Of a stretch of DNA of 64,000 bases, positions 1 to 64,000 are shown one piece after another; position 1 is the first letter of the stretch, and each line of letters opens with the position of its first letter. Below the pieces are notes generated by a model. That model did not search any database and had not been told where the DNA came from. It saw only the letters and a list, made by a program, of their open reading frames with translations. The stretch comes from Auraticoccus monumenti (GTDB lineage Bacteria > Actinomycetota > Actinomycetes > Propionibacteriales > Propionibacteriaceae). The DNA is taken from the NCBI RefSeq assembly GCF_900101785.1, contig NZ_LT629688.1:620001-684000 (forward strand). The letters are read 5' to 3'. A program made the position numbers and the translations under genes.

Positions 1-3000
1 GTGGAGGCGCGCTGCACCTTGTAGCGGTGCCCGCGGTGGTAAACGAAGTTGCCGGGTGCGTACTCCCGCAGCGCGATGGACCGGCTCCGGGCGCGCATGT
101 CCTGGCGGTCGGCAAACCGGAGAAGGACCGCCTGCCTGGGGAAGGCGTACCCGGGAAGGAAGCCGCGCTGTGCGAGCCAGGACAGCGGGTAGTAGTCGCC
201 CTTCCCGGTGCGGATGTTCCGTCCGATCGCCTCGACCGCCTCCCGGCGGCGCTTGTCCGAGCCCGAGAGTCCCTCCTTGTTCGCTTTTGCGCTCAGCTCG
301 GCAGCTTCGACGGCGAGCTCCCGGGCGAGGTTCGACAGCGCGGCCATGTCAGCGTCGAGCGCGTCGACGAACCCGTCGACGATCCGGGCCACGCTCTGCG
401 CGTCGATGGCCTCGGCGCCTTCGATGACGTCCGCGAACGCGGCGCTACCGCGAGCGACGAGGTCGTCCCGCTTGGTGGCGACGAACTGCTCGAGGCCGGC
501 GCGGAACTCCGGTGTGAGCCTGCCGGTGGTCTGGTGGTCGAGGTCTACCCAGGCGAAAACCTCGGTCGGGAGGTCCTCGCCGCGGGCGCCGAGGATCAGG
601 GCGTGCATGTGGGACCGCAGGAGCGTCTCGTTGTCGAGCAAGAATTGCGGCGATGCGATGCGGCCGGCCACGATCTTCTCTGGGTGCCGGAAGAAGTACT
701 GGTCGTGGACACCGGTCCGGCCTTGCGCTCCGCAAAACGTGACGACGGACGACGGCTGCGCGGCGCGGCCGGCCCGTCCTTGCCGCTGCGCGTAGTTGGC
801 GGGCGACGGCGGGACATTGCGCATGTAGACCGCGGACAGTGAGCCGATGTCGACGCCGAGTTCCATCGTCGGCGTGCAGACAAGGACGTTCAGGGGATCG
901 GCCTGGCTCTTGAACTTCGTCTCGATGGTCTTGCGCTCGTCGCCTCCGACGGCTGCTGTGTGCTCCTCGGCAGAGACTCGGACTGTGCCCTCCAGCGACG
1001 AGGTGTAGGTGGCGCGGAAGAAGTCGTCCCGGCCGGCGCGGTCCTCGACCAGCCGGACTTTCACGCAGCGGGGGCAGTCCCGGGGCTCGGTGAACAGCCA
1101 CCTTGAGGCGCAGCGTGGGCAGCGATAGCCCAGCGGCTCGGTCGGCCGCCAGAACAGCAGTTTTTCCTCGGCGACCTGCAGGCCGGGTGAGCCGTCAGTC
1201 CTGACCAGGAAGCCGAACTTCTCCAGGAACGCCGCGGCCTGCCGGACAGTGTCACGGGCCTCCTGACGGGCCTGCCTGTCGTTGGGCCAGCCCACCTGCC
1301 GGAGCAACCACCGGGTCATGCGGGACGTCGAGCCCTTGTCGGCGCCGGACGGGTCCTGGCTGCCGCCGAGCCGCTTGACGTCGAACCGCTTCGTCTCGGC
1401 CCTGTCGTCGTACACCACGATGCGGTTGGGCTGCTCCGCGCTGCCATGGAAAAGCGAGACCGGGTTTACCAGGCTCACGACCTGCGTGCCGAACCCGTCC
1501 GGGGACGAGAACACGGCGGCGGGCCCATCCTCGGAGTCGCTGGAGACGGCTTTTCCGCGGCGCATGCTGTCGAGCAGCGCCCGGAGCAAGTCGTGCGCCA
1601 GGTTCGGCTCAGCCTCGGCCAGAACCTTGAGCTGCACCTCGCCGTGCTGGGCGATGTTCTTGAGCACGAGGTCCCGCTTGCCGAGCGACTGGTAGTCCGC
1701 AACGAGCAGCCCAGTGTCCTCGAGGTTTGGCTGGGCCTTGCGGGGCGAACCGGAGCAATCCATGAGGACGCCAGCCTGGAGGTACCGCAGGTATCGCTTC
1801 TGCGCCTTCCGCAGGTCGGCCTGCGGGTCGAGGTTCAGCGCGTCCATTTGCCGCGTGAACGTCGGGAGGGTGCCGCTGCCTTCCATGGCGTCGAACGCGT
1901 TGCGGGCGAGCTCCTCTGTGGTGAGGGCGTCGTCGGGGTCCTGCACGTCGGCCAGCGCGGCGCAGACGGCCCTGCGGAAGTAGAACCGCCGGGACAGAGC
2001 GTTGAGGTGCGCGGCCTGGAAGGAGGAGTCCTGCTGGTTGTCGCTGAACGCCATGACGGCGGGCTTGCTGCCAGTGCTGTCGAGGCCGTCGAGCATCCCC
2101 GTAACGAGGACGTCGGTGGCGGTGGCGCGGCCGACCGTCCCAACCTGGAAGAACTTGTTGTACTCCGAGTGCGAGCCGTCGTAACGGACACCGCAGCCGG
2201 GGCAGAGCTGGAACGGCTGTCGGACCCATACGACGTCGCGGACGTCTACGTGGCCGCAGGCACCGCCGACCTCTCCACATAGACCGCAGACCTTGTGCTC
2301 CTCGGGGACCGCCCCTTCACGGCCCTTGCGGGCGGTCCCGTTCTGCTTGAGGTCCTCTGGCGCGACGGGCACCGCGTCCTTGTCCCACTCGTCGGTCATG
2401 ACGTAGACCGGCAGCCCCTGCTGGCTGGTGTCGAGGAAGTCCCGAGGGCGGACCGCGTTGTCGCTGGCGTCGTACAGCGCGACGAAGTATTCCTGGCCGC
2501 ATGCCGTGCAGAAGACCAGCGGATAGGCGAACACGTCGGGCTCGCCTTCCGCGTCGCACCTGGAGCAAGTGCCCTCGCCCTGTTCGCTCAGGTGGGGGTC
2601 GTCAGCACGCAGGCAGGCGGTGACCGGAAGTCCCTGTGAGAAGAAGCCGTGGACCTTCGGCGTGAGCAGCCCCTCGGGTCCCTTCGGCCCTTCGACCTTG
2701 ACTGCGGCCCCGAGCATCAGCGCCGCGGCGATCTCGGACTGGGCCTCGGCGGGCGTTGCGCTGGGCCGGACCTGCTCGACGTACTCCGCCGAGAGGTCGC
2801 GCAGTGAACGCACTCCTTGCCAGAGGGCGCGCTCGACCCAGGCCAGCGGAAGGCTGGCCCTGGCCGCGTCCGAGGTGTCGTCCGCTGCGAGCGCGGGGCC
2901 GAGCAGGGCACGGACCGCTGCGTCCCCGTCCGTGGCCTCTGCGGCGGCCAGGACCTCCGCCGTGACGCAGTCCGGCGCCAGATACAGCCGGGGGTCGGCC

Positions 3001-4013
3001 GGATCCTGCATGGCCGGGGCGCCGTACTGCTCGGTGACGACGCTCGAGGGAAGGAAGTCCTCGCCGAAGAGGCGGCTCGCGAAGCCGGCGATCGCCTTTG
3101 CCGCCTCGTCCTGCGCACGCGAGTCCACGGTTGCCGACGTCCCGATGCATCGGAGCTTGCCGGCGGTGGCGGTCCGCTCCTTGAAGCGGCGGATAAGCAG
3201 CGCCATGTCTGCACCCTGCTGGCCCGAGTAGGTGTGCATCTCGTCCAGGACCAGGAACTCCAACCGCCCACCGTCGGCGAGCGCGGCGAACAGCTCCGAG
3301 TCCCTGCGGCGGGTGAGGGCGTACTCGAGCATCTTGAAGTTGGTCAGCAGGATGTCCGCGCCTCGCTCCTGGAGCGTGATCCGGTCGATGACCTCACTGT
3401 CGTAAGGAGTGTCCCGGCCGTAGAGCTCCTGGAAGTCCCGGAGGGCCTTCTCCTTGTCCGTCTTGAGGTCTCCGGTGTAGTTGCAGACGGTCAGCCCGCT
3501 CCCTGCAAGGCGCTCCGAGATGTCGGCGTACTGGCTGTTCGCGAGCGCGTTCATCGGATAGACGATCACGGCGATCGGGGGTGTTCGGCCGTCCGGCCAG
3601 TCCGTGCGGGACTGCGACAGAGCACGGGACACGATCGGCATGTAGAAGGTGAACGATTTGCCCGAACCTGTGCCAGTTGCGACGACGGTGTTCAGCCCGC
3701 CCATGACCTGGCGGACGGCCTGCACCTGGTGCGTGAACGGCTCGACTGGGTCGGCGGCGCGATCGCCGGGACCCTTGGTGAATACCCGCTGCACGTCGTC
3801 GTGCAGCACCTTGTCTGCGACGAGCTCTGCAAGCCTGTCCCCAGGCTTGAAGGGCTTGGCGATGGTGATGAAGGGCTCGCGGTGGAGAAGTCGACCCTCA
3901 GCTCGTCGGTCGTGCACCCACTGCTGGATGGACGGGTTCTTGTAGAACTGAAACGAGTCGACGTAACGCTCGTACTCCCGCTTGAGGTCGCCCAACATCG
4001 CCAACGGGTGCAT
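1..4013 (-). CDS. drmA: DrmA-like DISARM helicase (partial, runs off left edge)
   Basis: The frame opens at ATG 4013 and stays open to base 1, giving at least 1337 residues without a stop. Walker A (TGTGSGKS, about residue 113) and a Walker B variant DEMH (about 255) are followed far downstream by paired-cysteine clusters (CxxC, about residues 490-590 and near 980). A C-terminal helicase lobe contains TPTMELGVDIG and QRQGRAGR. These are hallmarks of Lhr/MrfA-like superfamily 2 helicases that usually end in DUF1998. The start overlaps the drmMI stop in a TGATG junction, with GGAGG nine bases upstream, so translation is coupled. In class 1 DISARM, DrmA forms the DrmAB anti-phage complex. The DUF1998-bearing partner drmB and the PLD gene drmC should lie left of the window. 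The assignment rests on domain type plus gene order; a different DUF1998-type defence helicase is the main alternative. Confidence 0.78.
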   Translation of the reverse strand, partial: MHPLAMLGDLKREYERYVDSFQFYKNPSIQQWVHDRRAEGRLLHREPFITIAKPFKPGDRLAELVADKVLHDDVQRVFTKGPGDRAADPVEPFTHQVQAVRQVMGGLNTVVATGTGSGKSFTFYMPIVSRALSQSRTDWPDGRTPPIAVIVYPMNALANSQYADISERLAGSGLTVCNYTGDLKTDKEKALRDFQELYGRDTPYDSEVIDRITLQERGADILLTNFKMLEYALTRRRDSELFAALADGGRLEFLVLDEMHTYSGQQGADMALLIRRFKERTATAGKLRCIGTSATVDSRAQDEAAKAIAGFASRLFGEDFLPSSVVTEQYGAPAMQDPADPRLYLAPDCVTAEVLAAAEATDGDAAVRALLGPALAADDTSDAARASLPLAWVERALWQGVRSLRDLSAEYVEQVRPSATPAEAQSEIAAALMLGAAVKVEGPKGPEGLLTPKVHGFFSQGLPVTACLRADDPHLSEQGEGTCSRCDAEGEPDVFAYPLVFCTACGQEYFVALYDASDNAVRPRDFLDTSQQGLPVYVMTDEWDKDAVPVAPEDLKQNGTARKGREGAVPEEHKVCGLCGEVGGACGHVDVRDVVWVRQPFQLCPGCGVRYDGSHSEYNKFFQVGTVGRATATDVLVTGMLDGLDSTGSKPAVMAFSDNQQDSSFQAAHLNALSRRFYFRRAVCAALADVQDPDDALTTEELARNAFDAMEGSGTLPTFTRQMDALNLDPQADLRKAQKRYLRYLQAGVLMDCSGSPRKAQPNLEDTGLLVADYQSLGKRDLVLKNIAQHGEVQLKVLAEAEPNLAHDLLRALLDSMRRGKAVSSDSEDGPAAVFSSPDGFGTQVVSLVNPVSLFHGSAEQPNRIVVYDDRAETKRFDVKRLGGSQDPSGADKGSTSRMTRWLLRQVGWPNDRQARQEARDTVRQAAAFLEKFGFLVRTDGSPGLQVAEEKLLFWRPTEPLGYRCPRCASRWLFTEPRDCPRCVKVRLVEDRAGRDDFFRATYTSSLEGTVRVSAEEHTAAVGGDERKTIETKFKSQADPLNVLVCTPTMELGVDIGSLSAVYMRNVPPSPANYAQRQGRAGRAAQPSSVVTFCGAQGRTGVHDQYFFRHPEKIVAGRIASPQFLLDNETLLRSHMHALILGARGEDLPTEVFAWVDLDHQTTGRLTPEFRAGLEQFVATKRDDLVARGSAAFADVIEGAEAIDAQSVARIVDGFVDALDADMAALSNLARELAVEAAELSAKANKEGLSGSDKRRREAVEAIGRNIRTGKGDYYPLSWLAQRGFLPGYAFPRQAVLLRFADRQDMRARSRSIALREYAPGNFVYHRGHRYKVQRAS

Positions 4014-7000
4014 CAGGCAGAACCTCCAAGGTCGTCGAACGCCTCCAGTCGGAGGCGCTTGCTGCGGTACTCATGGTAATTTGCTTCCTCCGCGCGCCGG
4101 AGGACGCTGAAGTGATCAAGCACGAGCTCGTATTGCTTGCGGTTCAACTGGTAGGCCCTAGCCACAAGAGCATCCAGGCGGGCGTCGATCAGGATCCGCC
4201 TGTTGTTGTCCCAAGCATGCAGGGTCCGCTCTGTGGCCGTTGCGAGGCTCTGCGAGGTGACCGACAGCTCGGCCGCAAGTGCGAGTACCTCAGCCGTTCG
4301 TAGCGCTGACGGTCCAGGAGCGGCGCACTGTGACACGACCCAGGGAGCCACATGGCCTCCGGGGATGTGCAAGCGCACAAGGAAGTCGAACGTCATCGAG
4401 TTCAGGAGGGCCGCCGCTGCGAGCGCATTCTTGGGCTCCACGGACAGGACCGGCAGCGTGTGGAGGGCAGGACTCCTGCCGATCAGCGCCACCCGCATGA
4501 GACGCCGGTCCGTCCAGGGCCGACCTATGTCCCGCATGGCTAGAAGCAGGCGGTCGCCCGCCACTGCATGGATGCGCTTTTCGGCGACGTTCGCCTTCAT
4601 CCAGTAGCGCGGCTCCACCTCAAAGCAAGGATCGGCGTGCTGCTCCTCGGTCGACCACGGGATGTTTGGCTTCGGCCGGTACTTGTTGGGCCCGGTGTAG
4701 CCCTCGAAGGTTCGGGCTCGGTGGTCCCACCGGTTGACCATCTGCCCCTCGTACACCGGCACAGCCACGTCGCCGCATTGGTGCCGAAAGAGCTTGTCCT
4801 GACCTAGAACGTAGCCTGCCGTAGCCAGGTCAGCGTCACGATGAACGAGGCCTTCCTTCTTGGCCCCGTGGGAATCGAACAGCCGGTGGTAGTTCAGCTG
4901 CCAGGGGTCGGCGCCGTCGGCCTCGGAGAAGTCGAGCGTGGAGAACAGGAACTGGAGCTCAAGGGCCAGCTCAAGTTCTTCGTTGCGTCCCGAGGACAGC
5001 AGCGTCCGCGTGCGGGGGGCGACGGCGGTGAGATCATTCCCAGTCCAGCGCCTGGTCTTCGCAGTCGCCGCCTCGGCGACTCCGAAGTTAAGCATCGCTG
5101 CGTCGAAGGAGGTGTCTTCCTGGCTGGGGCCGAGCACGACGACGCTGAAGCGCTCGACGGGCGCGACGTCGCCGCCGAAGACTGGCCCTCCTTCTCGCCG
5201 GGTGTTCACCATGTCGAGCACGAGCCGCGGACGGCCATCGCGTACCAGCCGCTTCCACACCGGCGACTGCGCCGCATCAATCGCGAGACCGCTCTTGATG
5301 ATCAGTCCGACATCTCTGCTCATGTTGGCGGCCGCTTCGGTGAACAGGACGTAGGTGTTGGCCTCGCTGGACGTGCGCGTGTACCGGCCGGAACTCTTGG
5401 CGTAGTGGGCGAGCCGATGCTGGAGTCCGCGGTACAGCGTCCATCGGCGGTGGAGGCCCGGGTCGTTGTCGGCCAGGGCGGCAATCGCCCCGCCGCGGTG
5501 CTCCGAAGTCATTGCGGCGATGGCAGGGGCCGCCTGAGCGAAGAACTCCTGCTCCTCGCCCTTCAGCTGTTCCCAAGGCGGGTTGCCGACCACGATGTCG
5601 AAGCCGCGAGCAGCGCGCACATCGGGGAAGGCAAGCGGCCAGTGAAGCGGGTTGAGGTCCGCGATGACCGTACGCGCGGCAGCGGCGAGAGCGTGGTTCG
5701 CGCGGCCAGCCACGGCCTCCTGGTAGTCGTGAGTGGTTGGCGCGTCACCGAAGTCAGCTGTCCAGAAGAAGGCGGCGGTCCAGATGTCTGCCGCCTTCCG
5801 CCAGCGGTCGTAGTTGTCGCTGAGCCGCCAGGCAGCGAAGGCTTCGCTCTTCCGGCGTACGTCTTGGTAGCTCTGCTCGCTGTTGGACAACTCCGACGGC
5901 AAGTCGAGCACGGGGTCGACGGCATCCCGGCTGAAAAGCCCGGAGATGTCACCTTGGTTGGTCGCTCGCGCCTTCGTCAAAATCTTCTTGTCATCTTGGC
6001 TGGCCTTGCTGTACTCGAACGCGGCGGTAGGAATCTGGCCAGGCAATTTCAGCAGAGGCCAACCGATGAGACTGTCGCCGCAGACGATGTGGCTATCGAG
6101 GAAGGAGAGTGGCTGGTCCGGCACGACGCAGTGAATCCACAGCGTGACCTTCGCGAGTTCGACAGCGAACGGGTCCTTGTCGCAGCCGTAGATGCACCGC
6201 TGGAGGACATCCCGCCGCGCGTGCGCGAGTTGGCTGTCGCTGGGTTCCTGAGGCGCGCTGCGCTCGCGGGCCAGCGCTAGAGCAATGCGGTCTAGTGCGC
6301 CGACCAAGATTGCTCCGCTTCCGCACGCCGGGTCGATGACCTTGAGCGCCAAGAGCGCCTGTTGGCGCTCCTGCGGCGTGTTCGCGGCTGCGAGCCGCTG
6401 GTCGATGAGCGGGTCGAGACTGCGCGTCAGGAGCAGGTCGACGAGGTCGGCCGGGGTGTAGTAGCTGGCGAGGTCGGCTCGTTCAGTCGAGAGGTCCGCG
6501 AGGTACGCCTGGCCTGGGTGGACGGGTCCGCTGTCGGCGGCCAGTGGCGCCTGGGCGACCTGCAGGGTGTAATCCAGCAGAGACTCGTAGACGGTGCCGA
6601 GCTCCTCGACACCGAGGTTCCGGTAGTCGACGTGCATCTGGACTTTGCCGACGGGCATCGTTGTGAGGGCCCTCACAGCGACGAGAAGTGCGTGGTTGTC
6701 GCAGCCGGCGGCGGTGGTGAGGGGAGTCTGGGCGAGGTCGAACAACCTGCCGTTGTAGGGGTAGACGCCGAGGGCTTCCGCGAGCCGGGGCTCGCTGAAG
6801 GCACGGCAGGTCGCCTTGAACCCCTCCCAAAGGTCGCGGCGGCGGGGCTCGGCGTCGTCGGCTTCCGCCCTGGCGCGCAATCGGGTGACCGAGTAGGTGT
6901 CGGTGTAAAACCGGTTCGCGGAAGCGAGCATGCCGCGCTGCTCTGCGAACAGCAGAAACAGCAGGCGGTAGAGCACGGTGAGCATCTCGCGGTAGAGCTC

Positions 7001-7846
7001 GCGTCCGAGGTCGGGCTCGGCGGTTATGCGCTCGCGCAACGCCGGGGTGGCGTCGAGGACGCCGTTGGCAAGCGTCTCGACGGCGCGCCGCACCTGCGGC
7101 TGCAGCCTCTTACCCGCGGCGACGCCGGCGGTCAAGGCCTTGTCGTACAGCCGTTCGAGCAGGCTCGTCGGTGCTGCGCTCTCGCTCGTCGGGAGGAGAC
7201 GGAACCGGCTGCCGTGGGCCAGGCGCCAGAGGGCCAGGAAGTCCGGGTAACTGGATGCCTCGAAGAGAGCGATCAGGTCAAATTCCACATAGCCGCGGGT
7301 GCGGGTGTGGTGAAAGTCGCGGACGAGCCGAAGGACTCGTCCATTGCTAACCAGGCCCCATCGTCGGTCGGGGTCGGCGTTGAGGTAGCCCTGGAGCTCT
7401 TCGTGCGGCGAGCGCCGCGTGCCGGCCCGGTCGTCGAGATCAGTCTGACTGGTAAGGATCAACGGCGGGGCGTCGGAGCCGGTCCAGCCCATGTGAGTGA
7501 TACCCCAGGACTGGCCGCCGGCCGTCGCTTTACCGCGCTTGTACGCGGGTTCGAAGCCCAGTAGCTCGAGGAGTGGGCGGAGGAGCTTGTCGCGCAGGCG
7601 GGCGGTATCCATGCCCTCGGCGAGCTCCACGGCGTAGGCGGCCCAGAGGGCCTGGCCGCTGGCGAACGCCGCGCGCAGGTCGCCTTCATGCTGCGCTTTG
7701 GTGGCTGACTTGCCGGTGTCGTCGGTGAAGGTCGCGACGTCGGTGAGGAACGCGGCGTCGCCGACCACCGCGGACTGCCTGAGGTCGGCGACAAGAGCGT
7801 CCCCGATAAGGCCCCCGGAGGTGTGGACGAGGCTGACTTCGCTCAC
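4013..7846 (-). CDS. drmMI: DrmMI-like N6-adenine DNA methyltransferase (Eco57I type)
   Basis: This 1277-residue protein carries the SAM-binding motif DPACGSGAILVG (about residue 505) and the catalytic NPPW motif (about 754), typical of adenine-N6 methylases of the Eco57I/type IIG kind. A long N-terminal region (about 1-450) resembles the restriction-enzyme-like N-domain of such proteins, and the C-terminal third would be the target-recognition part. GTG at 7846 overlaps the drmD stop (GTGA), and the stop overlaps the drmA start. In DISARM the methylase marks host DNA as self. I see no obvious PD-(D/E)XK nuclease motif, but I could not align the N-terminus, so a fused type IIG restriction enzyme is not fully excluded. 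The order SNF2 helicase, methylase, DrmA-like helicase is what favours DrmMI. Confidence 0.78.
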   Translation of the reverse strand: MSEVSLVHTSGGLIGDALVADLRQSAVVGDAAFLTDVATFTDDTGKSATKAQHEGDLRAAFASGQALWAAYAVELAEGMDTARLRDKLLRPLLELLGFEPAYKRGKATAGGQSWGITHMGWTGSDAPPLILTSQTDLDDRAGTRRSPHEELQGYLNADPDRRWGLVSNGRVLRLVRDFHHTRTRGYVEFDLIALFEASSYPDFLALWRLAHGSRFRLLPTSESAAPTSLLERLYDKALTAGVAAGKRLQPQVRRAVETLANGVLDATPALRERITAEPDLGRELYREMLTVLYRLLFLLFAEQRGMLASANRFYTDTYSVTRLRARAEADDAEPRRRDLWEGFKATCRAFSEPRLAEALGVYPYNGRLFDLAQTPLTTAAGCDNHALLVAVRALTTMPVGKVQMHVDYRNLGVEELGTVYESLLDYTLQVAQAPLAADSGPVHPGQAYLADLSTERADLASYYTPADLVDLLLTRSLDPLIDQRLAAANTPQERQQALLALKVIDPACGSGAILVGALDRIALALARERSAPQEPSDSQLAHARRDVLQRCIYGCDKDPFAVELAKVTLWIHCVVPDQPLSFLDSHIVCGDSLIGWPLLKLPGQIPTAAFEYSKASQDDKKILTKARATNQGDISGLFSRDAVDPVLDLPSELSNSEQSYQDVRRKSEAFAAWRLSDNYDRWRKAADIWTAAFFWTADFGDAPTTHDYQEAVAGRANHALAAAARTVIADLNPLHWPLAFPDVRAARGFDIVVGNPPWEQLKGEEQEFFAQAAPAIAAMTSEHRGGAIAALADNDPGLHRRWTLYRGLQHRLAHYAKSSGRYTRTSSEANTYVLFTEAAANMSRDVGLIIKSGLAIDAAQSPVWKRLVRDGRPRLVLDMVNTRREGGPVFGGDVAPVERFSVVVLGPSQEDTSFDAAMLNFGVAEAATAKTRRWTGNDLTAVAPRTRTLLSSGRNEELELALELQFLFSTLDFSEADGADPWQLNYHRLFDSHGAKKEGLVHRDADLATAGYVLGQDKLFRHQCGDVAVPVYEGQMVNRWDHRARTFEGYTGPNKYRPKPNIPWSTEEQHADPCFEVEPRYWMKANVAEKRIHAVAGDRLLLAMRDIGRPWTDRRLMRVALIGRSPALHTLPVLSVEPKNALAAAALLNSMTFDFLVRLHIPGGHVAPWVVSQCAAPGPSALRTAEVLALAAELSVTSQSLATATERTLHAWDNNRRILIDARLDALVARAYQLNRKQYELVLDHFSVLRRAEEANYHEYRSKRLRLEAFDDLGGSA

Positions 7847-10665
7847 AGCTTCACCTCCGGATAGACCAGCGTCAAAGCGACGAGGTCCTGAGACATCGGG
7901 GTGACGTCATTCAGGCCGGCAGCCCACTTGTCGTCGAGCTCGGCGTGCCGCTCGGCCATTGACGCCGCTCGGGCCGTGGCGACGGCGGCGATGTCGTTCC
8001 GCACAGTTTGGCGGCACAATACGGCCTTCGCGTCTTCCTGCAGGTCGTGCCGGTCTTTCAAGCCGGCGCCGGCCCGGCCTCTGAGGTGCTGGACGGCGTC
8101 CGGGTCCAGCGCATCGCCGTAGACGGGGAGGACGACTGGGACGAGCTCTTCGAGCAGCACGGGCGGTGTCCCGCGCGCGACGTACCGCATCAAGACGTGG
8201 GCCACGGCGGTGAGCGCGGTGGCGTCCTGGCTGATCATCCCGGCAACACGGCCCGAGAAGGAGGGGTTGTGCGCCTGCTCCCGGGAGATGTCGACGAGGC
8301 GGCGCAGGAGCGGGTGCGCCAGGTCCACGACGTCCACGTCCGGGTCGTCCATGCCGAGCGAGGCGTCGAAGGTGTACCGGTGTGTCGGGTCGGTGACGTC
8401 CGATAGGAGGGGAGGCACTGCGGTGATTGAGAAGGTGCCGTTGTCGAATTCCGTGACCGTCCCGTGCAAATCACGGATTGCCGCGCGCGAGAACGCCGTG
8501 ATTCGGTCGGGAGTGCCGATCTCGCTCCGAGATCTGTCCAGGGCCGCCTCCACCAACGAGAGGCTGACATCGGCCTGTCCGTAAAACGACTCGTCGAGGA
8601 CACGGTCGAGCATCCCCTCGTCCACGATGGAGGCGTCGACAAGGGCGGTGAAGTCACGGTCCAGGTTCTCCTCGTCGGCCTCGAAGTCGAACAGCGTTGG
8701 CGCGATCCGATAGTCCATGCCGGGGTTCGCCAGGTGGAGGAGGATGTCGGGATTGGCGAGGAAAGGCGGGACGAAGCCGTACTGACGCCGCATCGCCTCG
8801 GCCTTTTTCACGATCAGCATCAGCAGGGCGACGTCAAGCCGGTCGTCGAGCACAAGTGTGCGGATGCCGACGAACTCCTCTCGCTGGCGGAACCGGTCGA
8901 TCCTGCCGTTGCGCTGCTCCAACCGGTTCGGGTTCCAAGGCAGCTCGTAGTGGACCAGCTCGGCGCATGCGCGCTGGAGGTTCAGACCCTCGCTGATGCA
9001 GTCCGTCGCAACAAGAACGGCGCGGGGCGACCTCTCGAACTCGACCAGGACGCGCATCCGCGTCGCGAGGTTCATCGATCCGTCGATCGACAGGATCTGC
9101 GTGTCGGGCGGCAGCGCAGGCAGCTTTGTGCCGGGGAGTGTCGCCTTCTCCAGCTGCTCCTTGAGGTACGCCAGGGTGTCGGTGAACTTGGTGAAGACGA
9201 GGACCCGCTGGACGTCGGGGTGTTTGGCCATCCGCCCGGGGAGGATCTGCAGCAGCTTGAGGAGCTTGGGATCCTTCGCCGGCACGACCTTGCGAGCCCG
9301 GTCCCGAACCTTGGTCAGCCACTCGATCTCGACGTCGGTGCCGAGTGCGGATTGCGCTACATCCAGTCGATAGGCACCCTCGGCGTCGTCGTCGGCCGCC
9401 AGCACGAGGTCGGCCGTCGTCTCGCGTGCCGCCTTGTCCGCCTTCGCGCTGGTCTCAGTCGCGGACTGCTGTTCAAGGGCGCGGAGCCGGTTCGCAACCG
9501 ACTTCCGGAGCGCCTCGGGAGAGGAAAGCGCTCGTCGCTGAAGGTGCGCCGCGACCCAGGAGTTGGACTGCCGCGAGTCGGCGGCCTCGTAAAGCGCGCC
9601 AGCATAGCCGCCAAGCTCGGCGAGCAGGGCCTGCATGTCCCTGAACCCGCGCAAGTCGACGATGTCCTCGTCGGCGTCCCGGCGGGGGAAGGGAGATTGG
9701 ATGCCTCGGGTCTCGTACCAGCTCTCGATGTCTTGCCGCCGCCGCTGGACGACATTGCTCCGCTTAGCCCTGGCGCGCTCGATGATGTGAACGTCAGCCA
9801 CCTCGCGTACCAGCGTCGGGTCGAGCATCTCGAAGAGGCTGGCGTAGCTGTCGGTGTGCCCGTTGTGAGGCGTGGCGGTCAGCATCAGCAGGTGACGGGC
9901 CGCCTTGGCGGCCTTCTGCGCGAACAACCACCGTTCCATGTCCGGGTTACCGCCGCGGCCGTCCGCGTGGGGCCGGGCGCACAAGTGCGCCTCGTCGATC
10001 AGCACTACGTCCCAGTGGTGCGACAGCACCAAGTCGGTTCGCGTTTTCACGTAGTCGATGCTGGCGATGACAACGTCATGGGCCGCCCAGACCGTCTGGC
10101 CCGGCAGTAGCTGCCGCTCAAGCGCTGGCATGAGGTGCCCCGCAACGGGGGTCGCATCGAGATGGAAGAAGTGGTCGAGCGCCTCGCGCCACTGCTCTCG
10201 GAGGTTCGCCGGGACGACCACCAGCACCCGCCGGGCGCGGCCTCGGGCGATGAGCTCGCTGAGAACGAGTCCGGCCTCGACGGTCTTGCCGGTCCCGACA
10301 TCGTCGGCGATGAGGAGCCTGACCTGTTCCTGACCCAGCGACATAAGCAGCGGCACGAGCTGGAAGTCGGTGGGGATGGCGCGGGACCGCTGGAGCCCGA
10401 GGATCGGCGCGGTGCCGTGGAGGAGTGAGAAACGGTAGGCGTCAAGTATGTGCTCCTGCTGACGGTGATCGCCGATGGCGTCGGGGCCGGGGATGGGCAT
10501 CTCGCCTGGCTCAACCGTCTCCAGGGCGGCGTGGAAGCGCTGGGTCTGGCTATCGCGGCCGTCCAACGGTGTTGCTGCCAGCAGTTCGCCATCGACGTAG
10601 TCGACGCGCCAAAGCCGGTTGCGAAGGGTGATGACGCGACCTGGCTCGAGGAGTCCCTCGGTCAT
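7843..10665 (-). CDS. drmD: DrmD-like SNF2-family helicase
   Basis: This 940-residue SNF2/RapA-type ATPase has Walker A DVGTGKT (about residue 123), Walker B DEAH (about 224) and motif III-like LTATPHNG (about 265). The C-terminal helicase lobe has LVFTKF and RNGRIDRFRQ (about 590), the arginine-finger motif. SNF2-type DrmD is the signature of class 1 DISARM and is first in that operon, as here. The ATG at 10665 is preceded by AGAGG, a fair ribosome-binding site. The 168-bp region upstream carries two inverted repeats and separates this operon from mcrC. Many stand-alone SNF2 helicases look alike, so the class 1 call depends on its coupling to the two following genes. Confidence 0.8.
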   Translation of the reverse strand: MTEGLLEPGRVITLRNRLWRVDYVDGELLAATPLDGRDSQTQRFHAALETVEPGEMPIPGPDAIGDHRQQEHILDAYRFSLLHGTAPILGLQRSRAIPTDFQLVPLLMSLGQEQVRLLIADDVGTGKTVEAGLVLSELIARGRARRVLVVVPANLREQWREALDHFFHLDATPVAGHLMPALERQLLPGQTVWAAHDVVIASIDYVKTRTDLVLSHHWDVVLIDEAHLCARPHADGRGGNPDMERWLFAQKAAKAARHLLMLTATPHNGHTDSYASLFEMLDPTLVREVADVHIIERARAKRSNVVQRRRQDIESWYETRGIQSPFPRRDADEDIVDLRGFRDMQALLAELGGYAGALYEAADSRQSNSWVAAHLQRRALSSPEALRKSVANRLRALEQQSATETSAKADKAARETTADLVLAADDDAEGAYRLDVAQSALGTDVEIEWLTKVRDRARKVVPAKDPKLLKLLQILPGRMAKHPDVQRVLVFTKFTDTLAYLKEQLEKATLPGTKLPALPPDTQILSIDGSMNLATRMRVLVEFERSPRAVLVATDCISEGLNLQRACAELVHYELPWNPNRLEQRNGRIDRFRQREEFVGIRTLVLDDRLDVALLMLIVKKAEAMRRQYGFVPPFLANPDILLHLANPGMDYRIAPTLFDFEADEENLDRDFTALVDASIVDEGMLDRVLDESFYGQADVSLSLVEAALDRSRSEIGTPDRITAFSRAAIRDLHGTVTEFDNGTFSITAVPPLLSDVTDPTHRYTFDASLGMDDPDVDVVDLAHPLLRRLVDISREQAHNPSFSGRVAGMISQDATALTAVAHVLMRYVARGTPPVLLEELVPVVLPVYGDALDPDAVQHLRGRAGAGLKDRHDLQEDAKAVLCRQTVRNDIAAVATARAASMAERHAELDDKWAAGLNDVTPMSQDLVALTLVYPEVKL

Positions 10666-10833
10666 GTCATCCTCTCGTCGTCTTTGCCGATCACCGGCGT
10701 AGCGGAACGGTGATTACCCGACCTGCCCGCCAGTACCCAGGCTAGGTTAGGGGCTGCTCTTGTCCGTGCGGTGGATTACCAACCTCACGGACTAGCCTGA
10801 ATCTAGGCGCGCGAAGGGCGGTCCATACTTGCG
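10666..10833 (-). promoter_or_regulatory. drmD upstream region with two inverted repeats
   Basis: This is the only gap in the mcrB-mcrC-drmD-drmMI-drmA series and so the likely DISARM promoter region. It holds ATCACCG (10690-10696) paired with CGGTGAT (10708-10714), spacer 11 bp, about 25 bp before the drmD start codon. It also holds GTCCGTG (10762-10768) paired with CACGGAC (10786-10792), spacer 17 bp. The first looks like a dimeric-repressor operator by size and position. The second could be an operator or an mcrC 3' hairpin; no T-run follows it. No clear -35/-10 pair was identified. Confidence 0.4.
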
Positions 10834-12033
10834 TCACCATTCTGTCTCGTCCTGAGCGGGCTCCACGCCCAGGGCCGGCACCACCTGCTCAGCCGCGATG
10901 GCCGTCAGCTGCCGCAGCACCTCCTCCGGTCTGCGGCTCAGGTCGAGGTGGCGAAGGTGCAGTCGGGTCCCCGCATGCTGGACGACGTGGTGGCGCGGGC
11001 CCGTCGGGCCGTCGGCGTAAATGAGGGTGGCGTCGGGCAGATTGGTCGCGGTCGCGTAGGCGAGCAGCTGGTAGAGGTCGGCACCCTGCCCCTCACCGCG
11101 GTCCCGCTTGTACTTGACGTCACCGACGAAGCACCAGCGGCCAGCGCTTCGCACGGCGAGGTCGGGCTTGAGCACGACCTGGTCCTGCTCGTCCAGGCGC
11201 AGACCGCTGTCACCGACGGAGAAGTCCGAATTCGGCAGTCCTGACGCCTCCTGCAGTGCGGTTCGCACGAACTGCTCGAAGACGTCGAAGAGACGCAGGG
11301 TGAAACCAGGGGCGCGCACCTGCCCGCCCTTCACATCCAGCATCGATCCACCGAGGACCACCCGAGCCAGCTCGAGCAGCGGACGGTAGTGCTCGTTCAG
11401 CCTCGTCCACCTCATCCGTTCCAGCAGGGCGAGTGGATCCCCTGACGGCTCGACGTGCCGCACCTGGCGCCACACCCGTTCCAGGGCCGTGCTCGAGGTG
11501 CTGCGGTGCGCGCCGAGCAGCCTCAGGCGTGCAACCGCCGCTCGCAGCACCCGGTTCTCGGCGATGTCCTCGTCGTGCACCGAGTAGCGCACGGCGATCG
11601 GGACGGGGGCTGGACGCCGAGCCTGGCGCTGCCAGCGGATACGACCCTTGACCACGGCCAGGTCGTCCGCGATCGTCCGGTAGGCGCGCAGCAGCCCTCG
11701 TGCGAGCGTGCTCTCGCAGGCCCGCACAAAGAGTGCGGTGATGCCCTCGACGAGGTCGTCGATCCCGGCGACCGCCGACCAGCCATCCCGCCACCGGTAG
11801 GGGTCAGCGGCGTAGGCCGTCATGAACAGCACCCGGTCGACCTCGATCTTCGGCCGCACCACCACTGGACGTTCACCGACCAGGACGCTGCCGATGACGT
11901 TTCCCGCCTGCACATGCAAGGCACCATCAGGGAGCGTGGTGATGCTGGCGTTGAAGACGCTCTCCAGCGTGATGCGCTCCGTCGTGGAAAGCGAGTCGAC
12001 ACGGGTGCGCTGGTTCTCAGTCAGCCGAAGCAT
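10834..12033 (-). CDS. mcrC: McrC-like restriction endonuclease subunit
   Basis: This 399-residue protein has the McrC layout: an N-terminal beta-rich domain (about 1-120) and a C-terminal PD-(D/E)XK nuclease core with KPDLAV (about residue 284) and GDVKYK (about 305) as the catalytic Asp...Asp-x-Lys. McrC is the nuclease that works with the GTPase McrB to cut modified DNA. Its start lies 17 bases inside the 3' end of mcrB, so the two are translationally coupled. The gene ends 168 bp before drmD on the same strand. The McrC family is well recognised, but the modification it targets cannot be read from the sequence. Confidence 0.85.
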   Translation of the reverse strand: MLRLTENQRTRVDSLSTTERITLESVFNASITTLPDGALHVQAGNVIGSVLVGERPVVVRPKIEVDRVLFMTAYAADPYRWRDGWSAVAGIDDLVEGITALFVRACESTLARGLLRAYRTIADDLAVVKGRIRWQRQARRPAPVPIAVRYSVHDEDIAENRVLRAAVARLRLLGAHRSTSSTALERVWRQVRHVEPSGDPLALLERMRWTRLNEHYRPLLELARVVLGGSMLDVKGGQVRAPGFTLRLFDVFEQFVRTALQEASGLPNSDFSVGDSGLRLDEQDQVVLKPDLAVRSAGRWCFVGDVKYKRDRGEGQGADLYQLLAYATATNLPDATLIYADGPTGPRHHVVQHAGTRLHLRHLDLSRRPEEVLRQLTAIAAEQVVPALGVEPAQDETEW

Positions 12034-14413
12034 CGCCAGGCCCCGTGGTGAGGGCAGCCTTCAGCTGCTCGAACTCCAGCTGGACCACCCGATCGGGGTG
12101 GTTGTAGAACAGCTCGCGCAGGGTGGGCATGACTGAGTTCTCCCAGGCCCGCTGCGCCCACACCTCACTGGCGCCCTGCCCCATGAAGTGGCTGGGCCCG
12201 ACCGACTGGTCGGGATCGGCGATGAGAGTGTTGGCCCGGTCGAGCAGGTCGGCCAGCCAGAGCAGGGACGGATCGACGGTGGCGAGGTGCCGGCGCAGCG
12301 TGCCGCTGACCGGTGTCTGCTCCGGTCGCAGGTCCCTCACGTAGAAGCGGCGTCGGAGTGCGGAGTCCAGGGAGGTGATGGAGCGGTCGGCCGTGTTCAT
12401 GGTCGCCACGATGAGCAGGTTCTCCGGCAGGCTGAAGGTGCTGCCGTACATCAGCGTCAGCTCGCGCTCTCGGTACTCCAGCAGGTAATACAGCTCGCCG
12501 AAGACGGCCGGGACGTTCCCGCGGTTGATCTCGTCGACCAGGAGGACGAAGGTCTGGTCCGGCTCACGCCGGGCCGCCTCAGCGTGACGGATGAGGGGGC
12601 CGTCGACGACCCGGAACTGGGTCGGCTGATCGGGGTCGGGTCGCAGGCCCTGGACGAAGTCCTCGTAGCTGGTGCCGGGGTGGAACTGCACCAGCTCGAC
12701 CCGGCTCGGGTCACCGGCCAGGAATTTGGCCAGCGCCCGGCCGATGTAGGTCTTCCCGGTGCCGGGTGGTCCTTGGAGGATGATCTGCCGCTTGTGACGA
12801 AGGAGCTCGACCGTCTCCTGCAGCCAGGCAGTGCCCGCGGCGTCCATGTGGAGCTGCTCGGCCAAGACCTCGAGCGTCGTCGGCAGCAGGGGCGTGACGA
12901 CCGGATCAATTGGCTCATCAGGGTCCTTGACGTCTTGGAAGGCGATATCCGCCTTGCCTGCACGCCAGTCTTCGAAAGCCTGTCGCATGGCCGCTGACCA
13001 TGCTTCGGGCGGCTCCGCCTTGGCGATCGTCCAAGCCAACGACTGGGCGTCCAACCGGTCCCGCAGCAGCGGCTGGTCCGCGTTCACGGCTGCGAGGATG
13101 GCGTCCAAGCGCTCGAGGAACAACAGATAGTGCTCGCCCGCCGTAGCAGCCTCTTGCGGGGGATACCCCCCGGCCAGCCGCGTGGTCGTCTTGGAGGGTG
13201 TGTCGCGCCACGGCGGGAGCTGTTCCGGCTGCGTGGCGAACAGCAGACAGGAGGCCAGGCTGAGTCGGGCACCCAAGCCGGACAGCTGGCCCTCCACCGG
13301 TACCGCGGCCAAAAATCGGTCGATCGCCTCGGGTCCGGGATCGATCTGAAGCTCGGCGAGGGCAGCAGTAGCCACTGCCGGTTCGGCAGTGGCCCACTTG
13401 AGGAAGTCGTCGTACACCCGGTAGTCGACCAGATTCGTGCCCTGGAAGGCCTTGCGCAGCGCCTCGATGGCATCCGCGCCTCCTGTCACCCGGTCGAGGG
13501 CCGAGCGGAACCCGCGTACGCCGTCGAGCTTGTAGTCGCGCTCGACGCCGTCGAGGTCGACGCTCTGCAGCAAATGTCGGGCCCAAGAGGTGTAGAGGTC
13601 GTTCACCGGGGGCTCGCCCTGCCACTTCTCGCGGTAGGGCCAACGGTAGAAGTTGATCCCGGAGGCGCTGCCGTAGTGGACGTTCGGGTCCAGCCGTTTC
13701 ACGACATCGCGAATCGATGCGCCGTCGGGAGCGAACGTCTTCAGCAGCTTCACCCGGTGATCTCGGTTCAGCATGGGTGGCGTCTCGTCGGGAAAGAGCA
13801 GGTGCTCGAGGGCGTAGCGCTGGGACCACGCAGTCTGGTCGTCAATCGGCTGGATGAAGTCGTGGAAGGCGTCGAAATTGCCGAATACCTCGGTCCGCTC
13901 GCTCCTGGTCAGCGCCTTCACGTGGGCGTAGACGTCGACCAGGTAGTTCAACATCTTCCACCGGTAGCTGTTGTACGCCTGACCTGGATTCGCGACGCCC
14001 GCCCGCAGAGCGACCCGGAGGTCGTCGGGGATGGGGCTGGTCCCGACGCTACGGAAGGCGATCACCCCATCCACCAGCTGCGTCTTCGTGCGCGAGCTCA
14101 CCGCGTCTGTGGAGACGATCAAGCAGTGGCCGTACAGCAGCTCCGCCGCAACCTGCACAGCGTCCTCGCTGACTCCGGCGAGCTGCCCCTCGAGCTTGGA
14201 GCTGAAGGTGCCAGCTCCCCCGTCGGCCTGTTTGACTACGCGGTCGACGAGCTCTCCTGCGGCGCCACGAGTATCGAGAGAACGACCGTCGAACAGGCTG
14301 TGGTCGTCGATGAGCGCATGATCGCGCCACCGCTCGGCGGCGGCGTACATCGGGCCGGCGGACGGGAGGACGATCCTGCTGCTGCTCACGGCACTCCTTG
14401 GCTCAAAAGACAT
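12017..14413 (-). CDS. mcrB: McrB-like AAA+ GTPase/ATPase, methyl-directed restriction
   Basis: From ATG 14413 the product is 798 residues. The AAA+ domain is C-terminal: Walker A GPPGTGKT (about residue 549), Walker B LLVDEINRGN (about 628) and the McrB signature MNTADRS (about 674). McrB rings drive the McrC nuclease. The N-terminal ~530 residues, which would contain the substrate-recognition module, match no reader domain I recognise (EVE, DUF3578 and others not apparent). This is longer than E. coli McrB (about 459 aa). An alternative GTG start at 14422 has AGGA too close, so ATG 14413 with AGGA about ten bases upstream is preferred. The start overlaps the end of a truncated NERD gene on the same strand. 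Confidence 0.83.
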   Translation of the reverse strand: MSFEPRSAVSSSRIVLPSAGPMYAAAERWRDHALIDDHSLFDGRSLDTRGAAGELVDRVVKQADGGAGTFSSKLEGQLAGVSEDAVQVAAELLYGHCLIVSTDAVSSRTKTQLVDGVIAFRSVGTSPIPDDLRVALRAGVANPGQAYNSYRWKMLNYLVDVYAHVKALTRSERTEVFGNFDAFHDFIQPIDDQTAWSQRYALEHLLFPDETPPMLNRDHRVKLLKTFAPDGASIRDVVKRLDPNVHYGSASGINFYRWPYREKWQGEPPVNDLYTSWARHLLQSVDLDGVERDYKLDGVRGFRSALDRVTGGADAIEALRKAFQGTNLVDYRVYDDFLKWATAEPAVATAALAELQIDPGPEAIDRFLAAVPVEGQLSGLGARLSLASCLLFATQPEQLPPWRDTPSKTTTRLAGGYPPQEAATAGEHYLLFLERLDAILAAVNADQPLLRDRLDAQSLAWTIAKAEPPEAWSAAMRQAFEDWRAGKADIAFQDVKDPDEPIDPVVTPLLPTTLEVLAEQLHMDAAGTAWLQETVELLRHKRQIILQGPPGTGKTYIGRALAKFLAGDPSRVELVQFHPGTSYEDFVQGLRPDPDQPTQFRVVDGPLIRHAEAARREPDQTFVLLVDEINRGNVPAVFGELYYLLEYRERELTLMYGSTFSLPENLLIVATMNTADRSITSLDSALRRRFYVRDLRPEQTPVSGTLRRHLATVDPSLLWLADLLDRANTLIADPDQSVGPSHFMGQGASEVWAQRAWENSVMPTLRELFYNHPDRVVQLEFEQLKAALTTGPGDASAD

Positions 14414-14720
14414 GACGGTCACTTCCTAGGGGCTGGAGCCGTTCGCGGGCCGCCGCGTGAGGGTCGAGCACATGTCCTGCGCCCCAGGTGCCCTCACGCC
14501 GGGTGATGTGACCGCCCTTGACCTCGATCACCGCGATACCGCGGCCAGGCCAGGCCACGAGGAGTTCGAGTTCGCCCTTCTCGTCGGTGTCGAGCAGGTC
14601 CACCCCGGCGAACGGCACCGCCTTCTCCGGAAGGGTCGCAGCGCGGGCGCGCCAAACCGCCTCTTCACCACCGCTGTCGGCATCGAACAGCGGCGTCCGC
14701 GGGACAAGTCGGGGCGCCAC
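14403..14720 (-). pseudogene. Truncated NERD-domain gene (5' remnant)
   Basis: The 105-residue frame starts at GTG 14720. Its first ~75 residues look like the opening of actinobacterial NERD/helicase fusion proteins: an APRLVPRTPLF opening, then AVWRA, AGVDLLDTDEKGELELLV and IAVIEVKGG. The last of these holds the E-x-K of the NERD nuclease fold. The sequence stays recognisable to roughly DPHAAARERLQ, then ends at a stop that overlaps the mcrB start by 11 bases. The remaining ~400+ residues of the family, including any helicase part, are missing. It reads as a gene cut off by the junction with the McrBC module. It could still be expressed as a short NERD domain. Confidence 0.55.
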
Positions 14721-15085
14721 GCGGCATGTCTATCGGACGCGACTGGCAAGCGACAGGGCAAGGACGCGGCCGTGGTCAGCCGCAGCCGCGCTCCGCTCGC
14801 GTTCCACGACGTCCGAAGCCGGGTCAACTGGCACGGGTGGGCGTCGTCGACCGATCACTGGACCTTTTCCGGAACCACCAGGACCGACCGGGCCCACAGG
14901 AGCCCACACCGACGGCACGACTTCAGCGCCGCCCCACCGCCGCCTGGGCATCCTCCCCCGCACGTCCCAGTCGACGGGCGTAGGCCACACCGCTGCGCAC
15001 GACGTGCGCTGCTCGGCGGCCACGCAGTGCAGCAGCACGTCCGCCCCTCGGTCCCTTGTCTCCACGCGCGACGCCTCAGCTAAGC
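14721..15085. other. Gene-free stretch between NERD remnant and frameshifted gene
   Basis: About 365 bp with no convincing coding frame on either strand. Open frames here give low-complexity Arg/Pro/Gly-rich products typical of non-coding GC-rich DNA. No strong hairpin or promoter was recognised. It may be decayed coding sequence at a module junction. Confidence 0.4.
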
Positions 15086-15690
15086 GTGGAAAACGTCGAC
15101 ACGCAGCTGCTGTCCACGGGCGCCTTCCTCGACCTCGCCCTGTTTGCCATGCGTCAGCAGTTCTTCCTCGAACGCCACGCCAACCAGCTGGTTGAGACCG
15201 CACGCACTTCGGTGGGTCGGACGAGCACGACGACCTCGGCGAGGTCATCGGTCACGAGGAGCAGCTGCTGCGCTTCCGCAACCGGCTCTGGTTCACCAGC
15301 GTCCCGTCCCGTCCCGAAGGCAGTGCCGTGCTGCGGCTGCTGCAGGAGCAGTACGGGTCCCCATCGCTCCTCGAGGACGTCGCCGGCGAGCAGGCCGACA
15401 TGGTGCGCATCCTCGAGCTGCGGGACAGCCGGCGGCGCCGGATCGCCGGCGAGCGGGCGGAGGAGTCGCGGCGGGCCCAGACCGAGCTGAACCGGCGCCA
15501 GCAGGACGAGCAGCAGCGGACGCGTCAGGTGGTCGAGACCGGTGTCGCGCTGCTGACGCCTCCGGCGGTCGTGTCCGGACTGGCGGCGCTGCTCGTCGAC
15601 CCGAGCCCGTGGTTGTTCCTCGGTACCTTCCTCGTCTCCCTCGTCGTCGTGGTCCTGGCCCTTGCAGTGGTGAGACACCGCCGGACCTGA
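15086..15690 (+). pseudogene. Frameshifted coiled-coil membrane protein gene
   Basis: Two frames join into one plausible protein of about 200 residues. From GTG 15086 one frame reads TGAFLDLALFAMRQQFFLER...NQLVETA to about 15200. A second frame, open from 15196, continues GGSDEHDDLGEVIGHEEQLL, a helical Arg/Glu/Gln-rich stretch (15400-15530), and two hydrophobic segments near the C-terminus (about 15540-15660) before the stop at 15690. A single-base loss, or two-base gain, near 15193-15210 explains the break. The tail of a cytoplasmic coiled coil followed by two membrane helices recalls CorA-like or effector-type topologies, but I cannot name the family. Programmed frameshifting or a sequence error are alternatives. 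It is convergent with the NERD gene that follows. Confidence 0.45.
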
Positions 15691-15696
15691 CGCCAG

Positions 15697-16653
15697 TCAC
15701 GCAGCGGCCACCAGCTGATCCTCGAGCTGGCGGATCGCAGCAGCCACCGCTTCCGGATCGAGAACCTCGGACCGTGAGAGGTGCTTCCGCAACGAGCGCC
15801 GACCACCCAGTAGCTGCACCCGCCCGATCCTGCGACGCGAGGCGCCCGACGACCAGTTTCCGTCGACGAAGAAGAGCACCGGCTGAACCGTGACCTTTAC
15901 CGACGCCGCCTCCAGCAGTCGTTGCACCCCCTCGGCCTGGCGTTCGACGCTCTCGGTCAGCTTGGTGGCTCGGCGACCGCCAACCCACAGCGACGGGGAG
16001 CTGGACCAGCGGCCCCGCACCTCGATGCGTCCCCGGTAGTTCTTGGCGTCGACCACGAAGACGCCTCCACGACAGACCACGATGTGATCGAGGTTGCCTC
16101 GTGAGCCCTTGAACCGACGGTCGTGGAGCACGGCCGCACCAGGTTCCTGGGCCACGAGCTCGTCGAGCACCAGTCCGACCACCCGCTCCCCCTTGGCTCC
16201 TCGCACCCAGGCGCGGACGTGCTGGGGCTCACCGAACAGGGTCAGGACGAGCGGCGCGAGAAAGCCGAAGCGGTCACGCACACGTTGGCGGTAGCGGGTC
16301 TGCCTGCGCTGGTACTCCTCCTCGGCGGAGGCACCTGCGACTGAACCTGCCCGGGCGGGCGACAGGGGCTTGGCCAACGTCTCGGTGGACAGCGCGGTGA
16401 CATCCGGGGACGGGACGACGGCGGCCAGCGGCTGAGGTGTCGGTGTGGACACAGGTGCCGCTGATGAGGAAGAGGGAGCTGGGGACACGGGTGCTGCCGG
16501 AGACGACGCGGCAGCGGTGTCACGCGCCGAGCACGAGAGGCACCAGATCAGTCGCGAGGAGGAGTCCCGGAGGGCACGGACTCCGGGAGCCAGCGCGGTC
16601 GCGCACGAGGCGCAGACGCCGGGATAACGAAGCACGAATTCCTTCGTGGGCAT
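15697..16653 (-). CDS. Zinc-ribbon plus NERD-domain nuclease-like protein
   Basis: This 318-residue protein starts at ATG 16653, chosen because CASC and CLSC, a likely zinc-binding four-cysteine ribbon, lie within its first ~50 residues. A Ser/Pro/Ala/Thr linker follows (about 55-120). The NERD domain then begins at GAKGERVVGLVLDEL (about 170), with HDRRF, GNLDHIVV and VVDAKNYRG. The last two carry the Asp and the D-x-K expected of a PD-(D/E)XK-like nuclease fold. NERD proteins are predicted DNA- or RNA-processing enzymes and turn up in defence islands. It lies between the frameshifted gene and the HTH-VWA operon, which is divergently transcribed. Its exact substrate is unknown. Confidence 0.65.
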   Translation of the reverse strand: MPTKEFVLRYPGVCASCATALAPGVRALRDSSSRLIWCLSCSARDTAAASSPAAPVSPAPSSSSAAPVSTPTPQPLAAVVPSPDVTALSTETLAKPLSPARAGSVAGASAEEEYQRRQTRYRQRVRDRFGFLAPLVLTLFGEPQHVRAWVRGAKGERVVGLVLDELVAQEPGAAVLHDRRFKGSRGNLDHIVVCRGGVFVVDAKNYRGRIEVRGRWSSSPSLWVGGRRATKLTESVERQAEGVQRLLEAASVKVTVQPVLFFVDGNWSSGASRRRIGRVQLLGGRRSLRKHLSRSEVLDPEAVAAAIRQLEDQLVAAA

Positions 16654-16803
16654 GCGGCACAGAGTGCCCGAGTGACGGCGCATCCGTTCCCTGGCACGCC
16701 GAGATTCGCACCCTTCGACGAGGGGCGCTTCGCCGCCGGGCCCGGTGTACACGCGTGTCCGCACCGATGCTGGCCATCTCGGAGCACCGCAAGGAACAGA
16801 CTG

Positions 16804-16831
16804 TTGCACATGTGCAGTAACTGCGTATAGT
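16804..16831 (+). promoter_or_regulatory. Promoter with palindromic operator, leaderless start
   Basis: TTGCAC (16804-16809) and TATAGT (16826-16831) are separated by 16 bp, a good vegetative-type promoter. The start codon ATG at 16838 is only seven bases past the -10 box, so transcription probably begins at or next to it and the mRNA is leaderless. A perfect 12-bp palindrome TGCACATGTGCA (16805-16816) overlaps the -35 element, as expected for a repressor site. The first gene encodes a helix-turn-helix protein, so autoregulation is likely. Confidence 0.6.
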
Positions 16832-16837
16832 AATGAC

Positions 16838-17230
16838 ATGCACGAACCTTCACATCGACTAGAGGCCGCCGTGGCCGACGTAGAAGCGGCAGCACGGGAC
16901 CTCGGCGGCGTCGACCAGGCCGCTGCGCTCGCCGCTCTCTCCAGCGCCCGGGAGCGCATCGACGCCCTGATCGACGAGGTCGCCGCCCAGGGCGTCCTCG
17001 CGGGTCAGTCCGTGCGGTCGCTGGCCGAGGCCGCTGGTGTCGCACCCAACACGCTGTCCCCACGTCTGGCCCGTACCACCGTGCTCGGCGGCTACGCCGA
17101 AGACGGCCGCGTCGGCGCAGAGGGGATCGCCCGAGCCCGCTACGACCTCCGCAACGGCCAGTACCGCCCGGCCGAACAGACCGAACCGCTCACCTTCCGC
17201 GCCCGCCGCTCCCGAAAGGACCGCTCATGA
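16838..17230 (+). CDS. Small helix-turn-helix protein (HTH-VWA operon)
   Basis: This 130-residue protein begins at ATG 16838, placed by the -10 box directly upstream. Residues 1-50 are an Ala/Glu-rich helix (VADVEAAARDLGG...). Residues ~52-75 (GQSVRSLAEAAGVAPNTLSP) look like a helix-turn-helix in which SLAEAAGVA and NTLSPRL would be the two helices. A short Arg-rich tail ends the protein. Its last bases overlap the VWA gene start (ATGA), so the two are co-translated. A DNA-binding regulator of its own operon is the simplest role. I do not recognise a named family. Confidence 0.6.
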   Translation: MHEPSHRLEAAVADVEAAARDLGGVDQAAALAALSSARERIDALIDEVAAQGVLAGQSVRSLAEAAGVAPNTLSPRLARTTVLGGYAEDGRVGAEGIARARYDLRNGQYRPAEQTEPLTFRARRSRKDRS

Positions 17231-17880
17231 CCGACGCCACCTTCACCCACCTGGCCATGCTGCTCGACCGCTCCGGCTCGATGCAGTCGATCAAGGCCGC
17301 CACCGAGCAGGGCTTCGACGCCTTCGTCGCCGAGCAGCGCGGCCAGCAGGGCCTCTGCACCATGACGCTGGCCCAGTTCGACCAGCAGTACGAGGAGGTG
17401 TTCCGCGACGTCGACATCGCCGACGTCCCGCCGCTGCGGCTCGCACCCCGTGGCAGCACCGCACTGCTCGACGCCATCGGGCGGCTCGTGCACACCACCG
17501 GGGAGCGGCTCGCCGCACTGCCGGAGCACGCCCGGCCGGGCAACGTGGTGGTCGGCATCATGACCGACGGTCACGAGAACTCCAGCCAGGAGTACACCCA
17601 CCCGGCCATCAAGGCGCTGATCAGCCAGCAGGAGGAGGCCTACGACTGGACCTTCCTGTACATGGGCGCCAACCAGGACGCCATCGAGGTCGGGGCGCAG
17701 CTCGGAGTCGACGCCCGACGCTCGATGACCTACACCGCAGAAGGCACTGGCGCCGCTCTTGGCGCGACAGCGGCCATGGTGTCGCGGCTGCGCGTGGCGC
17801 GCGCTGGTGGCGCCTCGGCGAACCAGATCCGGGAGGACATCGGCTACACCGAGGCAGACCGTGACCAAGCTGGGCGATGA
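17227..17880 (+). CDS. VWA (von Willebrand A) domain protein
   Basis: This 217-residue soluble protein is almost entirely one VWA domain. The MIDAS metal site DRSGSM is at residues 14-19, the threonine-bearing loop (RGSTALLDAIG) at about 76-86, and the third MIDAS element MTDGHEN at about 113-119. There is no signal peptide or membrane helix, so it acts in the cytoplasm. VWA domains of this kind bind partner proteins through Mg2+ and occur in several anti-phage and stress systems together with helicases or kinases. Here it is coupled to the HTH gene by a four-base overlap and sits 153 bp before the PLD-helicase gene on the same strand. Whether all three genes work together is unproven. Confidence 0.7.
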   Translation: MTDATFTHLAMLLDRSGSMQSIKAATEQGFDAFVAEQRGQQGLCTMTLAQFDQQYEEVFRDVDIADVPPLRLAPRGSTALLDAIGRLVHTTGERLAALPEHARPGNVVVGIMTDGHENSSQEYTHPAIKALISQQEEAYDWTFLYMGANQDAIEVGAQLGVDARRSMTYTAEGTGAALGATAAMVSRLRVARAGGASANQIREDIGYTEADRDQAGR

Positions 17881-18033
17881 CTTCCGCACCTGCCTCAGCA
17901 ATTCATTACCGTCGGATCGCACGACTCCGCTTCGAGGGGTTCTTAGAGGCTTTAGTCGGCCACGTGATTGTGCTGGACTCGCATCGCCGAACCCTGCATG
18001 CCGAGTGTCAGTGGCTCATGCCAAGCTCTCGCC

Positions 18034-21000
18034 ATGGATCACGGCCTCTACGAAGCGCTTGTCACCGAATCTCTGAACGAGCGTCTGGCGCAGCTGCGAG
18101 ATCGAGACCCGTCCGTTTCTGCGGTGGACGCCGCTGAGGTACCGCGCGTTCTCAGCCGCCATGTCGCTGAATCGGTCGAGCGGGTGCTCCGAACGGTGAC
18201 GTCCGCCGAACGCCGACTTGAGCTGGTAAACCGCGTCCTCGCGGTTCTCGAGGACGCGGGAACAACTGTCGAAGGGCCGGCCCGCCAGCTGCAAGCGATC
18301 AGCTACCGGGACCAGTTTCAGGCTGGCCCATCGACCAGTGTCCGGCCCAGCACGCCGCTCAACGACTCGGCCCTCATGACCAACAGCCGTGGCGAGCCGC
18401 AGCTTGCCGCCGAGTTGCGGGCAGAGATCGATTCGAGCGACCAGGTCGATCTGCTGTGCGCCTTCGTCAAGTGGCATGGACTTCGTCTCCTGGAGCAACC
18501 ACTACAGCGAGCTCGTGAGCGCGGCGTGCCAATCCGAGTGATCACGACGACGTACATGGGCGCCACCGAGCGGACCGCTCTTGATCGGTTGGTGCGCGAG
18601 TTCGGCGCGTCCGTGAAGGTGCACTACGACACTCGACGGACGCGCCTGCACGCCAAGGCGTGGATGTTCCATCGAGCAACCGGCTACGACACCGCCTACG
18701 TCGGCTCCTCCAACCTCTCCACCGCCGCACTGCTCGACGGCGTCGAGTGGAACGTCCGGGTGTCGCGCACGTCGACGCCCGACCTGCTGACCAAGTTCGA
18801 GGCGACCTTCGAGTCCTACTGGAATGACCCCGGTTTCGAGAGCTACGACCCGGATCTGCACCGGGAGCGCCTCGACCAGGCCCTGGAGGAAGCGTCAGGT
18901 CGGCGCGCCCACGAACGCGTGACCCTGTCCATCTCGGGACTAGAGGTGCGGCCCTACCCGCACCAGCAGGCCATCCTGCAGGAGCTCGACGTCGCCCGGC
19001 GTGTCCACGACCGGCACCGCAACTTGGTCATCGCCGCCACTGGCACCGGCAAGACCGTGGTCGCCGCGCTCGACTATCGCCGGCTCTGCACGGACGGGCG
19101 ACGCCCACGACTGCTCTTCGTGGCACACCGCAAGGAGATCCTGGAGCAGTCACTGCGGACGTACCGGGAGGTGCTGGGCGACGGCAGCTTCGGCGAGCTG
19201 TACGTCGACGGCCGTCGCCCAGAGCAGTGGGACCACGTCTTCGCCAGCATCCAGAGCTTGGGCAGTTTGGGTCCCGACACGGTGCCGGCTGACCACTTCG
19301 AGGTCCTGGTCATCGACGAGTTCCACCATGCCGCCGCGGTCACCTATCGCCGAGTGCTCGACCACTTCCAGCCGGTGGAGACCCTCGGGCTCACGGCGAC
19401 TCCGGAGCGGACCGACGGAACCGACGTCCGCGACCTGTTCGATGGCGTGGCCACGTCCGAGCTGAGGCTGTGGCAGGCCCTCGAGGCCGAGCTGCTGTGC
19501 CCCTTCCACTACTTCGCCGTGCACGACAGCACGGACCTCTCGCAGCTGACCTGGCGGCGAGGCGGCTACGACACCGGTCAGCTCGAGGGTGTGTACACCG
19601 GCAATGACGCCCGCACGCGGATCGTGCTGCGGCAGCTCCGGGACAAGGTGACGGACACCGGGCAGATGCGGGCGCTGGCCTTCTGCGTGAGCGTCGCCCA
19701 TGCCGAATACATGGCGAGGGCCCTGAGTGACAGTGGCGTCGAGGCGGTGGCCGTCCACGGTGGCACGCCGGGACCCCGTCGTCAGGCGGCGGTCGAGGAC
19801 CTGCGCCAGCAACGCATCAACGTCATCTGCACCGTCGAGGTCTTCAACGAGGGTGTGGACATCCCCGAGGTCGACACCGTCCTGTTGCTGCGACCCACTG
19901 AGAGCACGACCGTGTTCCTGCAGCAGCTGGGCCGCGGCCTGCGCAGTACCCGCGACAAGGATGTGCTGACGGTCCTCGACTTCGTCGGCAAGCAGCGCCG
20001 GGAGTTCCGCTACGACCTCAAGCTGCGTGCGCTCACCGGTCGATCGAGGCGAGACCTGCAGCGTGATATCGACGAGGGCTTCCCCTTCCTGCCTTCGGGC
20101 TGCCAGATCATCCTCGACCGAGTCAGCCAGGAGCTGGTGCTCGAGAACCTTCGGCAGCAGCTCGGACAGCGCTGGAACCAGCTCATCAGCGAAGTGCGAT
20201 CCATGGCCAATCAGCGCGGGGACACCCCGCCGCTCGACATCTTCCTACGAGACACGGGCGTGGAGCTCGCAGATGTCCTGCACGAGGGGCGCCACTCGTG
20301 GACGGAACTCCAGCGCAAGGCCGCGCTGCCGACGCCAGAAGGCCGGATCCACGAGGAGGCGCTGCTCAAGCGAACACGAGCACTGGCGCACGCGGACGAC
20401 CTCGAACGCCTGCAGGTGTATGCCACGCTGCTGGACGACCCCAGCTTCGAGCCCACGAACGCTCGCGAGCGCAGGCTGGCAGCGATGCTCCTCTTCTCGC
20501 TGTGGCCCACGGGCGCCCCGTCTCCCTCCGTGCGTCAGTCGCTGCGCATGCTGGAGCAGGAGCCGGCCATCTGCGCTGAGCTGCGCCAGGTGCTGGACGT
20601 CGCCCTGGGCCAGGTCGCCCATGTCACGACCAGCCTCGACGGTGAGCTGGCGGACGTGCCGCTGCAGGTGCATGCGCAGTACTCGCGGGAGGAGGTTCTG
20701 GCCGCGCTGGGCTTCACGCCCCAGTGGAACCACGACGAGGGACGACTGCCCAACAGCATGCGTGAGGGCGTCGTCTACATCCCGGAGCTGCACGTCGACG
20801 CCTTCTTCATCACGCTGAACAAGACTGAGGGGGACTACTCCCCCACCACGATGTACGCCGACTACCCGATCAGCGACACGCTCTTCCACTGGGAGTCCCA
20901 GTCCCGAACAGCGGCCGCCTCGATGACTGGGCGACGCTACTTGAAGGGCCGCAGCCACGTACTGCTCTTTGTCCGTCACACGCGCAAGGGCGAGTTCGGT

Positions 21001-21135
21001 ACCAACCCGTACCTGTTCCTGGGCCCCGCGACGTACGTCTCCCACCAGGGGGAACGCCCCATCGCCATCACCTGGGAACTGCAGCACCCGGCACCGTCGG
21101 ACTTCCTGACCAGCGCCCGTGTGGCGGTGGCCTGA
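18034..21135 (+). CDS. PLD nuclease-DEAD/DEAH helicase fusion (DUF3427 type)
   Basis: From ATG 18034 the product is 1033 residues. An N-terminal helical part (1-110) precedes a phospholipase D-like nuclease domain with HAKAW (about residue 205) and GSSNLS (about 229). The superfamily 2 helicase follows: Walker A GTGKT (about 335), DEFH (about 427) and the second lobe with QQLGRGLRST (about 630). A ~350-residue C-terminal region, ending around HTRKGEFG and AITWELQHPAP, fits the DUF3427 domain of this family. Such fusions are restriction-like defence candidates in which the helicase brings the PLD nuclease to DNA. The upstream alternative start at 17968 lacks a ribosome-binding site. It could be a single-gene system or the effector of the HTH-VWA operon. 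Confidence 0.78.
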   Translation: MDHGLYEALVTESLNERLAQLRDRDPSVSAVDAAEVPRVLSRHVAESVERVLRTVTSAERRLELVNRVLAVLEDAGTTVEGPARQLQAISYRDQFQAGPSTSVRPSTPLNDSALMTNSRGEPQLAAELRAEIDSSDQVDLLCAFVKWHGLRLLEQPLQRARERGVPIRVITTTYMGATERTALDRLVREFGASVKVHYDTRRTRLHAKAWMFHRATGYDTAYVGSSNLSTAALLDGVEWNVRVSRTSTPDLLTKFEATFESYWNDPGFESYDPDLHRERLDQALEEASGRRAHERVTLSISGLEVRPYPHQQAILQELDVARRVHDRHRNLVIAATGTGKTVVAALDYRRLCTDGRRPRLLFVAHRKEILEQSLRTYREVLGDGSFGELYVDGRRPEQWDHVFASIQSLGSLGPDTVPADHFEVLVIDEFHHAAAVTYRRVLDHFQPVETLGLTATPERTDGTDVRDLFDGVATSELRLWQALEAELLCPFHYFAVHDSTDLSQLTWRRGGYDTGQLEGVYTGNDARTRIVLRQLRDKVTDTGQMRALAFCVSVAHAEYMARALSDSGVEAVAVHGGTPGPRRQAAVEDLRQQRINVICTVEVFNEGVDIPEVDTVLLLRPTESTTVFLQQLGRGLRSTRDKDVLTVLDFVGKQRREFRYDLKLRALTGRSRRDLQRDIDEGFPFLPSGCQIILDRVSQELVLENLRQQLGQRWNQLISEVRSMANQRGDTPPLDIFLRDTGVELADVLHEGRHSWTELQRKAALPTPEGRIHEEALLKRTRALAHADDLERLQVYATLLDDPSFEPTNARERRLAAMLLFSLWPTGAPSPSVRQSLRMLEQEPAICAELRQVLDVALGQVAHVTTSLDGELADVPLQVHAQYSREEVLAALGFTPQWNHDEGRLPNSMREGVVYIPELHVDAFFITLNKTEGDYSPTTMYADYPISDTLFHWESQSRTAAASMTGRRYLKGRSHVLLFVRHTRKGEFGTNPYLFLGPATYVSHQGERPIAITWELQHPAPSDFLTSARVAVA

Positions 21136-21215
21136 GGACGGTGTCACCTGCGAGGCGCTGATCGCTAGTCCCGTCGTGCTGACGACTGGCCAATGTGGCG
21201 CTGGCAGGTAGCCGG

Positions 21216-22016
21216 TCAGTTCTTGAGACTCTCGACCTGCACGGACCACTCGCTCAGTCCGCTGTCGTCGGCGCGCGCCAGCTGTCCCGGCTGTGCCGTG
21301 TCGACGTCGGTCGCGGCACCTAGCAGTGGTTCAACCCCGATGGACCGGTACGGCGCGCCAGTAGGCCAGCCGCCGAGGTTGCGCCACAGCAGGAGCGACA
21401 CCGGACCTGTCCCCCGCTCCATTCGCCAGCGCAGCACCAGGACGTCCTCACCGTCTACGAGCTGGACGGTGTCGGTGGCCACGACGGCCAACCATGCGGT
21501 CCCGTCCTCTGGGCCACACCGCTCCAGTGACGTCACGCCAGGCCACGCCGTCGACGTCCAAGGGCCGTTGGCGGCGACGTCCTGGACGCGCATTGGCGTC
21601 CCCGATGGCAGCACCACCCGGGCGGACTCCGACAACGAGTAAAGCCCGTGTACCGCGTGTAGGAGGCCGCGGCCGGGCTCACCCGTCACGGTGTAACGCG
21701 CGGTCAGTAGACCGTCGGGCACGTCCATACGCCTGCGCAGATCCCAGCCGGACGCCTGGACGCGGGCGTCTGCCGCGGTCCCTGTCCAGCGGCGGGACCA
21801 GACGTCCCCGTGATCGAGGCGGCCGGCGACGGTGGGGAAGCACTCCTCCACCCCGCCGGCGTCCACGAAGGCGTCACCCGGGTGCGCCGCCCCGCGCTCC
21901 GCCAACACCGACGGTCGCTGCCAGAGCCACTCGCGGTGAGGGGTGCGAAGCGAAGTCCAGCGCCCACCGTGCTCGAGGTCGACCTCGACGGTGAGCGGCT
22001 GGCGTCGCTCAGCCAT
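21216..22016 (-). CDS. Aldose 1-epimerase-like (galactose mutarotase fold) protein
   Basis: This 266-residue protein has the opening of mutarotase-like beta-sandwich proteins: LEHGGRWTSL near residue 15, GGVEECFPTV near 53, and the beta-rich GLYSLSESARVVLPSG near 145. GGVEECFPTV resembles the conserved G-G-x-x-x-x-F/W-P segment of aldose epimerases and related sugar-phosphate mutarotases. Catalytic His/Glu assignment is uncertain. It lies downstream of the GH2 gene on the same strand (107-bp gap) and so probably helps interconvert anomers of the imported or released sugar. It marks the right edge of the defence island. Confidence 0.6.
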   Translation of the reverse strand: MAERRQPLTVEVDLEHGGRWTSLRTPHREWLWQRPSVLAERGAAHPGDAFVDAGGVEECFPTVAGRLDHGDVWSRRWTGTAADARVQASGWDLRRRMDVPDGLLTARYTVTGEPGRGLLHAVHGLYSLSESARVVLPSGTPMRVQDVAANGPWTSTAWPGVTSLERCGPEDGTAWLAVVATDTVQLVDGEDVLVLRWRMERGTGPVSLLLWRNLGGWPTGAPYRSIGVEPLLGAATDVDTAQPGQLARADDSGLSEWSVQVESLKN

Positions 22017-22123
22017 CGGCCGTCCGGCGAGGGGAAACGATCGTGGCCTGGTCGCTAATCACCCCTAATCACATTGCCTCTCACGGCACCTGGCGGGCTG
22101 AGCCCGGTGCCTCAGCACGCTCG

Positions 22124-25006
22124 TCACCCTGCGTCGGCAGTGGGAGAAGGGGTGAGCAGCTGGCGCACCGCCTCAGCGGAGACGGTCGGCGCGGGACGTC
22201 CCTCACCGCCCAGATAGCCCAAGAGGCTGGCCAGGAGCTGCCGGGCCACCGGCCGGACGTCCAGGTCAGAGTGAAGATCCATCGAGCAGACCAGCAGCCG
22301 TCCTTCCCCCACCCCCACCTCCCACACCAGGCCCAGGCGGCGGGCGGAGAACCAGGTGTCGATGGGCTGGACGATCGGGTGGACCTCCGGGAGGTCGTCC
22401 AGCACCACGGCGTTCGCCCCGTGCAGCGGCTCCCACCACTGCCAGTCGGTGTGGCCGTCGGAGGGGAAGCCGGCCAGGGCCGGGTGCGCCGGGTCGTGGG
22501 TGATGCCGAGGGTGTGCGGGGCCTGGTTGCGGGTCCAGGCGGTGTTCCAGAAGACCGGGGAGAAGCCCAGGGCGACCTCGGTGTGCGGGGCGCCGAGCTC
22601 GGGGAACAGCAGCACCGTTCGGCCACCCTCGGCGGCCTCGAGCGCCTCCTCCAGGTCACGGGTGGTGAGGACGTCCGACGTTGGCGCGGGGGCTGCAGGT
22701 GGGAAGACCCACAGGGACCAGTCGTTGGCGTGCTGCTCGCCCTCGGCGGTGGTGACGGTCACCTCGAGCGACAGGCGACGGGCCTCAGAAGACTCCGGCG
22801 CCGCCACGCTCACCTCGCCGTGCATCGAGCTGTTGCCGATCGCCACGGTGCTGCCGCCGACCGTCCCGCTGTCGAGCTTGGCGCCCGAGTCGTCCTGCAG
22901 CGTCCAGGCGACGGTCGCGCCCTCCAGCGCAGCGGCGCCGAAGTGGGCGACCTGGACGGTGAACGTCAGCTCCTCACCGCTGGTCAGGACCCGCTTAGGC
23001 AGCCGGGCCAGCGGCACGGTCGGACCACAGAACCGGGCGAACTCCGCTGCGGTGCAGTAGCCCTTCTCCTGCCAGAACGCGTCCAGCACCCCGACCAGCG
23101 CGGTTCCCTGGCCGGGGAAGTCGTTGAGCCCCAGCAGGTGGAAGCCGCCGAAGCCGGGCGTGCGGAGCGCGGCCTCGATGTCCTCCTTGTAGGCCAGCTC
23201 CTGCAGCTCACCTGAAGCCAGCCGGAACTCCTCAGCCTGGTCGGCCATGCCGCCCTGGGCCAGGAAGTCGGCGAAGATGTCGAAGTTCCGCGGCTGCAAC
23301 AGGCCGGTGTATTTCTCCCTCTCCGCGAAGTTGGGGTAGGCGCACCACTGGCCGATCTCGTGGCTGATGATCGGTCGCGGCGAGGCCTGGACGTACTCGG
23401 TGTAGTCGGTCGTGGTCTCCGGCGGGCGGCCGTTGATCCGCGACTCCAGCTCCTCGCCCCAGCGCTGCACACGGGGCTCGGAGATGCTGTCGACGTCGTT
23501 CTCGGGGATGGTCGGCCAGCCGGCGCCGCTGGTGTAGAGGTGCCGCGGGTCGAGCCGCCGGACGTGAGCCACCCAGTGGCCGAGGAACTCCGCGTCCCGG
23601 CCGGCGGGCTCGTTGCCGTGGGCCATCATCAGGAACGAGGGGTGGTGGCCGAAGGTGCGCAGGATCGCCGTGGTCTCCTCGTAGACGTAGGCGTCCACCG
23701 GTCGCGACTCCCCGATCGCCGCGCCCTGGTTGGCCCACACCGGCCCCTCGACCTGGAGGTAGAAGCCAGCCTGGTTGGCCGCGACGAAGGCCGCCTCGGG
23801 TGGGCACCAGGAGTGGAACCTCAGCAGGTTGAGCCCGTGCGCCTGGCAGATGTCGATGATCCGGCGCCACGACGCGACGTCGGTGGGCGGGTGGCCGGTC
23901 AGGGGGTGGACGCCGGACTCCAGCGTCCCGCGGATGAAAGTGCGACGGCCGTTGACCGTGATCTGGGTGCCCTCGGTGCCCACCGAGCGCAGCCCGAAGG
24001 TGAGGGTGCGGCCGTGGGTGTGGACGGCGCCGTCGACCGTGGTCTCCAGCTCCACGGTCAGCTCGTGCAGCGCCGGGGAGAACTCGTCCCACGTGGGCGC
24101 GTCCTCCCCCAGCTCGACGTCGAGGTCGACGTGCCCGCCGCCGGCGACCATGCCGCGCTCGACCAGGTCACGGCTCTGCTCGGAGTCGAACGAGGCGCTG
24201 ACCGAGACCGGGGCAGCGTTGGCGCCGACACGGCGGACGGTCGCGGTGACCGTGCCCGCGCCGACGCCGGCGGTGCCGCTGGCCAGGTCGACCTTGACCC
24301 TCACCGAGCGCCGCTCGACGTCGGGCAGCGTCATCACGTGGCTGATCACCACGACCGGCTGTGCGGTGAGGGTCAGCTCGCCGATGACGCCGTTCCAGTT
24401 GCCCTGGGTGTGGTCGGAGATGCTGTGGGCGTTCGGGCCGACGTCGACGATGGTGCGGTTGTCGACCCGCAGGGTGAGCCGGTGGCGTCCGGGCTCGAGC
24501 ACCCCGAGGTCGAAGCGGTGCGGGGTGCTGAGGCTGCGCTCGGACCCCACCCGTCTGTCGTCCAGCCACAGCGTGGACTCCCAGTGCACCCGCTCCAGAT
24601 CCAGCACCACCCGGCGACCGCGCCAGGACTCCGGCACCGCGACCTCGCGGGAGAACCAGGCCGCCCCGCGGTAGTAGCGGCGCGGCTGCAGCCAGAACGG
24701 CACCGCCACCGCACCCGGCTCGCGGTAGGGGGCGTAGCGGTCGTCGGTGTAGAAAGAGCGGTCCACCACCAGACCGGTCCAGGGGGTGTCGACGGTGATC
24801 TCGTCACCGAAGCCCTGCTCCTGCAGCGAGCCCGGCAGACGGACCTGATCGGTCCCGTCGATGTCCTCGGCGAACCAGCGCTCGCGCTCGCCGACGTCGT
24901 CGGGGTCGAGACGCAGTGACCAGGTGCCGGCGACGTCGAGCTGGAAGGGGTCTGCGTCCTGGGTCGACGGGGTCGCGTCCGCGAGGAAGGTCTCGGTGGT
25001 GGTCAT
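22124..25006 (-). CDS. Glycoside hydrolase family 2 enzyme
   Basis: This 960-residue enzyme has the GH2 order: an N-terminal sugar-binding jelly roll (about 20-200, with TWSLRLDPDD and LPGSLQEQGFG), an immunoglobulin-like domain (about 200-340), then the TIM barrel. The catalytic acid/base is the Glu of HGNEPAGRD (about residue 466). The nucleophile is probably the Glu of ISHEIGQW (about 549). A further beta domain and a ~150-residue C-terminal domain follow. There is no signal peptide, so it acts on imported oligosaccharides. It is the last large gene of the 22-32 kb uptake operon, 299 bp downstream of a permease gene. Substrate (beta-galactoside, -mannoside or -glucuronide) cannot be fixed from motifs alone. 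Confidence 0.85.
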   Translation of the reverse strand: MTTTETFLADATPSTQDADPFQLDVAGTWSLRLDPDDVGERERWFAEDIDGTDQVRLPGSLQEQGFGDEITVDTPWTGLVVDRSFYTDDRYAPYREPGAVAVPFWLQPRRYYRGAAWFSREVAVPESWRGRRVVLDLERVHWESTLWLDDRRVGSERSLSTPHRFDLGVLEPGRHRLTLRVDNRTIVDVGPNAHSISDHTQGNWNGVIGELTLTAQPVVVISHVMTLPDVERRSVRVKVDLASGTAGVGAGTVTATVRRVGANAAPVSVSASFDSEQSRDLVERGMVAGGGHVDLDVELGEDAPTWDEFSPALHELTVELETTVDGAVHTHGRTLTFGLRSVGTEGTQITVNGRRTFIRGTLESGVHPLTGHPPTDVASWRRIIDICQAHGLNLLRFHSWCPPEAAFVAANQAGFYLQVEGPVWANQGAAIGESRPVDAYVYEETTAILRTFGHHPSFLMMAHGNEPAGRDAEFLGHWVAHVRRLDPRHLYTSGAGWPTIPENDVDSISEPRVQRWGEELESRINGRPPETTTDYTEYVQASPRPIISHEIGQWCAYPNFAEREKYTGLLQPRNFDIFADFLAQGGMADQAEEFRLASGELQELAYKEDIEAALRTPGFGGFHLLGLNDFPGQGTALVGVLDAFWQEKGYCTAAEFARFCGPTVPLARLPKRVLTSGEELTFTVQVAHFGAAALEGATVAWTLQDDSGAKLDSGTVGGSTVAIGNSSMHGEVSVAAPESSEARRLSLEVTVTTAEGEQHANDWSLWVFPPAAPAPTSDVLTTRDLEEALEAAEGGRTVLLFPELGAPHTEVALGFSPVFWNTAWTRNQAPHTLGITHDPAHPALAGFPSDGHTDWQWWEPLHGANAVVLDDLPEVHPIVQPIDTWFSARRLGLVWEVGVGEGRLLVCSMDLHSDLDVRPVARQLLASLLGYLGGEGRPAPTVSAEAVRQLLTPSPTADAG

Positions 25007-25305
25007 CGGCTGTCGGCCTCCAGGTCGGGTCAGTTCTGGCTCTGGTGCGCTCGGGACGTTGCTTGGTCAGGGTTCCGGCCGGTGATGGGCCGGCCGGGTT
25101 GTTGCTCGATCACGACGCCGGTGGATCGACCGCGGCGTGTCGCATCGGGCCCGTCAGTTCAAACGGCGAGTCAGTCAACGGTCGGACGGCGTCCAGGCAG
25201 GCTTCCGGCTCCCGACCTCCGGCCCGGACGACGCCCCACCACCCGCCGTCCGGAACCGACCTGGGCCTCACGGAACCAGGCGAAAGCCGGTGGTCCAGGA
25301 GCGGC
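25007..25305. other. Intergenic region between permease and GH2 genes
   Basis: No coding frame is convincing. A short GC-rich inverted repeat, CCGGCC (25075-25080) and GGCCGG (25088-25093), could slow transcription but lacks a T-run. GGAGG about 12 bases before the GH2 start is a usable ribosome-binding site. No promoter was recognised, so GH2 may still be in the same operon. Confidence 0.35.
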
Positions 25306-26184
25306 TCACTTGTTGCTCCCCACCAGCAGCCCGGACACGAACTGCTTCTGGAACATGAAGAACACGATCGCCGTCGGTACCGCGGCCACCAGCGAGGCGG
25401 CGGCGATGACGTTCCACTGGCTGGAGTAGCCGCCCTGCAGGTTGAGCAGGGCCGCGGTGATCGGGAACTTGGTCTCGCTGCGCAGCACGGTCAGCGCCCA
25501 GATCAGGTCGTTGAAGATCCAGGTGGTGGCCAGCGCGGCCAGGGCCGCCAGCGACGGCCGTGACAACGGCAGCACCAGCTGGGCGTAGATCCGCGCCGCC
25601 CCGGCCCCGTCCAGCCGGGCCGCCTCGAACATCTCCTCCGGCAGCCCGCGCATGAAGCCGTGCAGCACGAAGGTGTAGAACCCGATGCCGAAGCCGACCT
25701 GCACCAGCGTCAGCGCGAACAGGGTGTCGTAGATCCCGATCGACTGGGTGATCTGGGCCACCGGCACCAGCAGGATCTGCGGTGGGAGCAGGTTGCCGGC
25801 CAGCATCACCAGCAGGATCGCCTTGCGCCCGGGGATCCGGTAGCGGCTCAGCGCGTAGGCGGCCCAGGACGACAGTGCCAGCGAGGCGATCACCCCGGCT
25901 GCGGTCACCAGCAGGCTGTTGCCCAGGGCCCGCAGCAGGTTCCCGCCGGCGAAGGCGCCGGCGAACCCGTCCAGGGTCAGCGACGCCGGGAAGGCGCCCA
26001 GCCCGCGTCCGGCGATGTCGTCGAAGGACCGCAGCGCGATCAGCAGCACGAACACGATCGGGCTGATCCAGAGCAGGGTCAGCGGCACCATCGCCACGTG
26101 CAGCCAGGGCGAGCGTCCACGCCGGCGTCGTCTGGGAACCCCGGCCCCGGAGGTCTCGGTCGTCCCGAGGGTCGTCGCGGTCAT
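25306..26184 (-). CDS. ABC sugar-importer permease (MalG family)
   Basis: This 292-residue inner-membrane protein has about six hydrophobic helices, beginning after an Arg-rich cytoplasmic start (RRRRRGRSPWLHVAMVPLT). The binding-protein-dependent transport loop is EAARLDGAGAARIYAQLVLP (about residues 190-210), matching the EAA motif E-A-A-x-x-D-G-A that docks the ATPase. The KQFVSGLLVGSNK ending is typical of MalG-type (CUT1) subunits. ATG 26184 follows the partner permease stop by one base, with GAGGAGG inside that gene's end as ribosome-binding site. It forms the channel with the upstream permease. Confidence 0.88.
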   Translation of the reverse strand: MTATTLGTTETSGAGVPRRRRRGRSPWLHVAMVPLTLLWISPIVFVLLIALRSFDDIAGRGLGAFPASLTLDGFAGAFAGGNLLRALGNSLLVTAAGVIASLALSSWAAYALSRYRIPGRKAILLVMLAGNLLPPQILLVPVAQITQSIGIYDTLFALTLVQVGFGIGFYTFVLHGFMRGLPEEMFEAARLDGAGAARIYAQLVLPLSRPSLAALAALATTWIFNDLIWALTVLRSETKFPITAALLNLQGGYSSQWNVIAAASLVAAVPTAIVFFMFQKQFVSGLLVGSNK

Positions 26185-26185
26185 G

Positions 26186-27169
26186 TCAGTCCTCCTCCCG
26201 GGCCTGGCGAGCCAGGTAGGTGATGATGAAGCCGATGGCCAGGATGAAGATGACTACGGCGATCGCCGAGGCGTAGCCCAGGTTCCCGGCGGTGAAGGCC
26301 TGCTCGAACATGTAGGTGCTGAGCAGCTGGGTGCTGTTGAACGGACCGCCCCGGGTCATCGCCCAGACCAGGTCGAAGGTGCGCAGCGAGTCGATCACCG
26401 TGACCGCGAAGACCACCATGTTGACGCCCTTGAGCTGCGGCATCACCACGTGCCAGAAGGTCTGCCAGCGGCTGGCGCCGTCGACCGAGGCCGCCTCCTC
26501 CAGGCTGGCGTCGGTGCCCTTCAGCCCGGCTAGGTACAGCACCATGATGTAGCCGACCTGACGCCAGATCCCGGCCACCAGGACGGCATACAGGGCCAGG
26601 TCGGGATCGGCCAGCCACTGCCGCTCCAGCGAGCTGAGGCCCAGGACGTCCAGACCGGCGCTGATCGGCCCGCCCGGCTGGTACATCACCCGCCAGAACA
26701 GACCGGTGACGGCCATCGAGACCACCATCGGCAGGTAGATCGCGCTGCGGTAGACCCCGATGCCGCGGCCCGGCTTGTTCAGCGCCACGGCCAGGGCCAG
26801 ACCGCCGAGCACCGACAGCCCGCCGAACCCGATCACCCAGATGACGTTGTTGGTCAGCGCGGTGCGGAAGATCGGGTCGGAGGCCAGGTCGGTGAAGTTG
26901 TCGAACCCGACCGGCTCGGCCGCCCCGATCCCGTTCCAGCTGGTGAAGGCCAGCGAGAACGAGTTGGCCGCGGGCCAGAACACCCAGGCCAGCTCGACGG
27001 CCAGCGGGATGGCCAGGAACAGCCACACCACCAGTGGCACCCGCCGCATCCGGGACGCCCAGGACGTCGACCGGGTGCCCGGCGGCGCAGCCGACCCCCG
27101 CCGCGAGGGCGTCGGTCCCCCGCGACGGCGCCCCGGCGCCGGTGCCGGGGCCTCGGTGCCGGTGCTCAC
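26186..27169 (-). CDS. ABC sugar-importer permease (MalF family)
   Basis: This 327-residue membrane protein starts at GTG 27169, which overlaps the stop of the binding-protein gene (GTGA). A ~50-residue Pro/Arg-rich cytoplasmic start leads into six or more membrane helices, beginning VPLVVWLFLAIPLAVELAW. The EAA loop EEAASVDGASRWQTFWHVVMP (split here: EEAASVDGA, then RWQTFWHVVMP) lies near residue 240. This is the CUT1 permease partner of the following MalG-type gene. The same frame is open much further upstream, but that part is a shadow of the binding-protein gene. Confidence 0.88.
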   Translation of the reverse strand: MSTGTEAPAPAPGRRRGGPTPSRRGSAAPPGTRSTSWASRMRRVPLVVWLFLAIPLAVELAWVFWPAANSFSLAFTSWNGIGAAEPVGFDNFTDLASDPIFRTALTNNVIWVIGFGGLSVLGGLALAVALNKPGRGIGVYRSAIYLPMVVSMAVTGLFWRVMYQPGGPISAGLDVLGLSSLERQWLADPDLALYAVLVAGIWRQVGYIMVLYLAGLKGTDASLEEAASVDGASRWQTFWHVVMPQLKGVNMVVFAVTVIDSLRTFDLVWAMTRGGPFNSTQLLSTYMFEQAFTAGNLGYASAIAVVIFILAIGFIITYLARQAREED

Positions 27170-28479
27170 GACTCGAAGACCCGCTCCGCGGCGCTCTGCC
27201 ACTCCTGCAGCACCTCGTCCCGCTTCGACGGGTCGGAGAGGAACTTGGTCAGGGCGGCGTCCGCGGTGGTCTGCAGCGCGTCGGAGGAGTCGCGGTTGAA
27301 GAACTGGGTGATCCGCTCGGTCCCGCTGAGCAGCTCGATCCCCTTCTGCACCAGCGGGGAGAAGCCCGAGGTGTCGACGTCCGGTGACGTGGGCAGGTTC
27401 GACGACGCCGCCCCCTCGATGAAGGCCTGCTGCTGCTCGGCCGAGGCCAGGTAGGACAAGAACGCCAGCGTGCCCTCCGGGTTGTCGCTGCCGGCGGCGG
27501 CGAAGAACCCGTCGGTGGGGGCCTCCTCCGCGGTCGGCACCGCGTCGTTGATCACCGGCACCGAGAAGAAGTCCAGGTCGTCGCGCTGGTCCTCGGGCAG
27601 GTACTGGCTGACGAACGCCCCGATCAGGTACATGCCGGCCTCGTCCTGGGCCAGCGGGGTGGCGCCCTGCTGGGCGTCGTAGGAGGCCATGTTGGGGTCG
27701 AAGTAGGGGATCAGCCGCTCGTACTGCTCCATCACGTCGACCACCTCGGGGTCGGTGAAGGAGTGCTCGCCGGCCAGCAGCTCCAGGTGGTAGTCCGGGC
27801 CGTTGATCCGCAGGTTGAGGTAGTCGAACCAGCCCGAGGCCATCCACGGGGTGGGGCCGATGCCGTTGGCCAGCGGGATGATCCCCTGCCCGGACAGGTT
27901 GTCGCACAGGGCCATGAACTCGTCCCAGGTGGCGGGCGGCTCCACGCCCCACTTCTCGAAGGCCGACTTCTTGTAGAAGACGGACCACCAGTAGTAGTTG
28001 GTGGGCACGAAGATCTGCTTGCCGTCGTCGGCCTGGGAGAGCGTGCGCAGACCCTCCGAGAAGTTCGCGCACGGGCCGTCGCCCTCCCACAGCGGGGAGA
28101 CGTCGAGCAGCAGGCCCTCGTTGGCGTAGTTGCGGGCCACCGAACCGGCGTACCAGCTGATGACGTCCGGCGGGTCGGAGGCCCGCAGGTAGTTGGTGAG
28201 CTGGGCGCGGAACTGCTCGGTGGCCACGGAGTTCATGGTCACCTCGCTCTCGTAGCCCGCCACGATCTCCTCCAGGGCCGCCTTGGGGGCGGTGTCCTGG
28301 ATGGAGTTCTGGAAGACGATGGGGCCGCCGCCGCCGCCGCCGGACGCGCCACCGGAGGCGGCCGGACCGGGTTCGGCGCCGCCGCTGCCCACGCAGGAGG
28401 TGAGGACGGCCGAGGCGCTGATCCCCGCGCCGGCGGTGAGCAGGCCGCGCCTGCTGAGGGAGCTGAGGTGAGTGGTCAT
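27166..28479 (-). CDS. Tat-exported sugar-binding lipoprotein of ABC importer
   Basis: This 437-residue extracellular solute-binding protein has a twin-arginine signal (SRRGLLTAG, residues 9-17) and a lipobox LTSC (about 27-30). It is therefore exported folded and anchored as a lipoprotein. A Gly/Ser linker follows, then the family 1 binding-protein fold: IVFQNSIQDT, TWDEFMALCDNL, PLANGIGPTPW and DPEVVDVMEQYERLIPYF. It hands carbohydrate to the two permeases encoded directly downstream. AGGAGG lies about nine bases before ATG 28479. No ATPase gene accompanies the set. The ligand is unknown, but GH2 and DUF5107 neighbours point to an oligosaccharide. Confidence 0.88.
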   Translation of the reverse strand: MTTHLSSLSRRGLLTAGAGISASAVLTSCVGSGGAEPGPAASGGASGGGGGGPIVFQNSIQDTAPKAALEEIVAGYESEVTMNSVATEQFRAQLTNYLRASDPPDVISWYAGSVARNYANEGLLLDVSPLWEGDGPCANFSEGLRTLSQADDGKQIFVPTNYYWWSVFYKKSAFEKWGVEPPATWDEFMALCDNLSGQGIIPLANGIGPTPWMASGWFDYLNLRINGPDYHLELLAGEHSFTDPEVVDVMEQYERLIPYFDPNMASYDAQQGATPLAQDEAGMYLIGAFVSQYLPEDQRDDLDFFSVPVINDAVPTAEEAPTDGFFAAAGSDNPEGTLAFLSYLASAEQQQAFIEGAASSNLPTSPDVDTSGFSPLVQKGIELLSGTERITQFFNRDSSDALQTTADAALTKFLSDPSKRDEVLQEWQSAAERVFES

Positions 28480-28570
28480 GGGTGGTGGTCCTCCTGTGCG
28501 TCGTCGTTGGCGCTGGCGGGTCGGGCCCCGTCAGTGGTGGAGCGGGGTGGGCAGGTCGCGGGGGCGGGCG

Positions 28571-31500
28571 TCATGAGAGGGCTCGCTCTCGGGCGGGCTC
28601 GGCGGCGCCGGGACGCGGGCCGTCGAGCAGGGCGTCGCCGAGGTCGCGGACGGCGGCGAGCAGGTCGACGGCGTGGGTGGACGCCGACAGCTCCGGGTCG
28701 GTCAGCAGCGCGTCGGCCCGGTCGGGGTCGCCATCGAGCAGGGCCAGCTGGGCGTCGAAGAAGGCGACTCGGCGGTTGCGGCTGGTGACCGGGTCCTCGG
28801 TGAACAGCAGCAGGTCCGGCAGCGAGGTGGCGAAGTAGTCCACCGTCGGGGTCTCGGTCGCGTACTGGTCGCGGAACCGGCGGAGCTCCTCGGTCAGCCG
28901 GGTGGCCTCCTCGGTGCGGCCCAGCCGGCGCAGCGCGAGCACGACCCAGAAGGTGGTCTCGCTGTGGGTCTGGGTGGCCATCGCCTGGAAGTCCCCGCGC
29001 TGGCCGGCCGCCTCGCGCCAGGCCGCTTCGGCACGGTCCGGACGTCCGGCGAGAGCCTCGGCGTCGCCCAGCAGCAGGTGCAGCTGCGCGGTGGCGGCGA
29101 GGGGGTGGCGGGTCTCGCCCAGGACCGTCGGGTCGGGGGTCAGGGCGGAGGTGAAGCGCTCGGCGGCCTCCGCCCCGCGGGCCACGGCCAGGGCGTCCAG
29201 GCCGAGCCGCAGGTGGGCCCGCTCCCAAGCGCCGAGGACCTTGCCCTCCCCGCCCTCCCAGGGCTGGAAGACCCGGCGGCGGAGCAGGTCGAGCGCGGCC
29301 TCAGCCTCGCCGGTGGAGACCATCAGGGAGGCCACCTCCACGGAGGCGTCGTCGCGGCGGCCGGCCAGCTCGGGGCGCTGCCGCCAGGCGGTCAGCCGGT
29401 CGGTCGCCGACTCACCGGCCAGGGCGGCGAGCTGGTCCTGCTCGTAGCGGAGCCGGGCGTCGTCGGGCTCGGCAGCGCAGGCGGCGCGGTAGGCCTCGCG
29501 GCCGCCGTCGAGGTCGCCGCGCTGGTTGACCCGGTGCATGCCGAGGTTTCGCCAGGCCATGGCGTCGCCGGGGACGACCGCCGTGGCAGCCTTCCAGAGC
29601 GCAGCCGCCTCGTCGTGGCGGCCGACCGAGTAGGCCCAGAGCCCGAGCAGGGTCGCCGCCCGGGGGGAGGCGGGGACGCCGTCCAGCAGTCGGCCGAGGT
29701 CGTCCAGCGGAGCGTCGGAGCCGGCGCCGAGCGCGCGGGCCAGCACGGCGGCGTCCTGCAGCCGGCCGGGGAAGCACCAGCGGGCGTCTACCTCACCGGC
29801 ACGACGTGCGGCGGCTCGCGCCTCCTCGTCGCGACCGAGCCCGGCCAGGAGCTCCGCCCGATACAACGACAAGAGCGGGCGGGTGGCGGTCTGGCCCAAC
29901 GGACGGAAGTCCTCGCGCCCCTCGGCCAGGTCGAGGACGGCCAGCGCGGCCGCGGTCTCCCCCACCCCGGTCAGCTCGAGGGCGACGTCGAGGCAGGTCT
30001 GGGCGTCCTCGCTGGGCAGCTGCCCGTCGAGGAACCGCAGCCAGGCGTCGAGCGGGTCCAGCCGGCGGGCGCGGGCCAGCACGTCCTCGGCGCTCGGGTC
30101 GCCCAGGTGGCGTCGGCAGAGCAACTCCAGCGCGGCGGCCTGCAGGTGCTCCGGCTCCACCCGGGCCACGTCGGCCAGCCGGTGCAGGGCGTCGGCGTGG
30201 CGGCCGGCGCGGGCGTCGATGCGGGCCATCCGGTAGCCGGCGGCGGCGCGCCAGGCCCGGGTCCAGGAGGCGCGGCCGAAGGCGTCGTAGGCCTCCTCGT
30301 CGCGACCCTGCGTCTCGCGGACCAGCCCGAGGAGGTAGAGCACCTGGGTGTCCTGCGGGTTGGGGTGACGGCGTCGGAGCCGGCTGTCGGCGACCAGCAG
30401 GTGCTGCTCGGCCTCGGCGCTGCGTCCGGCGCGGAGGGCGCGGAGGGCCAGGCCGGTGCGGGCGCCCACGTGCTCGGGGTCGCGGCGCAGGGCCTCGCGC
30501 CAGTAGGGCTCGGGCTCGCGGGTCGGGTGACGGTAGAGCTCGAGGTGCTGACCGGTGAGCGCCAGCTCCTCCACGCTGTCGATGTCCTCCGGGGCTGGCG
30601 GCTCCGTGGCCGGGTCGGTCTCGGTGGAGGGGCGCTCCGCGGTCGGGTCCGGCTCGGTCCAGCTGAGCAGCACCTCGCCCTCGGAGCGGAGGGTGAGCGT
30701 GACCGGCGCGGTGAGCCCGGCGTGGCGGGCCTGGTGCGGGTGACCGGGGTCGACGTCGACCACGTCGCTGCGCCGCGTCCCGTCGGCGTCGATGAGCTCG
30801 ATCTCCAGCCCGGTCCGGGCGCGGGTGACGACCACGCCGACCTCGAGCTCGCCGTTGACGCGGTGCAGCCGGACCGCCGCCTCCAGACCGGCCCGGTCGA
30901 CCGGCCCGATGTCGCGCAGCGGGTACCAGGTCTGGCGGAAGGTCTTGGTCTCCCCCGGCGCCAGGTAGCTGAAGTCGGGCTGGTTGTCGGTGAAGACGCC
31001 GGCCATCAGCTCGATGTAGTGGGAGCCGTCGTCGGCCAGGTTGGCGTCCCAGGCGTGCCCGAAGGGGGAGTTGCCCCACGTCCACTGCTTCTTGCCGACC
31101 GCGACCTGGTGGTCGGCGACGTGGACGAAACCGAGGCCGGTGCCGTGGTCGTAGCCGCCGAAGAAGTCCTCGGAGCTGTCCAGGCACATGTAGGAGGTGG
31201 GGACCGGGATGTTGCGGTACCAGTCGAGCTGGTCCGCACCCCGGCTGGTCCCGTCGGCGGCCTGGGAGAGGTCGCCGGCCCGGGCCGGGTAGTCGATGCC
31301 GTAGTAGGGGCGGTCGGCGTGCGGGAAGGCGGTGACGGCGCGCTTGGCGTGGTCGGCGGCCATCGTGACGTCGTGGGGGAAGAAGGACTGGTAGTTCTCG
31401 TCGACGCGGGCGGCCACGTTGGCCCACCAGAGGAACGTCTGGGTGCGCTCGGTGCGGTTGTAGAGCCGGACGTCCACCTCGAGACGAGAGCTTCCCGCAC

Positions 31501-32044
31501 GCAGCCGGACCCCGTGCATGCCCTTCATCCGGGCGAAGGGGTCATGGTCGGAGCACCAGACCACGGCCGAGCGGTCGTCCTCGGTGACGATCGTCCAGTC
31601 CGTCGGCAGGTAGGTGGCGGGCCGGTGGTGCTGGGGCCAGTTGAACTCCACCCCGCCGGCCAGCCAGGGCCCGGCCAGACCGACCAGGGCGGGCTTGACC
31701 ACCTCGTTGGCCCAGAACAGGTCGCGGCCGCTGACCCGGTCCCGGGCGACGTGGATGCGCCCGCCCAGCTCGGGGAGCACCACGACGTGCAGCCACTCGT
31801 TCTGCAGGTGCAGCGCCCGCCAGCGACGGGGGGTCGGCTCCTCGGCGATGCGGTGGTGGAACGGCAACGGGTACACCCGGCCCGACGAGCCCTGGTAGAC
31901 GCGGCGGTCCAGGTACATCGGGAGCTGCTCGGGCTCGGCCGGGTCGTAGGTCGGCATGGTCGTCCAGCCGTCCCAGGCGGCCACCTCGAGCCCCTCGAGC
32001 TCGGGTGGGCGCGTCATCTCCGACGCGGTCTCAGCAGTGAGCAT
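28571..32044 (-). CDS. DUF5107 and TPR-repeat protein
   Basis: This 1157-residue cytoplasmic protein has an N-terminal beta-sandwich (about 1-440) typical of DUF5107: LHLQNEWLHVVVLPELGGRI near residue 80, YNRTERTQTFLWWANVAARV near 196, and WGNSPFGHAWDANL near 320. These form a mutarotase-like fold found next to glycan-uptake genes. Residues ~500-1130 are tetratricopeptide repeats: many ~34-residue Ala/Leu/Arg-rich helix pairs such as LLGLVRETQGRDEEAYDAFG. The protein probably recognises or processes a sugar while the TPRs bind partners. It leads the minus-strand operon to the binding protein, permeases and GH2, and is divergent from the AraC gene across 106 bp. Confidence 0.78.
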   Translation of the reverse strand: MLTAETASEMTRPPELEGLEVAAWDGWTTMPTYDPAEPEQLPMYLDRRVYQGSSGRVYPLPFHHRIAEEPTPRRWRALHLQNEWLHVVVLPELGGRIHVARDRVSGRDLFWANEVVKPALVGLAGPWLAGGVEFNWPQHHRPATYLPTDWTIVTEDDRSAVVWCSDHDPFARMKGMHGVRLRAGSSRLEVDVRLYNRTERTQTFLWWANVAARVDENYQSFFPHDVTMAADHAKRAVTAFPHADRPYYGIDYPARAGDLSQAADGTSRGADQLDWYRNIPVPTSYMCLDSSEDFFGGYDHGTGLGFVHVADHQVAVGKKQWTWGNSPFGHAWDANLADDGSHYIELMAGVFTDNQPDFSYLAPGETKTFRQTWYPLRDIGPVDRAGLEAAVRLHRVNGELEVGVVVTRARTGLEIELIDADGTRRSDVVDVDPGHPHQARHAGLTAPVTLTLRSEGEVLLSWTEPDPTAERPSTETDPATEPPAPEDIDSVEELALTGQHLELYRHPTREPEPYWREALRRDPEHVGARTGLALRALRAGRSAEAEQHLLVADSRLRRRHPNPQDTQVLYLLGLVRETQGRDEEAYDAFGRASWTRAWRAAAGYRMARIDARAGRHADALHRLADVARVEPEHLQAAALELLCRRHLGDPSAEDVLARARRLDPLDAWLRFLDGQLPSEDAQTCLDVALELTGVGETAAALAVLDLAEGREDFRPLGQTATRPLLSLYRAELLAGLGRDEEARAAARRAGEVDARWCFPGRLQDAAVLARALGAGSDAPLDDLGRLLDGVPASPRAATLLGLWAYSVGRHDEAAALWKAATAVVPGDAMAWRNLGMHRVNQRGDLDGGREAYRAACAAEPDDARLRYEQDQLAALAGESATDRLTAWRQRPELAGRRDDASVEVASLMVSTGEAEAALDLLRRRVFQPWEGGEGKVLGAWERAHLRLGLDALAVARGAEAAERFTSALTPDPTVLGETRHPLAATAQLHLLLGDAEALAGRPDRAEAAWREAAGQRGDFQAMATQTHSETTFWVVLALRRLGRTEEATRLTEELRRFRDQYATETPTVDYFATSLPDLLLFTEDPVTSRNRRVAFFDAQLALLDGDPDRADALLTDPELSASTHAVDLLAAVRDLGDALLDGPRPGAAEPARERALS

Positions 32045-32082
32045 GGCCTGACGATAGGTCGGCTGACCGGGCCGGTTGAAGA

Positions 32083-32134
32083 GACGATCCCGCCGACCCA
32101 GGTGGACGATCCGATGATCTGGTCTCGATCTGGT
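32083..32134. promoter_or_regulatory. Direct repeats in the AraC/DUF5107 divergent promoter
   Basis: Two pairs of direct repeats sit in the 106-bp divergent gap. GACGATCC occurs at 32083-32090 and 32105-32112, 22 bp apart. GATCTGGT occurs at 32116-32123 and 32127-32134, 11 bp apart. Spacing by whole helical turns is how AraC-family activators bind (two tandem half-sites on one DNA face), so these are candidate sites for the adjacent regulator. TATGCT just upstream of GTG 32151 could be a -10 box for the regulator gene. Confidence 0.4.
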
Positions 32135-32150
32135 GACCTATGCTGCCGTC

Positions 32151-33044
32151 GTGCGCATCCGTGAGGGGTTCCCCGGTCAGCGGATCCGGGTGCTGCCCGC
32201 CGAGGTGGTCCGGACGGCGTCAGCGGACGGCCTGACCAGCCGGCTGCTGGTCACCGACGCCGGCTACTTCCCGCACGCCCTGCACCACGGGCGCCAACGT
32301 CGCCACGGCGTCCAGGGCACCATCGTGATCTTCTGCGTCTCCGGTCGCGGGTGGTGCGAGACCTCGGCCGGACGGGTGGCCGTGACCGCTGGTGAGGTGC
32401 TGGTCATCCCGGCCGGGGTGGGGCACGTCTACGGCTCCGAGGACAGCGACCCGTGGACGATCTGGTGGATGCACGTCCGCGGCCCGGACGCCGACACCGC
32501 GGTGGCCCAGGTCTGCGGCGGGACCACCCGACCGCGGGTGCTGCGGGTCCACGACGCCTTCCGGCTGACCGCGGAGCTGACCCGGGTGGTGGAGCTGCTG
32601 GAGACCGACGAGACCATGCCGAGCCTGGTGCGCGCGGCGGGGACGGCCTGGTCGGTGCTGGCCCAGATCAGCGCCGACGACCTGGCCGGCGACCCCGAGC
32701 GGGCCGAGCCGGTGCGCCAGGTGCGCGACCTGCTCCGGCAGGACCTGGCGGCAACGGTGTCGGTCTCGGCGCTGGCCCGCACTGCGGGGTTGTCGACGTC
32801 GCACTTCGCGGCGCTGTTCCGGGCGTCCACCGGCGGCGGGGTGGTGGAGTACAGCAAGCGGCTGCGGATGGCGCGGGCCTGCGAGCTGCTGATCACCACG
32901 TCGCGGTTGGTCAGCGAGATCGGGCAGTCGGTGGGCTACCCGGACGCGCAGTACTTCGCTCGGCAGTTCCGCACCGTGCACGGCTGCACGCCGAGTGAGT
33001 TCCGACGGCGGCACGTGGAGACGCCGGAGGCGTTGGACGCCTGA
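32151..33044 (+). CDS. AraC-family transcriptional regulator
   Basis: This protein of about 297 residues has an N-terminal AraC-type cupin domain: GTIVIFCVSGRGWCET near residue 55, EVLVIPAGVGHVYGS near 80, and WTIWWMHVRGPD. The C-terminal domain has two helix-turn-helices; the AraC signature runs from SVSALARTAGLSTSHFAALF (about 203) to SEIGQSVGYPDAQYFARQF (about 258) and ends TPSEFRRR. The cupin presumably binds a sugar from the divergent uptake operon and switches it on. GTG 32151 is preferred; an in-frame GTG at 32133 would add six residues. Confidence 0.85.
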   Translation: MRIREGFPGQRIRVLPAEVVRTASADGLTSRLLVTDAGYFPHALHHGRQRRHGVQGTIVIFCVSGRGWCETSAGRVAVTAGEVLVIPAGVGHVYGSEDSDPWTIWWMHVRGPDADTAVAQVCGGTTRPRVLRVHDAFRLTAELTRVVELLETDETMPSLVRAAGTAWSVLAQISADDLAGDPERAEPVRQVRDLLRQDLAATVSVSALARTAGLSTSHFAALFRASTGGGVVEYSKRLRMARACELLITTSRLVSEIGQSVGYPDAQYFARQFRTVHGCTPSEFRRRHVETPEALDA

Positions 33045-33055
33045 CACCGGGCGAC

Positions 33056-33076
33056 TTCTACCTTGATGGGTAGAAT
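33056..33076 (+). promoter_or_regulatory. vapBC operator and -10 box
   Basis: A perfect 7-bp inverted repeat, TTCTACC (33056-33062) and GGTAGAA (33069-33075), with a 6-bp spacer, overlaps the -10 hexamer TAGAAT (33071-33076). The start codon lies seven bases downstream, so the transcript is probably leaderless. Placement fits autorepression by a VapB-VapC complex. Confidence 0.55.
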
Positions 33077-33082
33077 CCCGTC

Positions 33083-33325
33083 ATGGTGACCATGAACATC
33101 AAGGATCCTGAGGTGCACCGCCTGGCCCATGCGCTGGCCCGGCGTCGGGGGGTCAGCGCGACGCGGGCGGTCCGTGAGGCGCTGGAGGAGACGCTCGCTG
33201 CGGACCGGTCTCGCCGCCGGGGGGTCGCCGCTCGGCTTCTCGACCTGCAACGGCGCAGTACTGCCGATCCTGCCCCGGTGCTGGTCGACGCCGACTTGTA
33301 CGACGAGCACGGCCTCCCTCGGTGA
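33083..33325 (+). CDS. vapB: VapB-type antitoxin
   Basis: This 80-residue protein begins MVTMNIKDPEVHRLAHALA, the classic start of Rv0623-type VapB antitoxins: a short beta strand, then helices forming the DNA-binding dimer. The C-terminal part (RGVAARLLDLQRRS...) would wrap and neutralise the toxin. Its stop overlaps the start of the PIN toxin gene by four bases. An inverted repeat overlapping its -10 box indicates autoregulation. It lies between the AraC gene and an unrelated region, as mobile toxin-antitoxin pairs often do. Confidence 0.85.
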   Translation: MVTMNIKDPEVHRLAHALARRRGVSATRAVREALEETLAADRSRRRGVAARLLDLQRRSTADPAPVLVDADLYDEHGLPR

Positions 33326-33717
33326 TCCTCGACACCTCCGCCATCGTGGCTGTCCTCCAGGGTGCACCGGAGGCGGAGCAGATGGCTGCAGCGATCGAGG
33401 ACGCGGACCGCGTCAGGATCTCTGCCGCCACCCTCGTGGAGGCGTCGCTGGTTCTGGGACCCACCCGCCAGGACTTGCTCGACGCCTTCGTGGAGGTCTG
33501 CGGTGCCGAGGTCGTCGCGGTGGACGCGGAGCAGGCGGGTCGGGCTCGCACCGCGCACCTGGTTTTCGGCCGCGGGTCCGGGTCCCCGGCTCGCCTCAAC
33601 TACGGAGACTGCTTCAGCTACGCCCTCGCAGCGACGACGGGAGAAGCCCTGCTCTTCAAGGGCCAGGACTTCATCCACACCGACCTCCGCGTTGCGCTGG
33701 CCGCAGGCGACGACTGA
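33322..33717 (+). CDS. vapC: VapC-type PIN-domain ribonuclease toxin
   Basis: This 131-residue PIN-domain protein carries the acidic residues of VapC nucleases: the first Asp in ILDTSAIVAVL (residue 4), the Glu in AATLVEASLVLG (about 40), and the Asp pair in LNYGDCFSYALA (about 95) followed by LLFKGQDFIHTDLR. These coordinate Mg2+ for RNA cleavage, usually tRNA or rRNA. The GTG start overlaps vapB, so the pair is translationally coupled. All expected active-site residues are present, so the toxin looks functional. Confidence 0.88.
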   Translation: MILDTSAIVAVLQGAPEAEQMAAAIEDADRVRISAATLVEASLVLGPTRQDLLDAFVEVCGAEVVAVDAEQAGRARTAHLVFGRGSGSPARLNYGDCFSYALAATTGEALLFKGQDFIHTDLRVALAAGDD

Positions 33718-33879
33718 GCTCGCCAGACGCAGGTACGCCGCTCAGCCCGTCGACACCGGTTGCTGCGTTTCGGTCGTCGGACGTCGTCCACACCCACCGG
33801 TGCTCGACATCTGACCTGTGGACAACTGCCTGCTGCACCACCACGGACACGAACTTCTTCCCATGGTGGAGGCATGACG

Positions 33880-34276
33880 ATGACGACCACAGGACTCCCC
33901 GCCGATCCGCTCCGACGCCGACCTCACTGCTCGGTGGCAGATGCTGATGGAACCACTCGGGTTCGGCTACCGACGCCTGTACCTCGCCTTCCTCGACGCC
34001 GACGGGCTCATGCTGCCCGACCTGGTCGAGATCGACGGCGTGCCGGCGAGCGCGGACCCGCGGGAGTGCCGACAGCTGCTCACGATGTGTGCGGGCGTCC
34101 TGCACGACGTCGACTCCGCTGCCTCACTCGCGATCCTGTACTGCCGACCCGGTCCTGGTCCGGTCCGCGCGGCCGACCGGACCTGGCCCCAGGCACTGCG
34201 TACCGCGGCGGCGCGGCAAGGGGCTTCGCTGTGGCCGACCCACGTCGCCTGCGACGACTTCCTCACCCTTCCCTGA
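33880..34276 (+). pseudogene. Small hypothetical gene with 5' frameshift
   Basis: The intact stretch 33941-34276 encodes GFGYRRLYLAFLDADG near its start and ends WPTHVACDDFLTLP. Similar short actinobacterial proteins of unknown function have this layout. Conserved-looking sequence continues upstream in the same frame without a start (RSDADLTARWQMLM). The only good initiation site, GGAGG before ATG 33880, opens a different frame (TTTGLPADP). Joining both at about 33905-33912 restores a ~130-residue protein. So either the gene is broken by one base or translation starts internally at ATG 33941, where I see no clear ribosome-binding site. Confidence 0.45.
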
Positions 34277-34434
34277 CGGCCCCACCGCCCGCCATTCGAT
34301 ACAACCTTGACCTCGTATCCTTTGACGCAGCCCATCGTGGTTCAAGGAAACGTCGGAGCCGTCTACCTCGACGGTCCTGGTGGCGGGGCGTCCCGCCCTT
34401 CGTCGCTCCCGGACGAGCGCACCCAGCCCCGGCA

Positions 34435-34451
34435 CCCTCGATGGTCGAGGG
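34435..34451 (-). terminator. Hairpin downstream of metallophosphoesterase gene
   Basis: CCCTCGA (34435-34441) and TCGAGGG (34445-34451) form a perfect 7-bp stem with a 3-base loop, 39 bp beyond the stop of the minus-strand gene. No U-run follows on that strand, so it is a candidate GC-type terminator or RNA-stabilising stem rather than a textbook intrinsic terminator. Confidence 0.4.
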
Positions 34452-34489
34452 CCCGGGGCCGTGGTGCAGGGGTCAGGAAGTGCGAGTGC

Positions 34490-36175
34490 TCAACGGGGCC
34501 AGTTCCCGGAGCGGCGCGGGAACGGGTTCGGGATCTCGACCTCGCGGATCTGCTGGTTCATCGTGTTGCCGCCGTCCGGCCCGGCCACGCCGAAGTCGTG
34601 GGCCTTGACGACCAGCCGGTCGGGGTAGGCGTCGATGGTCAGTCCGCGGTTGATGTCGCGGGTGACGACCTCGGTGATGCCCTGGGTGTTCTCCCCGCGG
34701 GCGTCCCACTCGACGTGCATGGCGCCGGTGTTGACCGCCCAGAAGCCGTCCGGGTGCCCGCCGGGAGTGCGACGCTGCACGGCCCAGTCGCCCAGCTCGA
34801 GCGGGTAGTGGGTGTGGCCGCTGAGCACCACGGCGTTCGGGTGGTCCCCCAGCAGATCGGTGAGCTCGTCGTTGCGCTGGTGGTGCTCGGAGTACCAGGG
34901 GATCCAGCTGGCCGAGACGGTGTTCCCGAGCGGGAAGTGGGTGGCGACCAGCACCTGGCGCTGCTGCGTGGTCCAGTAGGCCAGCCGCTCGCGGAACCAG
35001 CTCATCTGCTCGTCGCTGATGGGGACGTCGGTCGGGCCGGCGGCGTCCTGGCCGAGGATCAGCACGGGGACGTCGACGCCGTTCTCGCTCTCCACGACGT
35101 ACTCGCCCCACACCTGGTCGCGCTCGGCGAAGTCGAGGAAGCGGTCGCGCAGCACCGGGAAGCCACCCGGGGCGTAGCGCTCGTGGTTGCCGATGGCCGA
35201 CATCACCTGTGGCGGCAGGATGCCGTCGCGCTCGTCGCGGACGGCGTAGATCTCGTCCCACTCCGCCGTGGTGCCGCTGTTGACCAGGTCACCGACGATC
35301 AGCAGGCCGCCGGCGTCCGGTCGCAGCGCGGCGAGGTCGGTGAGGCCGTGGGAGAAGTCGCCGGGGTGGCCCTGGATGTCGCTGACCACCCACAGCGAGC
35401 TCGGGTCCGCCTCGGCGCTGACCGGTGGCTGGGCCTTGGTCAGGTGGACGTTGTCCACCGCCCAGTACCAGCTGTTGCGCTCGGCGGTGAAGCGCCAGCG
35501 GAACACCGCCCGCTTCGCCCCCGCCGGCACCTGGACGTCGAGGTCCTCGTGGCCGTTCATCAGACGCCCGTCGTCCTGGGCGACCGTGCTGGAGTCGTAG
35601 CCGAGCAGCTCGACCTGCTCGCCGCTGCCGTCGAACTCCACGGTGACCGTGGCCCGCTGACCGGTCCACTGCCGGTAGTGGGTGTCGAAGGCGAGCTTCA
35701 GGTCGCTCTGCCGGTGCACCCGGACCTCGGGCGAGACCAGGGTGGTGTCGAAGCGGTGCGCGCCGGCGGGCAGGTCGTCGAACTCGTCGGAGTCGGCCAC
35801 CGCGATCACCTCGTGCGCGCGGGCGAACCGGTTGCGCATCTGGTCCTCGGCGTCGACCCAGAAGTCACGCGTGGTGAAGCTCCAGCCGCGCCACTCCTCG
35901 ACCCCGCCCTGCTCGATCGAGGCGTCGTTCTCGATGCTCCAGCCCTTCGGGGCGTCGTGGGTGAAGCCGACCTCCCCGGCAGCGATACCGGGGTCGGACG
36001 CCCGGGGCTGCAGGTCGTCGGCGAGGCTGTCGAAGCCCTCCCGCCACTCCAGCGGCGGCGTGGCCGGTGCCGCGTCGGCGGCCGGTCCGGAGAAGACGGT
36101 GAGGCCGGCGGTGACGGCTGCGGCGAGGAGCAGGGCCGGGCCCCGCAGACGACGCGTGGACGAGGGAGAGGGCAC
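34490..36175 (-). CDS. Secreted calcineurin-like metallophosphoesterase
   Basis: From GTG 36175 (AGGAG six bases upstream) the product is 561 residues with a Sec signal peptide (RRLRGPALLLAAAVTAG...AADA, cut near residue 38). Residues ~40-240 are beta-rich and resemble a carbohydrate/lectin-like sandwich. The phosphoesterase domain follows, with the metal-binding series SDIQGH (about 258), GDLVNSG (about 283), GNHERY (about 322) and GHTHYPL (about 450). The first motif has Gln where the family usually has His (D-x-H). The enzyme would hydrolyse phosphodiesters or phosphomonoesters outside the cell. It is divergent from the flavoprotein gene. Confidence 0.8.
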   Translation of the reverse strand: MPSPSSTRRLRGPALLLAAAVTAGLTVFSGPAADAAPATPPLEWREGFDSLADDLQPRASDPGIAAGEVGFTHDAPKGWSIENDASIEQGGVEEWRGWSFTTRDFWVDAEDQMRNRFARAHEVIAVADSDEFDDLPAGAHRFDTTLVSPEVRVHRQSDLKLAFDTHYRQWTGQRATVTVEFDGSGEQVELLGYDSSTVAQDDGRLMNGHEDLDVQVPAGAKRAVFRWRFTAERNSWYWAVDNVHLTKAQPPVSAEADPSSLWVVSDIQGHPGDFSHGLTDLAALRPDAGGLLIVGDLVNSGTTAEWDEIYAVRDERDGILPPQVMSAIGNHERYAPGGFPVLRDRFLDFAERDQVWGEYVVESENGVDVPVLILGQDAAGPTDVPISDEQMSWFRERLAYWTTQQRQVLVATHFPLGNTVSASWIPWYSEHHQRNDELTDLLGDHPNAVVLSGHTHYPLELGDWAVQRRTPGGHPDGFWAVNTGAMHVEWDARGENTQGITEVVTRDINRGLTIDAYPDRLVVKAHDFGVAGPDGGNTMNQQIREVEIPNPFPRRSGNWPR

Positions 36176-36557
36176 AACGAGCTCCTGGGGGTGAGCGGGA
36201 GGGTCGGCGCTGACGCTAGGACGTCCGCGGTACCGCCAGCCGAGCACCGTGCGGCGCCCGCGTGAACGCCGCGCGTCCGTCTCCCCCTCCGTAGGGTGCG
36301 ATGCCGGTCCGGTTCGCACGGGCACTGACGACGCCGTCGTGCGGACGGCCGGTACCGGCTCCACGACCGTCGGGTGACGCCGTGGGCACCGGCACCCGAA
36401 TGCTGACCCAGCGCGAGCCCGCCTGACCGACTCACGGGCTCCCCGTGCGACGTCCGGCCGGGACTACCCGGCAGGACGTCGCACTCTGGCATCAGCTTCT
36501 GCCCAGTCAGCACGATGTGGGAGCGGGGTCTGGTGCACCTGGTGGTTCGATGGACGG
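36176..36557. promoter_or_regulatory. Divergent intergenic region with long imperfect hairpin
   Basis: This 382-bp gap separates divergent genes. It holds an outstanding inverted repeat at 36445-36484. The outer 11-bp arms are GTGCGACGTCC and GGACGTCGCAC (36445-36455 and 36474-36484); after one mismatch, inner arms GCCGGG and CCCGGC (36457-36462 and 36467-36472) leave a 4-base loop. The stem is 18 pairs long counting the mismatch. No U-run follows. No clear promoter hexamers were identified. Confidence 0.5.
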
Positions 36558-37811
36558 GTGACCCTGACCGAGGTGGACGTCGTCGTCGTGGGGGCCGGGC
36601 TGGCCGGTCTGCGCTGCGCCGGCGCCCTGACCGGTGCAGGCGTCGACGTGCTGGTGCTCGAGCGCGCCGACGGACCGGGGGGTCGCGTGCGCACCGACGT
36701 CGTCGACGGGTTCCGCTGCGACCGCGGCTTCCAGCTGCTGAACCCCTCCTACCCCGCCGTCCAGCGGCACGTGGACGTCGACGCCCTCGACCTCCAGGTG
36801 GCCGGGCGCGGGGTGCGAGTGGTCGACGCCGACGGCAGTGTCCACACCATCGCCGACCCCCTCCGGCACCCGGCGCTCCTCCCCGCCACGCTGCGCTCGT
36901 CGGTGACCCTGCGGCTGCTTCGTCCCCGTGCCCTGGTCGGCGCGGCGCGGTGGGCGCTCCCGGCGGTCGGGCCGGTGCGGCGCCTCGAGGCCGCTCCCGA
37001 TGCCGCGTTCGGTGAGGACTGGGACCGGCTCGGCCTGACCGGGCCGCTGCGTGACTCCGTGCTCGCGCCGTTCCTCAGCGGTGTCCTCGCCGACGTCGAC
37101 GGAGCCACCTCCGACCGCTACGTGCGGCTGGTGCTGCGCAGCTTCCTGAAGGCGACCCCGGGGGTACCGGCCCAGGGGATGCAGGCGCTGTCGGACCAGC
37201 TCGCGGCCCGGTCCGGCGCCACCATCCGCTACAAGACGACCGTCGAGTCGGTGCAGGAGACGGGGTCGACGGTCACGGTGCGCGTCGCCGACGGGACGGC
37301 CGTGACGGCCCGCGCCGTGGTCGTCGCGACTGATGCCGCCGACGCGGCGACGCTCACCGGTCGGGAGACCGCGGTGATGCGGGGGCTGACCACGTGGTGG
37401 TTCGCCGCCAGCACGCCGCTGTCGGACACGTTCCTGCGGGTCTCCGGGTCGGGTGGTCCGCTGGCCAACACCGCGGTCATGAGCGCGATCGCGCCGGCCT
37501 ACGCACCGGCGGGCCGCACGCTGGTCCAGGCCAGCGCGGTGCGGCAGGGGGATCAGCCGCTCGACGAGCGGGTGGTGAGAGCCGAGATGTCCCGGCTCTG
37601 GCAGACACGGACCGAGGACTGGGACCTGGTGGTGCGCTCGGACATCCCGCGCGCGCTGCCTGCGCAGGTGCCCGGGCTCCCGCTGCAGCGCCCGGTCCGG
37701 GTGGGTGAGCGGACCGTGCTGGCCGGGGACCACCGCGACACCCCGTCGATCCAGGGAGCGCTCGTCTCGGGAGGTCGAGCCGCTCTGGCGGTCCGCCGGC
37801 TGCTGGCCTGA
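36558..37811 (+). CDS. FAD-dependent amine-oxidase-family oxidoreductase
   Basis: This 417-residue flavoprotein has the Rossmann dinucleotide motif VVVGAGLAGLRCAGAL (residues 8-23), the ADP-ribose Glu at about 37 (VLERADGPGGRVRTD), and the second FAD motif near the C-terminus (TVLAGDHRDTPSIQGALVSG, about 388). This is the architecture of the amine oxidase / phytoene desaturase-like superfamily. It probably oxidises or desaturates a hydrophobic substrate. There is no signal peptide. No carotenoid or haem genes are nearby to narrow the substrate. GTG 36558 is the earliest plausible start; a ribosome-binding site is weak. Confidence 0.78.
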   Translation: MTLTEVDVVVVGAGLAGLRCAGALTGAGVDVLVLERADGPGGRVRTDVVDGFRCDRGFQLLNPSYPAVQRHVDVDALDLQVAGRGVRVVDADGSVHTIADPLRHPALLPATLRSSVTLRLLRPRALVGAARWALPAVGPVRRLEAAPDAAFGEDWDRLGLTGPLRDSVLAPFLSGVLADVDGATSDRYVRLVLRSFLKATPGVPAQGMQALSDQLAARSGATIRYKTTVESVQETGSTVTVRVADGTAVTARAVVVATDAADAATLTGRETAVMRGLTTWWFAASTPLSDTFLRVSGSGGPLANTAVMSAIAPAYAPAGRTLVQASAVRQGDQPLDERVVRAEMSRLWQTRTEDWDLVVRSDIPRALPAQVPGLPLQRPVRVGERTVLAGDHRDTPSIQGALVSGGRAALAVRRLLA

Positions 37812-37941
37812 AGCGGGCGCCGCACCCGGTCGACGTCGGGCCCTCGGACCACGACCCCTGGGCGCCCGCCGCCGTCCAGTTCTGTCAGTGGCGACTCCTA
37901 GCGTCTGCGAGACAGGATCGTCGGACATCGGGGGATGGCAG

Positions 37942-39239
37942 ATGAGCAGGACTAGACAGCAGCGGCGAGCCGCCACGCGACGCCAGCGAGGCGGAGCCGG
38001 CCGAGCTCCCGGTCCCGGGACGAGATCGCCCGGGGCCTCGTCGGTCTTCGGACACCCCGGTGGCACGCGCGAGGACCTGAGTGCCCGGGAGGCCGCCGAG
38101 AGGCACGTCGGCGCGGCCGTGCGAGGGACGATCCGGCACGGACGCGAGAGCTCCCAGGACTTCGCCCGAGGGTTGATGGCGGTGCTGGACCCCGCGGTGC
38201 TGCCCCACGCCGCTACCGTGCTGAGGACGAACTTGGACCAGCTGCTCGGCCGCGCGCTCGGTGGTGGCTGGAGCCCGGAAGAGCTGGTCGAGCTGGTCCG
38301 CCGCCAGTCGGGCGGGCAGCACGTGGGCGCGCTGGTCGCAGTGATCGAGCGCTCGTCGGGCGCGACAGGAGTGAGCGCCTCGCAGCAACGCGCGCTGTCG
38401 GAGCAGGTGGGCCTCCCCCGACCGCCGGACCTCCAGACCCAGGACGGCATCGCCTGCGCCCTGTGGCTGATCGCCCTGCTGGCGATCCTGCCCACCAGCG
38501 AGGCGATGCGCCCCGCCCCTGGACCCACGCCGGAGAGGGAGTCCCGGCCCGAGGACCGGAAGCTGGCCACGGTGCGAGCGCTGCTGGCCAAGGCGGAGTC
38601 GACCGTGCACGACGACGAGGCCGAGGCACTGACGACCAAGGCGCAGGAGCTCATCAGCCGCTACGCCCTGGACCGGCTGCTCGAGGAGGAATCAGGCCAC
38701 CAGCGCGGCCCCGCCGACGTCGCGCTGCGCCGGATCTGGCTGGACGCCCCCTACGTCAGCGCCAAGGCAACCCTCGTGGCGGCGGTCGCGATGGCGAACC
38801 GGTGCCGGGCGGTGGCGGTGGACCGGCTGGGCTTCAGCGCGGTGCTCGGCGACCCGCACGACCTGGAGGTGGTGGAGCTGCTGGCCACGTCCTTGCTGGT
38901 GCAGGCGACCAGGCGATGTTCCGCCACGGGCGCCAGACCCGGTACGGACGCTCGACCACCCGGTCGTTCCGGCACGCGTTCCTGATCGCCTACGCCCGAC
39001 GGATCGGTGAGCGGCTCCAGGAGGTCGACGAGGTCGCGGTGCGTGCGTCAGGGCAGGCTGACCGGCTGCTACCGGCACTGCGGGACCAGGACGAGCGGGT
39101 CGAGGCGGCCGTCTACGAGCACTTCCCCGCGATCACCCGGCGTTCGTCCAGCGTGTCCGACGCCGCCGGATGGGCGGCCGGGCGCGAGGCAGCCGACCAG
39201 GCCCGGCTCGACCTCCGCGGGAGGCTCGCCCCTGGCTGA
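37942..39239 (+). pseudogene. DUF2786 protein gene with single-base frameshift
   Basis: From ATG 37942 the frame encodes a basic N-terminus, then DRKLATVRALLAKAESTVHD (about residue 205), the DUF2786 core, and continues to LLVQATR near 38910. There it switches to a non-sense tail ending at 38985. The expected continuation (MFRHGRQTRYGRSTTRSFRH, then AFLIAYARRIGERL) lies in another frame and runs to the stop at 39239. Loss of one C in the run at about 38909-38912 (GCGACC-AGGCG) explains it; repaired, the protein has about 432 residues. Function of DUF2786 is unknown. A sequencing error is possible, since the downstream part looks well conserved. Confidence 0.65.
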
Positions 39240-39297
39240 GTCCGCCCTCAGCAGGACGGCCTCGCGCCGGGGACATACGCCGGACCCGGCTCGGGGG

Positions 39298-40065
39298 TCA
39301 GTTGAGCGGGCGCATGCTCTCCGGCACGCCACCGTCGGCGTGCACCGCCTCCACCAGCTCGGCCAGTGCGGTCAGCGCCACCCGCTGCGACATCGGTCCG
39401 TAGGAGACGCGGGCCACGCCCAGCTCCTGCTGACGCGACAGCCGCACCGAACCGGGGATGCCGATGGTGGTGAGCCGCTGCGGGCCGAAGGCCGCGACCA
39501 GCGTGCTGATCGCCTCCTCGTCGAGCGGGCCGGGGACGAACACGACGGGCGCGCCGGCGTCCAGGTAGGCCTTGCCACGGGTGACGGCCTCCTGGAGCGG
39601 GTTGTCCGCGCCGCGGACGAAGGCGTCGGTGCGGGCGTTGAGCACGAAGTCCGGCACGCCCTCGGCGGCAGCGGCGGCCATGATGGCCTCGACCTGGGCG
39701 GCGGCCTCGGACAGCGGCTTCAGCTGGTCCTCGATGTTGGCGCCGACGACGCCGACGCCGATGGCCTTGCGGATGGTCTCGGCGGCGTCGCCGTAGCCCG
39801 CTTCCAGGTCAGCGCTGACAGGGAGCGACGTGGCGGCCACGATGCGTGCCACCTCGGCGATCATCTCGTCCACCGGGATGTTCTCCCCGTCCTCGTAGCC
39901 GCGGGAGGCGGCGATCGAGTGGCTGGCCGTGGCCAGCGCCCGGGTCCCCTCGATGTCACCCACCACCTTGGTCGTGATCACGTCCCAGACGTTCACGACG
40001 GTCAGGAGCTCGGGTGCGGTGTGCAGAGCCAGCAGTGCGGTGGCCTTCTCGGCGACATCAGTCAT
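39298..40065 (-). CDS. PEP mutase / isocitrate lyase superfamily protein
   Basis: This 255-residue alpha/beta-barrel protein has the superfamily landmarks VNVWDVITTKVV (about residue 23), SADLEAGYGD (about 80, metal- and substrate-binding Asp/Glu), GANIEDQL (about 107) and VLNARTDAFVRG (about 145). It lacks the catalytic Cys loop (KKCGH) of true isocitrate and methylisocitrate lyases. This places it with the broad PEP mutase/oxaloacetate hydrolase-like group, of uncertain C-C or P-C bond chemistry. ATG 40065 is preferred over an upstream in-frame ATG at 40107. It is convergent with the DUF2786 gene. Confidence 0.75.
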   Translation of the reverse strand: MTDVAEKATALLALHTAPELLTVVNVWDVITTKVVGDIEGTRALATASHSIAASRGYEDGENIPVDEMIAEVARIVAATSLPVSADLEAGYGDAAETIRKAIGVGVVGANIEDQLKPLSEAAAQVEAIMAAAAAEGVPDFVLNARTDAFVRGADNPLQEAVTRGKAYLDAGAPVVFVPGPLDEEAISTLVAAFGPQRLTTIGIPGSVRLSRQQELGVARVSYGPMSQRVALTALAELVEAVHADGGVPESMRPLN

Positions 40066-40140
40066 GCCAGGGACAACCGGGCAGGCGTCGCGCCTGTTCC
40101 GCCGCATCGCAACTGGTGAGCCAGCCTGCGACGGCGAGGA

Positions 40141-40602
40141 TCACCAGCTGAGCCCTCGCGGTCTCGATGGACGGTCGACCTGCGGGCGCAGTCGTCCGAG
40201 CTCGTGCCGACGGGGAAGCGACTCGGCGATGAACCGGCTGACCACCTGGGTCACGTCGCCCAGCTGGACCATCGCCTCGTCGACCTGCCGGAGCTGCTGC
40301 TCGATGTCGGTGTCGAGGACCTGTCTCGCGAGCTCGTGGCGGAGGTCGATCTTGGACGCCTGCTGGGCCACCTGCTCGATCACCTCGACCAGGGAGCGCC
40401 GGAGCTGGTCGGGCGTCGCGAGCAGCGCCTGATCGATGACGAGGTCGGAGATCCGGACACCACGGAGTCTCAGCGACACACCACCGGTGCGCTCGGTCAA
40501 CGCCACCTCACCCGCACCTCGCTCGACGTCAGCCGACGGCTCGTCGCCGATGGCGCCCGTAGGCGTGATCGCGTCGTCGACGTGGTCATCCCAGCCGGTC
40601 AC
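40141..40602 (-). CDS. YbaB-like small protein, last gene of toxin operon
   Basis: This 153-residue soluble protein has a central SLRLRGVRISDLVIDQALL (beta strands) followed by helix-rich SLVEVIEQVAQQA. The pattern recalls YbaB/EbfC-like proteins found in actinobacterial WXG/ESX-type clusters. Its GTG start overlaps the preceding stop (GTGA), and GGAGGAG inside the preceding gene's last codons is its ribosome-binding site. It could be an immunity or chaperone factor for the toxin encoded two genes upstream. No catalytic motif is visible. Confidence 0.5.
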   Translation of the reverse strand: MTGWDDHVDDAITPTGAIGDEPSADVERGAGEVALTERTGGVSLRLRGVRISDLVIDQALLATPDQLRRSLVEVIEQVAQQASKIDLRHELARQVLDTDIEQQLRQVDEAMVQLGDVTQVVSRFIAESLPRRHELGRLRPQVDRPSRPRGLSW

Positions 40603-40622
40603 GGGATCTCCTCCGGAGTGGC
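40597..40622. repeat. 26-bp direct repeat, copy A, at a stop/start junction
   Basis: Identical over 26 bases to 41517-41542. On the minus strand it encodes the TPEEIP C-terminal peptide, the GGAGGAG ribosome-binding site for the next gene, and the overlapping GTGA start/stop. Together the two copies bracket the 307-residue gene exactly. Confidence 0.8.
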
Positions 40623-41522
40623 CGGCACTGGATCCCCAGCACGTCGCATGGTCAACACCTCACGGGCGGGTTCACCGGGAAGCGGCGGCATGGCGAAGGC
40701 GAAGTACTTCAGGGCCCAGTCGGCGCCCTCCCGAGCCAGCGCGTCGGGCGAGTTCTCCCGGCGGTCGGTGAGCGCCGCTCTCAGCTCGCCGGGTACTGCC
40801 CACTGGAGAGGCAAGGCGATGCCGTCGGTGAGGTAGTCCTCCCAGCACTCCACGCAGAGCCGCAGCACGAAGTCGAGACCGGCCGTGCCAGAACCCAGCA
40901 GCGCCTCGCAGGCTGGCTCCACCGTGTTCACGTTGAGTCCCAACGCCATCTGCTGGAGCCGTCGGAACGCCCTGTCGTCGTCCAGCGCAGCGAGGCCTGC
41001 TGAAGCAGCAGCTGCATCGACGGGAAGGAAGACCCGCGACAACCGCAACCACTCGACGAATCCCCAGTCACGCTCGATGTCCCGTGGTGTCGGACCTCGT
41101 CCCCTCGTTCCTGGCACCGCATCGTCGAGCTCGAACCACAGACGCCCCCACAGCTCTTCCACCAGTTCCCGTCGTGGACCACCCACCCGCCCGCGCTCGT
41201 GGGCGAGCAGACGACGCACGTCCGTGCCCTGACTGATCGCCTCGCTGAGCGCGGCCTCCAGCCAGAGCCATCCGCCCACGGGAAGGTGCTCAGCGGCCGC
41301 CGCCAGAACCAGGTCGAGTGCACCGTGCTTCTTGGTCAGGGCCTCGACCACCTGCATGTAGACGACGTAGTCCTCGTCGTCGAGCATCGCCTGGAGTCGG
41401 ATGACCGTCTCGGGTGCCTCGTACAGACCGAGCTCCTGCGCTCCCCACGCCCGATACAGCTCACTGTCCGCCCCGTACCGGTGTGAGTGCTCCAGCGCCT
41501 CGGGCAGCGTCAGTCGGGTCAC
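40599..41522 (-). CDS. 307-residue putative immunity or cassette protein
   Basis: This 307-residue soluble, largely helical acidic protein has no signal peptide. It contains no catalytic motif that I recognise. Acidic, helical, DUF-like proteins directly 3' of polymorphic toxins are usually immunity proteins, and the position immediately after the toxin, with GTGA overlap, fits that. Its last residues (PATPEEIP) are the same as those of the toxin and are encoded by the same 26-bp repeat. The gene is therefore bracketed by direct repeats as a unit. An unrelated conserved protein inserted by duplication is the alternative. Confidence 0.5.
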   Translation of the reverse strand: MTRLTLPEALEHSHRYGADSELYRAWGAQELGLYEAPETVIRLQAMLDDEDYVVYMQVVEALTKKHGALDLVLAAAAEHLPVGGWLWLEAALSEAISQGTDVRRLLAHERGRVGGPRRELVEELWGRLWFELDDAVPGTRGRGPTPRDIERDWGFVEWLRLSRVFLPVDAAAASAGLAALDDDRAFRRLQQMALGLNVNTVEPACEALLGSGTAGLDFVLRLCVECWEDYLTDGIALPLQWAVPGELRAALTDRRENSPDALAREGADWALKYFAFAMPPLPGEPAREVLTMRRAGDPVPATPEEIP

Positions 41523-41542
41523 GGGATCTCCTCCGGAGTGGC
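41517..41542. repeat. 26-bp direct repeat, copy B, at a stop/start junction
   Basis: Perfect match to 40597-40622, 920 bp away. It sits at the junction of the toxin gene and the 307-residue gene, in the same register: TPEEIP codons, embedded GGAGGAG, then GTGA. Confidence 0.8.
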
Positions 41543-42439
41543 AGGTCGAGCGTCGGGATCAGGGCTGATGAAGTAACGACCCTCGTGTTGGTTGAACGAG
41601 TAGAACTGCGTGTGCGGGGTTGGGACGTCTCTTCGCTGAGCGCTCGGATGGGCGTTGCCAGTCAGGTCAACCCTTCTCACGATCTTGCCCTGAGCGTCGT
41701 ACACCGCGTAGTTGGTCACCATGCCCGTCTGAGGGTCCACGCGCTTGAGCACCGCGCAGGGCGAAGCCCAGGCCGGGAATTTGCCGCTACTCCCTCGACC
41801 CGTCCAGACCTGCGCGGAGGCGAGTCGCTCCTGGATCGGCCGCTGGTGCCACTGCACCCGCTCCCGCGACGCGTGGATCGGCCGGCTCCTGATCACCTTC
41901 GCCAGCGCCCCGAGCGCCAGCCCCTCAGCACCGGCCACCGGCACCCCGAGCTTGCTCAGGACCGTCAGCCAGATGTCCATCGACGCCTTCAGCGCCTCGA
42001 CCTGCTGGTAGGCCGCAGCGGTGCCGGCGTCGACCAGCTCGTCGGCACCGGGGCCGAAGTCCACCGTCTCGGACATGTAGATGAGCCGCATGGACGGCAG
42101 GCAGCCCAGCACGGCCGACTTCATCACCACGATCTGCGCCTGACTGGCCACCAGCGACATCTCCATCGCCTGGGCGATCCCGGCGAAGAGCAGCAGGTGC
42201 CCCTGCTCCGTGCCGACCCGCCCCCACCAGCGGACGAACTCGGTCAGACCGTCGGAGCGGTTGGTCGCCTCCATGGTGGCGATCGCGTGGTCGCTGTCGC
42301 GCCGCTGGTCCTTGGCCACGCCGAACCAGCGGCCCCAGGCGCGCTGGCACTCCGCGAGGACGTCCTCGTCGACCTCGGGCCACTCGACGCCGACGTGGGC
42401 GAGCAGCGGCTCGGCGCCGGCAGGGAGGGTGATGGCCAT
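41519..42439 (-). CDS. Polymorphic toxin with Ntox24-like C-terminus
   Basis: This 306-residue protein has a helical N-terminal ~200 residues (WWGRVGTEQGHLLLFAGIAQ...) that could be the WXG/ESX-type trafficking part. The C-terminal ~90 residues read VDPQTGMVTNYAVYDAQGKI, then VRRVDLTGNAH and DVPTPHTQFYSF. The Y-D-x-x-G, R-V-D-L-T-G-x-x-H and T-P-H series matches the polymorphic toxin type 24 domain, a predicted nuclease with conserved His residues. It starts three bases after the WXG100-like gene and ends in the 26-bp repeat that overlaps the next gene. It is probably exported or delivered to competing cells. No secretion ATPase is in the window. It is short for a polymorphic toxin, like small ESX-coupled ones. 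Confidence 0.6.
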   Translation of the reverse strand: MAITLPAGAEPLLAHVGVEWPEVDEDVLAECQRAWGRWFGVAKDQRRDSDHAIATMEATNRSDGLTEFVRWWGRVGTEQGHLLLFAGIAQAMEMSLVASQAQIVVMKSAVLGCLPSMRLIYMSETVDFGPGADELVDAGTAAAYQQVEALKASMDIWLTVLSKLGVPVAGAEGLALGALAKVIRSRPIHASRERVQWHQRPIQERLASAQVWTGRGSSGKFPAWASPCAVLKRVDPQTGMVTNYAVYDAQGKIVRRVDLTGNAHPSAQRRDVPTPHTQFYSFNQHEGRYFISPDPDARPATPEEIP

Positions 42440-42442
42440 GGC

Positions 42443-42769
42443 TCACACCGTGCCCAGCGACGTGATGATCTCGTCCAGCCGGTCGGCCATCTCCTCGTTC
42501 TCGGTCTCGACGTCGTCGTAGACCTGGGCGACGGCGTGCAGGGCGACCGACGTCTCGCTGAGGCAGAACCCGAGCTCGTCGCCGTAGGCGGTGGCCTCGG
42601 GGTGGAACGCGCCGAGTGCGCTGCGCAGCACCTCCGCCGCCTCACCGGAACCGAGGGCGTCCACGGCCCGGGGACTCCGCGCCACGGTCGCTGCGCCCTC
42701 GCCCCAGGCGATCGCTGTCGCGCCGATGCCGGACGCGCACTGGTGGACTTCCGCTGGACTCACGTGCAT
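42443..42769 (-). CDS. WXG100/ESX-like small helical protein
   Basis: This 108-residue protein starts at ATG 42769 and is an all-helical hairpin of WXG100-like size: MHVSPAEVHQCASGIGATAI at the start, AWGEGAAT in the turn region, and a long second helix (DVETENEEMADRLDEIITSL). The strict W-x-G turn is replaced by W-G (AWGEG), so it belongs with the wider EsxA/EspC-like group. Such proteins pair with and target adjacent toxins for type VII-like secretion. It is the first gene of the minus-strand toxin operon. Confidence 0.6.
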   Translation of the reverse strand: MHVSPAEVHQCASGIGATAIAWGEGAATVARSPRAVDALGSGEAAEVLRSALGAFHPEATAYGDELGFCLSETSVALHAVAQVYDDVETENEEMADRLDEIITSLGTV

Positions 42770-42898
42770 GACTCCAGCCAAGCACCGGCGGGCACCGTCG
42801 CGCAGAAGTTATGCACAGCCGCCGTCCGGATCGAGGACGACCACGCGGGCCGGGACGGCTACGCGCACGTGGTCGTCGGCGGCAGGCACGTCGAGTGG

Positions 42899-42992
42899 CG
42901 GATTTTGGCGGTCAGTCGTCGCATCGGATCACGACCAGGCCCACGCGACGCCGCGGCCCGAGCGCCGCCGGAGGACTGACCCTCAAAATCCG
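42899..42992. repeat. ~90-bp inverted-repeat element, copy 1
   Basis: Arms of about 22 bp (42899-42920 and 42971-42992; core GATTTTGxGGGTCAGTC in consensus) surround a ~50-bp GC-rich loop. A second element with the same arms lies at 50848-50948. It starts 16 bp beyond the stop of the minus-strand DUF3806-like gene. No U-run follows either arm. No coding function is visible. Confidence 0.65.
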
Positions 42993-43007
42993 TCGACCGA
43001 GCTGTCG

Positions 43008-43583
43008 TCAGCTGCGCAGCCGGTGCACCAGCCGGGCCAGCTTGCGCCCCATCCCCTCGTCGACCGCCGGCGAGGGGGCACGGTGCGCGTCCACGGCCAC
43101 CCCGGACGCCGAGGCCACCGCACGCTGCTCCGCCACCGCACCCTGCGCGGGCGACGGCACCGGCTCGACCGACGACTTGGCCACGGAGTCGACCAGGGCG
43201 ATCAGGTCCTGGACGTCGAGGGTCTCCCCCTTCTCGACCCGCTTGGCGATCATGGTCATCGGGAAGACGACCTTGGTGGCGGTGGTGTTGAGCCGCAGGC
43301 AGGGGTCGGCGCCGCCGTCGTCGTTGATCTCCACCCACCGGGCGCCGGTGCGCAGGACCATCGCGTCACCCAGCACGACGCCGAGGGCCTGCAGCTTCCA
43401 GGTCTCGTCCGGGCGCAGCTCACCAGGGACGAGGTAGGCCGCGACCACGCCGACCTTGGTCGCCCAGTCGCGACGCCAGCGGGTCTGGAAGTCCGCGTCC
43501 TGCTGCGCGACCCCGGACAGGACCCAGGCGCGCATCTGCTCCAGCGGCTCGCGCCACTGGTCCAGCTCGGTGATGGTCTGCAC
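43008..43583 (-). CDS. DUF3806-like hypothetical protein
   Basis: From GTG 43583 the product is 191 residues. Residues 20-135 fit DUF3806: LGDAMVLRTGARWVEINDD near 88, DPCLRLNTTATKVVFPMTMI near 108, and KRVEKGETLDVQDLIALVDS near 130. The ~50-residue tail is low-complexity. The family is of unknown function and occurs near toxin/immunity and defence genes. A longer in-frame start at 43622 exists, but GTG 43583 has GGAG close upstream. It lies just upstream of the toxin operon, separated by the inverted-repeat element. Confidence 0.65.
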   Translation of the reverse strand: MQTITELDQWREPLEQMRAWVLSGVAQQDADFQTRWRRDWATKVGVVAAYLVPGELRPDETWKLQALGVVLGDAMVLRTGARWVEINDDGGADPCLRLNTTATKVVFPMTMIAKRVEKGETLDVQDLIALVDSVAKSSVEPVPSPAQGAVAEQRAVASASGVAVDAHRAPSPAVDEGMGRKLARLVHRLRS

Positions 43584-43643
43584 GGCTCCATCGTCGCCTG
43601 CGGGTCCTCCCGCCGCCAACACGGGCGGGAGGACCGGTACGGG

Positions 43644-45428
43644 TCAGGGGCTGACGGTCAGCGGGAAGGTGCCCTTCTCGGACTCCAGCTGGGTGGTGTA
43701 GGCCCGCAGGTAGGCGTCCAGGTAGGGCGAGCGGGCCCCCTGGGCGGCCACGTCGTCCGAGGTGCCCTGCAGCTCGAGCTCGAGCCGGGCGCGGCTCACC
43801 GTGATGGTCTCCCCCGAGGGGGTGTCGGCCCAGGAGCGGGAGGTGTTCGTGCCGATGCCCACCCCCAGCTGGTGACCGGCGGCCAGCGTCCAGTCGGTGT
43901 CCTTGAGGTCGAAGGCCACCTCGCCGTCCTGCACCAGCGACATCTGCTCGTCGAACATCACCGCGGTGCCGTCCGGGGCGACGTCCCAGAGCCGGACGAG
44001 CACGTTGCCCTCGCCCTCGGTGTCCAGCAGCACCCGTGGGGTGCCGGTGATCCGGGTGTCGTGGCGGACCGGGCGCGACCACGAGTAGTAGGCGTCCTCG
44101 TCCGCCGCAGCCCTGGCGCGGCTGCGCGCCTGCGGGTCCTGCACCGGGTCGGGCGCGTTCTCCATGTCCCAGACGCCGTCCGGACCCTCGGCCACCAGCG
44201 TCCGCGCGGATGCGGTCTCACCGCCGTCGTCGACGTAGCTGCCGCGGGCCAGCCGCACGGTCACCGACCGGTCCGGCTCGGGCCAGGTGTCCTGCGCACG
44301 CCACTCCCCGAAGTTGTCCTCGATCAAGAAGTTCGGGTCCTCGACGCCGGGCTCGACGCCCTTGAGGTGCTCGTCGTAGAAGCGCACGACCTCCTCGAAC
44401 CAGCCCTCGCGACCCATCCTCAGCCGGCCGTCGGAGCCGGTCTCGTTGCCGCGGACGTGCTCCCACGGCCCCAGCCAGCCGCGCTCGACCCCGGTGTGGT
44501 TCTCCAGGTACTGCTGCATGTCCTCGGGCTTGGTGTTGGGCTCGATGAACCCCTGGGTGACCAGCAGCGGGACGTCGGAGCCCTCGGCCTGCTGGGCCAG
44601 GTCACGGGCCTGCCAGTAGTCCGACTCCGGGTCGGGGTCCTGCGTGTCGGTGAGGTTGTCGGCCAGGCACTCCGGGTGGGTCAGCTCGTAGGCGGCGTTG
44701 GCCCGGTAGCGCTCGGAGTCGTCGGGCATCCCCTGGATGCTGGCGATCGAGTTGTACGCCTGCGGGGTGCCGAGGTAGTTCGGGCGCCGCACACCGTTGC
44801 TGAAGAGGTAGTTGTACATGTCCCACAGCGGCTCCTGGGCGACCACCGCCTCCAGGCCGTCCGGGCCGAGGTTGTTGCCGACCAGCCCGGTGACGGCGTC
44901 GTAGGACTTGCCGTACATGCCGACCTTGCCGGTGGACCAGGGCTGGCTGACCGACCAGTCGATCGCGGCCTTGATGTCGGCCTGCTCACCCGGGCCCACC
45001 CAGTCCAGGCAGCCGGTGCTGCCGCCGAAGCCGCGAAGGTCGACCATCACCACGGTGTAGCCGCGCTCCATCAGGTCCGCGCCCTCGATCAGGTCGTTGA
45101 AGCGCTCCGACGGCCCGGTGCCCTCGAACCCGTCATCACCGGTCTGACCGGCGTGGGCGAAGTAGGAGCCGACCGACAGGATCACCGGGGTCTTCTCCTC
45201 CGGGCCGAGGTCGGCAGGCCGGAGCACGTCGGCATGCAGCTCGACGTCGCTGCCGTCGGAGGAGGGGAAGTACGCCTCGGTCCAGGCCGCACCCTCGGGC
45301 ACCCGCGGGTTCTCCTCGGAGGTGACGGGGTCGTCCGGGGTGGGGATGGTCGCCGCATGCGCGGGGGCGGGCGCGAGGGTCAGGGCCAGCGTGACGCCGG
45401 CGAGCAGACAGGGGACACGACGCTTCAT
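43644..45428 (-). CDS. Secreted CocE/NonD (X-Pro dipeptidyl-peptidase-like) hydrolase
   Basis: This 594-residue alpha/beta hydrolase begins with a Sec signal peptide (KRRVPCLLAGVTLALTLAP...AHA, cleaved near residue 26). The nucleophile elbow is GKSYDAV (about residue 174, Ser nucleophile) within VGMYGKSYDAVTGLVGN, as in S15/CocE enzymes. The C-terminal ~200 residues form the jelly-roll domain characteristic of the family (HDTRITGTPRVLLDTEGEGN and RVDL-like strands). It would cleave X-Pro dipeptides or esters outside the cell. ATG 45428 is the start because the signal peptide follows directly. Confidence 0.82.
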   Translation of the reverse strand: MKRRVPCLLAGVTLALTLAPAPAHAATIPTPDDPVTSEENPRVPEGAAWTEAYFPSSDGSDVELHADVLRPADLGPEEKTPVILSVGSYFAHAGQTGDDGFEGTGPSERFNDLIEGADLMERGYTVVMVDLRGFGGSTGCLDWVGPGEQADIKAAIDWSVSQPWSTGKVGMYGKSYDAVTGLVGNNLGPDGLEAVVAQEPLWDMYNYLFSNGVRRPNYLGTPQAYNSIASIQGMPDDSERYRANAAYELTHPECLADNLTDTQDPDPESDYWQARDLAQQAEGSDVPLLVTQGFIEPNTKPEDMQQYLENHTGVERGWLGPWEHVRGNETGSDGRLRMGREGWFEEVVRFYDEHLKGVEPGVEDPNFLIEDNFGEWRAQDTWPEPDRSVTVRLARGSYVDDGGETASARTLVAEGPDGVWDMENAPDPVQDPQARSRARAAADEDAYYSWSRPVRHDTRITGTPRVLLDTEGEGNVLVRLWDVAPDGTAVMFDEQMSLVQDGEVAFDLKDTDWTLAAGHQLGVGIGTNTSRSWADTPSGETITVSRARLELELQGTSDDVAAQGARSPYLDAYLRAYTTQLESEKGTFPLTVSP

Positions 45429-45673
45429 GGGGTCGTCCTCGGGGGTGGAGGGTGGGGGGTGGACCCAACCTAGGACGAGCGACTGGCCCCGCGGAAGAGC
45501 CGTAACGGGATCGACTCGGAAGCCCGCGGCAGCCCGTTGCTCGGGCCATCCGGCAGACCAGGCGGACGTCATGCGGCATCCAGGCCTACGGTGGTCGACG
45601 TCCAGCCACCAACCGCCGACGCCCAGGCAATCGGCCGGCCGGCTTCCAGGCAGCCGGCCGGTCGACGCCCAGC

Positions 45674-46255
45674 TCAGCAGCTCGTGCGGGTGAAGTAGTC
45701 GGTGGCGTAGTACTGCACGGCGTTGGACCGGCCGAAGACGATCCGGACGTCATCGCCGTTGAGGCGCTGCTCGTAGTGCAGGTGGGAGGTGCTGTCGACC
45801 AGGCCGGTCTTCCCGACGCGACCGATCGTGGTGGTGGCGCTGACCCGGTCGCCGACCGAGACGGTGGTGCTGCCGCGCTGCAGGTGGGCGTAGACGGTCT
45901 GCCAGCCGCCGCCGTGGTTGATGATCACGTACTCACCGAAACCCTGGCCGCTCAGGAAGCGGGCGGTGCTGACCGTGCCGGCCGCGCTCGCCTTCACCGG
46001 ACGTCCCAGGTCGGAGTCGCCGCTGCCCTGGTTGAAGTCGATGGCCAGCGCGCGCTCGTGGCCGGCGAAGGTGACGCCGCGCCACTCCTGATGGCAGGGG
46101 AAGGGGACCTTGAGCAGCGGGCGGGCCTGGGTGGTGGTGGTCGACTCCTCGCTCGCCGCCGCCGGAGCAGCGGGGAGGAGTGCCGAGAAACCGGCGAGGG
46201 CGAGCGCGGCGACGGCGGCCAGCGAGCCGATGGTGGACAGGACGGAACGGGGCAT
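45674..46255 (-). CDS. Secreted M23-family metallopeptidase
   Basis: This 193-residue protein has a signal peptide (RSVLSTIGSLAAVAALALAG...AAA). A LytM-like peptidase domain follows: GHERALAIDFNQGSGDSDLG (the first His and Asp, spaced H-x6-D as in an actinobacterial M23 subgroup rather than H-x3-D), VKASAAGTV, INHGGGWQTVYAHLQRG and HLHYEQ (the H-x-H motif). Such enzymes cut peptidoglycan cross-bridges or act as adaptors. GGAG precedes ATG 46255. It is divergent from the GH43 gene. Confidence 0.8.
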   Translation of the reverse strand: MPRSVLSTIGSLAAVAALALAGFSALLPAAPAAASEESTTTTQARPLLKVPFPCHQEWRGVTFAGHERALAIDFNQGSGDSDLGRPVKASAAGTVSTARFLSGQGFGEYVIINHGGGWQTVYAHLQRGSTTVSVGDRVSATTTIGRVGKTGLVDSTSHLHYEQRLNGDDVRIVFGRSNAVQYYATDYFTRTSC

Positions 46256-46340
46256 GACGTCTCCAAGGGGGGTGGGTGACACGTGCTGACCCGTTGCTAC
46301 CAACCGGCCGGGTCACCGACCCACCGTCCCGACGTGGCCG

Positions 46341-46396
46341 TTGACACCACGCACTGGCGCCCATACCGTCGTGGCACTCCCTTCTACAATGTTGTA
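46341..46396 (+). promoter_or_regulatory. GH43 promoter with LacI-type operator
   Basis: TTGACA (46341-46346) and TACCGT (46364-46369) are 17 bp apart and would start transcription near 46376. The operator TACAA-TG-TTGTA (46385-46396) lies directly downstream, where a bound repressor would block elongation. The same motif family occurs at 55860-55883 in front of the sulfatase/ABC operon. AGGAG (46403-46407) then serves GTG 46414. Confidence 0.55.
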
Positions 46397-46413
46397 AAGA
46401 CCAGGAGACCTCC

Positions 46414-47478
46414 GTGCCCCGACTCTCCCCGGTGCCCTTGCGCACCCGTCGCACCCGACTGGCCCGCGCCCTCGCTGCGGTCCTGCTGGCCCTCGGGCTC
46501 ACCATGGCCACCGCTGCCGAGGGGGCGACCGCACCGCGGAACGTCCCCCAGCCCGTGCTCGACCCGGCCGCCGACCCCGGCGTCTTCCGCGAGGGCGGCA
46601 CCTACCACGCCTTCATGACCGGCGGCCGGGTGAAGATGGCCACGGCGAGCAACCCGCAGGGGCCGTGGACCGCCCTGCCCGGCAACGCCCTGACCCGCTG
46701 GCCGGAGTGGACGACGGGGACGCTGGCCGCCTGGGCCCCCGACGTGGACCGCACCCCGGCCGGCTACGTGCTCTGGTTCGCCGCCCCCGCGGCCGGCTTC
46801 GGCGGTCAGCGCTGCATCGGCGCGGCGGTCGCGCAGAGCCCGACCGGCCCCTACGAACCGCTCGACGCCCCGCTGATCTGCCCGGTGAACGGCGGCGAGG
46901 ACCCGGTGGCCGACCGGCCGAACCAGACCTCGGGTGTGATCGACCCCGCTCCCTTCGTCGACACCGACGGCCGTCGCTACCTCACCTACAAGACGCAGAA
47001 GACGCCCGGCACCCTGCGCATGGTCGAGCTGACCCCCGACGGTCTGCACCTGGCCGACGGCGCGGTCAGCCGGGAGCTCTTCCGCCACGACGACAGCATC
47101 GAGAACCCGGTGATGATCAAGCGGGGCGAGCACTACGTCCTGCTGGCCTCGGCCAACTGGTACGACCAGTGCCGCTACTCCACCGTGTGGCGCCGCTCCA
47201 CCGACCTGTGGTCCTTCGCCGACAAGGCCGAGCACGTGCTGCTGGACCAGGCGAGCACCGGGCTCTGCGGGCCGGGCGGCGCCGACGTCGTCACCGGTGA
47301 CGGGCCGGACCGGATGTTCCTGCACGGCTGGGTCTGCCCGCCCGACGGCGCCCCCTGCCCCTACGAGGGACTGGTCACCGATCCCCAGAAACGTCGCGTG
47401 ATGTACGCGGCGATCCTGACCTGGGGACAGGACGGCGCGACGCCGAAGGTCCCCACCTTCCACCGTCCGCGGTCCTGA
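46414..47478 (+). CDS. Secreted glycoside hydrolase family 43 enzyme
   Basis: This 354-residue five-bladed beta-propeller enzyme has a Sec-type signal (TRLARALAAVLLALGLTMAT, cleaved near residue 38). The GH43 acidic triad is DPAADPGVF (about residue 52, catalytic base), VIDPAPFVD (about 178, pKa modulator) and SIENPVMI (about 231, general acid). Such enzymes are arabinofuranosidases, xylosidases or galactosidases; substrate cannot be fixed. GTG 46414 has AGGAG six bases upstream. It is followed by a GH2 gene (126 bp), and both probably answer to the LacI regulator. Confidence 0.85.
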   Translation: MPRLSPVPLRTRRTRLARALAAVLLALGLTMATAAEGATAPRNVPQPVLDPAADPGVFREGGTYHAFMTGGRVKMATASNPQGPWTALPGNALTRWPEWTTGTLAAWAPDVDRTPAGYVLWFAAPAAGFGGQRCIGAAVAQSPTGPYEPLDAPLICPVNGGEDPVADRPNQTSGVIDPAPFVDTDGRRYLTYKTQKTPGTLRMVELTPDGLHLADGAVSRELFRHDDSIENPVMIKRGEHYVLLASANWYDQCRYSTVWRRSTDLWSFADKAEHVLLDQASTGLCGPGGADVVTGDGPDRMFLHGWVCPPDGAPCPYEGLVTDPQKRRVMYAAILTWGQDGATPKVPTFHRPRS

Positions 47479-47603
47479 GCCCGGCTGCGGCCAAGCAGAC
47501 GTCCGGTAGGCCGCCACCGCGACCCATCACCCACCGCGAGACCTTCCACACCACCCGGCCACCCACCCGGGTGAGCGACCCACCACCCTGAGGAGCCCAC
47601 GAC

Positions 47604-49481
47604 GTGCTCGGTCCCGACCTCCACCCCCGCCCGCAGCTGCGCCGGGACTCCTACCTGTGCCTCGACGGCCGCTGGGAGTTCGCCCATGACGACGCCGACA
47701 CCGGGCTGGAGGCAGGGTGGTCCCGCGGCGACACCCCGCTGGCGCAGCAGATCGAGGTGCCGTTCTGCCCCGAGTCCGAGGCGTCGGGGATCGGTGACAC
47801 AGGCTTCCACCCGGTGCTGTGGTACCGGCGCAGCATCCGGCTGGACGAGGTCGAGCCGGGCAGCACCGTCCTGCTGCACCTCGGCGCCGTGGACCACTCC
47901 TGCCGGGTGTGGCTGGACGGGGAGCTGGTGGCCGAGCACCGCGGCGGGATGACGCCGGTGACCGCCGACCTCACCGGCGTGGTCCGTCCCGGTCAGCAGC
48001 ACCGGCTGGTGGTCCGGGTCGAGGACGACCCCACCGACGCCGCACAGCCCAGGGGCAAGCAGGACTGGCGCACCACCACTCACGGCATCTTCTACGACCG
48101 CACCTCCGGCATCTGGCAGACGGTGTGGCTGGAGGTCGCACCCCGCCACCACGTCACCGAGCTGCACTGGACCCCGGACCTGCCCAGGGAGTGCGTACGC
48201 GCCGAGCTCGCCTTCTCGCGGACGCTGCCCGCTGGCAGCCGGCTCCGGGTGGCGCTGCGGCACGGTGAGGAGCAGCTGGCCGAGCAGACCATCGCGGTCG
48301 GCGGACAGCGCGCCGACCTCACGCTGCACCTGCCGGCGCTGGCCAACGCGATGGCCCGGCAGCGGCTGCTGTGGTCCCCGGAGCAGCCGGAGCTCGTCGA
48401 GGCGGAGGTGGAGCTGCTCGTCCCCGGGGCCGAGCCGGACCGGGTCGGGAGCTACCTGGGGCTACGGAGCGTGGAGGTCGCTGACGGCCGGCTCCTGCTC
48501 AACGGCCGGCCCTACTTCCTGCGGATGGTGCTCGAGCAGGGCTACTGGCCGGAGTCCCACCTGACCGCCCCCAGCCCGGAGGCCCGGCGTCGTGAGGTGG
48601 AGGCGATCAAGGAGCTCGGCTTCAACGGGGCCCGGATCCACCAGAAGGTCGAGGATCCCCGGTTCCTGTACTGGTGCGACCGCTTGGGCCTGGTGGTGTG
48701 GGGGGAGATGGCCAACGCCTTCGTCTACCGCCCCGACGCCGCCGAGCAGCTCACCCGGGAGTGGTTGGAGGTGGTCCGCCGCGACCGGTCCCATCCCTGC
48801 ATCGTGACCTGGGTGCCGCTGAACGAGTCCTGGGGGGTGCCGCACATCAGGACACGACCCGACCAGGCGCACTTCGCCACCGCCCTGTACCACCTGACCA
48901 AGGCACTGGACCCGACCCGGCCGGTGATCTCGAACGACGGGTGGGAGCACACCGAGTCCGACATCTGGTCGGTGCACGACTACAGCCCCGACCCCGACAG
49001 CCTCCGTGCCCGCTACGGATCACCCGAGGCCATCCGCCGGACCCTCGGCGACCGCGGCCCCGGGCGGCACCGGGTGCTGCTCGGGGACGCCACCGGTGAG
49101 CAGCGACCGGTGATGGTCACGGAGATGGGAGGGCTGTCCTGGGCCCCCGCCGCCGGGGAACGCTGGTTCGGCTACGCCACCATCGACTCCGCCGAGGAGC
49201 TGCTGGCCGGTGTCGCGGGACTGGTCGCCGCCCTGGTCGACAGCCCGGAGGTGGCCGGCTTCTGCTGGACGCAGCTCACCGACACCGCCCAGGAGAGCAA
49301 CGGCCTGCTGCGCGCCGACCGCTCCCCCAAGGTCGCCCCGGACCAGCTGCGCGAGGCCATCACCCGCCCGTCCGCGGCCATCCCCGCCGAGGTGGTCGAC
49401 GGCTACCGCCGTCGAGCTCACCGGGCCTCCACCGCCGCCGGGCAGGGCGACCCTCCCGGGACGACGGAACCAGGCAGCTGA
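47604..49481 (+). CDS. Glycoside hydrolase family 2 enzyme
   Basis: This 625-residue enzyme has an N-terminal sugar-binding jelly roll (about 1-165; GRWEFAHDDAD, CRVWLDGELVAEHRGG), an immunoglobulin-like domain with GIFYDRTSGIWQTVWLEV at about 170, and a TIM barrel. The acid/base Glu is in PLNESWG (about 406) and the nucleophile Glu in VTEMGG (about 505). It lacks a signal peptide, so it cleaves imported oligosaccharides. It has the length of compact GH2 beta-glucuronidase/galactosidase-like enzymes. GAGGAG precedes GTG 47604. It is convergent with the LacI gene. Confidence 0.85.
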   Translation: MLGPDLHPRPQLRRDSYLCLDGRWEFAHDDADTGLEAGWSRGDTPLAQQIEVPFCPESEASGIGDTGFHPVLWYRRSIRLDEVEPGSTVLLHLGAVDHSCRVWLDGELVAEHRGGMTPVTADLTGVVRPGQQHRLVVRVEDDPTDAAQPRGKQDWRTTTHGIFYDRTSGIWQTVWLEVAPRHHVTELHWTPDLPRECVRAELAFSRTLPAGSRLRVALRHGEEQLAEQTIAVGGQRADLTLHLPALANAMARQRLLWSPEQPELVEAEVELLVPGAEPDRVGSYLGLRSVEVADGRLLLNGRPYFLRMVLEQGYWPESHLTAPSPEARRREVEAIKELGFNGARIHQKVEDPRFLYWCDRLGLVVWGEMANAFVYRPDAAEQLTREWLEVVRRDRSHPCIVTWVPLNESWGVPHIRTRPDQAHFATALYHLTKALDPTRPVISNDGWEHTESDIWSVHDYSPDPDSLRARYGSPEAIRRTLGDRGPGRHRVLLGDATGEQRPVMVTEMGGLSWAPAAGERWFGYATIDSAEELLAGVAGLVAALVDSPEVAGFCWTQLTDTAQESNGLLRADRSPKVAPDQLREAITRPSAAIPAEVVDGYRRRAHRASTAAGQGDPPGTTEPGS

Positions 49482-49551
49482 GGCCGACGCGCCGGGTGCT
49501 GGCCGGTCAGGAGAACGCCGCTCGGCAGACCGACCACTCCTCGGGACCCAA

Positions 49552-49575
49552 GGGTGCCGCTGATCACGGGCACCC
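49552..49575. terminator. Hairpin between convergent GH2 and lacI-type genes
   Basis: GGGTGCC (49552-49558) and GGCACCC (49569-49575) form a perfect 7-bp stem with a 10-base loop in the gap between convergent genes. Placement suits a terminator for either strand, but no T-run follows, so confidence is low. Confidence 0.35.
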
Positions 49576-49646
49576 TGCTGCGGTCAGCCGCCCTGCCGAG
49601 GAGCTGGCGTCAGCCGAGGGGCGCGTGGGCCGAGGACGTCCGCCCG

Positions 49647-50645
49647 TCAGCCGAGCGTGCTGGCCCGCGGGACGACCTCGAACCCGGCGGTGACGTGCTG
49701 GACCGGGGCGTCCGGGTGCGCGATGCGCTCGGCCAGCAGGGTGACGGCGGAGTGGGCGATCAGCTCCTTGTCCAGCCGCACCGAGGACAAGGGCGGCCAG
49801 AGGAAGCGGGAGGCGGGGACGTCGTCCACCCCGATCACCGCCACCTCGCCGGGGATCGAGCGCCCGGCCTGCTGCAGGGCGTGGACGGCCCCCAGGGCCA
49901 GCGCGTCGTTGAAGCAGACGAGGGCGTCGAAGTCCGCGCCGGTGGCGAGCAGGCGGTCCACAGCGAGGTGCCCGCTGTCGTGGTCCCAGTGCTCGACCGG
50001 TAGCTCCAGCCGCTGGTCCGGGTGCAGCCCCGCCGCCTCCTGCGCCTGTCGCACGCCGCTGAGCCGAGCCATGGCCATGGTGTCCTCCGGGCTGACGCCG
50101 AGGGCGGCGACCCGGGTCCGGCCGAGGCCGAGCAGGTGCTCGGTCGCGGCCCGGCCGACCGCGACGCTGTCGACGGTGACGCGGTCCAGGCCGGGATCGA
50201 CCACCCGGTCGCCCAGCAGCACCAGCGGCACCTCCGCCGGCCGGTCGGCCAGGGTGGCGGCCGACACGCTGCGCGGGGCGAAGAGGAGTCCGTCGATCAT
50301 CCGGTCGCGGATGCCGTCGAGCACCAACCGCTCCCGCTCGGGCGACGCCTCGGTCTGGTCGACCAGCACCGTCCAGCGGAGCGCCTCGGCCTCCCTGATC
50401 ACCGCCCGGGCCAACGCGGCGTAGTACGTGTTGTCGATCGCGGGGACCGCGAGCGCGATCACGCCGGTGCGGCCGGTGCGCAGGCTGCGACCGAAGAGGT
50501 TGGGTCGGTACCCCAGCTCGGCGATGGCGGCGGTGACCTTGGCCTTGGTGGCCGGGGTGATGTGGGGGTAGCCGTTGACCACGTTGGAGACGGTCTTGAT
50601 GGACACGCCGGCCCGCTGGGCCACGTCCTTCATCCCGACCGCCAC
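49647..50645 (-). CDS. LacI-family transcriptional regulator
   Basis: This 332-residue protein has the LacI helix-turn-helix at its start (MKDVAQRAGVSIKTVSNVVN, residues 4-23), the hinge helix region (YRPNLFGRSLRTGRTG), and a periplasmic-binding-like sugar-sensing domain with VIALAVPAIDNTYYAAL, LVDQTEASPERERL and AVIGVDDVPASRFLWPPLSS. It probably represses the GH43/GH2 genes and the sulfatase/ABC operon until a sugar signal arrives; matching TACAA-NN-TTGTA sites lie before both. It sits directly downstream of the sulfatase gene on the same strand. Confidence 0.85.
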   Translation of the reverse strand: MAVGMKDVAQRAGVSIKTVSNVVNGYPHITPATKAKVTAAIAELGYRPNLFGRSLRTGRTGVIALAVPAIDNTYYAALARAVIREAEALRWTVLVDQTEASPERERLVLDGIRDRMIDGLLFAPRSVSAATLADRPAEVPLVLLGDRVVDPGLDRVTVDSVAVGRAATEHLLGLGRTRVAALGVSPEDTMAMARLSGVRQAQEAAGLHPDQRLELPVEHWDHDSGHLAVDRLLATGADFDALVCFNDALALGAVHALQQAGRSIPGEVAVIGVDDVPASRFLWPPLSSVRLDKELIAHSAVTLLAERIAHPDAPVQHVTAGFEVVPRASTLG

Positions 50646-50987
50646 GCGCCTCCTCCGCTCACCACGCTGCTCCGGAGCCTAGCCGCACCCCAGCCGGGCG
50701 GTCCGGGCGCGACCCTGTCGTGTCGACGAGCCGGGTGCTCCCCGGCACGTGTCGGTGCACGGGGGGATGCGGCTCGCGCGCGAGCCGTTCGGAGCAGACA
50801 GCGGCCGGCTCCGCACCCGACGCGGTTCCCTCACGAGGACCACGGCGGGTGACTGATTTTGACGGGCAGTCGCTGCACACGCCTCCCGACACCGCGGCAC
50901 ACCGGGCTCCGGGTCACCCTGGCGGACGACTGACCCTCAAAATCACCCACCCACCCAACCGTCCGTCCGTCCGTACTGGGCGGCGTC
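50646..50987. other. Intergenic region between sulfatase and LacI genes
   Basis: The 342-bp gap holds the second inverted-repeat element (50848-50948). I see no gene and no TACAA-NN-TTGTA operator here. The LacI gene probably has its own promoter in this gap. Confidence 0.4.
50848..50948. repeat. ~100-bp inverted-repeat element, copy 2
   Basis: Arms at 50855-50872 (GATTTTGACGGGCAGTCG) and 50927-50944 (CGACTGACCCTCAAAATC) pair with two mismatches around a ~54-bp GC-rich loop; GGGT (50848-50851) and ACCC (50944-50947) extend the pairing after a 3-base gap. It begins about 44 bp past the sulfatase stop. The same arm sequence occurs at 42899-42992. Confidence 0.7.
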
Positions 50988-52430
50988 TCACCAGTGCGCC
51001 AGCCGGGGGCTACTGCGGTCCTCGACGGCCACCAGGACGTCCAGCAGCAGCGCGGTCAGCCGGTGCCGGGTGGCCGCCGACCCCGGGTCGTCCCACAGGT
51101 TCACCAGCTCGTCGGGATCGGCCTCGAGGTCGTAGAGCTCCCCCGACCCCTCCCGCGCGGTCGCCGGGGGCCCGTGGTGCACGGCCAGCTTGTGTGCGCC
51201 CTGGCGCAGCATCGTGACGTGCACCGGCGGGTCGTAGCCGTGGCCGGAGTCGCGGTACTGGCACAGCGCCCAGTCCCGGCTCCAGGCGTCGGCGTCCCCC
51301 CGGGCCAGCGGGAGCAGGCTCGCCCCCTGGTAGCCACGCGGCGCCTCGACGCCGGCCGCCTCCAGCAGGGTGGGGGCCAGGTCGAGCCACTGGACCAGCT
51401 CGGAGCGGCGCTCTCCGGCCGGCAGCACCCCCGGCCACCGCACCAGCAGCGGCACCCGCACGGCGAGGTCGTAGACCATCGGCCCCTTGAGCATCAGCTG
51501 GTGGTCACCGAGCATCTCGCCGTGGTCGCTGGTGAAGACCACCAGGGTGTCCTCGGCCAGCCCCTCCGCCTCGAGCACCTCGAGGATCCTGCCCACCTCG
51601 TCGTCGACCAGGGTCACCATCGCGTAGTAGGCACGGCGGACCTCGGCCAGCTCGGCGGCGTCGTACTCCTGGTAGCCCTTGGCGTGGCCGGCGTAGGAAC
51701 GCCTCGAGGCCTCGGTGAAGACGGGCGGCTTGCCGTCCAGCTCCCCCTGCACCGTCACCGGGTCGGGGATCTCGGTGCCGTCGTAGCGGTCCAGGTACTC
51801 CTGCGGGGCGCCGAAGCCGTGGTGGGGGTCGAAGAAGTTGGCGACCAGGCAGAACGGCTTGCCCTCCTCGCGGGAGGAGCGGAGAAAGTCGATCGTCTCC
51901 TCGGCCACCCAGTGGCTGTAGTGGGCCTCGGTGGGCATCGAGTCCCAGTCGTGCTCGCCGGAGCGGGCGAGCGCGGCGGCGTGCAGCTCGGGGTAGGCGA
52001 CCTTGAGCCAGCGGTGGTAGGCGTTCTCCGAGGAGCCGGGATAGGGGTCGTGGGCCCAGCGGAAGACCCGCAGCCCGTCGTCCACCCGTGGCTCGGAGCG
52101 TCCGGCGAAGCAGGAGCCGAGGTGCAGCTTGCCGACCAGGCCGCAGTCGTAGCCGGCGTCAGCCAGGTCGCGGGTGAACAGCCGGGTGGAGGGGTCCAGG
52201 TCGACGCCGTTGGCCCACAGCCCGTGGACCGACGGGTAGCGGCTGGTCATCAGGGTGGCCCGTGACGGCGCGCACACCGTGCTCTGCACGTAGCAGTTCT
52301 CGAACAGCACGCCCTGACCGGCCAGCCGGTCGAGGTTCGGGGTGCTGACGTGCGGGCTGCCGTAGGCACCGAGGGCCTCGTAGCGCTGCTGGTCCGTGCA
52401 GATCAGCAAGATGTTGGGGGTGGTGGTCAT
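50988..52430 (-). CDS. Formylglycine-dependent sulfatase
   Basis: From ATG 52430 (overlapping the permease stop, ATGA) the product is 480 residues. It opens with PNILLICTDQQR, whose Asp is metal-binding, and carries the sulfatase signature CAPSRATLMTSR at about residue 52. Cys is the residue converted to formylglycine. Further landmarks are GKLHLGSC, FFDPHHGF and FTSDHGEMLGDH (about 300), as in S1-family sulfatases. There is no signal peptide, so it desulfates imported saccharides. A formylglycine-generating enzyme must be encoded elsewhere. It shares the operon with the ABC importer. Confidence 0.88.
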   Translation of the reverse strand: MTTTPNILLICTDQQRYEALGAYGSPHVSTPNLDRLAGQGVLFENCYVQSTVCAPSRATLMTSRYPSVHGLWANGVDLDPSTRLFTRDLADAGYDCGLVGKLHLGSCFAGRSEPRVDDGLRVFRWAHDPYPGSSENAYHRWLKVAYPELHAAALARSGEHDWDSMPTEAHYSHWVAEETIDFLRSSREEGKPFCLVANFFDPHHGFGAPQEYLDRYDGTEIPDPVTVQGELDGKPPVFTEASRRSYAGHAKGYQEYDAAELAEVRRAYYAMVTLVDDEVGRILEVLEAEGLAEDTLVVFTSDHGEMLGDHQLMLKGPMVYDLAVRVPLLVRWPGVLPAGERRSELVQWLDLAPTLLEAAGVEAPRGYQGASLLPLARGDADAWSRDWALCQYRDSGHGYDPPVHVTMLRQGAHKLAVHHGPPATAREGSGELYDLEADPDELVNLWDDPGSAATRHRLTALLLDVLVAVEDRSSPRLAHW

Positions 52431-53299
52431 GACTTCACAGCTCCTGCGATCCCGTCGAAGAAGTAGCGCTGCAGCACCAGGAAGAGGGCCACGATGGGCA
52501 GCAGCGAGATGGTGCCGGCGGCGGCCATGCCCGGCCAGTCCACCGAGTTCTGGCCGACGAAGGCCTGCATGCCGACGCTCAGCGTGCGCAGCTCCGGACG
52601 ACTGAAGGTGAAGACCAGCGGCAGGAAGAACGCGTTCCAGGTGGCGAGGAAGGTCAGCACCACCACCGTGGCGGTGACCGGTCCGGCGAGCGGGAGCATG
52701 ATCCGGGTGAAGACGGTGAAGAACCCGGCCCGGTCGATCACGGCGGCCTCCTCCAGCTCGCGCGGGATGCCGCGGAAGTAGCCCATGTAGAGCAGCACCG
52801 CGGCCACGTGCCCACCACCGGAGAGGGCGACGACCATGCCGGTCAGGGAGTTCAGCAGACCCAGCCGCTGGGTCAGCTCCACCACCGGGATGATCGTGTA
52901 GCCGGCGGGCACGAAGAGCGTGGCCACCAGCACCCCGAGGACGACCTTCCGCCCCAGGAACTGGTAGCGGGCCAGCACGTAGCCCGCCATCGCGCACCGG
53001 ATGACCACCACCACCACGGTGAACACCGTCACCAGCACGGTGTTCAGCATGTACCCGGCGAAGTCCGCGTCCACCCAGGCGCGGGAGTAGTTGGACCACT
53101 GCGGGGACGCCGGCAGCAGGTCCAGCCCGGCGGAGAACACCTCCAGCTGGTCCTTCAGCGAGGCCGACACCACCCACGCGAAGGGGTAGACCCACACCGC
53201 CGCCACCACGAGCAGCAGCGCGGTCATCACCCAGAGCCGGACCCGTCGACGGCTCCGGCGCCGCGGCACCGCGACCGGGTGGGACGCCGCCGTGCTCAT
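52427..53299 (-). CDS. ABC sugar-importer permease (MalG family)
   Basis: This 290-residue membrane protein starts at ATG 53299, overlapping the stop of the partner permease (ATGA). It has about six membrane helices from [20 protein letters not shown] onward. The EAA loop is [20 protein letters not shown] (about residue 190), which contacts the ATPase. The Gly usual after Asp is Arg here (D-R-A). It pairs with the MalF-type subunit upstream. The open frame extends far upstream in the same phase, but that portion is antisense to nothing real and overlaps the other permease. Confidence 0.87.
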
Positions 53300-54261
53300 G
53301 ACTCCCCTCCCCCGGCCAGGCGGCGGGCGGCGCGGATCCCCAGCAGCTGACCGACACCGATGACCAGCAGCACCAGCCCCAGCACCACCGCGGCGGCCGA
53401 GGCGAAGCCAAGCTGCGGCACCGAGCTGGCGAAGGCCCACCGGTAGATGTAGAGCTCGATCACCTCGGTGGCGTAGAAGGGCCCACCGCCGGTCATGGTG
53501 AGCACGAGGTCGAACACCTGCAGGTTCTGCTCCACGGTCAGCAGCGTGATGATCACCAGGAAGGGCACCATCAACGGGAGGGTGATGTGGCGGAAGGTCT
53601 GCCAGCCGTTGGCGCCGTCCACCTCGGCCGCCTCGACCAGGTCCCGCGGGATGGTCTGCAGCGCGGCAAGCCAGTAGATCATCGTCACCCCGAGCCACTT
53701 CCAGGTGTGCACCACCATCACCGTCCACAACGCGGTCTCCGGCGAGCCGAGCCAGTCCACCGGCGCCACGCCCAGCCCGCCCAGGGCCAGGTTCACCGGG
53801 CCGCTGGCTGGGTCGAAGATGAACTGCATCACCACCCCGACGATGGCCGTGGTGGTGACCACGGGCAGGAAGAAGGCGGTCCGGAAGAGGCGCTGCAGGG
53901 GCAGCCGGGGGTGGTTGAGCAGCACCGCCACCAGGAGCGCGGCCAGCACCCGCAGCGGGACGGTGACCACCATGAAGAGCATGGTCAGCCGGAAGGAGCT
54001 GTGGAAGAGCGGGTCGGCGAGCACGTCGGCGTAGTTCTGCAGCCCGACGAACGTCCGCTCGGCGCCGAACCCGCTCCACGACAGCAGCGAGTACCACCAG
54101 CTCGCCACCACCGGCCACAGGGTGTAGGCGCCGTAGAGCACGGCGGTGGGGAGCAGGAACAGGTAGATCCACCAACGCGCCGCACCCCGTCGGGCGCGGT
54201 CGCGCTGGCTGCGCTGGACCGTCGTCGAGGCGGGGGGCAGCGGTGCGGTGGCCGTGCTCAC
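53296..54261 (-). CDS. ABC sugar-importer permease (MalF family)
   Basis: This 321-residue membrane protein starts at GTG 54261, overlapping the binding-protein stop (GTGA). A short Arg-rich cytoplasmic start precedes [20 protein letters not shown], and six helices follow. The EAA loop [20 protein letters not shown] (about residue 225) has the full E-A-A-x-x-D-G-A consensus. It forms the CUT1 channel with the downstream permease. Confidence 0.88.
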
Positions 54262-55787
54262 CGGGCGTAGCCGCTGGCGTCGAAGTCGGTGCCCGGCTGC
54301 CAGTCCGGGAAGGCCCAGCTCTCCACCGACACCTCACCGCCCACCTCGGCCACGGCCTCCTCGCGGGCGGCGGTGTACTTGTCGCTCAGCTCGCGCAGCG
54401 CGGCACGGACGTCGGGGACCTGGCCGGTGAAGGCACCCTGGATGATCGGGCCGAGGCCGGGTTCGACCGCTCCCATCGCGGCCTCCACGTCGGTCACCCC
54501 GGGCCGGGCCTGGGGCGTCGGAGCGACGAAGACCTGTTCGGCGAACATCTCGATCGCCCGCTTGTAGGTGGGGTGGGCCCCCGAGCCGGCCACGCTGGTC
54601 AGGTCCAGGGGTGGCTGGTCCATGGCCTCGGCCAGCCCGGCCTGGTACTCCTCGCCGAGCAGGAGCGCCATCAGCTCTCCGGCCTGGTCGACCTGGTCGG
54701 ACTGACCGGAGACCCAGAACGTCCCGCCGACGGGGGTGCGGTTCAGCACGGGCGGGGCGCCGTCGGGGGTGGGGACGGCCCCCACACCCAGCTGCTCGGC
54801 GAACGCGTCGAACTCCCGCACCACCACGCCGGGGCAGTACGGCCCGTCGAGGAAGAAGCCGGCGCCACCGGCGGCCCACCGCGCCCGGCCGGCCCGCGCG
54901 TCGAGGGAGGAGCTGGCCGGGAACAGCAGCCCGTCGGTCTGGAAGGACACCAGGAACTCGATCGCCTCCACGACGGCGTCGTCGTGGAAGCGGTACTCAC
55001 CCGTACCCAGGTCGACGCCGTTCGCCCCGCCCTGGGTGGCCCCGGGGAACCCGGCGGTCTGGGCCAGCTCGAGCACGAACGTCGCCATCCGATCGGCGAA
55101 CTGGAGCGGCAGGATCAGACCCGAGGTGCCACTGTCCTGGACGGCGCGGGCCGCCGCCCGGACGTCGTCCCAGGAGGCGGGCGGTGACTCGGGGTCCAGC
55201 CCCGCTCCCTCCAGGGCGCTGCGGCTGAACCAGAGCAGTGAGTCGTACTGGCGGTTGCTGAAGATCGGGAAGGAGTACAGGTCCTCGCCGAACGAGTGCA
55301 GGCCCTGGATCAGGGCGCCCTCCGGCACCGCGGCCCGCACCTCGTCGGCACCGGCCAACGGGGAGAACCAGCCCTGCCCGAGCAGCACCGAGGGCGTGAC
55401 GCCGACACCGGCCAGCGTGAAGACGTCGGGCATCTGCTGGCTGGAATAGGCCAGCTGCAGCGCCTGGCCCTGGTCGTTGGGGTTGTAGACGGTGTGCTCG
55501 ACCGTCGGCCCTCCACCTGCGGTGAACCGGTCGAAGGTGGCGCGCTGCAGGTCCTCCAACGGGGCGAACTGGTCCCACCAGGTGAGTGGACCGGTGCCGC
55601 CGGAGGTGCCGCCGCCGGTCTGGCCGCCGCCGGACCCGCCCTGCGGCCCGCCGCCGCCCACGTCCGTGGGCGCCGTGCTGCACGCGGTGACGACCGCCGC
55701 GGAGGCCGCTCCCACCGCCCCGCCGAGCAGCTGGCGTCGAGTGGGACGCAGGGTGTCGAGGAGTCGTGTCGTGGTGCGGTCGGTCAT
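54258..55787 (-). CDS. Tat-exported sugar-binding lipoprotein of ABC importer
   Basis: This 509-residue extracellular solute-binding protein has a twin-arginine signal ([10 protein letters not shown], about 16-25) and lipobox VTAC (about 33-36), then a Gly-rich linker. Binding-protein features include [20 protein letters not shown]-like strands and [12 protein letters not shown]. It is larger than the other two here. It begins the operon binding protein-permease-permease-sulfatase. AGGTGG lies about eight bases before ATG 55787. A double LacI-type operator is about 75 bp upstream. Its ligand is probably a sulfated oligosaccharide, given the sulfatase. Confidence 0.87.
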
Positions 55788-55859
55788 GGGTGTTCCACCT
55801 CGTTGTCTCACCGTTGAGTCGAGCGCGGATGGCCTCGGGTGGCCTCGCAGGGCTAGTTC

Positions 55860-55883
55860 TACATTGTTGTGTACAACATTGTA
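55860..55883 (-). promoter_or_regulatory. 24-bp LacI-type palindromic operator
   Basis: A near-perfect 24-bp palindrome of two TACAnTGTTGT-like half-sites around a 2-bp centre. Its right half contains TACAA-CA-TTGTA (55872-55883). The site lies 73-96 bp before the binding-protein start codon. It matches the single TACAA-TG-TTGTA site at 46385-46396 in front of the GH43 gene, so both transcription units probably share the nearby LacI regulator. Confidence 0.55.
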
Positions 55884-56067
55884 AAGAGAGTGCCCGGGTA
55901 CCCCGGCCAACCGGTCGTCAGTGGTGGGTGGACGCCGGTCCGCAAGCTCGCTGGCGAGGCTCGTCGGACGTCGCCGGTCGGTCGCGCGCCCGGAGGCGGC
56001 CTCCGGCGACGCGGCGCCGCGCCCGGGTCCGACCTCGAGATCCGCCCAGATTTCTAATGGTCATACC

Positions 56068-56135
56068 TTGACCACCCACCGGAGAGCCCACTAGCGTTCC
56101 TGTCTATCGGGACGTATGTCCCGATCATCGGGACG
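56068..56135 (+). promoter_or_regulatory. Promoter with ATCGGGAC palindrome (IclR-type operator)
   Basis: TTGACC (56068-56073) and TAGCGT (56092-56097) with 18-bp spacing form a likely promoter. Just downstream lies a perfect 8-bp inverted repeat ATCGGGAC (56106-56113) and GTCCCGAT (56118-56125) with a 4-bp spacer, then a third half-site ATCGGGAC (56127-56134). The arrangement over the start of transcription suits repression by the IclR regulator encoded in the same operon. Confidence 0.5.
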
Positions 56136-56151
56136 AACGATGGAGGGGCCA

Positions 56152-57498
56152 ATGGCGGCCACACCGAGAATCAGTCGACGGACCCTGCTGCGGGGCGCGG
56201 GAGCGCTGGGGTTGGCGGGGACCACCGGGCTCGCGGCCTGCGGCCGTCCGGTCGACACCAGCGCGCAGCTGCCCGACGTGAGCGGCGGCGACTACGACGG
56301 CCCACCGATCACGCTGCAGTTCTGGAACGGGCTCACCGGCGGGGACGGGCCGGTGATGCGCAAGCTGCTGGCCGAGTTCACCGCTGCGCACCCGGCGATC
56401 ACCGTGGAGATGTACGCGATCCCGTGGTCGAACTTCTACCAGAAGTTCCCCGCCGCGGTGGTCAGCGGACTGGCCCCCGACCTGGGCCTGATGCACAACT
56501 TCCAGGTCGCCACCAACGCCGCCCGGCAGGTCATCGTCCCCCTCGACCCGCTCGCCGAGGCACTCGAGCTCACCGAGTCCGACTACCTCCCGGTCGTGTG
56601 GGGCTCCGGCCTCTTCCAGGGCGAGCGCTGGTCGCTGCCGCTGGACATGTGGCCCGACAGCCTCTTCTACAACCGCCGGGTGCTGGCCGACGCCGGGCTC
56701 GACCCCGACGCCCCGCCCACCACCGGCGAGGAGTACCTGTCCGCGCTGGAGACGCTGCGCAGCAACGACATCCAGGGCCACTGGCTGCCCGCCATCGACC
56801 CCCAGGGCGTCGGCCGCGGCTTCGACTCGCTGCTGTGGCAGATGGGCGGGGAGCTCTACGACGCCGAGGGTGGCCAGGCGCTGTTCGGCTCCGAGGCCGG
56901 CATCCGCGCCCTGGAGTGGCAGCAGGGGCTGATCGACGCCGGGTACAGCCCCACCGACGTCAGCGGCTCCGACGGCAACGTCGCCTTCAAGAACGACCAG
57001 AACGCGTTCATCTGGGGCGGTCCCGGCGCGCTGATCAACGACCTGGCCAAGGTCGAGGACCTCGACTGGGACGTCGCCCCGCTGCCCCGGATCGGGCCCA
57101 ACCGGGCCGCCTTCTCCGGCTCGCACCAGTTCGTGCTGATGCGCCAGCGGGAGTTCGACCCCGACCGCATCAGCGCCGTGGTCACCTTCCTGCGCTGGAT
57201 CACCGACAACTCCATCGGGTGGGCCAGCGCCGGCCCGGTGCCGGCCCGGCTGCCCGTGCTGCAGCAGCCGGAGTTCGCCGAGCTGGAGGCCCAGTCCCAC
57301 GTCGCCGAGGGGGTCGAGCACATCCGCTTCTACCCGCTGGTGCCGGGGATCGCCGAGGTGCAGACCACGATCCTCTACCCCGCGATCGGTGACGCGCTGC
57401 TCGGCCAGGCCTCCCCCGCCGACGCCCTGGCCCGGGCCACCGAGCAGGCCTCGTTCCTGCTCAGCGAGAACCTGACCAAGTACCGAGAGGTCCGATGA
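56152..57498 (+). CDS. Tat-exported sugar-binding lipoprotein of ABC importer
   Basis: ATG 56152 is chosen because GGAGGGG lies 5-6 bases upstream; ATG 56116 and 56140 lack this. The 448-residue product has a twin-arginine signal (SRRTLLRGAG) and a lipobox LAAC (about 30). The family 1 binding fold follows: ITLQFWNGLTGGDGPVMRKL, WSLPLDMWPDSLFYNRRVL and AFIWGGPGALIND. It is the substrate-capturing component for the two permeases that follow. The operon also carries kduI, so the ligand is probably a uronate-containing oligosaccharide. Confidence 0.87.
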   Translation: MAATPRISRRTLLRGAGALGLAGTTGLAACGRPVDTSAQLPDVSGGDYDGPPITLQFWNGLTGGDGPVMRKLLAEFTAAHPAITVEMYAIPWSNFYQKFPAAVVSGLAPDLGLMHNFQVATNAARQVIVPLDPLAEALELTESDYLPVVWGSGLFQGERWSLPLDMWPDSLFYNRRVLADAGLDPDAPPTTGEEYLSALETLRSNDIQGHWLPAIDPQGVGRGFDSLLWQMGGELYDAEGGQALFGSEAGIRALEWQQGLIDAGYSPTDVSGSDGNVAFKNDQNAFIWGGPGALINDLAKVEDLDWDVAPLPRIGPNRAAFSGSHQFVLMRQREFDPDRISAVVTFLRWITDNSIGWASAGPVPARLPVLQQPEFAELEAQSHVAEGVEHIRFYPLVPGIAEVQTTILYPAIGDALLGQASPADALARATEQASFLLSENLTKYREVR

Positions 57499-58466
57499 TG
57501 ACCGCGACCACCACCGCCCCCGTCGGCACACCTCCCCGCGCGGCAGCCACCCCGGCCCGCGGCCACCGCCCGGGTCTGGCCCCGCACCGTCCGAAGGCCT
57601 GGACGCCGTACCTGTTCCTGGCACCCTTCCTGCTGATCTTCACCACCTTCGTCCTCGCCCCGGCGGTCTACGGGTTCTGGATGAGCCTGCACAACTGGGA
57701 CTTCTTCCTCCCCGAGCGGCCCTTCGTGGGCCTGGCCAACTACGCCGAGCTGTTCACCCCCGGCGCCCTGGTCGCCCAGCAGTTCTGGGAGAGCATGCGG
57801 GCCACCGGCATCTTCGTGCTGCTCTCGGTGCCGCTGCTGATGGTCATCCCCCTCGGGCTGGCCCTGCTGCTCAACCGCCGCTTCCGCGGGCGCACCTTCT
57901 TCCGGGCGGTCTTCTTCGCCCCCTACGTGCTCGGCGTCAGCGTCATCGGCCTGCTCTGGCAGTACCTGCTCAACGCCAACACCGGGCTGATCAACGCCTA
58001 CCTCACCCAGCTCGGCATGACCGAGAAGATCCCGTGGCTGACCGCGATCCCCTGGGTGTGGGTCTCCCTGGTCGGGGTCACCGTCTGGTGGACGATGGGC
58101 TTCAACTCCGTGGTCTACCTCGCCGGCCTCCAGGGGGTCGACGAGAACCTCTACGACGCCGCCAAGGTCGACGGCGCCTCCCGCTGGCAGGAGTTCCGCC
58201 ACGTCACCCTGCCCGAGCTGCGCCCGGTGATCCTGTTCGTGCTGACCATGACCGTGCTGGCCTCGGCCAACATGTTCGGCCAGTCCTACCTGCTGACCAG
58301 CGGGAACCCGTCGAACGAGACCCGCACCGCGATCATGTACATCGCGCAGGTCGGCCTCGAGCAGTTCCGGATGGGCAAGGGCGCCGCGATGAGCTACCTC
58401 CTCGCGCTGCTGCTGATCCTCATCAGCGCCCTCAACTTCGTCTTCCTCCGACAGAAGGAGCGCTGA
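57495..58466 (+). CDS. ABC sugar-importer permease (MalF family)
   Basis: This 323-residue membrane protein starts at ATG 57495, overlapping the binding-protein stop. A basic N-terminus is followed by YLFLAPFLLIFTTFVLAPAV, the first of six or so helices. The EAA loop is YDAAKVDGASRWQEFRHVTL (about residue 215; Tyr-Asp replaces Glu-Glu). It forms the CUT1 channel with the next gene, which starts one base after its stop. Confidence 0.87.
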   Translation: MMTATTTAPVGTPPRAAATPARGHRPGLAPHRPKAWTPYLFLAPFLLIFTTFVLAPAVYGFWMSLHNWDFFLPERPFVGLANYAELFTPGALVAQQFWESMRATGIFVLLSVPLLMVIPLGLALLLNRRFRGRTFFRAVFFAPYVLGVSVIGLLWQYLLNANTGLINAYLTQLGMTEKIPWLTAIPWVWVSLVGVTVWWTMGFNSVVYLAGLQGVDENLYDAAKVDGASRWQEFRHVTLPELRPVILFVLTMTVLASANMFGQSYLLTSGNPSNETRTAIMYIAQVGLEQFRMGKGAAMSYLLALLLILISALNFVFLRQKER

Positions 58467-58467
58467 G

Positions 58468-59370
58468 ATGGCCACCCTCGCCGTCGACCGACCCACCGGC
58501 ACCCCCGTGGACGCCGTCCCGTCGCCGCCCGCCCGTCGCGGCCCCCACGGCATGGTCAGCACGCTGCTGCTCTACGCCAGCCTGCTGATCCTGTCGGTGA
58601 TCATCCTGGCGCCGCTGCTGTGGATGCTCTCCACCTCCTTCAAGACCACCGGGGACGCCACCGCGATGCCCCCGAGCTGGATCCCGCCGGAGCCGTCGGT
58701 GGAGGGCTACACCTCCCTGTTCGCCGACGCCCAGGCCCCGGTGCTGCGCTGGCTGGCCAACTCGGTCCTGGTGGCCGTCCTGCACACCGCGCTGGTGCTG
58801 GTCACCGCCGCGGCCGCGGCCTACCCGCTGGCCCGGATGGAGTTCCGCGGCCGGAAGATCGTCTTCGCGCTGATCATCGCCACGCTGTTCGTCCCCGGCT
58901 TCGTGTTCCTGATGCCGAACTACCTGATCGTGGACCGGCTGGACTGGCTGGACAGCATCTGGGCCCTCGTGGTCCCGGGAGCGGCCAGCGCGTTCGGCGT
59001 CTTCTTCCTCCGCCAGTTCTTCTCCTCCCTGCCCGAGGCCCTGGAGGAGGCGGCCCTGATCGACGGCGCCAACCGGTTCCAGATCTTCGTCCGGATCGTG
59101 CTGCCGCTCTCCCGGGCGCCGCTGGCCACCCTGGGCGTGCTGTCCTTCCTGACCAGCTGGAACGACTTCCTCTGGCCGCTGTACGTCCTGTTCAACCCCG
59201 CTCAGCTCACCCTGCCGGCCGGGCTCTCGACACTGCGCGGCTCCTACGCCACCGACTACCCGGCGATCATGGCCGGGGCCGCACTGGCCAGCATCCCGGT
59301 GCTGATCCTGTTCGCCTTCGTCCAGCGCTACGTGATCGCCGGCGTCGCCCGCTCCGGGCTGAAGGGCTGA
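58468..59370 (+). CDS. ABC sugar-importer permease (MalG family)
   Basis: This 300-residue membrane protein has six helices from LLLYASLLILSVIILAPLLW on. EEAALIDGANRFQIFVRIVL (about residue 195) is the ATPase-docking EAA loop. The C-terminus QRYVIAGVARSGLKG is typical of MalG-type subunits. AAGGAG lies inside the end of the preceding gene, giving coupled translation. Confidence 0.88.
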   Translation: MATLAVDRPTGTPVDAVPSPPARRGPHGMVSTLLLYASLLILSVIILAPLLWMLSTSFKTTGDATAMPPSWIPPEPSVEGYTSLFADAQAPVLRWLANSVLVAVLHTALVLVTAAAAAYPLARMEFRGRKIVFALIIATLFVPGFVFLMPNYLIVDRLDWLDSIWALVVPGAASAFGVFFLRQFFSSLPEALEEAALIDGANRFQIFVRIVLPLSRAPLATLGVLSFLTSWNDFLWPLYVLFNPAQLTLPAGLSTLRGSYATDYPAIMAGAALASIPVLILFAFVQRYVIAGVARSGLKG

Positions 59371-59437
59371 CCGCGTGACGTCCGGTCCCACCACCGCCAG
59401 ACGCGGTCCGCCCCCCGTCCTGGGGGAGAATCTCTGG

Positions 59438-60226
59438 ATGAGCAGCGAGGCGAGCACCGCATCGGCCGGCACCCTGGCCCGCGGCCTGGACATCCTCGAG
59501 TGGGTGGCCTCGGTGGAACGCGGCGCCATGGCGGACCTCTGTGCCGCGCTCGGACTGAGCCGCAGCGCGGCCTACCGGATCGTCGGCCAGCTGCGCGAGC
59601 GCGGCTACCTCACCGAGGCCGGGGAGAACCACCTGCGTCTCGGCCCGCGGGCCATCCGGCTCGGGCTGCAGGCGCTGGAGGGGCTGGACCTGTTCAAGGT
59701 CACCCCCGACCACCTGCGCGCCCTGGTCGGGACCACCGAGGAGACCGCCTTCGTCGCCGTCTGCGAGGGCGTCGAGATGGCCTACGTGATGCAGGAGGTC
59801 GGGCCGCAGGTGGTCAAGGTCTCCTCCAAGCTCGGCAGCCGCGCCCCGCTGCACGCCTCCGGTCTCGGCAAGGCCTACCTCTCCGCGCTGCCGGTGCCCG
59901 AGGCGGAGGAGATCGTCTCCGGGCTGGACCTGGTGGAGTACACCCCCACCACGCTGACCACCGTCCCCCGGCTGCTCGCCGCGGTGCGCGAGGCGGCCGA
60001 GCGCGGCTACGCCGTCGACGACTCCGAGCGGGAGCCCGGCGTCCGCTGCCTAGCCGCCCCCGTCCTCGACGCCTCCCGGCGCCCGGTCGCCGCGATCAGC
60101 GTCGCCGGCCCGCGGGACCGGATCCTCGACGCCGAGGCGGCCATCGTCGAGGCCGTCCTCGCCACCGCCCGCACCATCTCCACCCAGCTCGGCTGCCCCG
60201 ACCCCCGACCCCGCCCCCAGGAGTGA
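59438..60226 (+). CDS. IclR-family transcriptional regulator
   Basis: From ATG 59438 (GGGGGAG ten bases upstream) the product is 262 residues; an in-frame GTG at 59375 is the alternative. The winged helix-turn-helix is at residues ~12-75 (TLARGLDILEWVASVERGAM, CAALGLSRSAAYRIVGQL). The effector-binding domain has RAPLHASGLGKAYLSALP and VRCLAAPVLDASRRPVAAIS, as in KdgR-like IclR proteins. It probably controls the operon through the ATCGGGAC palindrome upstream of the binding-protein gene. Pectin/uronate regulators are often of this family, which fits kduI downstream. Confidence 0.86.
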   Translation: MSSEASTASAGTLARGLDILEWVASVERGAMADLCAALGLSRSAAYRIVGQLRERGYLTEAGENHLRLGPRAIRLGLQALEGLDLFKVTPDHLRALVGTTEETAFVAVCEGVEMAYVMQEVGPQVVKVSSKLGSRAPLHASGLGKAYLSALPVPEAEEIVSGLDLVEYTPTTLTTVPRLLAAVREAAERGYAVDDSEREPGVRCLAAPVLDASRRPVAAISVAGPRDRILDAEAAIVEAVLATARTISTQLGCPDPRPRPQE

Positions 60227-60229
60227 CCT

Positions 60230-61309
60230 GTGTCCGCGTCCGACCCGACCATCACCTCGATCGACCTGCACGACCTGCCCACCCGCTACCCCCGCACCGT
60301 CGGCCGCAACGCCCGGCTGGGCAGCCACGGCTCCGGCGGTGAGTCCCGCGTCGCGGTGCTGCGCACCGACTCCGGCGCGGTCGGCTGGGGCATGGTCGAG
60401 GGACCGGCCGGCGCCGACGTCGTCGGCCGCAGCCTGTCCGAGCTGATCGACCCCGCCACCGGTGTCCGCGACGAGACGCTGGCCTGGCTGGACGTCCCCC
60501 TGCACGACCTGCTCGGCGTGGTGCAGGACGTCCCGGTGCACGCCCTCCTCGGCGACCGGGGCCTGCCCGTCGTCGAGCTCTACGACGGCGCCATCTACTT
60601 CGACGACCTCGACCCCGAGGACGCCCCCCGCGGTGTCGCCGTCGCGCTGCAGAACTGCCGCGACGACGCCGCCCTGGGCTATCGCGGGTTCAAGCTGAAG
60701 ATCGGGCGGGGGAACCGGTGGATGCCCCGGGCCGAGGGCGACGCCCGCGACATCGAGGTGACCAGGGCCGTCCGGGAGGCCTACCCCGACGCCCGGGTGC
60801 TGGTCGACGCCAACGACGGCTACGACCTGGAGGGCTTCTGCCGCTACCTCGACGCCGTCGCCGACTGCGACCTGTACTGGGTGGAGGAGCCCTTCCTCGA
60901 CGACGCCGACGACCTCGCCGCCCTGCGCCGCCACCTGGACCAGGTCAGCCCCACCACCCGCATCGCCGAGGGCGAGACCTCCCCCGACGTCGCGGCCCTG
61001 CTGCCGGTGGCCGGTGCGGGGCACATCAACGTGATGCTGATGGATGTCATGTCGTTCGGCCTGACCCGCTGGCGGGCCCTGATGCCGCAGCTGGTCGACC
61101 TCGGCGTCCGAGCCTCCCCGCACGCCTGGGGACGTCCGCTGAAGACGCTGTACGCCGCGCAGCTGGCCACCGGGCTCGGCGGGGTGGACGTGGTGGAGGG
61201 CGTGCCCGGCACCACCGACGGCGTCGACACCTCCGCCTACGTCTTCGCCGACGGCCGTCTGACCGTCCCGGACCGTCCCGGCTTCGGCCTGCCGCTCCCC
61301 ACCCTCTGA
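60230..61309 (+). CDS. Enolase-superfamily (mandelate racemase-type) enzyme
   Basis: This 359-residue enzyme has an N-terminal capping domain (1-125) and a barrel with the superfamily ligands: K-x-K in GFKLKIGRG (about 155), Asp in VDANDGY (about 192), Glu in WVEEPF (about 219), and a second Glu at AEGETSPD (about 245). A His lies in SPHAWGRP (about 297). This arrangement favours the mandelate racemase/acid-sugar dehydratase subgroup rather than enolase itself. It probably dehydrates a uronate-derived acid sugar. GTG 60230 follows the iclR stop by three bases, with AGGAG in between. Confidence 0.8.
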   Translation: MSASDPTITSIDLHDLPTRYPRTVGRNARLGSHGSGGESRVAVLRTDSGAVGWGMVEGPAGADVVGRSLSELIDPATGVRDETLAWLDVPLHDLLGVVQDVPVHALLGDRGLPVVELYDGAIYFDDLDPEDAPRGVAVALQNCRDDAALGYRGFKLKIGRGNRWMPRAEGDARDIEVTRAVREAYPDARVLVDANDGYDLEGFCRYLDAVADCDLYWVEEPFLDDADDLAALRRHLDQVSPTTRIAEGETSPDVAALLPVAGAGHINVMLMDVMSFGLTRWRALMPQLVDLGVRASPHAWGRPLKTLYAAQLATGLGGVDVVEGVPGTTDGVDTSAYVFADGRLTVPDRPGFGLPLPTL

Positions 61310-61408
61310 CCGTCCGGGCTCCGGTCCGCCCGGGCAGCACCCCTGACCGCGACCACCCAGCCGCTGACCGACCGCAGCCTGCCCGACCACCCCATCCCAG
61401 GAGCACCC

Positions 61409-62224
61409 GTGCGCACCCTGCCCTCCACCCACCCCGACGACTTCGCCCGGCTCGACACCACCGCCCTGCGGGACCGCTTCTTGGTCGACGGGCTCTTCGC
61501 AGCCGGTGAGGTCCGGTGGGCCCACGCCGACGACGACCGGCTGCTGCTCGGCGGGCTGGTCCTCGACGGCGGCACCCTCCCGCTGGAGGCCCCGTCGCTG
61601 GTGGCCGCCGACTCCCTGTGTCAGCGCCGCGAGCTCGCGGTGGTCTGCCTCGGGGGGCGGCTGACCGTCGACTGCGACGGCACCGGGTACGACCTCGACG
61701 AGCTGGACGTCCTCTACGTCGGCCGCGGCACCGCGTCGGTGAACGTGTCCGGCACCGGTCGCGCCTACCTGGTGTCGGCGCCGGCGCACGCCGAGCGCCC
61801 CACCAGCCTGGGACGGCGAGACGAGGTCTTCGCCGCCGACCTGGGGTCGCGGGAGGAGGCCAACGTCCGCACCATCCGCCGCTACGTGCACGCCGACGGC
61901 ATCGCCTCGGCCAACCTGGTGCTGGGGATCACCACCCTCGCCCCGGGCAGCGTCTGGAACACCATGCCCTGCCACACCCACGGCCGCCGCACCGAGGTCT
62001 ACCTCTACACCGGCCTCGGCGAGGACGGCCGCGTGGTGCACCTGGCCGGTCCGCCGGACGCGACGCGCTCGATCGTGGTCGCCGACGGGGAGGCGGTGGT
62101 GAGCCCCGGGTGGTCGGTGCACACCGGCGTCGGCACCCGGGCCTACTCCTTCGTCTGGGCCATGGCCGGGGAGAACCAGGACTACGCCGACATGCAGCCG
62201 GTGGACGTCACCGCGCTGCGATGA
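61409..62224 (+). CDS. kduI: 5-dehydro-4-deoxy-D-glucuronate isomerase
   Basis: This 271-residue cupin isomerase converts 4-deoxy-L-threo-5-hexosulose uronate to 3-deoxy-D-glycero-2,5-hexodiulosonate, a step in the breakdown of unsaturated uronates from pectin, glycosaminoglycan or ulvan lyases. The zinc site is visible as CHTHGRRTEVYLY (His-x-His and Glu, about residues 189-196) and the distal His in SVHTGVGTRAYSF (about 237). The length matches KduI (about 278). AGGAG precedes GTG 61409 by six bases. No kduD, kdgK or kdgA is in the window. Confidence 0.88.
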   Translation: MRTLPSTHPDDFARLDTTALRDRFLVDGLFAAGEVRWAHADDDRLLLGGLVLDGGTLPLEAPSLVAADSLCQRRELAVVCLGGRLTVDCDGTGYDLDELDVLYVGRGTASVNVSGTGRAYLVSAPAHAERPTSLGRRDEVFAADLGSREEANVRTIRRYVHADGIASANLVLGITTLAPGSVWNTMPCHTHGRRTEVYLYTGLGEDGRVVHLAGPPDATRSIVVADGEAVVSPGWSVHTGVGTRAYSFVWAMAGENQDYADMQPVDVTALR

Positions 62225-62308
62225 GGCGCCTCTGACTGGTTGGACGGGGACGATCCGGTCGTGCGCTGGGACGTGACCGGGTCGGGCCGGCGTCCGGACG
62301 CTGGTCGC

Positions 62309-62794
62309 TCAGCTGCTGGTGACCCGGGTGATGAAGCACTGCGCCTCGACGTTGCGGACGTGGACCTCGGCCACCTCGGGGTCGGCCAGCAGCGTCTGCA
62401 GCACCTCGCCGAGGTCGTCGCCGGCCCCGGTGAGGCGGATCCCCGGGTAGTGCATCCTCTGGTCGGCGGTGTAGCTGCGCAGCACCCGCGGCTTCCGGGC
62501 GAGGAAGTCCGGGAGGCCACGTCCGGGGTCGTACCCGTCGCAGCGGTCGGGGTGGACGAAGACGGGACCCACCTCCCGCCACGGTCGCCGGGCGGTGAGC
62601 GGGGCGTGGCTGATGACCCACAGATCCTCGTCCGGGTCGCTGTGCCGCAGGCAGCAGCGGAGCTGGTCCCCGCCACGACTGGTGAAGGGCTCGGGCACGC
62701 TGCCGAAGTGGTCGAGCCCGCGTCGGCGCACGTCGGCGAGCAGGTCCGGGCTGATCGGGTGCACCCGCAGGGTGGCTGCTGTCTGCTGGCTCAT
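62309..62794 (-). CDS. DUF1203 domain protein
   Basis: This 161-residue protein starts at ATG 62794 and matches the DUF1203 layout. It contains CCLRHSDPDEDLWVISHAPL near residue 47, then REVGPVFVHPDRCDGYD, LPDFLARKPRVLRSYTADQR, and EVHVRNVEAQCFITRVT at the end. His and Cys clusters suggest a metal or redox role, but the family is uncharacterised. The upstream in-frame extension (to 63019) is not coding-like. It is convergent with kduI across 84 bp. Confidence 0.72.
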   Translation of the reverse strand: MSQQTAATLRVHPISPDLLADVRRRGLDHFGSVPEPFTSRGGDQLRCCLRHSDPDEDLWVISHAPLTARRPWREVGPVFVHPDRCDGYDPGRGLPDFLARKPRVLRSYTADQRMHYPGIRLTGAGDDLGEVLQTLLADPEVAEVHVRNVEAQCFITRVTSS

Positions 62795-63217
62795 ACCCGG
62801 TGGACGCGTGGGACCGCCGGTTCGTGAGGTCTGGTCCGAGGGCGGCTCCGCAGACATCGCCGCCGCCCTCAGCGACTCCCCGTCGGCCAGGTCCATGCGT
62901 CCCTTCGCGGAGCGGGACAACACGAACATCGTCTCGTGGACCACCCAGTCCCTGCGGCGGCCCACGTCGCCTCGCTCGAGGTGCCGGACGTCCTGGCCGA
63001 GGAGATCCGTCGCTTCCACGCCGTGGTGGCCCAGCGGTCCTGACCGGTACCGGGGACCTCGGCTGCTCGGGGGTCGAGACCTCCCGAGTCCGGGATCTCG
63101 ACGCCGTCGTGAGCGAGCGCGCCTGGCCGGCAGCCCGGGCGCCGAGCTCCATCACTCAGCGCCCCCGCGGGGGCCACCTCGCTGACGCGGACGTCGGCCC
63201 GACGCACCGGCACCGGT
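62795..63217. other. Gene-poor stretch between DUF1203 and NmrA-like genes
   Basis: About 420 bp with no intact gene. It contains the hydrolase remnant at 62895-63043. Nothing else was recognised; frames on both strands are low-complexity. Confidence 0.4.
62895..63043 (+). pseudogene. 3' remnant of an epoxide hydrolase-like gene
   Basis: One frame reads MRPFAERDNTNIVSW (62895-62939). After a one-base shift another reads HVASLEVPDVLAEEIRRFHA to the TGA at 63041. Epoxide hydrolase-type alpha/beta hydrolases end with a similar N-I-V-x-W stretch, then G-G-H-F-A-A-x-E-x-P-D and R-x-F. The rest of the gene is absent upstream. It is a decayed, 5'-truncated and frameshifted fragment. Confidence 0.4.
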
Positions 63218-64000
63218 TCAGCTGAAGGCCTCGCGGTGGTCGCGGACGTAGGTCGCGAGGTCGGTCGCTGGTCGCCCGATCAGGTCGGCCAGGTCGGGCG
63301 AGGTGGTCCGCACGCCGTCGAGGCCTCCGCGGACGACTCTGGCGAACTGGTTGACCAGGCCGCGAGCCTGCCAGTGCGACGCACCCCCGGCCCTCAGACC
63401 CAGGTACATCACCGGACCGGGTAGGTGCAGGTAGCGGACGCGGCGACCGAGCTCGTCGCCCAGGATCCCCGCCACCTGCGGGAACGACGTCGGCTCGGTT
63501 CCCGTCAGCAGGTAGCTGCGGCCGTCGCGGCCGGCACCGCCGTGGGTCGGGGGGTCCCGCAGCACCCGGGCCGCTGCCTCGGCGACGTCACGGCTGGCGA
63601 TCCAGGAGGTGGCCCCACGACCGCTGGTGCCAGGAAGGATCCCGCGCCGGATCAGTGGCGCCGTCGGCAGCAGGTTGGTCATGAAGGAGGCCGGTTTCAG
63701 CAGGGTCCACGCCAGCCCGCTGTCCTGCAGGTGGGCGTCGGAGCGCGCGTGGTCGGCGGCCCAGGGCACCGACGAGTGCTCGTCCGCGTCGGACGCGGAC
63801 ACCTTGACGACGTGCCGCACCCCCGCCTCCCGCGCGGCGTCCACGGCTCCCTCGGCCTGCTCGCGCAGGGCGGGGGTGGGGGGCGGGAGCAGGAAGAGCT
63901 GGTCGCACCCCGCCATCGCCTCACGGAGGCTCCCGGAGTCGGAGAGGTCGCCTCGCACGGCCTCGACACCACGAGCGGCGAACTCGTCGACCTGCTGAGG
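63218..64000 (-). CDS. NmrA-like NAD(P)-binding protein (partial, runs off right edge)
   Basis: The frame is open to base 64000, so the N-terminus with the Gly-rich nucleotide motif lies outside. The visible ~260 residues include VEAVRGDLSDSGSLREAMAG (the conserved R-G-D loop), VRHVVKVSASDADEHSS, HARSDAHLQDSGLAWTLLKP, and PATDLATYVRDHREAF at the end. This is the atypical short-chain dehydrogenase group of NmrA/HSCARG-like proteins and NAD(P)H:quinone reductase-like enzymes. An internal start at 63958 is unlikely because coding-like sequence continues upstream. Confidence 0.75.
   Translation of the reverse strand, partial: PQQVDEFAARGVEAVRGDLSDSGSLREAMAGCDQLFLLPPPTPALREQAEGAVDAAREAGVRHVVKVSASDADEHSSVPWAADHARSDAHLQDSGLAWTLLKPASFMTNLLPTAPLIRRGILPGTSGRGATSWIASRDVAEAAARVLRDPPTHGGAGRDGRSYLLTGTEPTSFPQVAGILGDELGRRVRYLHLPGPVMYLGLRAGGASHWQARGLVNQFARVVRGGLDGVRTTSPDLADLIGRPATDLATYVRDHREAFS

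Follow-up and report, generated by a model that had tools for sequence, protein, structure and literature searches.

The HTH-VWA locus and its promoter

Two adjoining genes on the plus strand of the window (the whole stretch of 64,000 nucleotides that was analysed) encode an HTH protein of 130 residues and a VWA protein of 217 residues, as an earlier sequence-only reading had reported; the genes lie at 16838-17230 and 17227-17880. The two open reading frames overlap by 4 nt (ATGA), a putative promoter lies directly in front of the first, and the region 16000-18200 gave no Rfam match and an empty tRNA scan. The features are:

15697..16641, minus strand: divergent gene for a NERD-domain protein (chosen start; the open reading frame extends to 16959), outside the unit
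16804..16825, plus strand: predicted promoter-operator element TTGCACATGTGCAGTAACTGCG, conserved, spanning the -35 to -10 interval
16805..16816, no strand: perfect 12-bp palindrome TGCACATGTGCA, which makes up half-sites one and two of the element
16826..16831, plus strand: -10-like box TATAGT, 16 bp after TTGCAC and 6 nt before the ATG
16838..17230, plus strand: HTH protein gene, open reading frame of 130 aa
17227..17880, plus strand: VWA protein gene, open reading frame of 217 aa, family phrog_7371
18034..21135, plus strand: SauUSI-like PLD-helicase, predicted type IV restriction enzyme (open reading frame from 17968), outside the unit

The element consists of three half-sites, a TGCA-n4-TGCA palindrome followed by TGCG. 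The palindrome is indeed perfect and overlaps the TTGCAC at 16804-16809 and, with the ATG 6 nt after TATAGT, the transcript would be leaderless or nearly so; both points agree with the sequence-only reading. Its description of the promoter as strong finds no support, given that TTGCAC matches TTGACA at three of six positions and that a scan of 16300-18200 for a sigma-70 consensus found no site. The palindrome was also rejected as noteworthy by itself, since in this window of 70.5% GC perfect 12-bp palindromes occur at chance level (35 observed, 38.65 in shuffles). What lifts it above chance is the conservation, upstream of the HTH gene, of the three-half-site element that contains it. Within this conserved context, the palindrome is very probably the operator of the HTH protein itself.

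Because the pattern TTG-n(6-9)-GCA-n(4-7)-TGC was derived from the same pair loci on which it was scored, its presence within 80 bp of the HTH start at 21 of 21 HTH-VWA loci is a partly circular count; the HTH start codon was taken at each locus as the first in-frame one 3' of the element. At other gene starts (483, drawn from the fetched loci, paired and unpaired, plus part of the window) the pattern occurred once, and a narrower form of the element was found at 20 of the 21 pair loci and at none of these 483. The column profile, which is independent of the gene-start control, gives a mean of 1.42 bits for the core against 0.34 upstream and 0.32 downstream, one spacer base having been taken out of the operator rows of L081 and L086 for column alignment. 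The position of the element varies little: in 20 of 21 loci the TTG stands 34-38 nt 5' of the start codon (the exception, L078, is not leaderless), and in 17 of 21 a TANNNT follows the TTG box by 16-18 bp, against a shuffled expectation of 0.85, with the start codon 5-7 nt further on. A clear TANNNT is absent from the remaining four.

The element belongs to the HTH gene, because it is present at all pairs and absent from the 800 bp around the HTH-less VWA genes of 18 fetched loci (0/18). In the window's own genome, a search that allowed up to three mismatches returned a single site, at the HTH promoter; a wider HTH regulon was rejected on this count, and the HTH protein most likely controls the HTH and VWA genes alone there, as judged from predicted sites. 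A degenerate form of the pattern, run over 57 genomes, yielded beyond the known sites about as many matches as a reversed control, and one extra candidate site, in G019, was rejected because it lies inside a coding frame.

The recognition helix of the HTH protein is of two types, S/TEN (13 proteins), which goes with the operator arm TCCGCA, and APN (eight proteins), which goes with NNTGCA. Helix type and operator arm agree in 21 of 21 loci, a match that corresponds to a single change on a tree computed with the helix columns left out and is for this reason no independent test of binding; the covariation is suggestive only and carries no statistical weight.

Distribution, limits and history of the cassette

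Among 96 genomes (the window's own and its relatives) the VWA protein was matched in 17 and the HTH protein in 14, and in 13 of these 14 the VWA gene directly follows the HTH gene; the remaining HTH match (G064) is weak, covers 77 residues and belongs to a genome without a VWA match. A set of 394 genomes of the class gave VWA matches in 29, the weak ones fetched in part, and HTH matches in 13. All eight strong HTH matches of this set stand directly 5' of a VWA gene, and the other five are weak and partial (E 1e-5 to 2e-4), from genomes that are absent from those listed as VWA-positive. A sample of 396 genomes of the phylum added two HTH matches, both from pairs already known. HTH scoring covered ten candidates per genome in the phylum sample and the class genomes, and at most seven in one class-genome search.

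Altogether 21 HTH-VWA loci were read, from at least four actinobacterial families (coded f1, f3, f7 and f49, plus three named loci of Cellulosimicrobium and Antribacter). The two genes overlap by 4 nt in six of these pairs and by 1 nt in one, and are spaced by 15-93 nt in the other fourteen. The placing of HTH matches directly 5' of the VWA gene in relatives and class genomes supports the proposal, already made by the sequence-only reading, that HTH and VWA form one unit.

What recurs is a block of about 1.1 kb (element, HTH and VWA) between flanks that are mostly different. Thirteen locus pairs were compared by blastn, besides L066-L067. In six of them (L033-L034, L063-L064, L064-L065, L068-L074, L081-L086 and L083-L086) the similarity around the pair sets in at the element, or 2-11 bp in front of it, and stops no more than about 110 bp from the VWA stop codon; in four it begins inside the HTH gene (L062-window, L070-L079, L071-L074 and L081-L083), in L070-L073 it covers the VWA gene alone, and in two it extends into a flank (L032-L033 and L068-L071). 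Empty sites were sought in 11 genomes, with nine loci compared (L237 and L238 left out). At L073 the cassette block measures about 1.27-1.29 kb, and the same flanks lie 124, 134 and 57 bp apart in G298, G079 and G088, which makes an empty site in three of nine compared relatives; in the comparison of the other six, the two flanks did not come out close together.

The HTH gene is missing beside two members of the VWA clade. In G027 (L067) HTH and element are gone and the VWA gene is intact, with 92.6% DNA identity to that of G004 (L066) and with flanks that match those of the latter, and by this comparison the case is clearly a loss; the second member is L075. As an observation in its own right, L067 and L066 form a natural comparison pair: their regions are otherwise syntenic, and L067 lacks HTH and operator but retains VWA.

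In a VWA tree of 64 rows, made by a quick method and without L032 (a long read-through frame), all 20 paired proteins and the HTH-less L067 and L075 fall in one starred group, viral and cellular VWAs interleave, and the paired and unpaired VWAs of a single genome (G431) come to lie in different parts. HTH and VWA distances correlate across 20 pairs (r 0.84), a value reached by none of 5000 permutations; this shows a shared history, not contact between the two proteins.

The two proteins and what the cassette may do

The HTH protein has no curated family above cut-off, its family matches being weak and all below it, and neither a PHROG nor a phage-record match. Its model (pLDDT 84.3, built on four sequences) comprises an N-terminal helical hairpin, the HTH around residues 59-78 and a C-terminal tail of low confidence, in which F120 and R123 are invariant in 21 HTH rows and P117 is nearly so. 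No acidic residue of the tail is invariant, an acidic residue being the usual ligand of a MIDAS. The best Foldseek match had E 0.52, and the best VIA Z (6.9, 58 residues, rmsd 2.5) concerns the helical hairpin alone, so that searches with the predicted fold show neither a relative nor a new fold.

Residues 1-215 of the VWA protein match positions 1-203 of 204 of phrog_7371 (E 1.7e-62), and no Pfam model was matched at E 0.1. The MIDAS residues D14, S16, S18, T78 and D114 are invariant in 37 of 37 aligned rows (alignment without L032 and L097), and the model (pLDDT 96.3) has a classical VWA fold, close to an integrin I domain (Z 19.4, rmsd 2.6, 178 residues) and to the archaeal ArnAB (Z 17.7, rmsd 3.2, 183 residues). 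Relatives are common without this HTH, and they occur in 215 of 50,697 phage records and in at least 532 viral stretches. One of them, gene 65 of Microbacterium phage ClearAsMud (L210), bears the name 'DNA ligase', as in several Microbacterium phage records, a name that looks wrong because the gene matches the VWA family. VWA proteins are thought to capture peptides through the MIDAS (PMC7159879). By analogy with this mode of capture, and because of the phage relatives, a role as adaptor or sensor is likelier than one as enzyme, and the protein is most likely a peptide-capturing adaptor.

Comparison of the loci shows the pairing, the element and its position, the single own-genome site, the cassette limits and the shared history. 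The explanation that we favour, and consider probable, is that of a self-contained, self-regulating cassette in which the HTH protein represses its own leaderless promoter, from which both genes are driven together. The HTH protein would act as a dimer, probably through its N-terminal helical hairpin, and would bind the TGCR-n4-YGCA palindrome and the third TGCG half-site between -35 and -10, and the bound protein would keep its own promoter repressed. The VWA protein might then sense the tail of the HTH protein (PxxF..R), or a cellular or phage peptide that competes with it, whereupon repression would be relieved. The components of this proposal differ in strength: binding of the HTH protein to the element is highly likely, repression rather than activation is fairly probable, and contact with the VWA protein through the tail is doubtful. 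In its boldest form the proposal would amount to a new transcription switch, a mobile sensor cassette of 1.1 kb in which a metal-dependent (MIDAS) VWA recognises the tail of the repressor encoded in the same operon and in which a peptide from outside, such as one of phage origin, alters expression by competing for the MIDAS pocket; to this we give little credence.

The likeliest alternative makes the HTH protein an activator of its own promoter, possibly in response to a signal sensed jointly with the VWA protein. The poor -35 hexamer and the lack of a nearby sigma-70 consensus site in the window are as in activator-dependent promoters, and the 24 bp upstream of the -35 carry extra half-sites (1.24 per locus against 0.23). 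The best-conserved half-sites, however, lie within the -35 to -10 interval, and proteins bound between these two boxes usually block the polymerase. Activation is in our view unlikely.

The abundance of VWA relatives in phages and viral stretches, together with the interleaving of viral and cellular VWAs in the tree, is what suggests that the cassette is a phage-related competition gene, that is, a VWA of a phage family, kept under a self-limiting regulator, that works as a decoy or against phage assembly. This is quite unlikely, since the HTH protein has no relative in phages and, in the sample of 64, the paired VWAs group together in a clade of cellular proteins, and we know of no phage phenotype for the HTH-VWA pair.

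Several traits of the cassette are those of a type II toxin-antitoxin system, with the HTH protein as autoregulating antitoxin and the VWA protein as toxin: a small first gene for a putative DNA-binding protein, whose tail is conserved though modelled at low confidence, a second gene that is close or overlapping, a predicted operator over the promoter, and a compact cassette with empty sites. The conserved element speaks for self-regulation by the first gene. Retention of the VWA gene where the HTH has been lost disfavours a toxin, its copy in G027 having stayed intact after the loss of HTH and element; L075 too, a member of the VWA clade, has no HTH beside it, and relatives without this HTH are common. 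To our knowledge, no toxic activity has been described for this VWA family. We regard this alternative as improbable.

The neighbourhood and known systems

The sequence-only reading placed the pair in a defence island directly before a PLD-helicase, and this holds. The pair borders such an island, whose genes upstream of it, all on the minus strand, are McrBC-like, DrmD-like, methyltransferase and NERD genes, and the PLD-helicase follows the VWA gene, with a gap of about 150 nt if the ATG at 18034 is its start. The minus-strand block runs from 4013 to 16641 and holds genes for a PglX/DrmMI-like methyltransferase, a DrmD-like SNF2 helicase, McrC, a McrB-like AAA protein and NERD proteins. A short NERD open reading frame at 14403-14720 (minus strand), which borders the McrBC genes, looks like a remnant; its match is confined to the first 87 or so residues of a NERD-helicase-like gene of 557 aa in the sister species (L062:15698-17368).

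The helicase carries the Pfam domains PLDc_2, ResIII, Helicase_C and DUF3427, it was assigned by PADLOC to mREase_IV with 1080.5 bits, and its residues 118-749 match PDB 7CLG (E 8.9e-79), the SauUSI entry according to the SauUSI paper (PMC7913695). With a PLD nuclease, an SF2 helicase and a C-terminal recognition region all present, its sequence predicts a type IV restriction enzyme resembling SauUSI.

The helicase adjoins the pair at two of 21 loci, the window and L086, and in the latter it is 45% identical, lies some 0.66 kb past the VWA gene and is encoded on the opposite strand; at L063 and L065 the downstream sequence is too short for a call. The NERD gene also stands beside the pair at two of 21, the window and the sister species of the same genus (L062), where a GntP permease gene follows the VWA gene. 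An HTH-VWA-helicase operon was rejected on this adjacency, and the proposal of one system with the PLD-helicase or the NERD gene is equally unsupported. The survey comes near the distribution that the sequence-only reading had named as speaking against it (a pair mostly away from defence genes and never next to the helicase), short of 'never'.

Strong PADLOC genes lie within about 9 kb of five of the 21 pairs (window, L062, L064, L083 and L086). The scan covered 186 neighbour proteins of the 20 loci outside the window, with a reach of about 7.5 kb, less at contig ends; three DinG-type matches, a mad3 match near L066 and one unassigned mad3 match were set aside by judgement as probable housekeeping. 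No enrichment in defence islands is claimed, because strong PADLOC matches turned up near the HTH-less control loci as well, in 33 families with the loci pooled (119 proteins of at least 200 aa from 14 of 18 loci; L067, L094, L095 (no usable neighbours) and L097 left out). Ten neighbours from L062, L064, L068, L069, L072, L073, L074 and L078 were run against Pfam (permeases, a NERD protein, a primase, a lipase, two SDR proteins, a pyruvate kinase, a LysR-type protein and two EamA proteins) and most of them serve metabolism, transport or replication. Apart from shared synteny, no family of neighbours recurs in close company with the pair. A family of SDR-type dehydrogenases lies near eight pairs (L034, L065, L068, L069, L070, L071, L073 and L074), within about 5 kb of the VWA gene at varying distances, and is probably background.

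That the pair is the switch of a defence system with the PLD-helicase (and the NERD gene) as effector is highly improbable: the two are adjacent in the window inside a defence island, L086 has a related helicase close by and five pair loci have strong PADLOC genes, but adjacency is limited to two of 21 loci and once to opposite strands, the sister species keeps the pair and the NERD gene with a permease in the helicase's place, the helicase resembles SauUSI, a single-protein enzyme, and HTH-less loci also have strong PADLOC matches. On the comparison of loci, the helicase is a coincidental neighbour of the pair.

The sequence-only reading knew of no named system with this pairing, and our search of the literature agrees, the HTH-VWA cassette not being described in the papers searched, which include the available parts of PMC7159879, PMC11090510, PMC7913695 and PMC7824862. 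The likeness to SauUSI (PLD, SF2 helicase and DUF3427) concerns the neighbouring gene at 18034-21135 alone. TerY-P triads and TerY-like modules share with the pair a short single-domain VWA with a DxSxS...T...D MIDAS, and TerY-like VWA modules occur near restriction systems (PMC11090510); the partner here, in contrast, is an HTH protein, and no PP2C phosphatase or Ser/Thr kinase was found among the window neighbours and the ten proteins of other loci run against Pfam. The window neighbours so run were the NERD gene, the helicase and the genes of the McrBC/DrmD side, the remaining neighbours having been scanned with PADLOC alone. The MoxR-VWA ternary conflict systems resemble the pair in having a VWA, which is there thought to capture peptides through the MIDAS (PMC7159879), but the comparison of neighbour families gave no third one that keeps close to the pair. 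As far as tested, what both kinds of system share with the pair is the VWA domain alone.

Type II toxin-antitoxin systems have the same compact, apparently self-regulating two-gene layout with a first gene for a DNA-binding protein, here a putative one, and differ in that the VWA gene outlasts the loss of the HTH. The nearly end-to-end match (E 1.7e-62) connects the VWA protein with phrog_7371, a family of phage proteins of unknown function, from which the pair differs by its HTH partner, which has no PHROG or phage-record match.

Taken together, these comparisons are best read as pointing to an undescribed self-regulating HTH protein with a MIDAS-intact VWA partner whose family is common in phages. 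A tempting but unsupported claim of a defence system is thereby removed, and a large and little-studied VWA family, with hundreds of members in phages and viral contigs besides the bacterial ones, gains a first genetic handle in the form of a defined partner, a defined promoter and a single predicted operator in the window's genome. The self-regulating two-gene layout is already known from other systems, and we rate the second gene, the VWA, as the unusual part.
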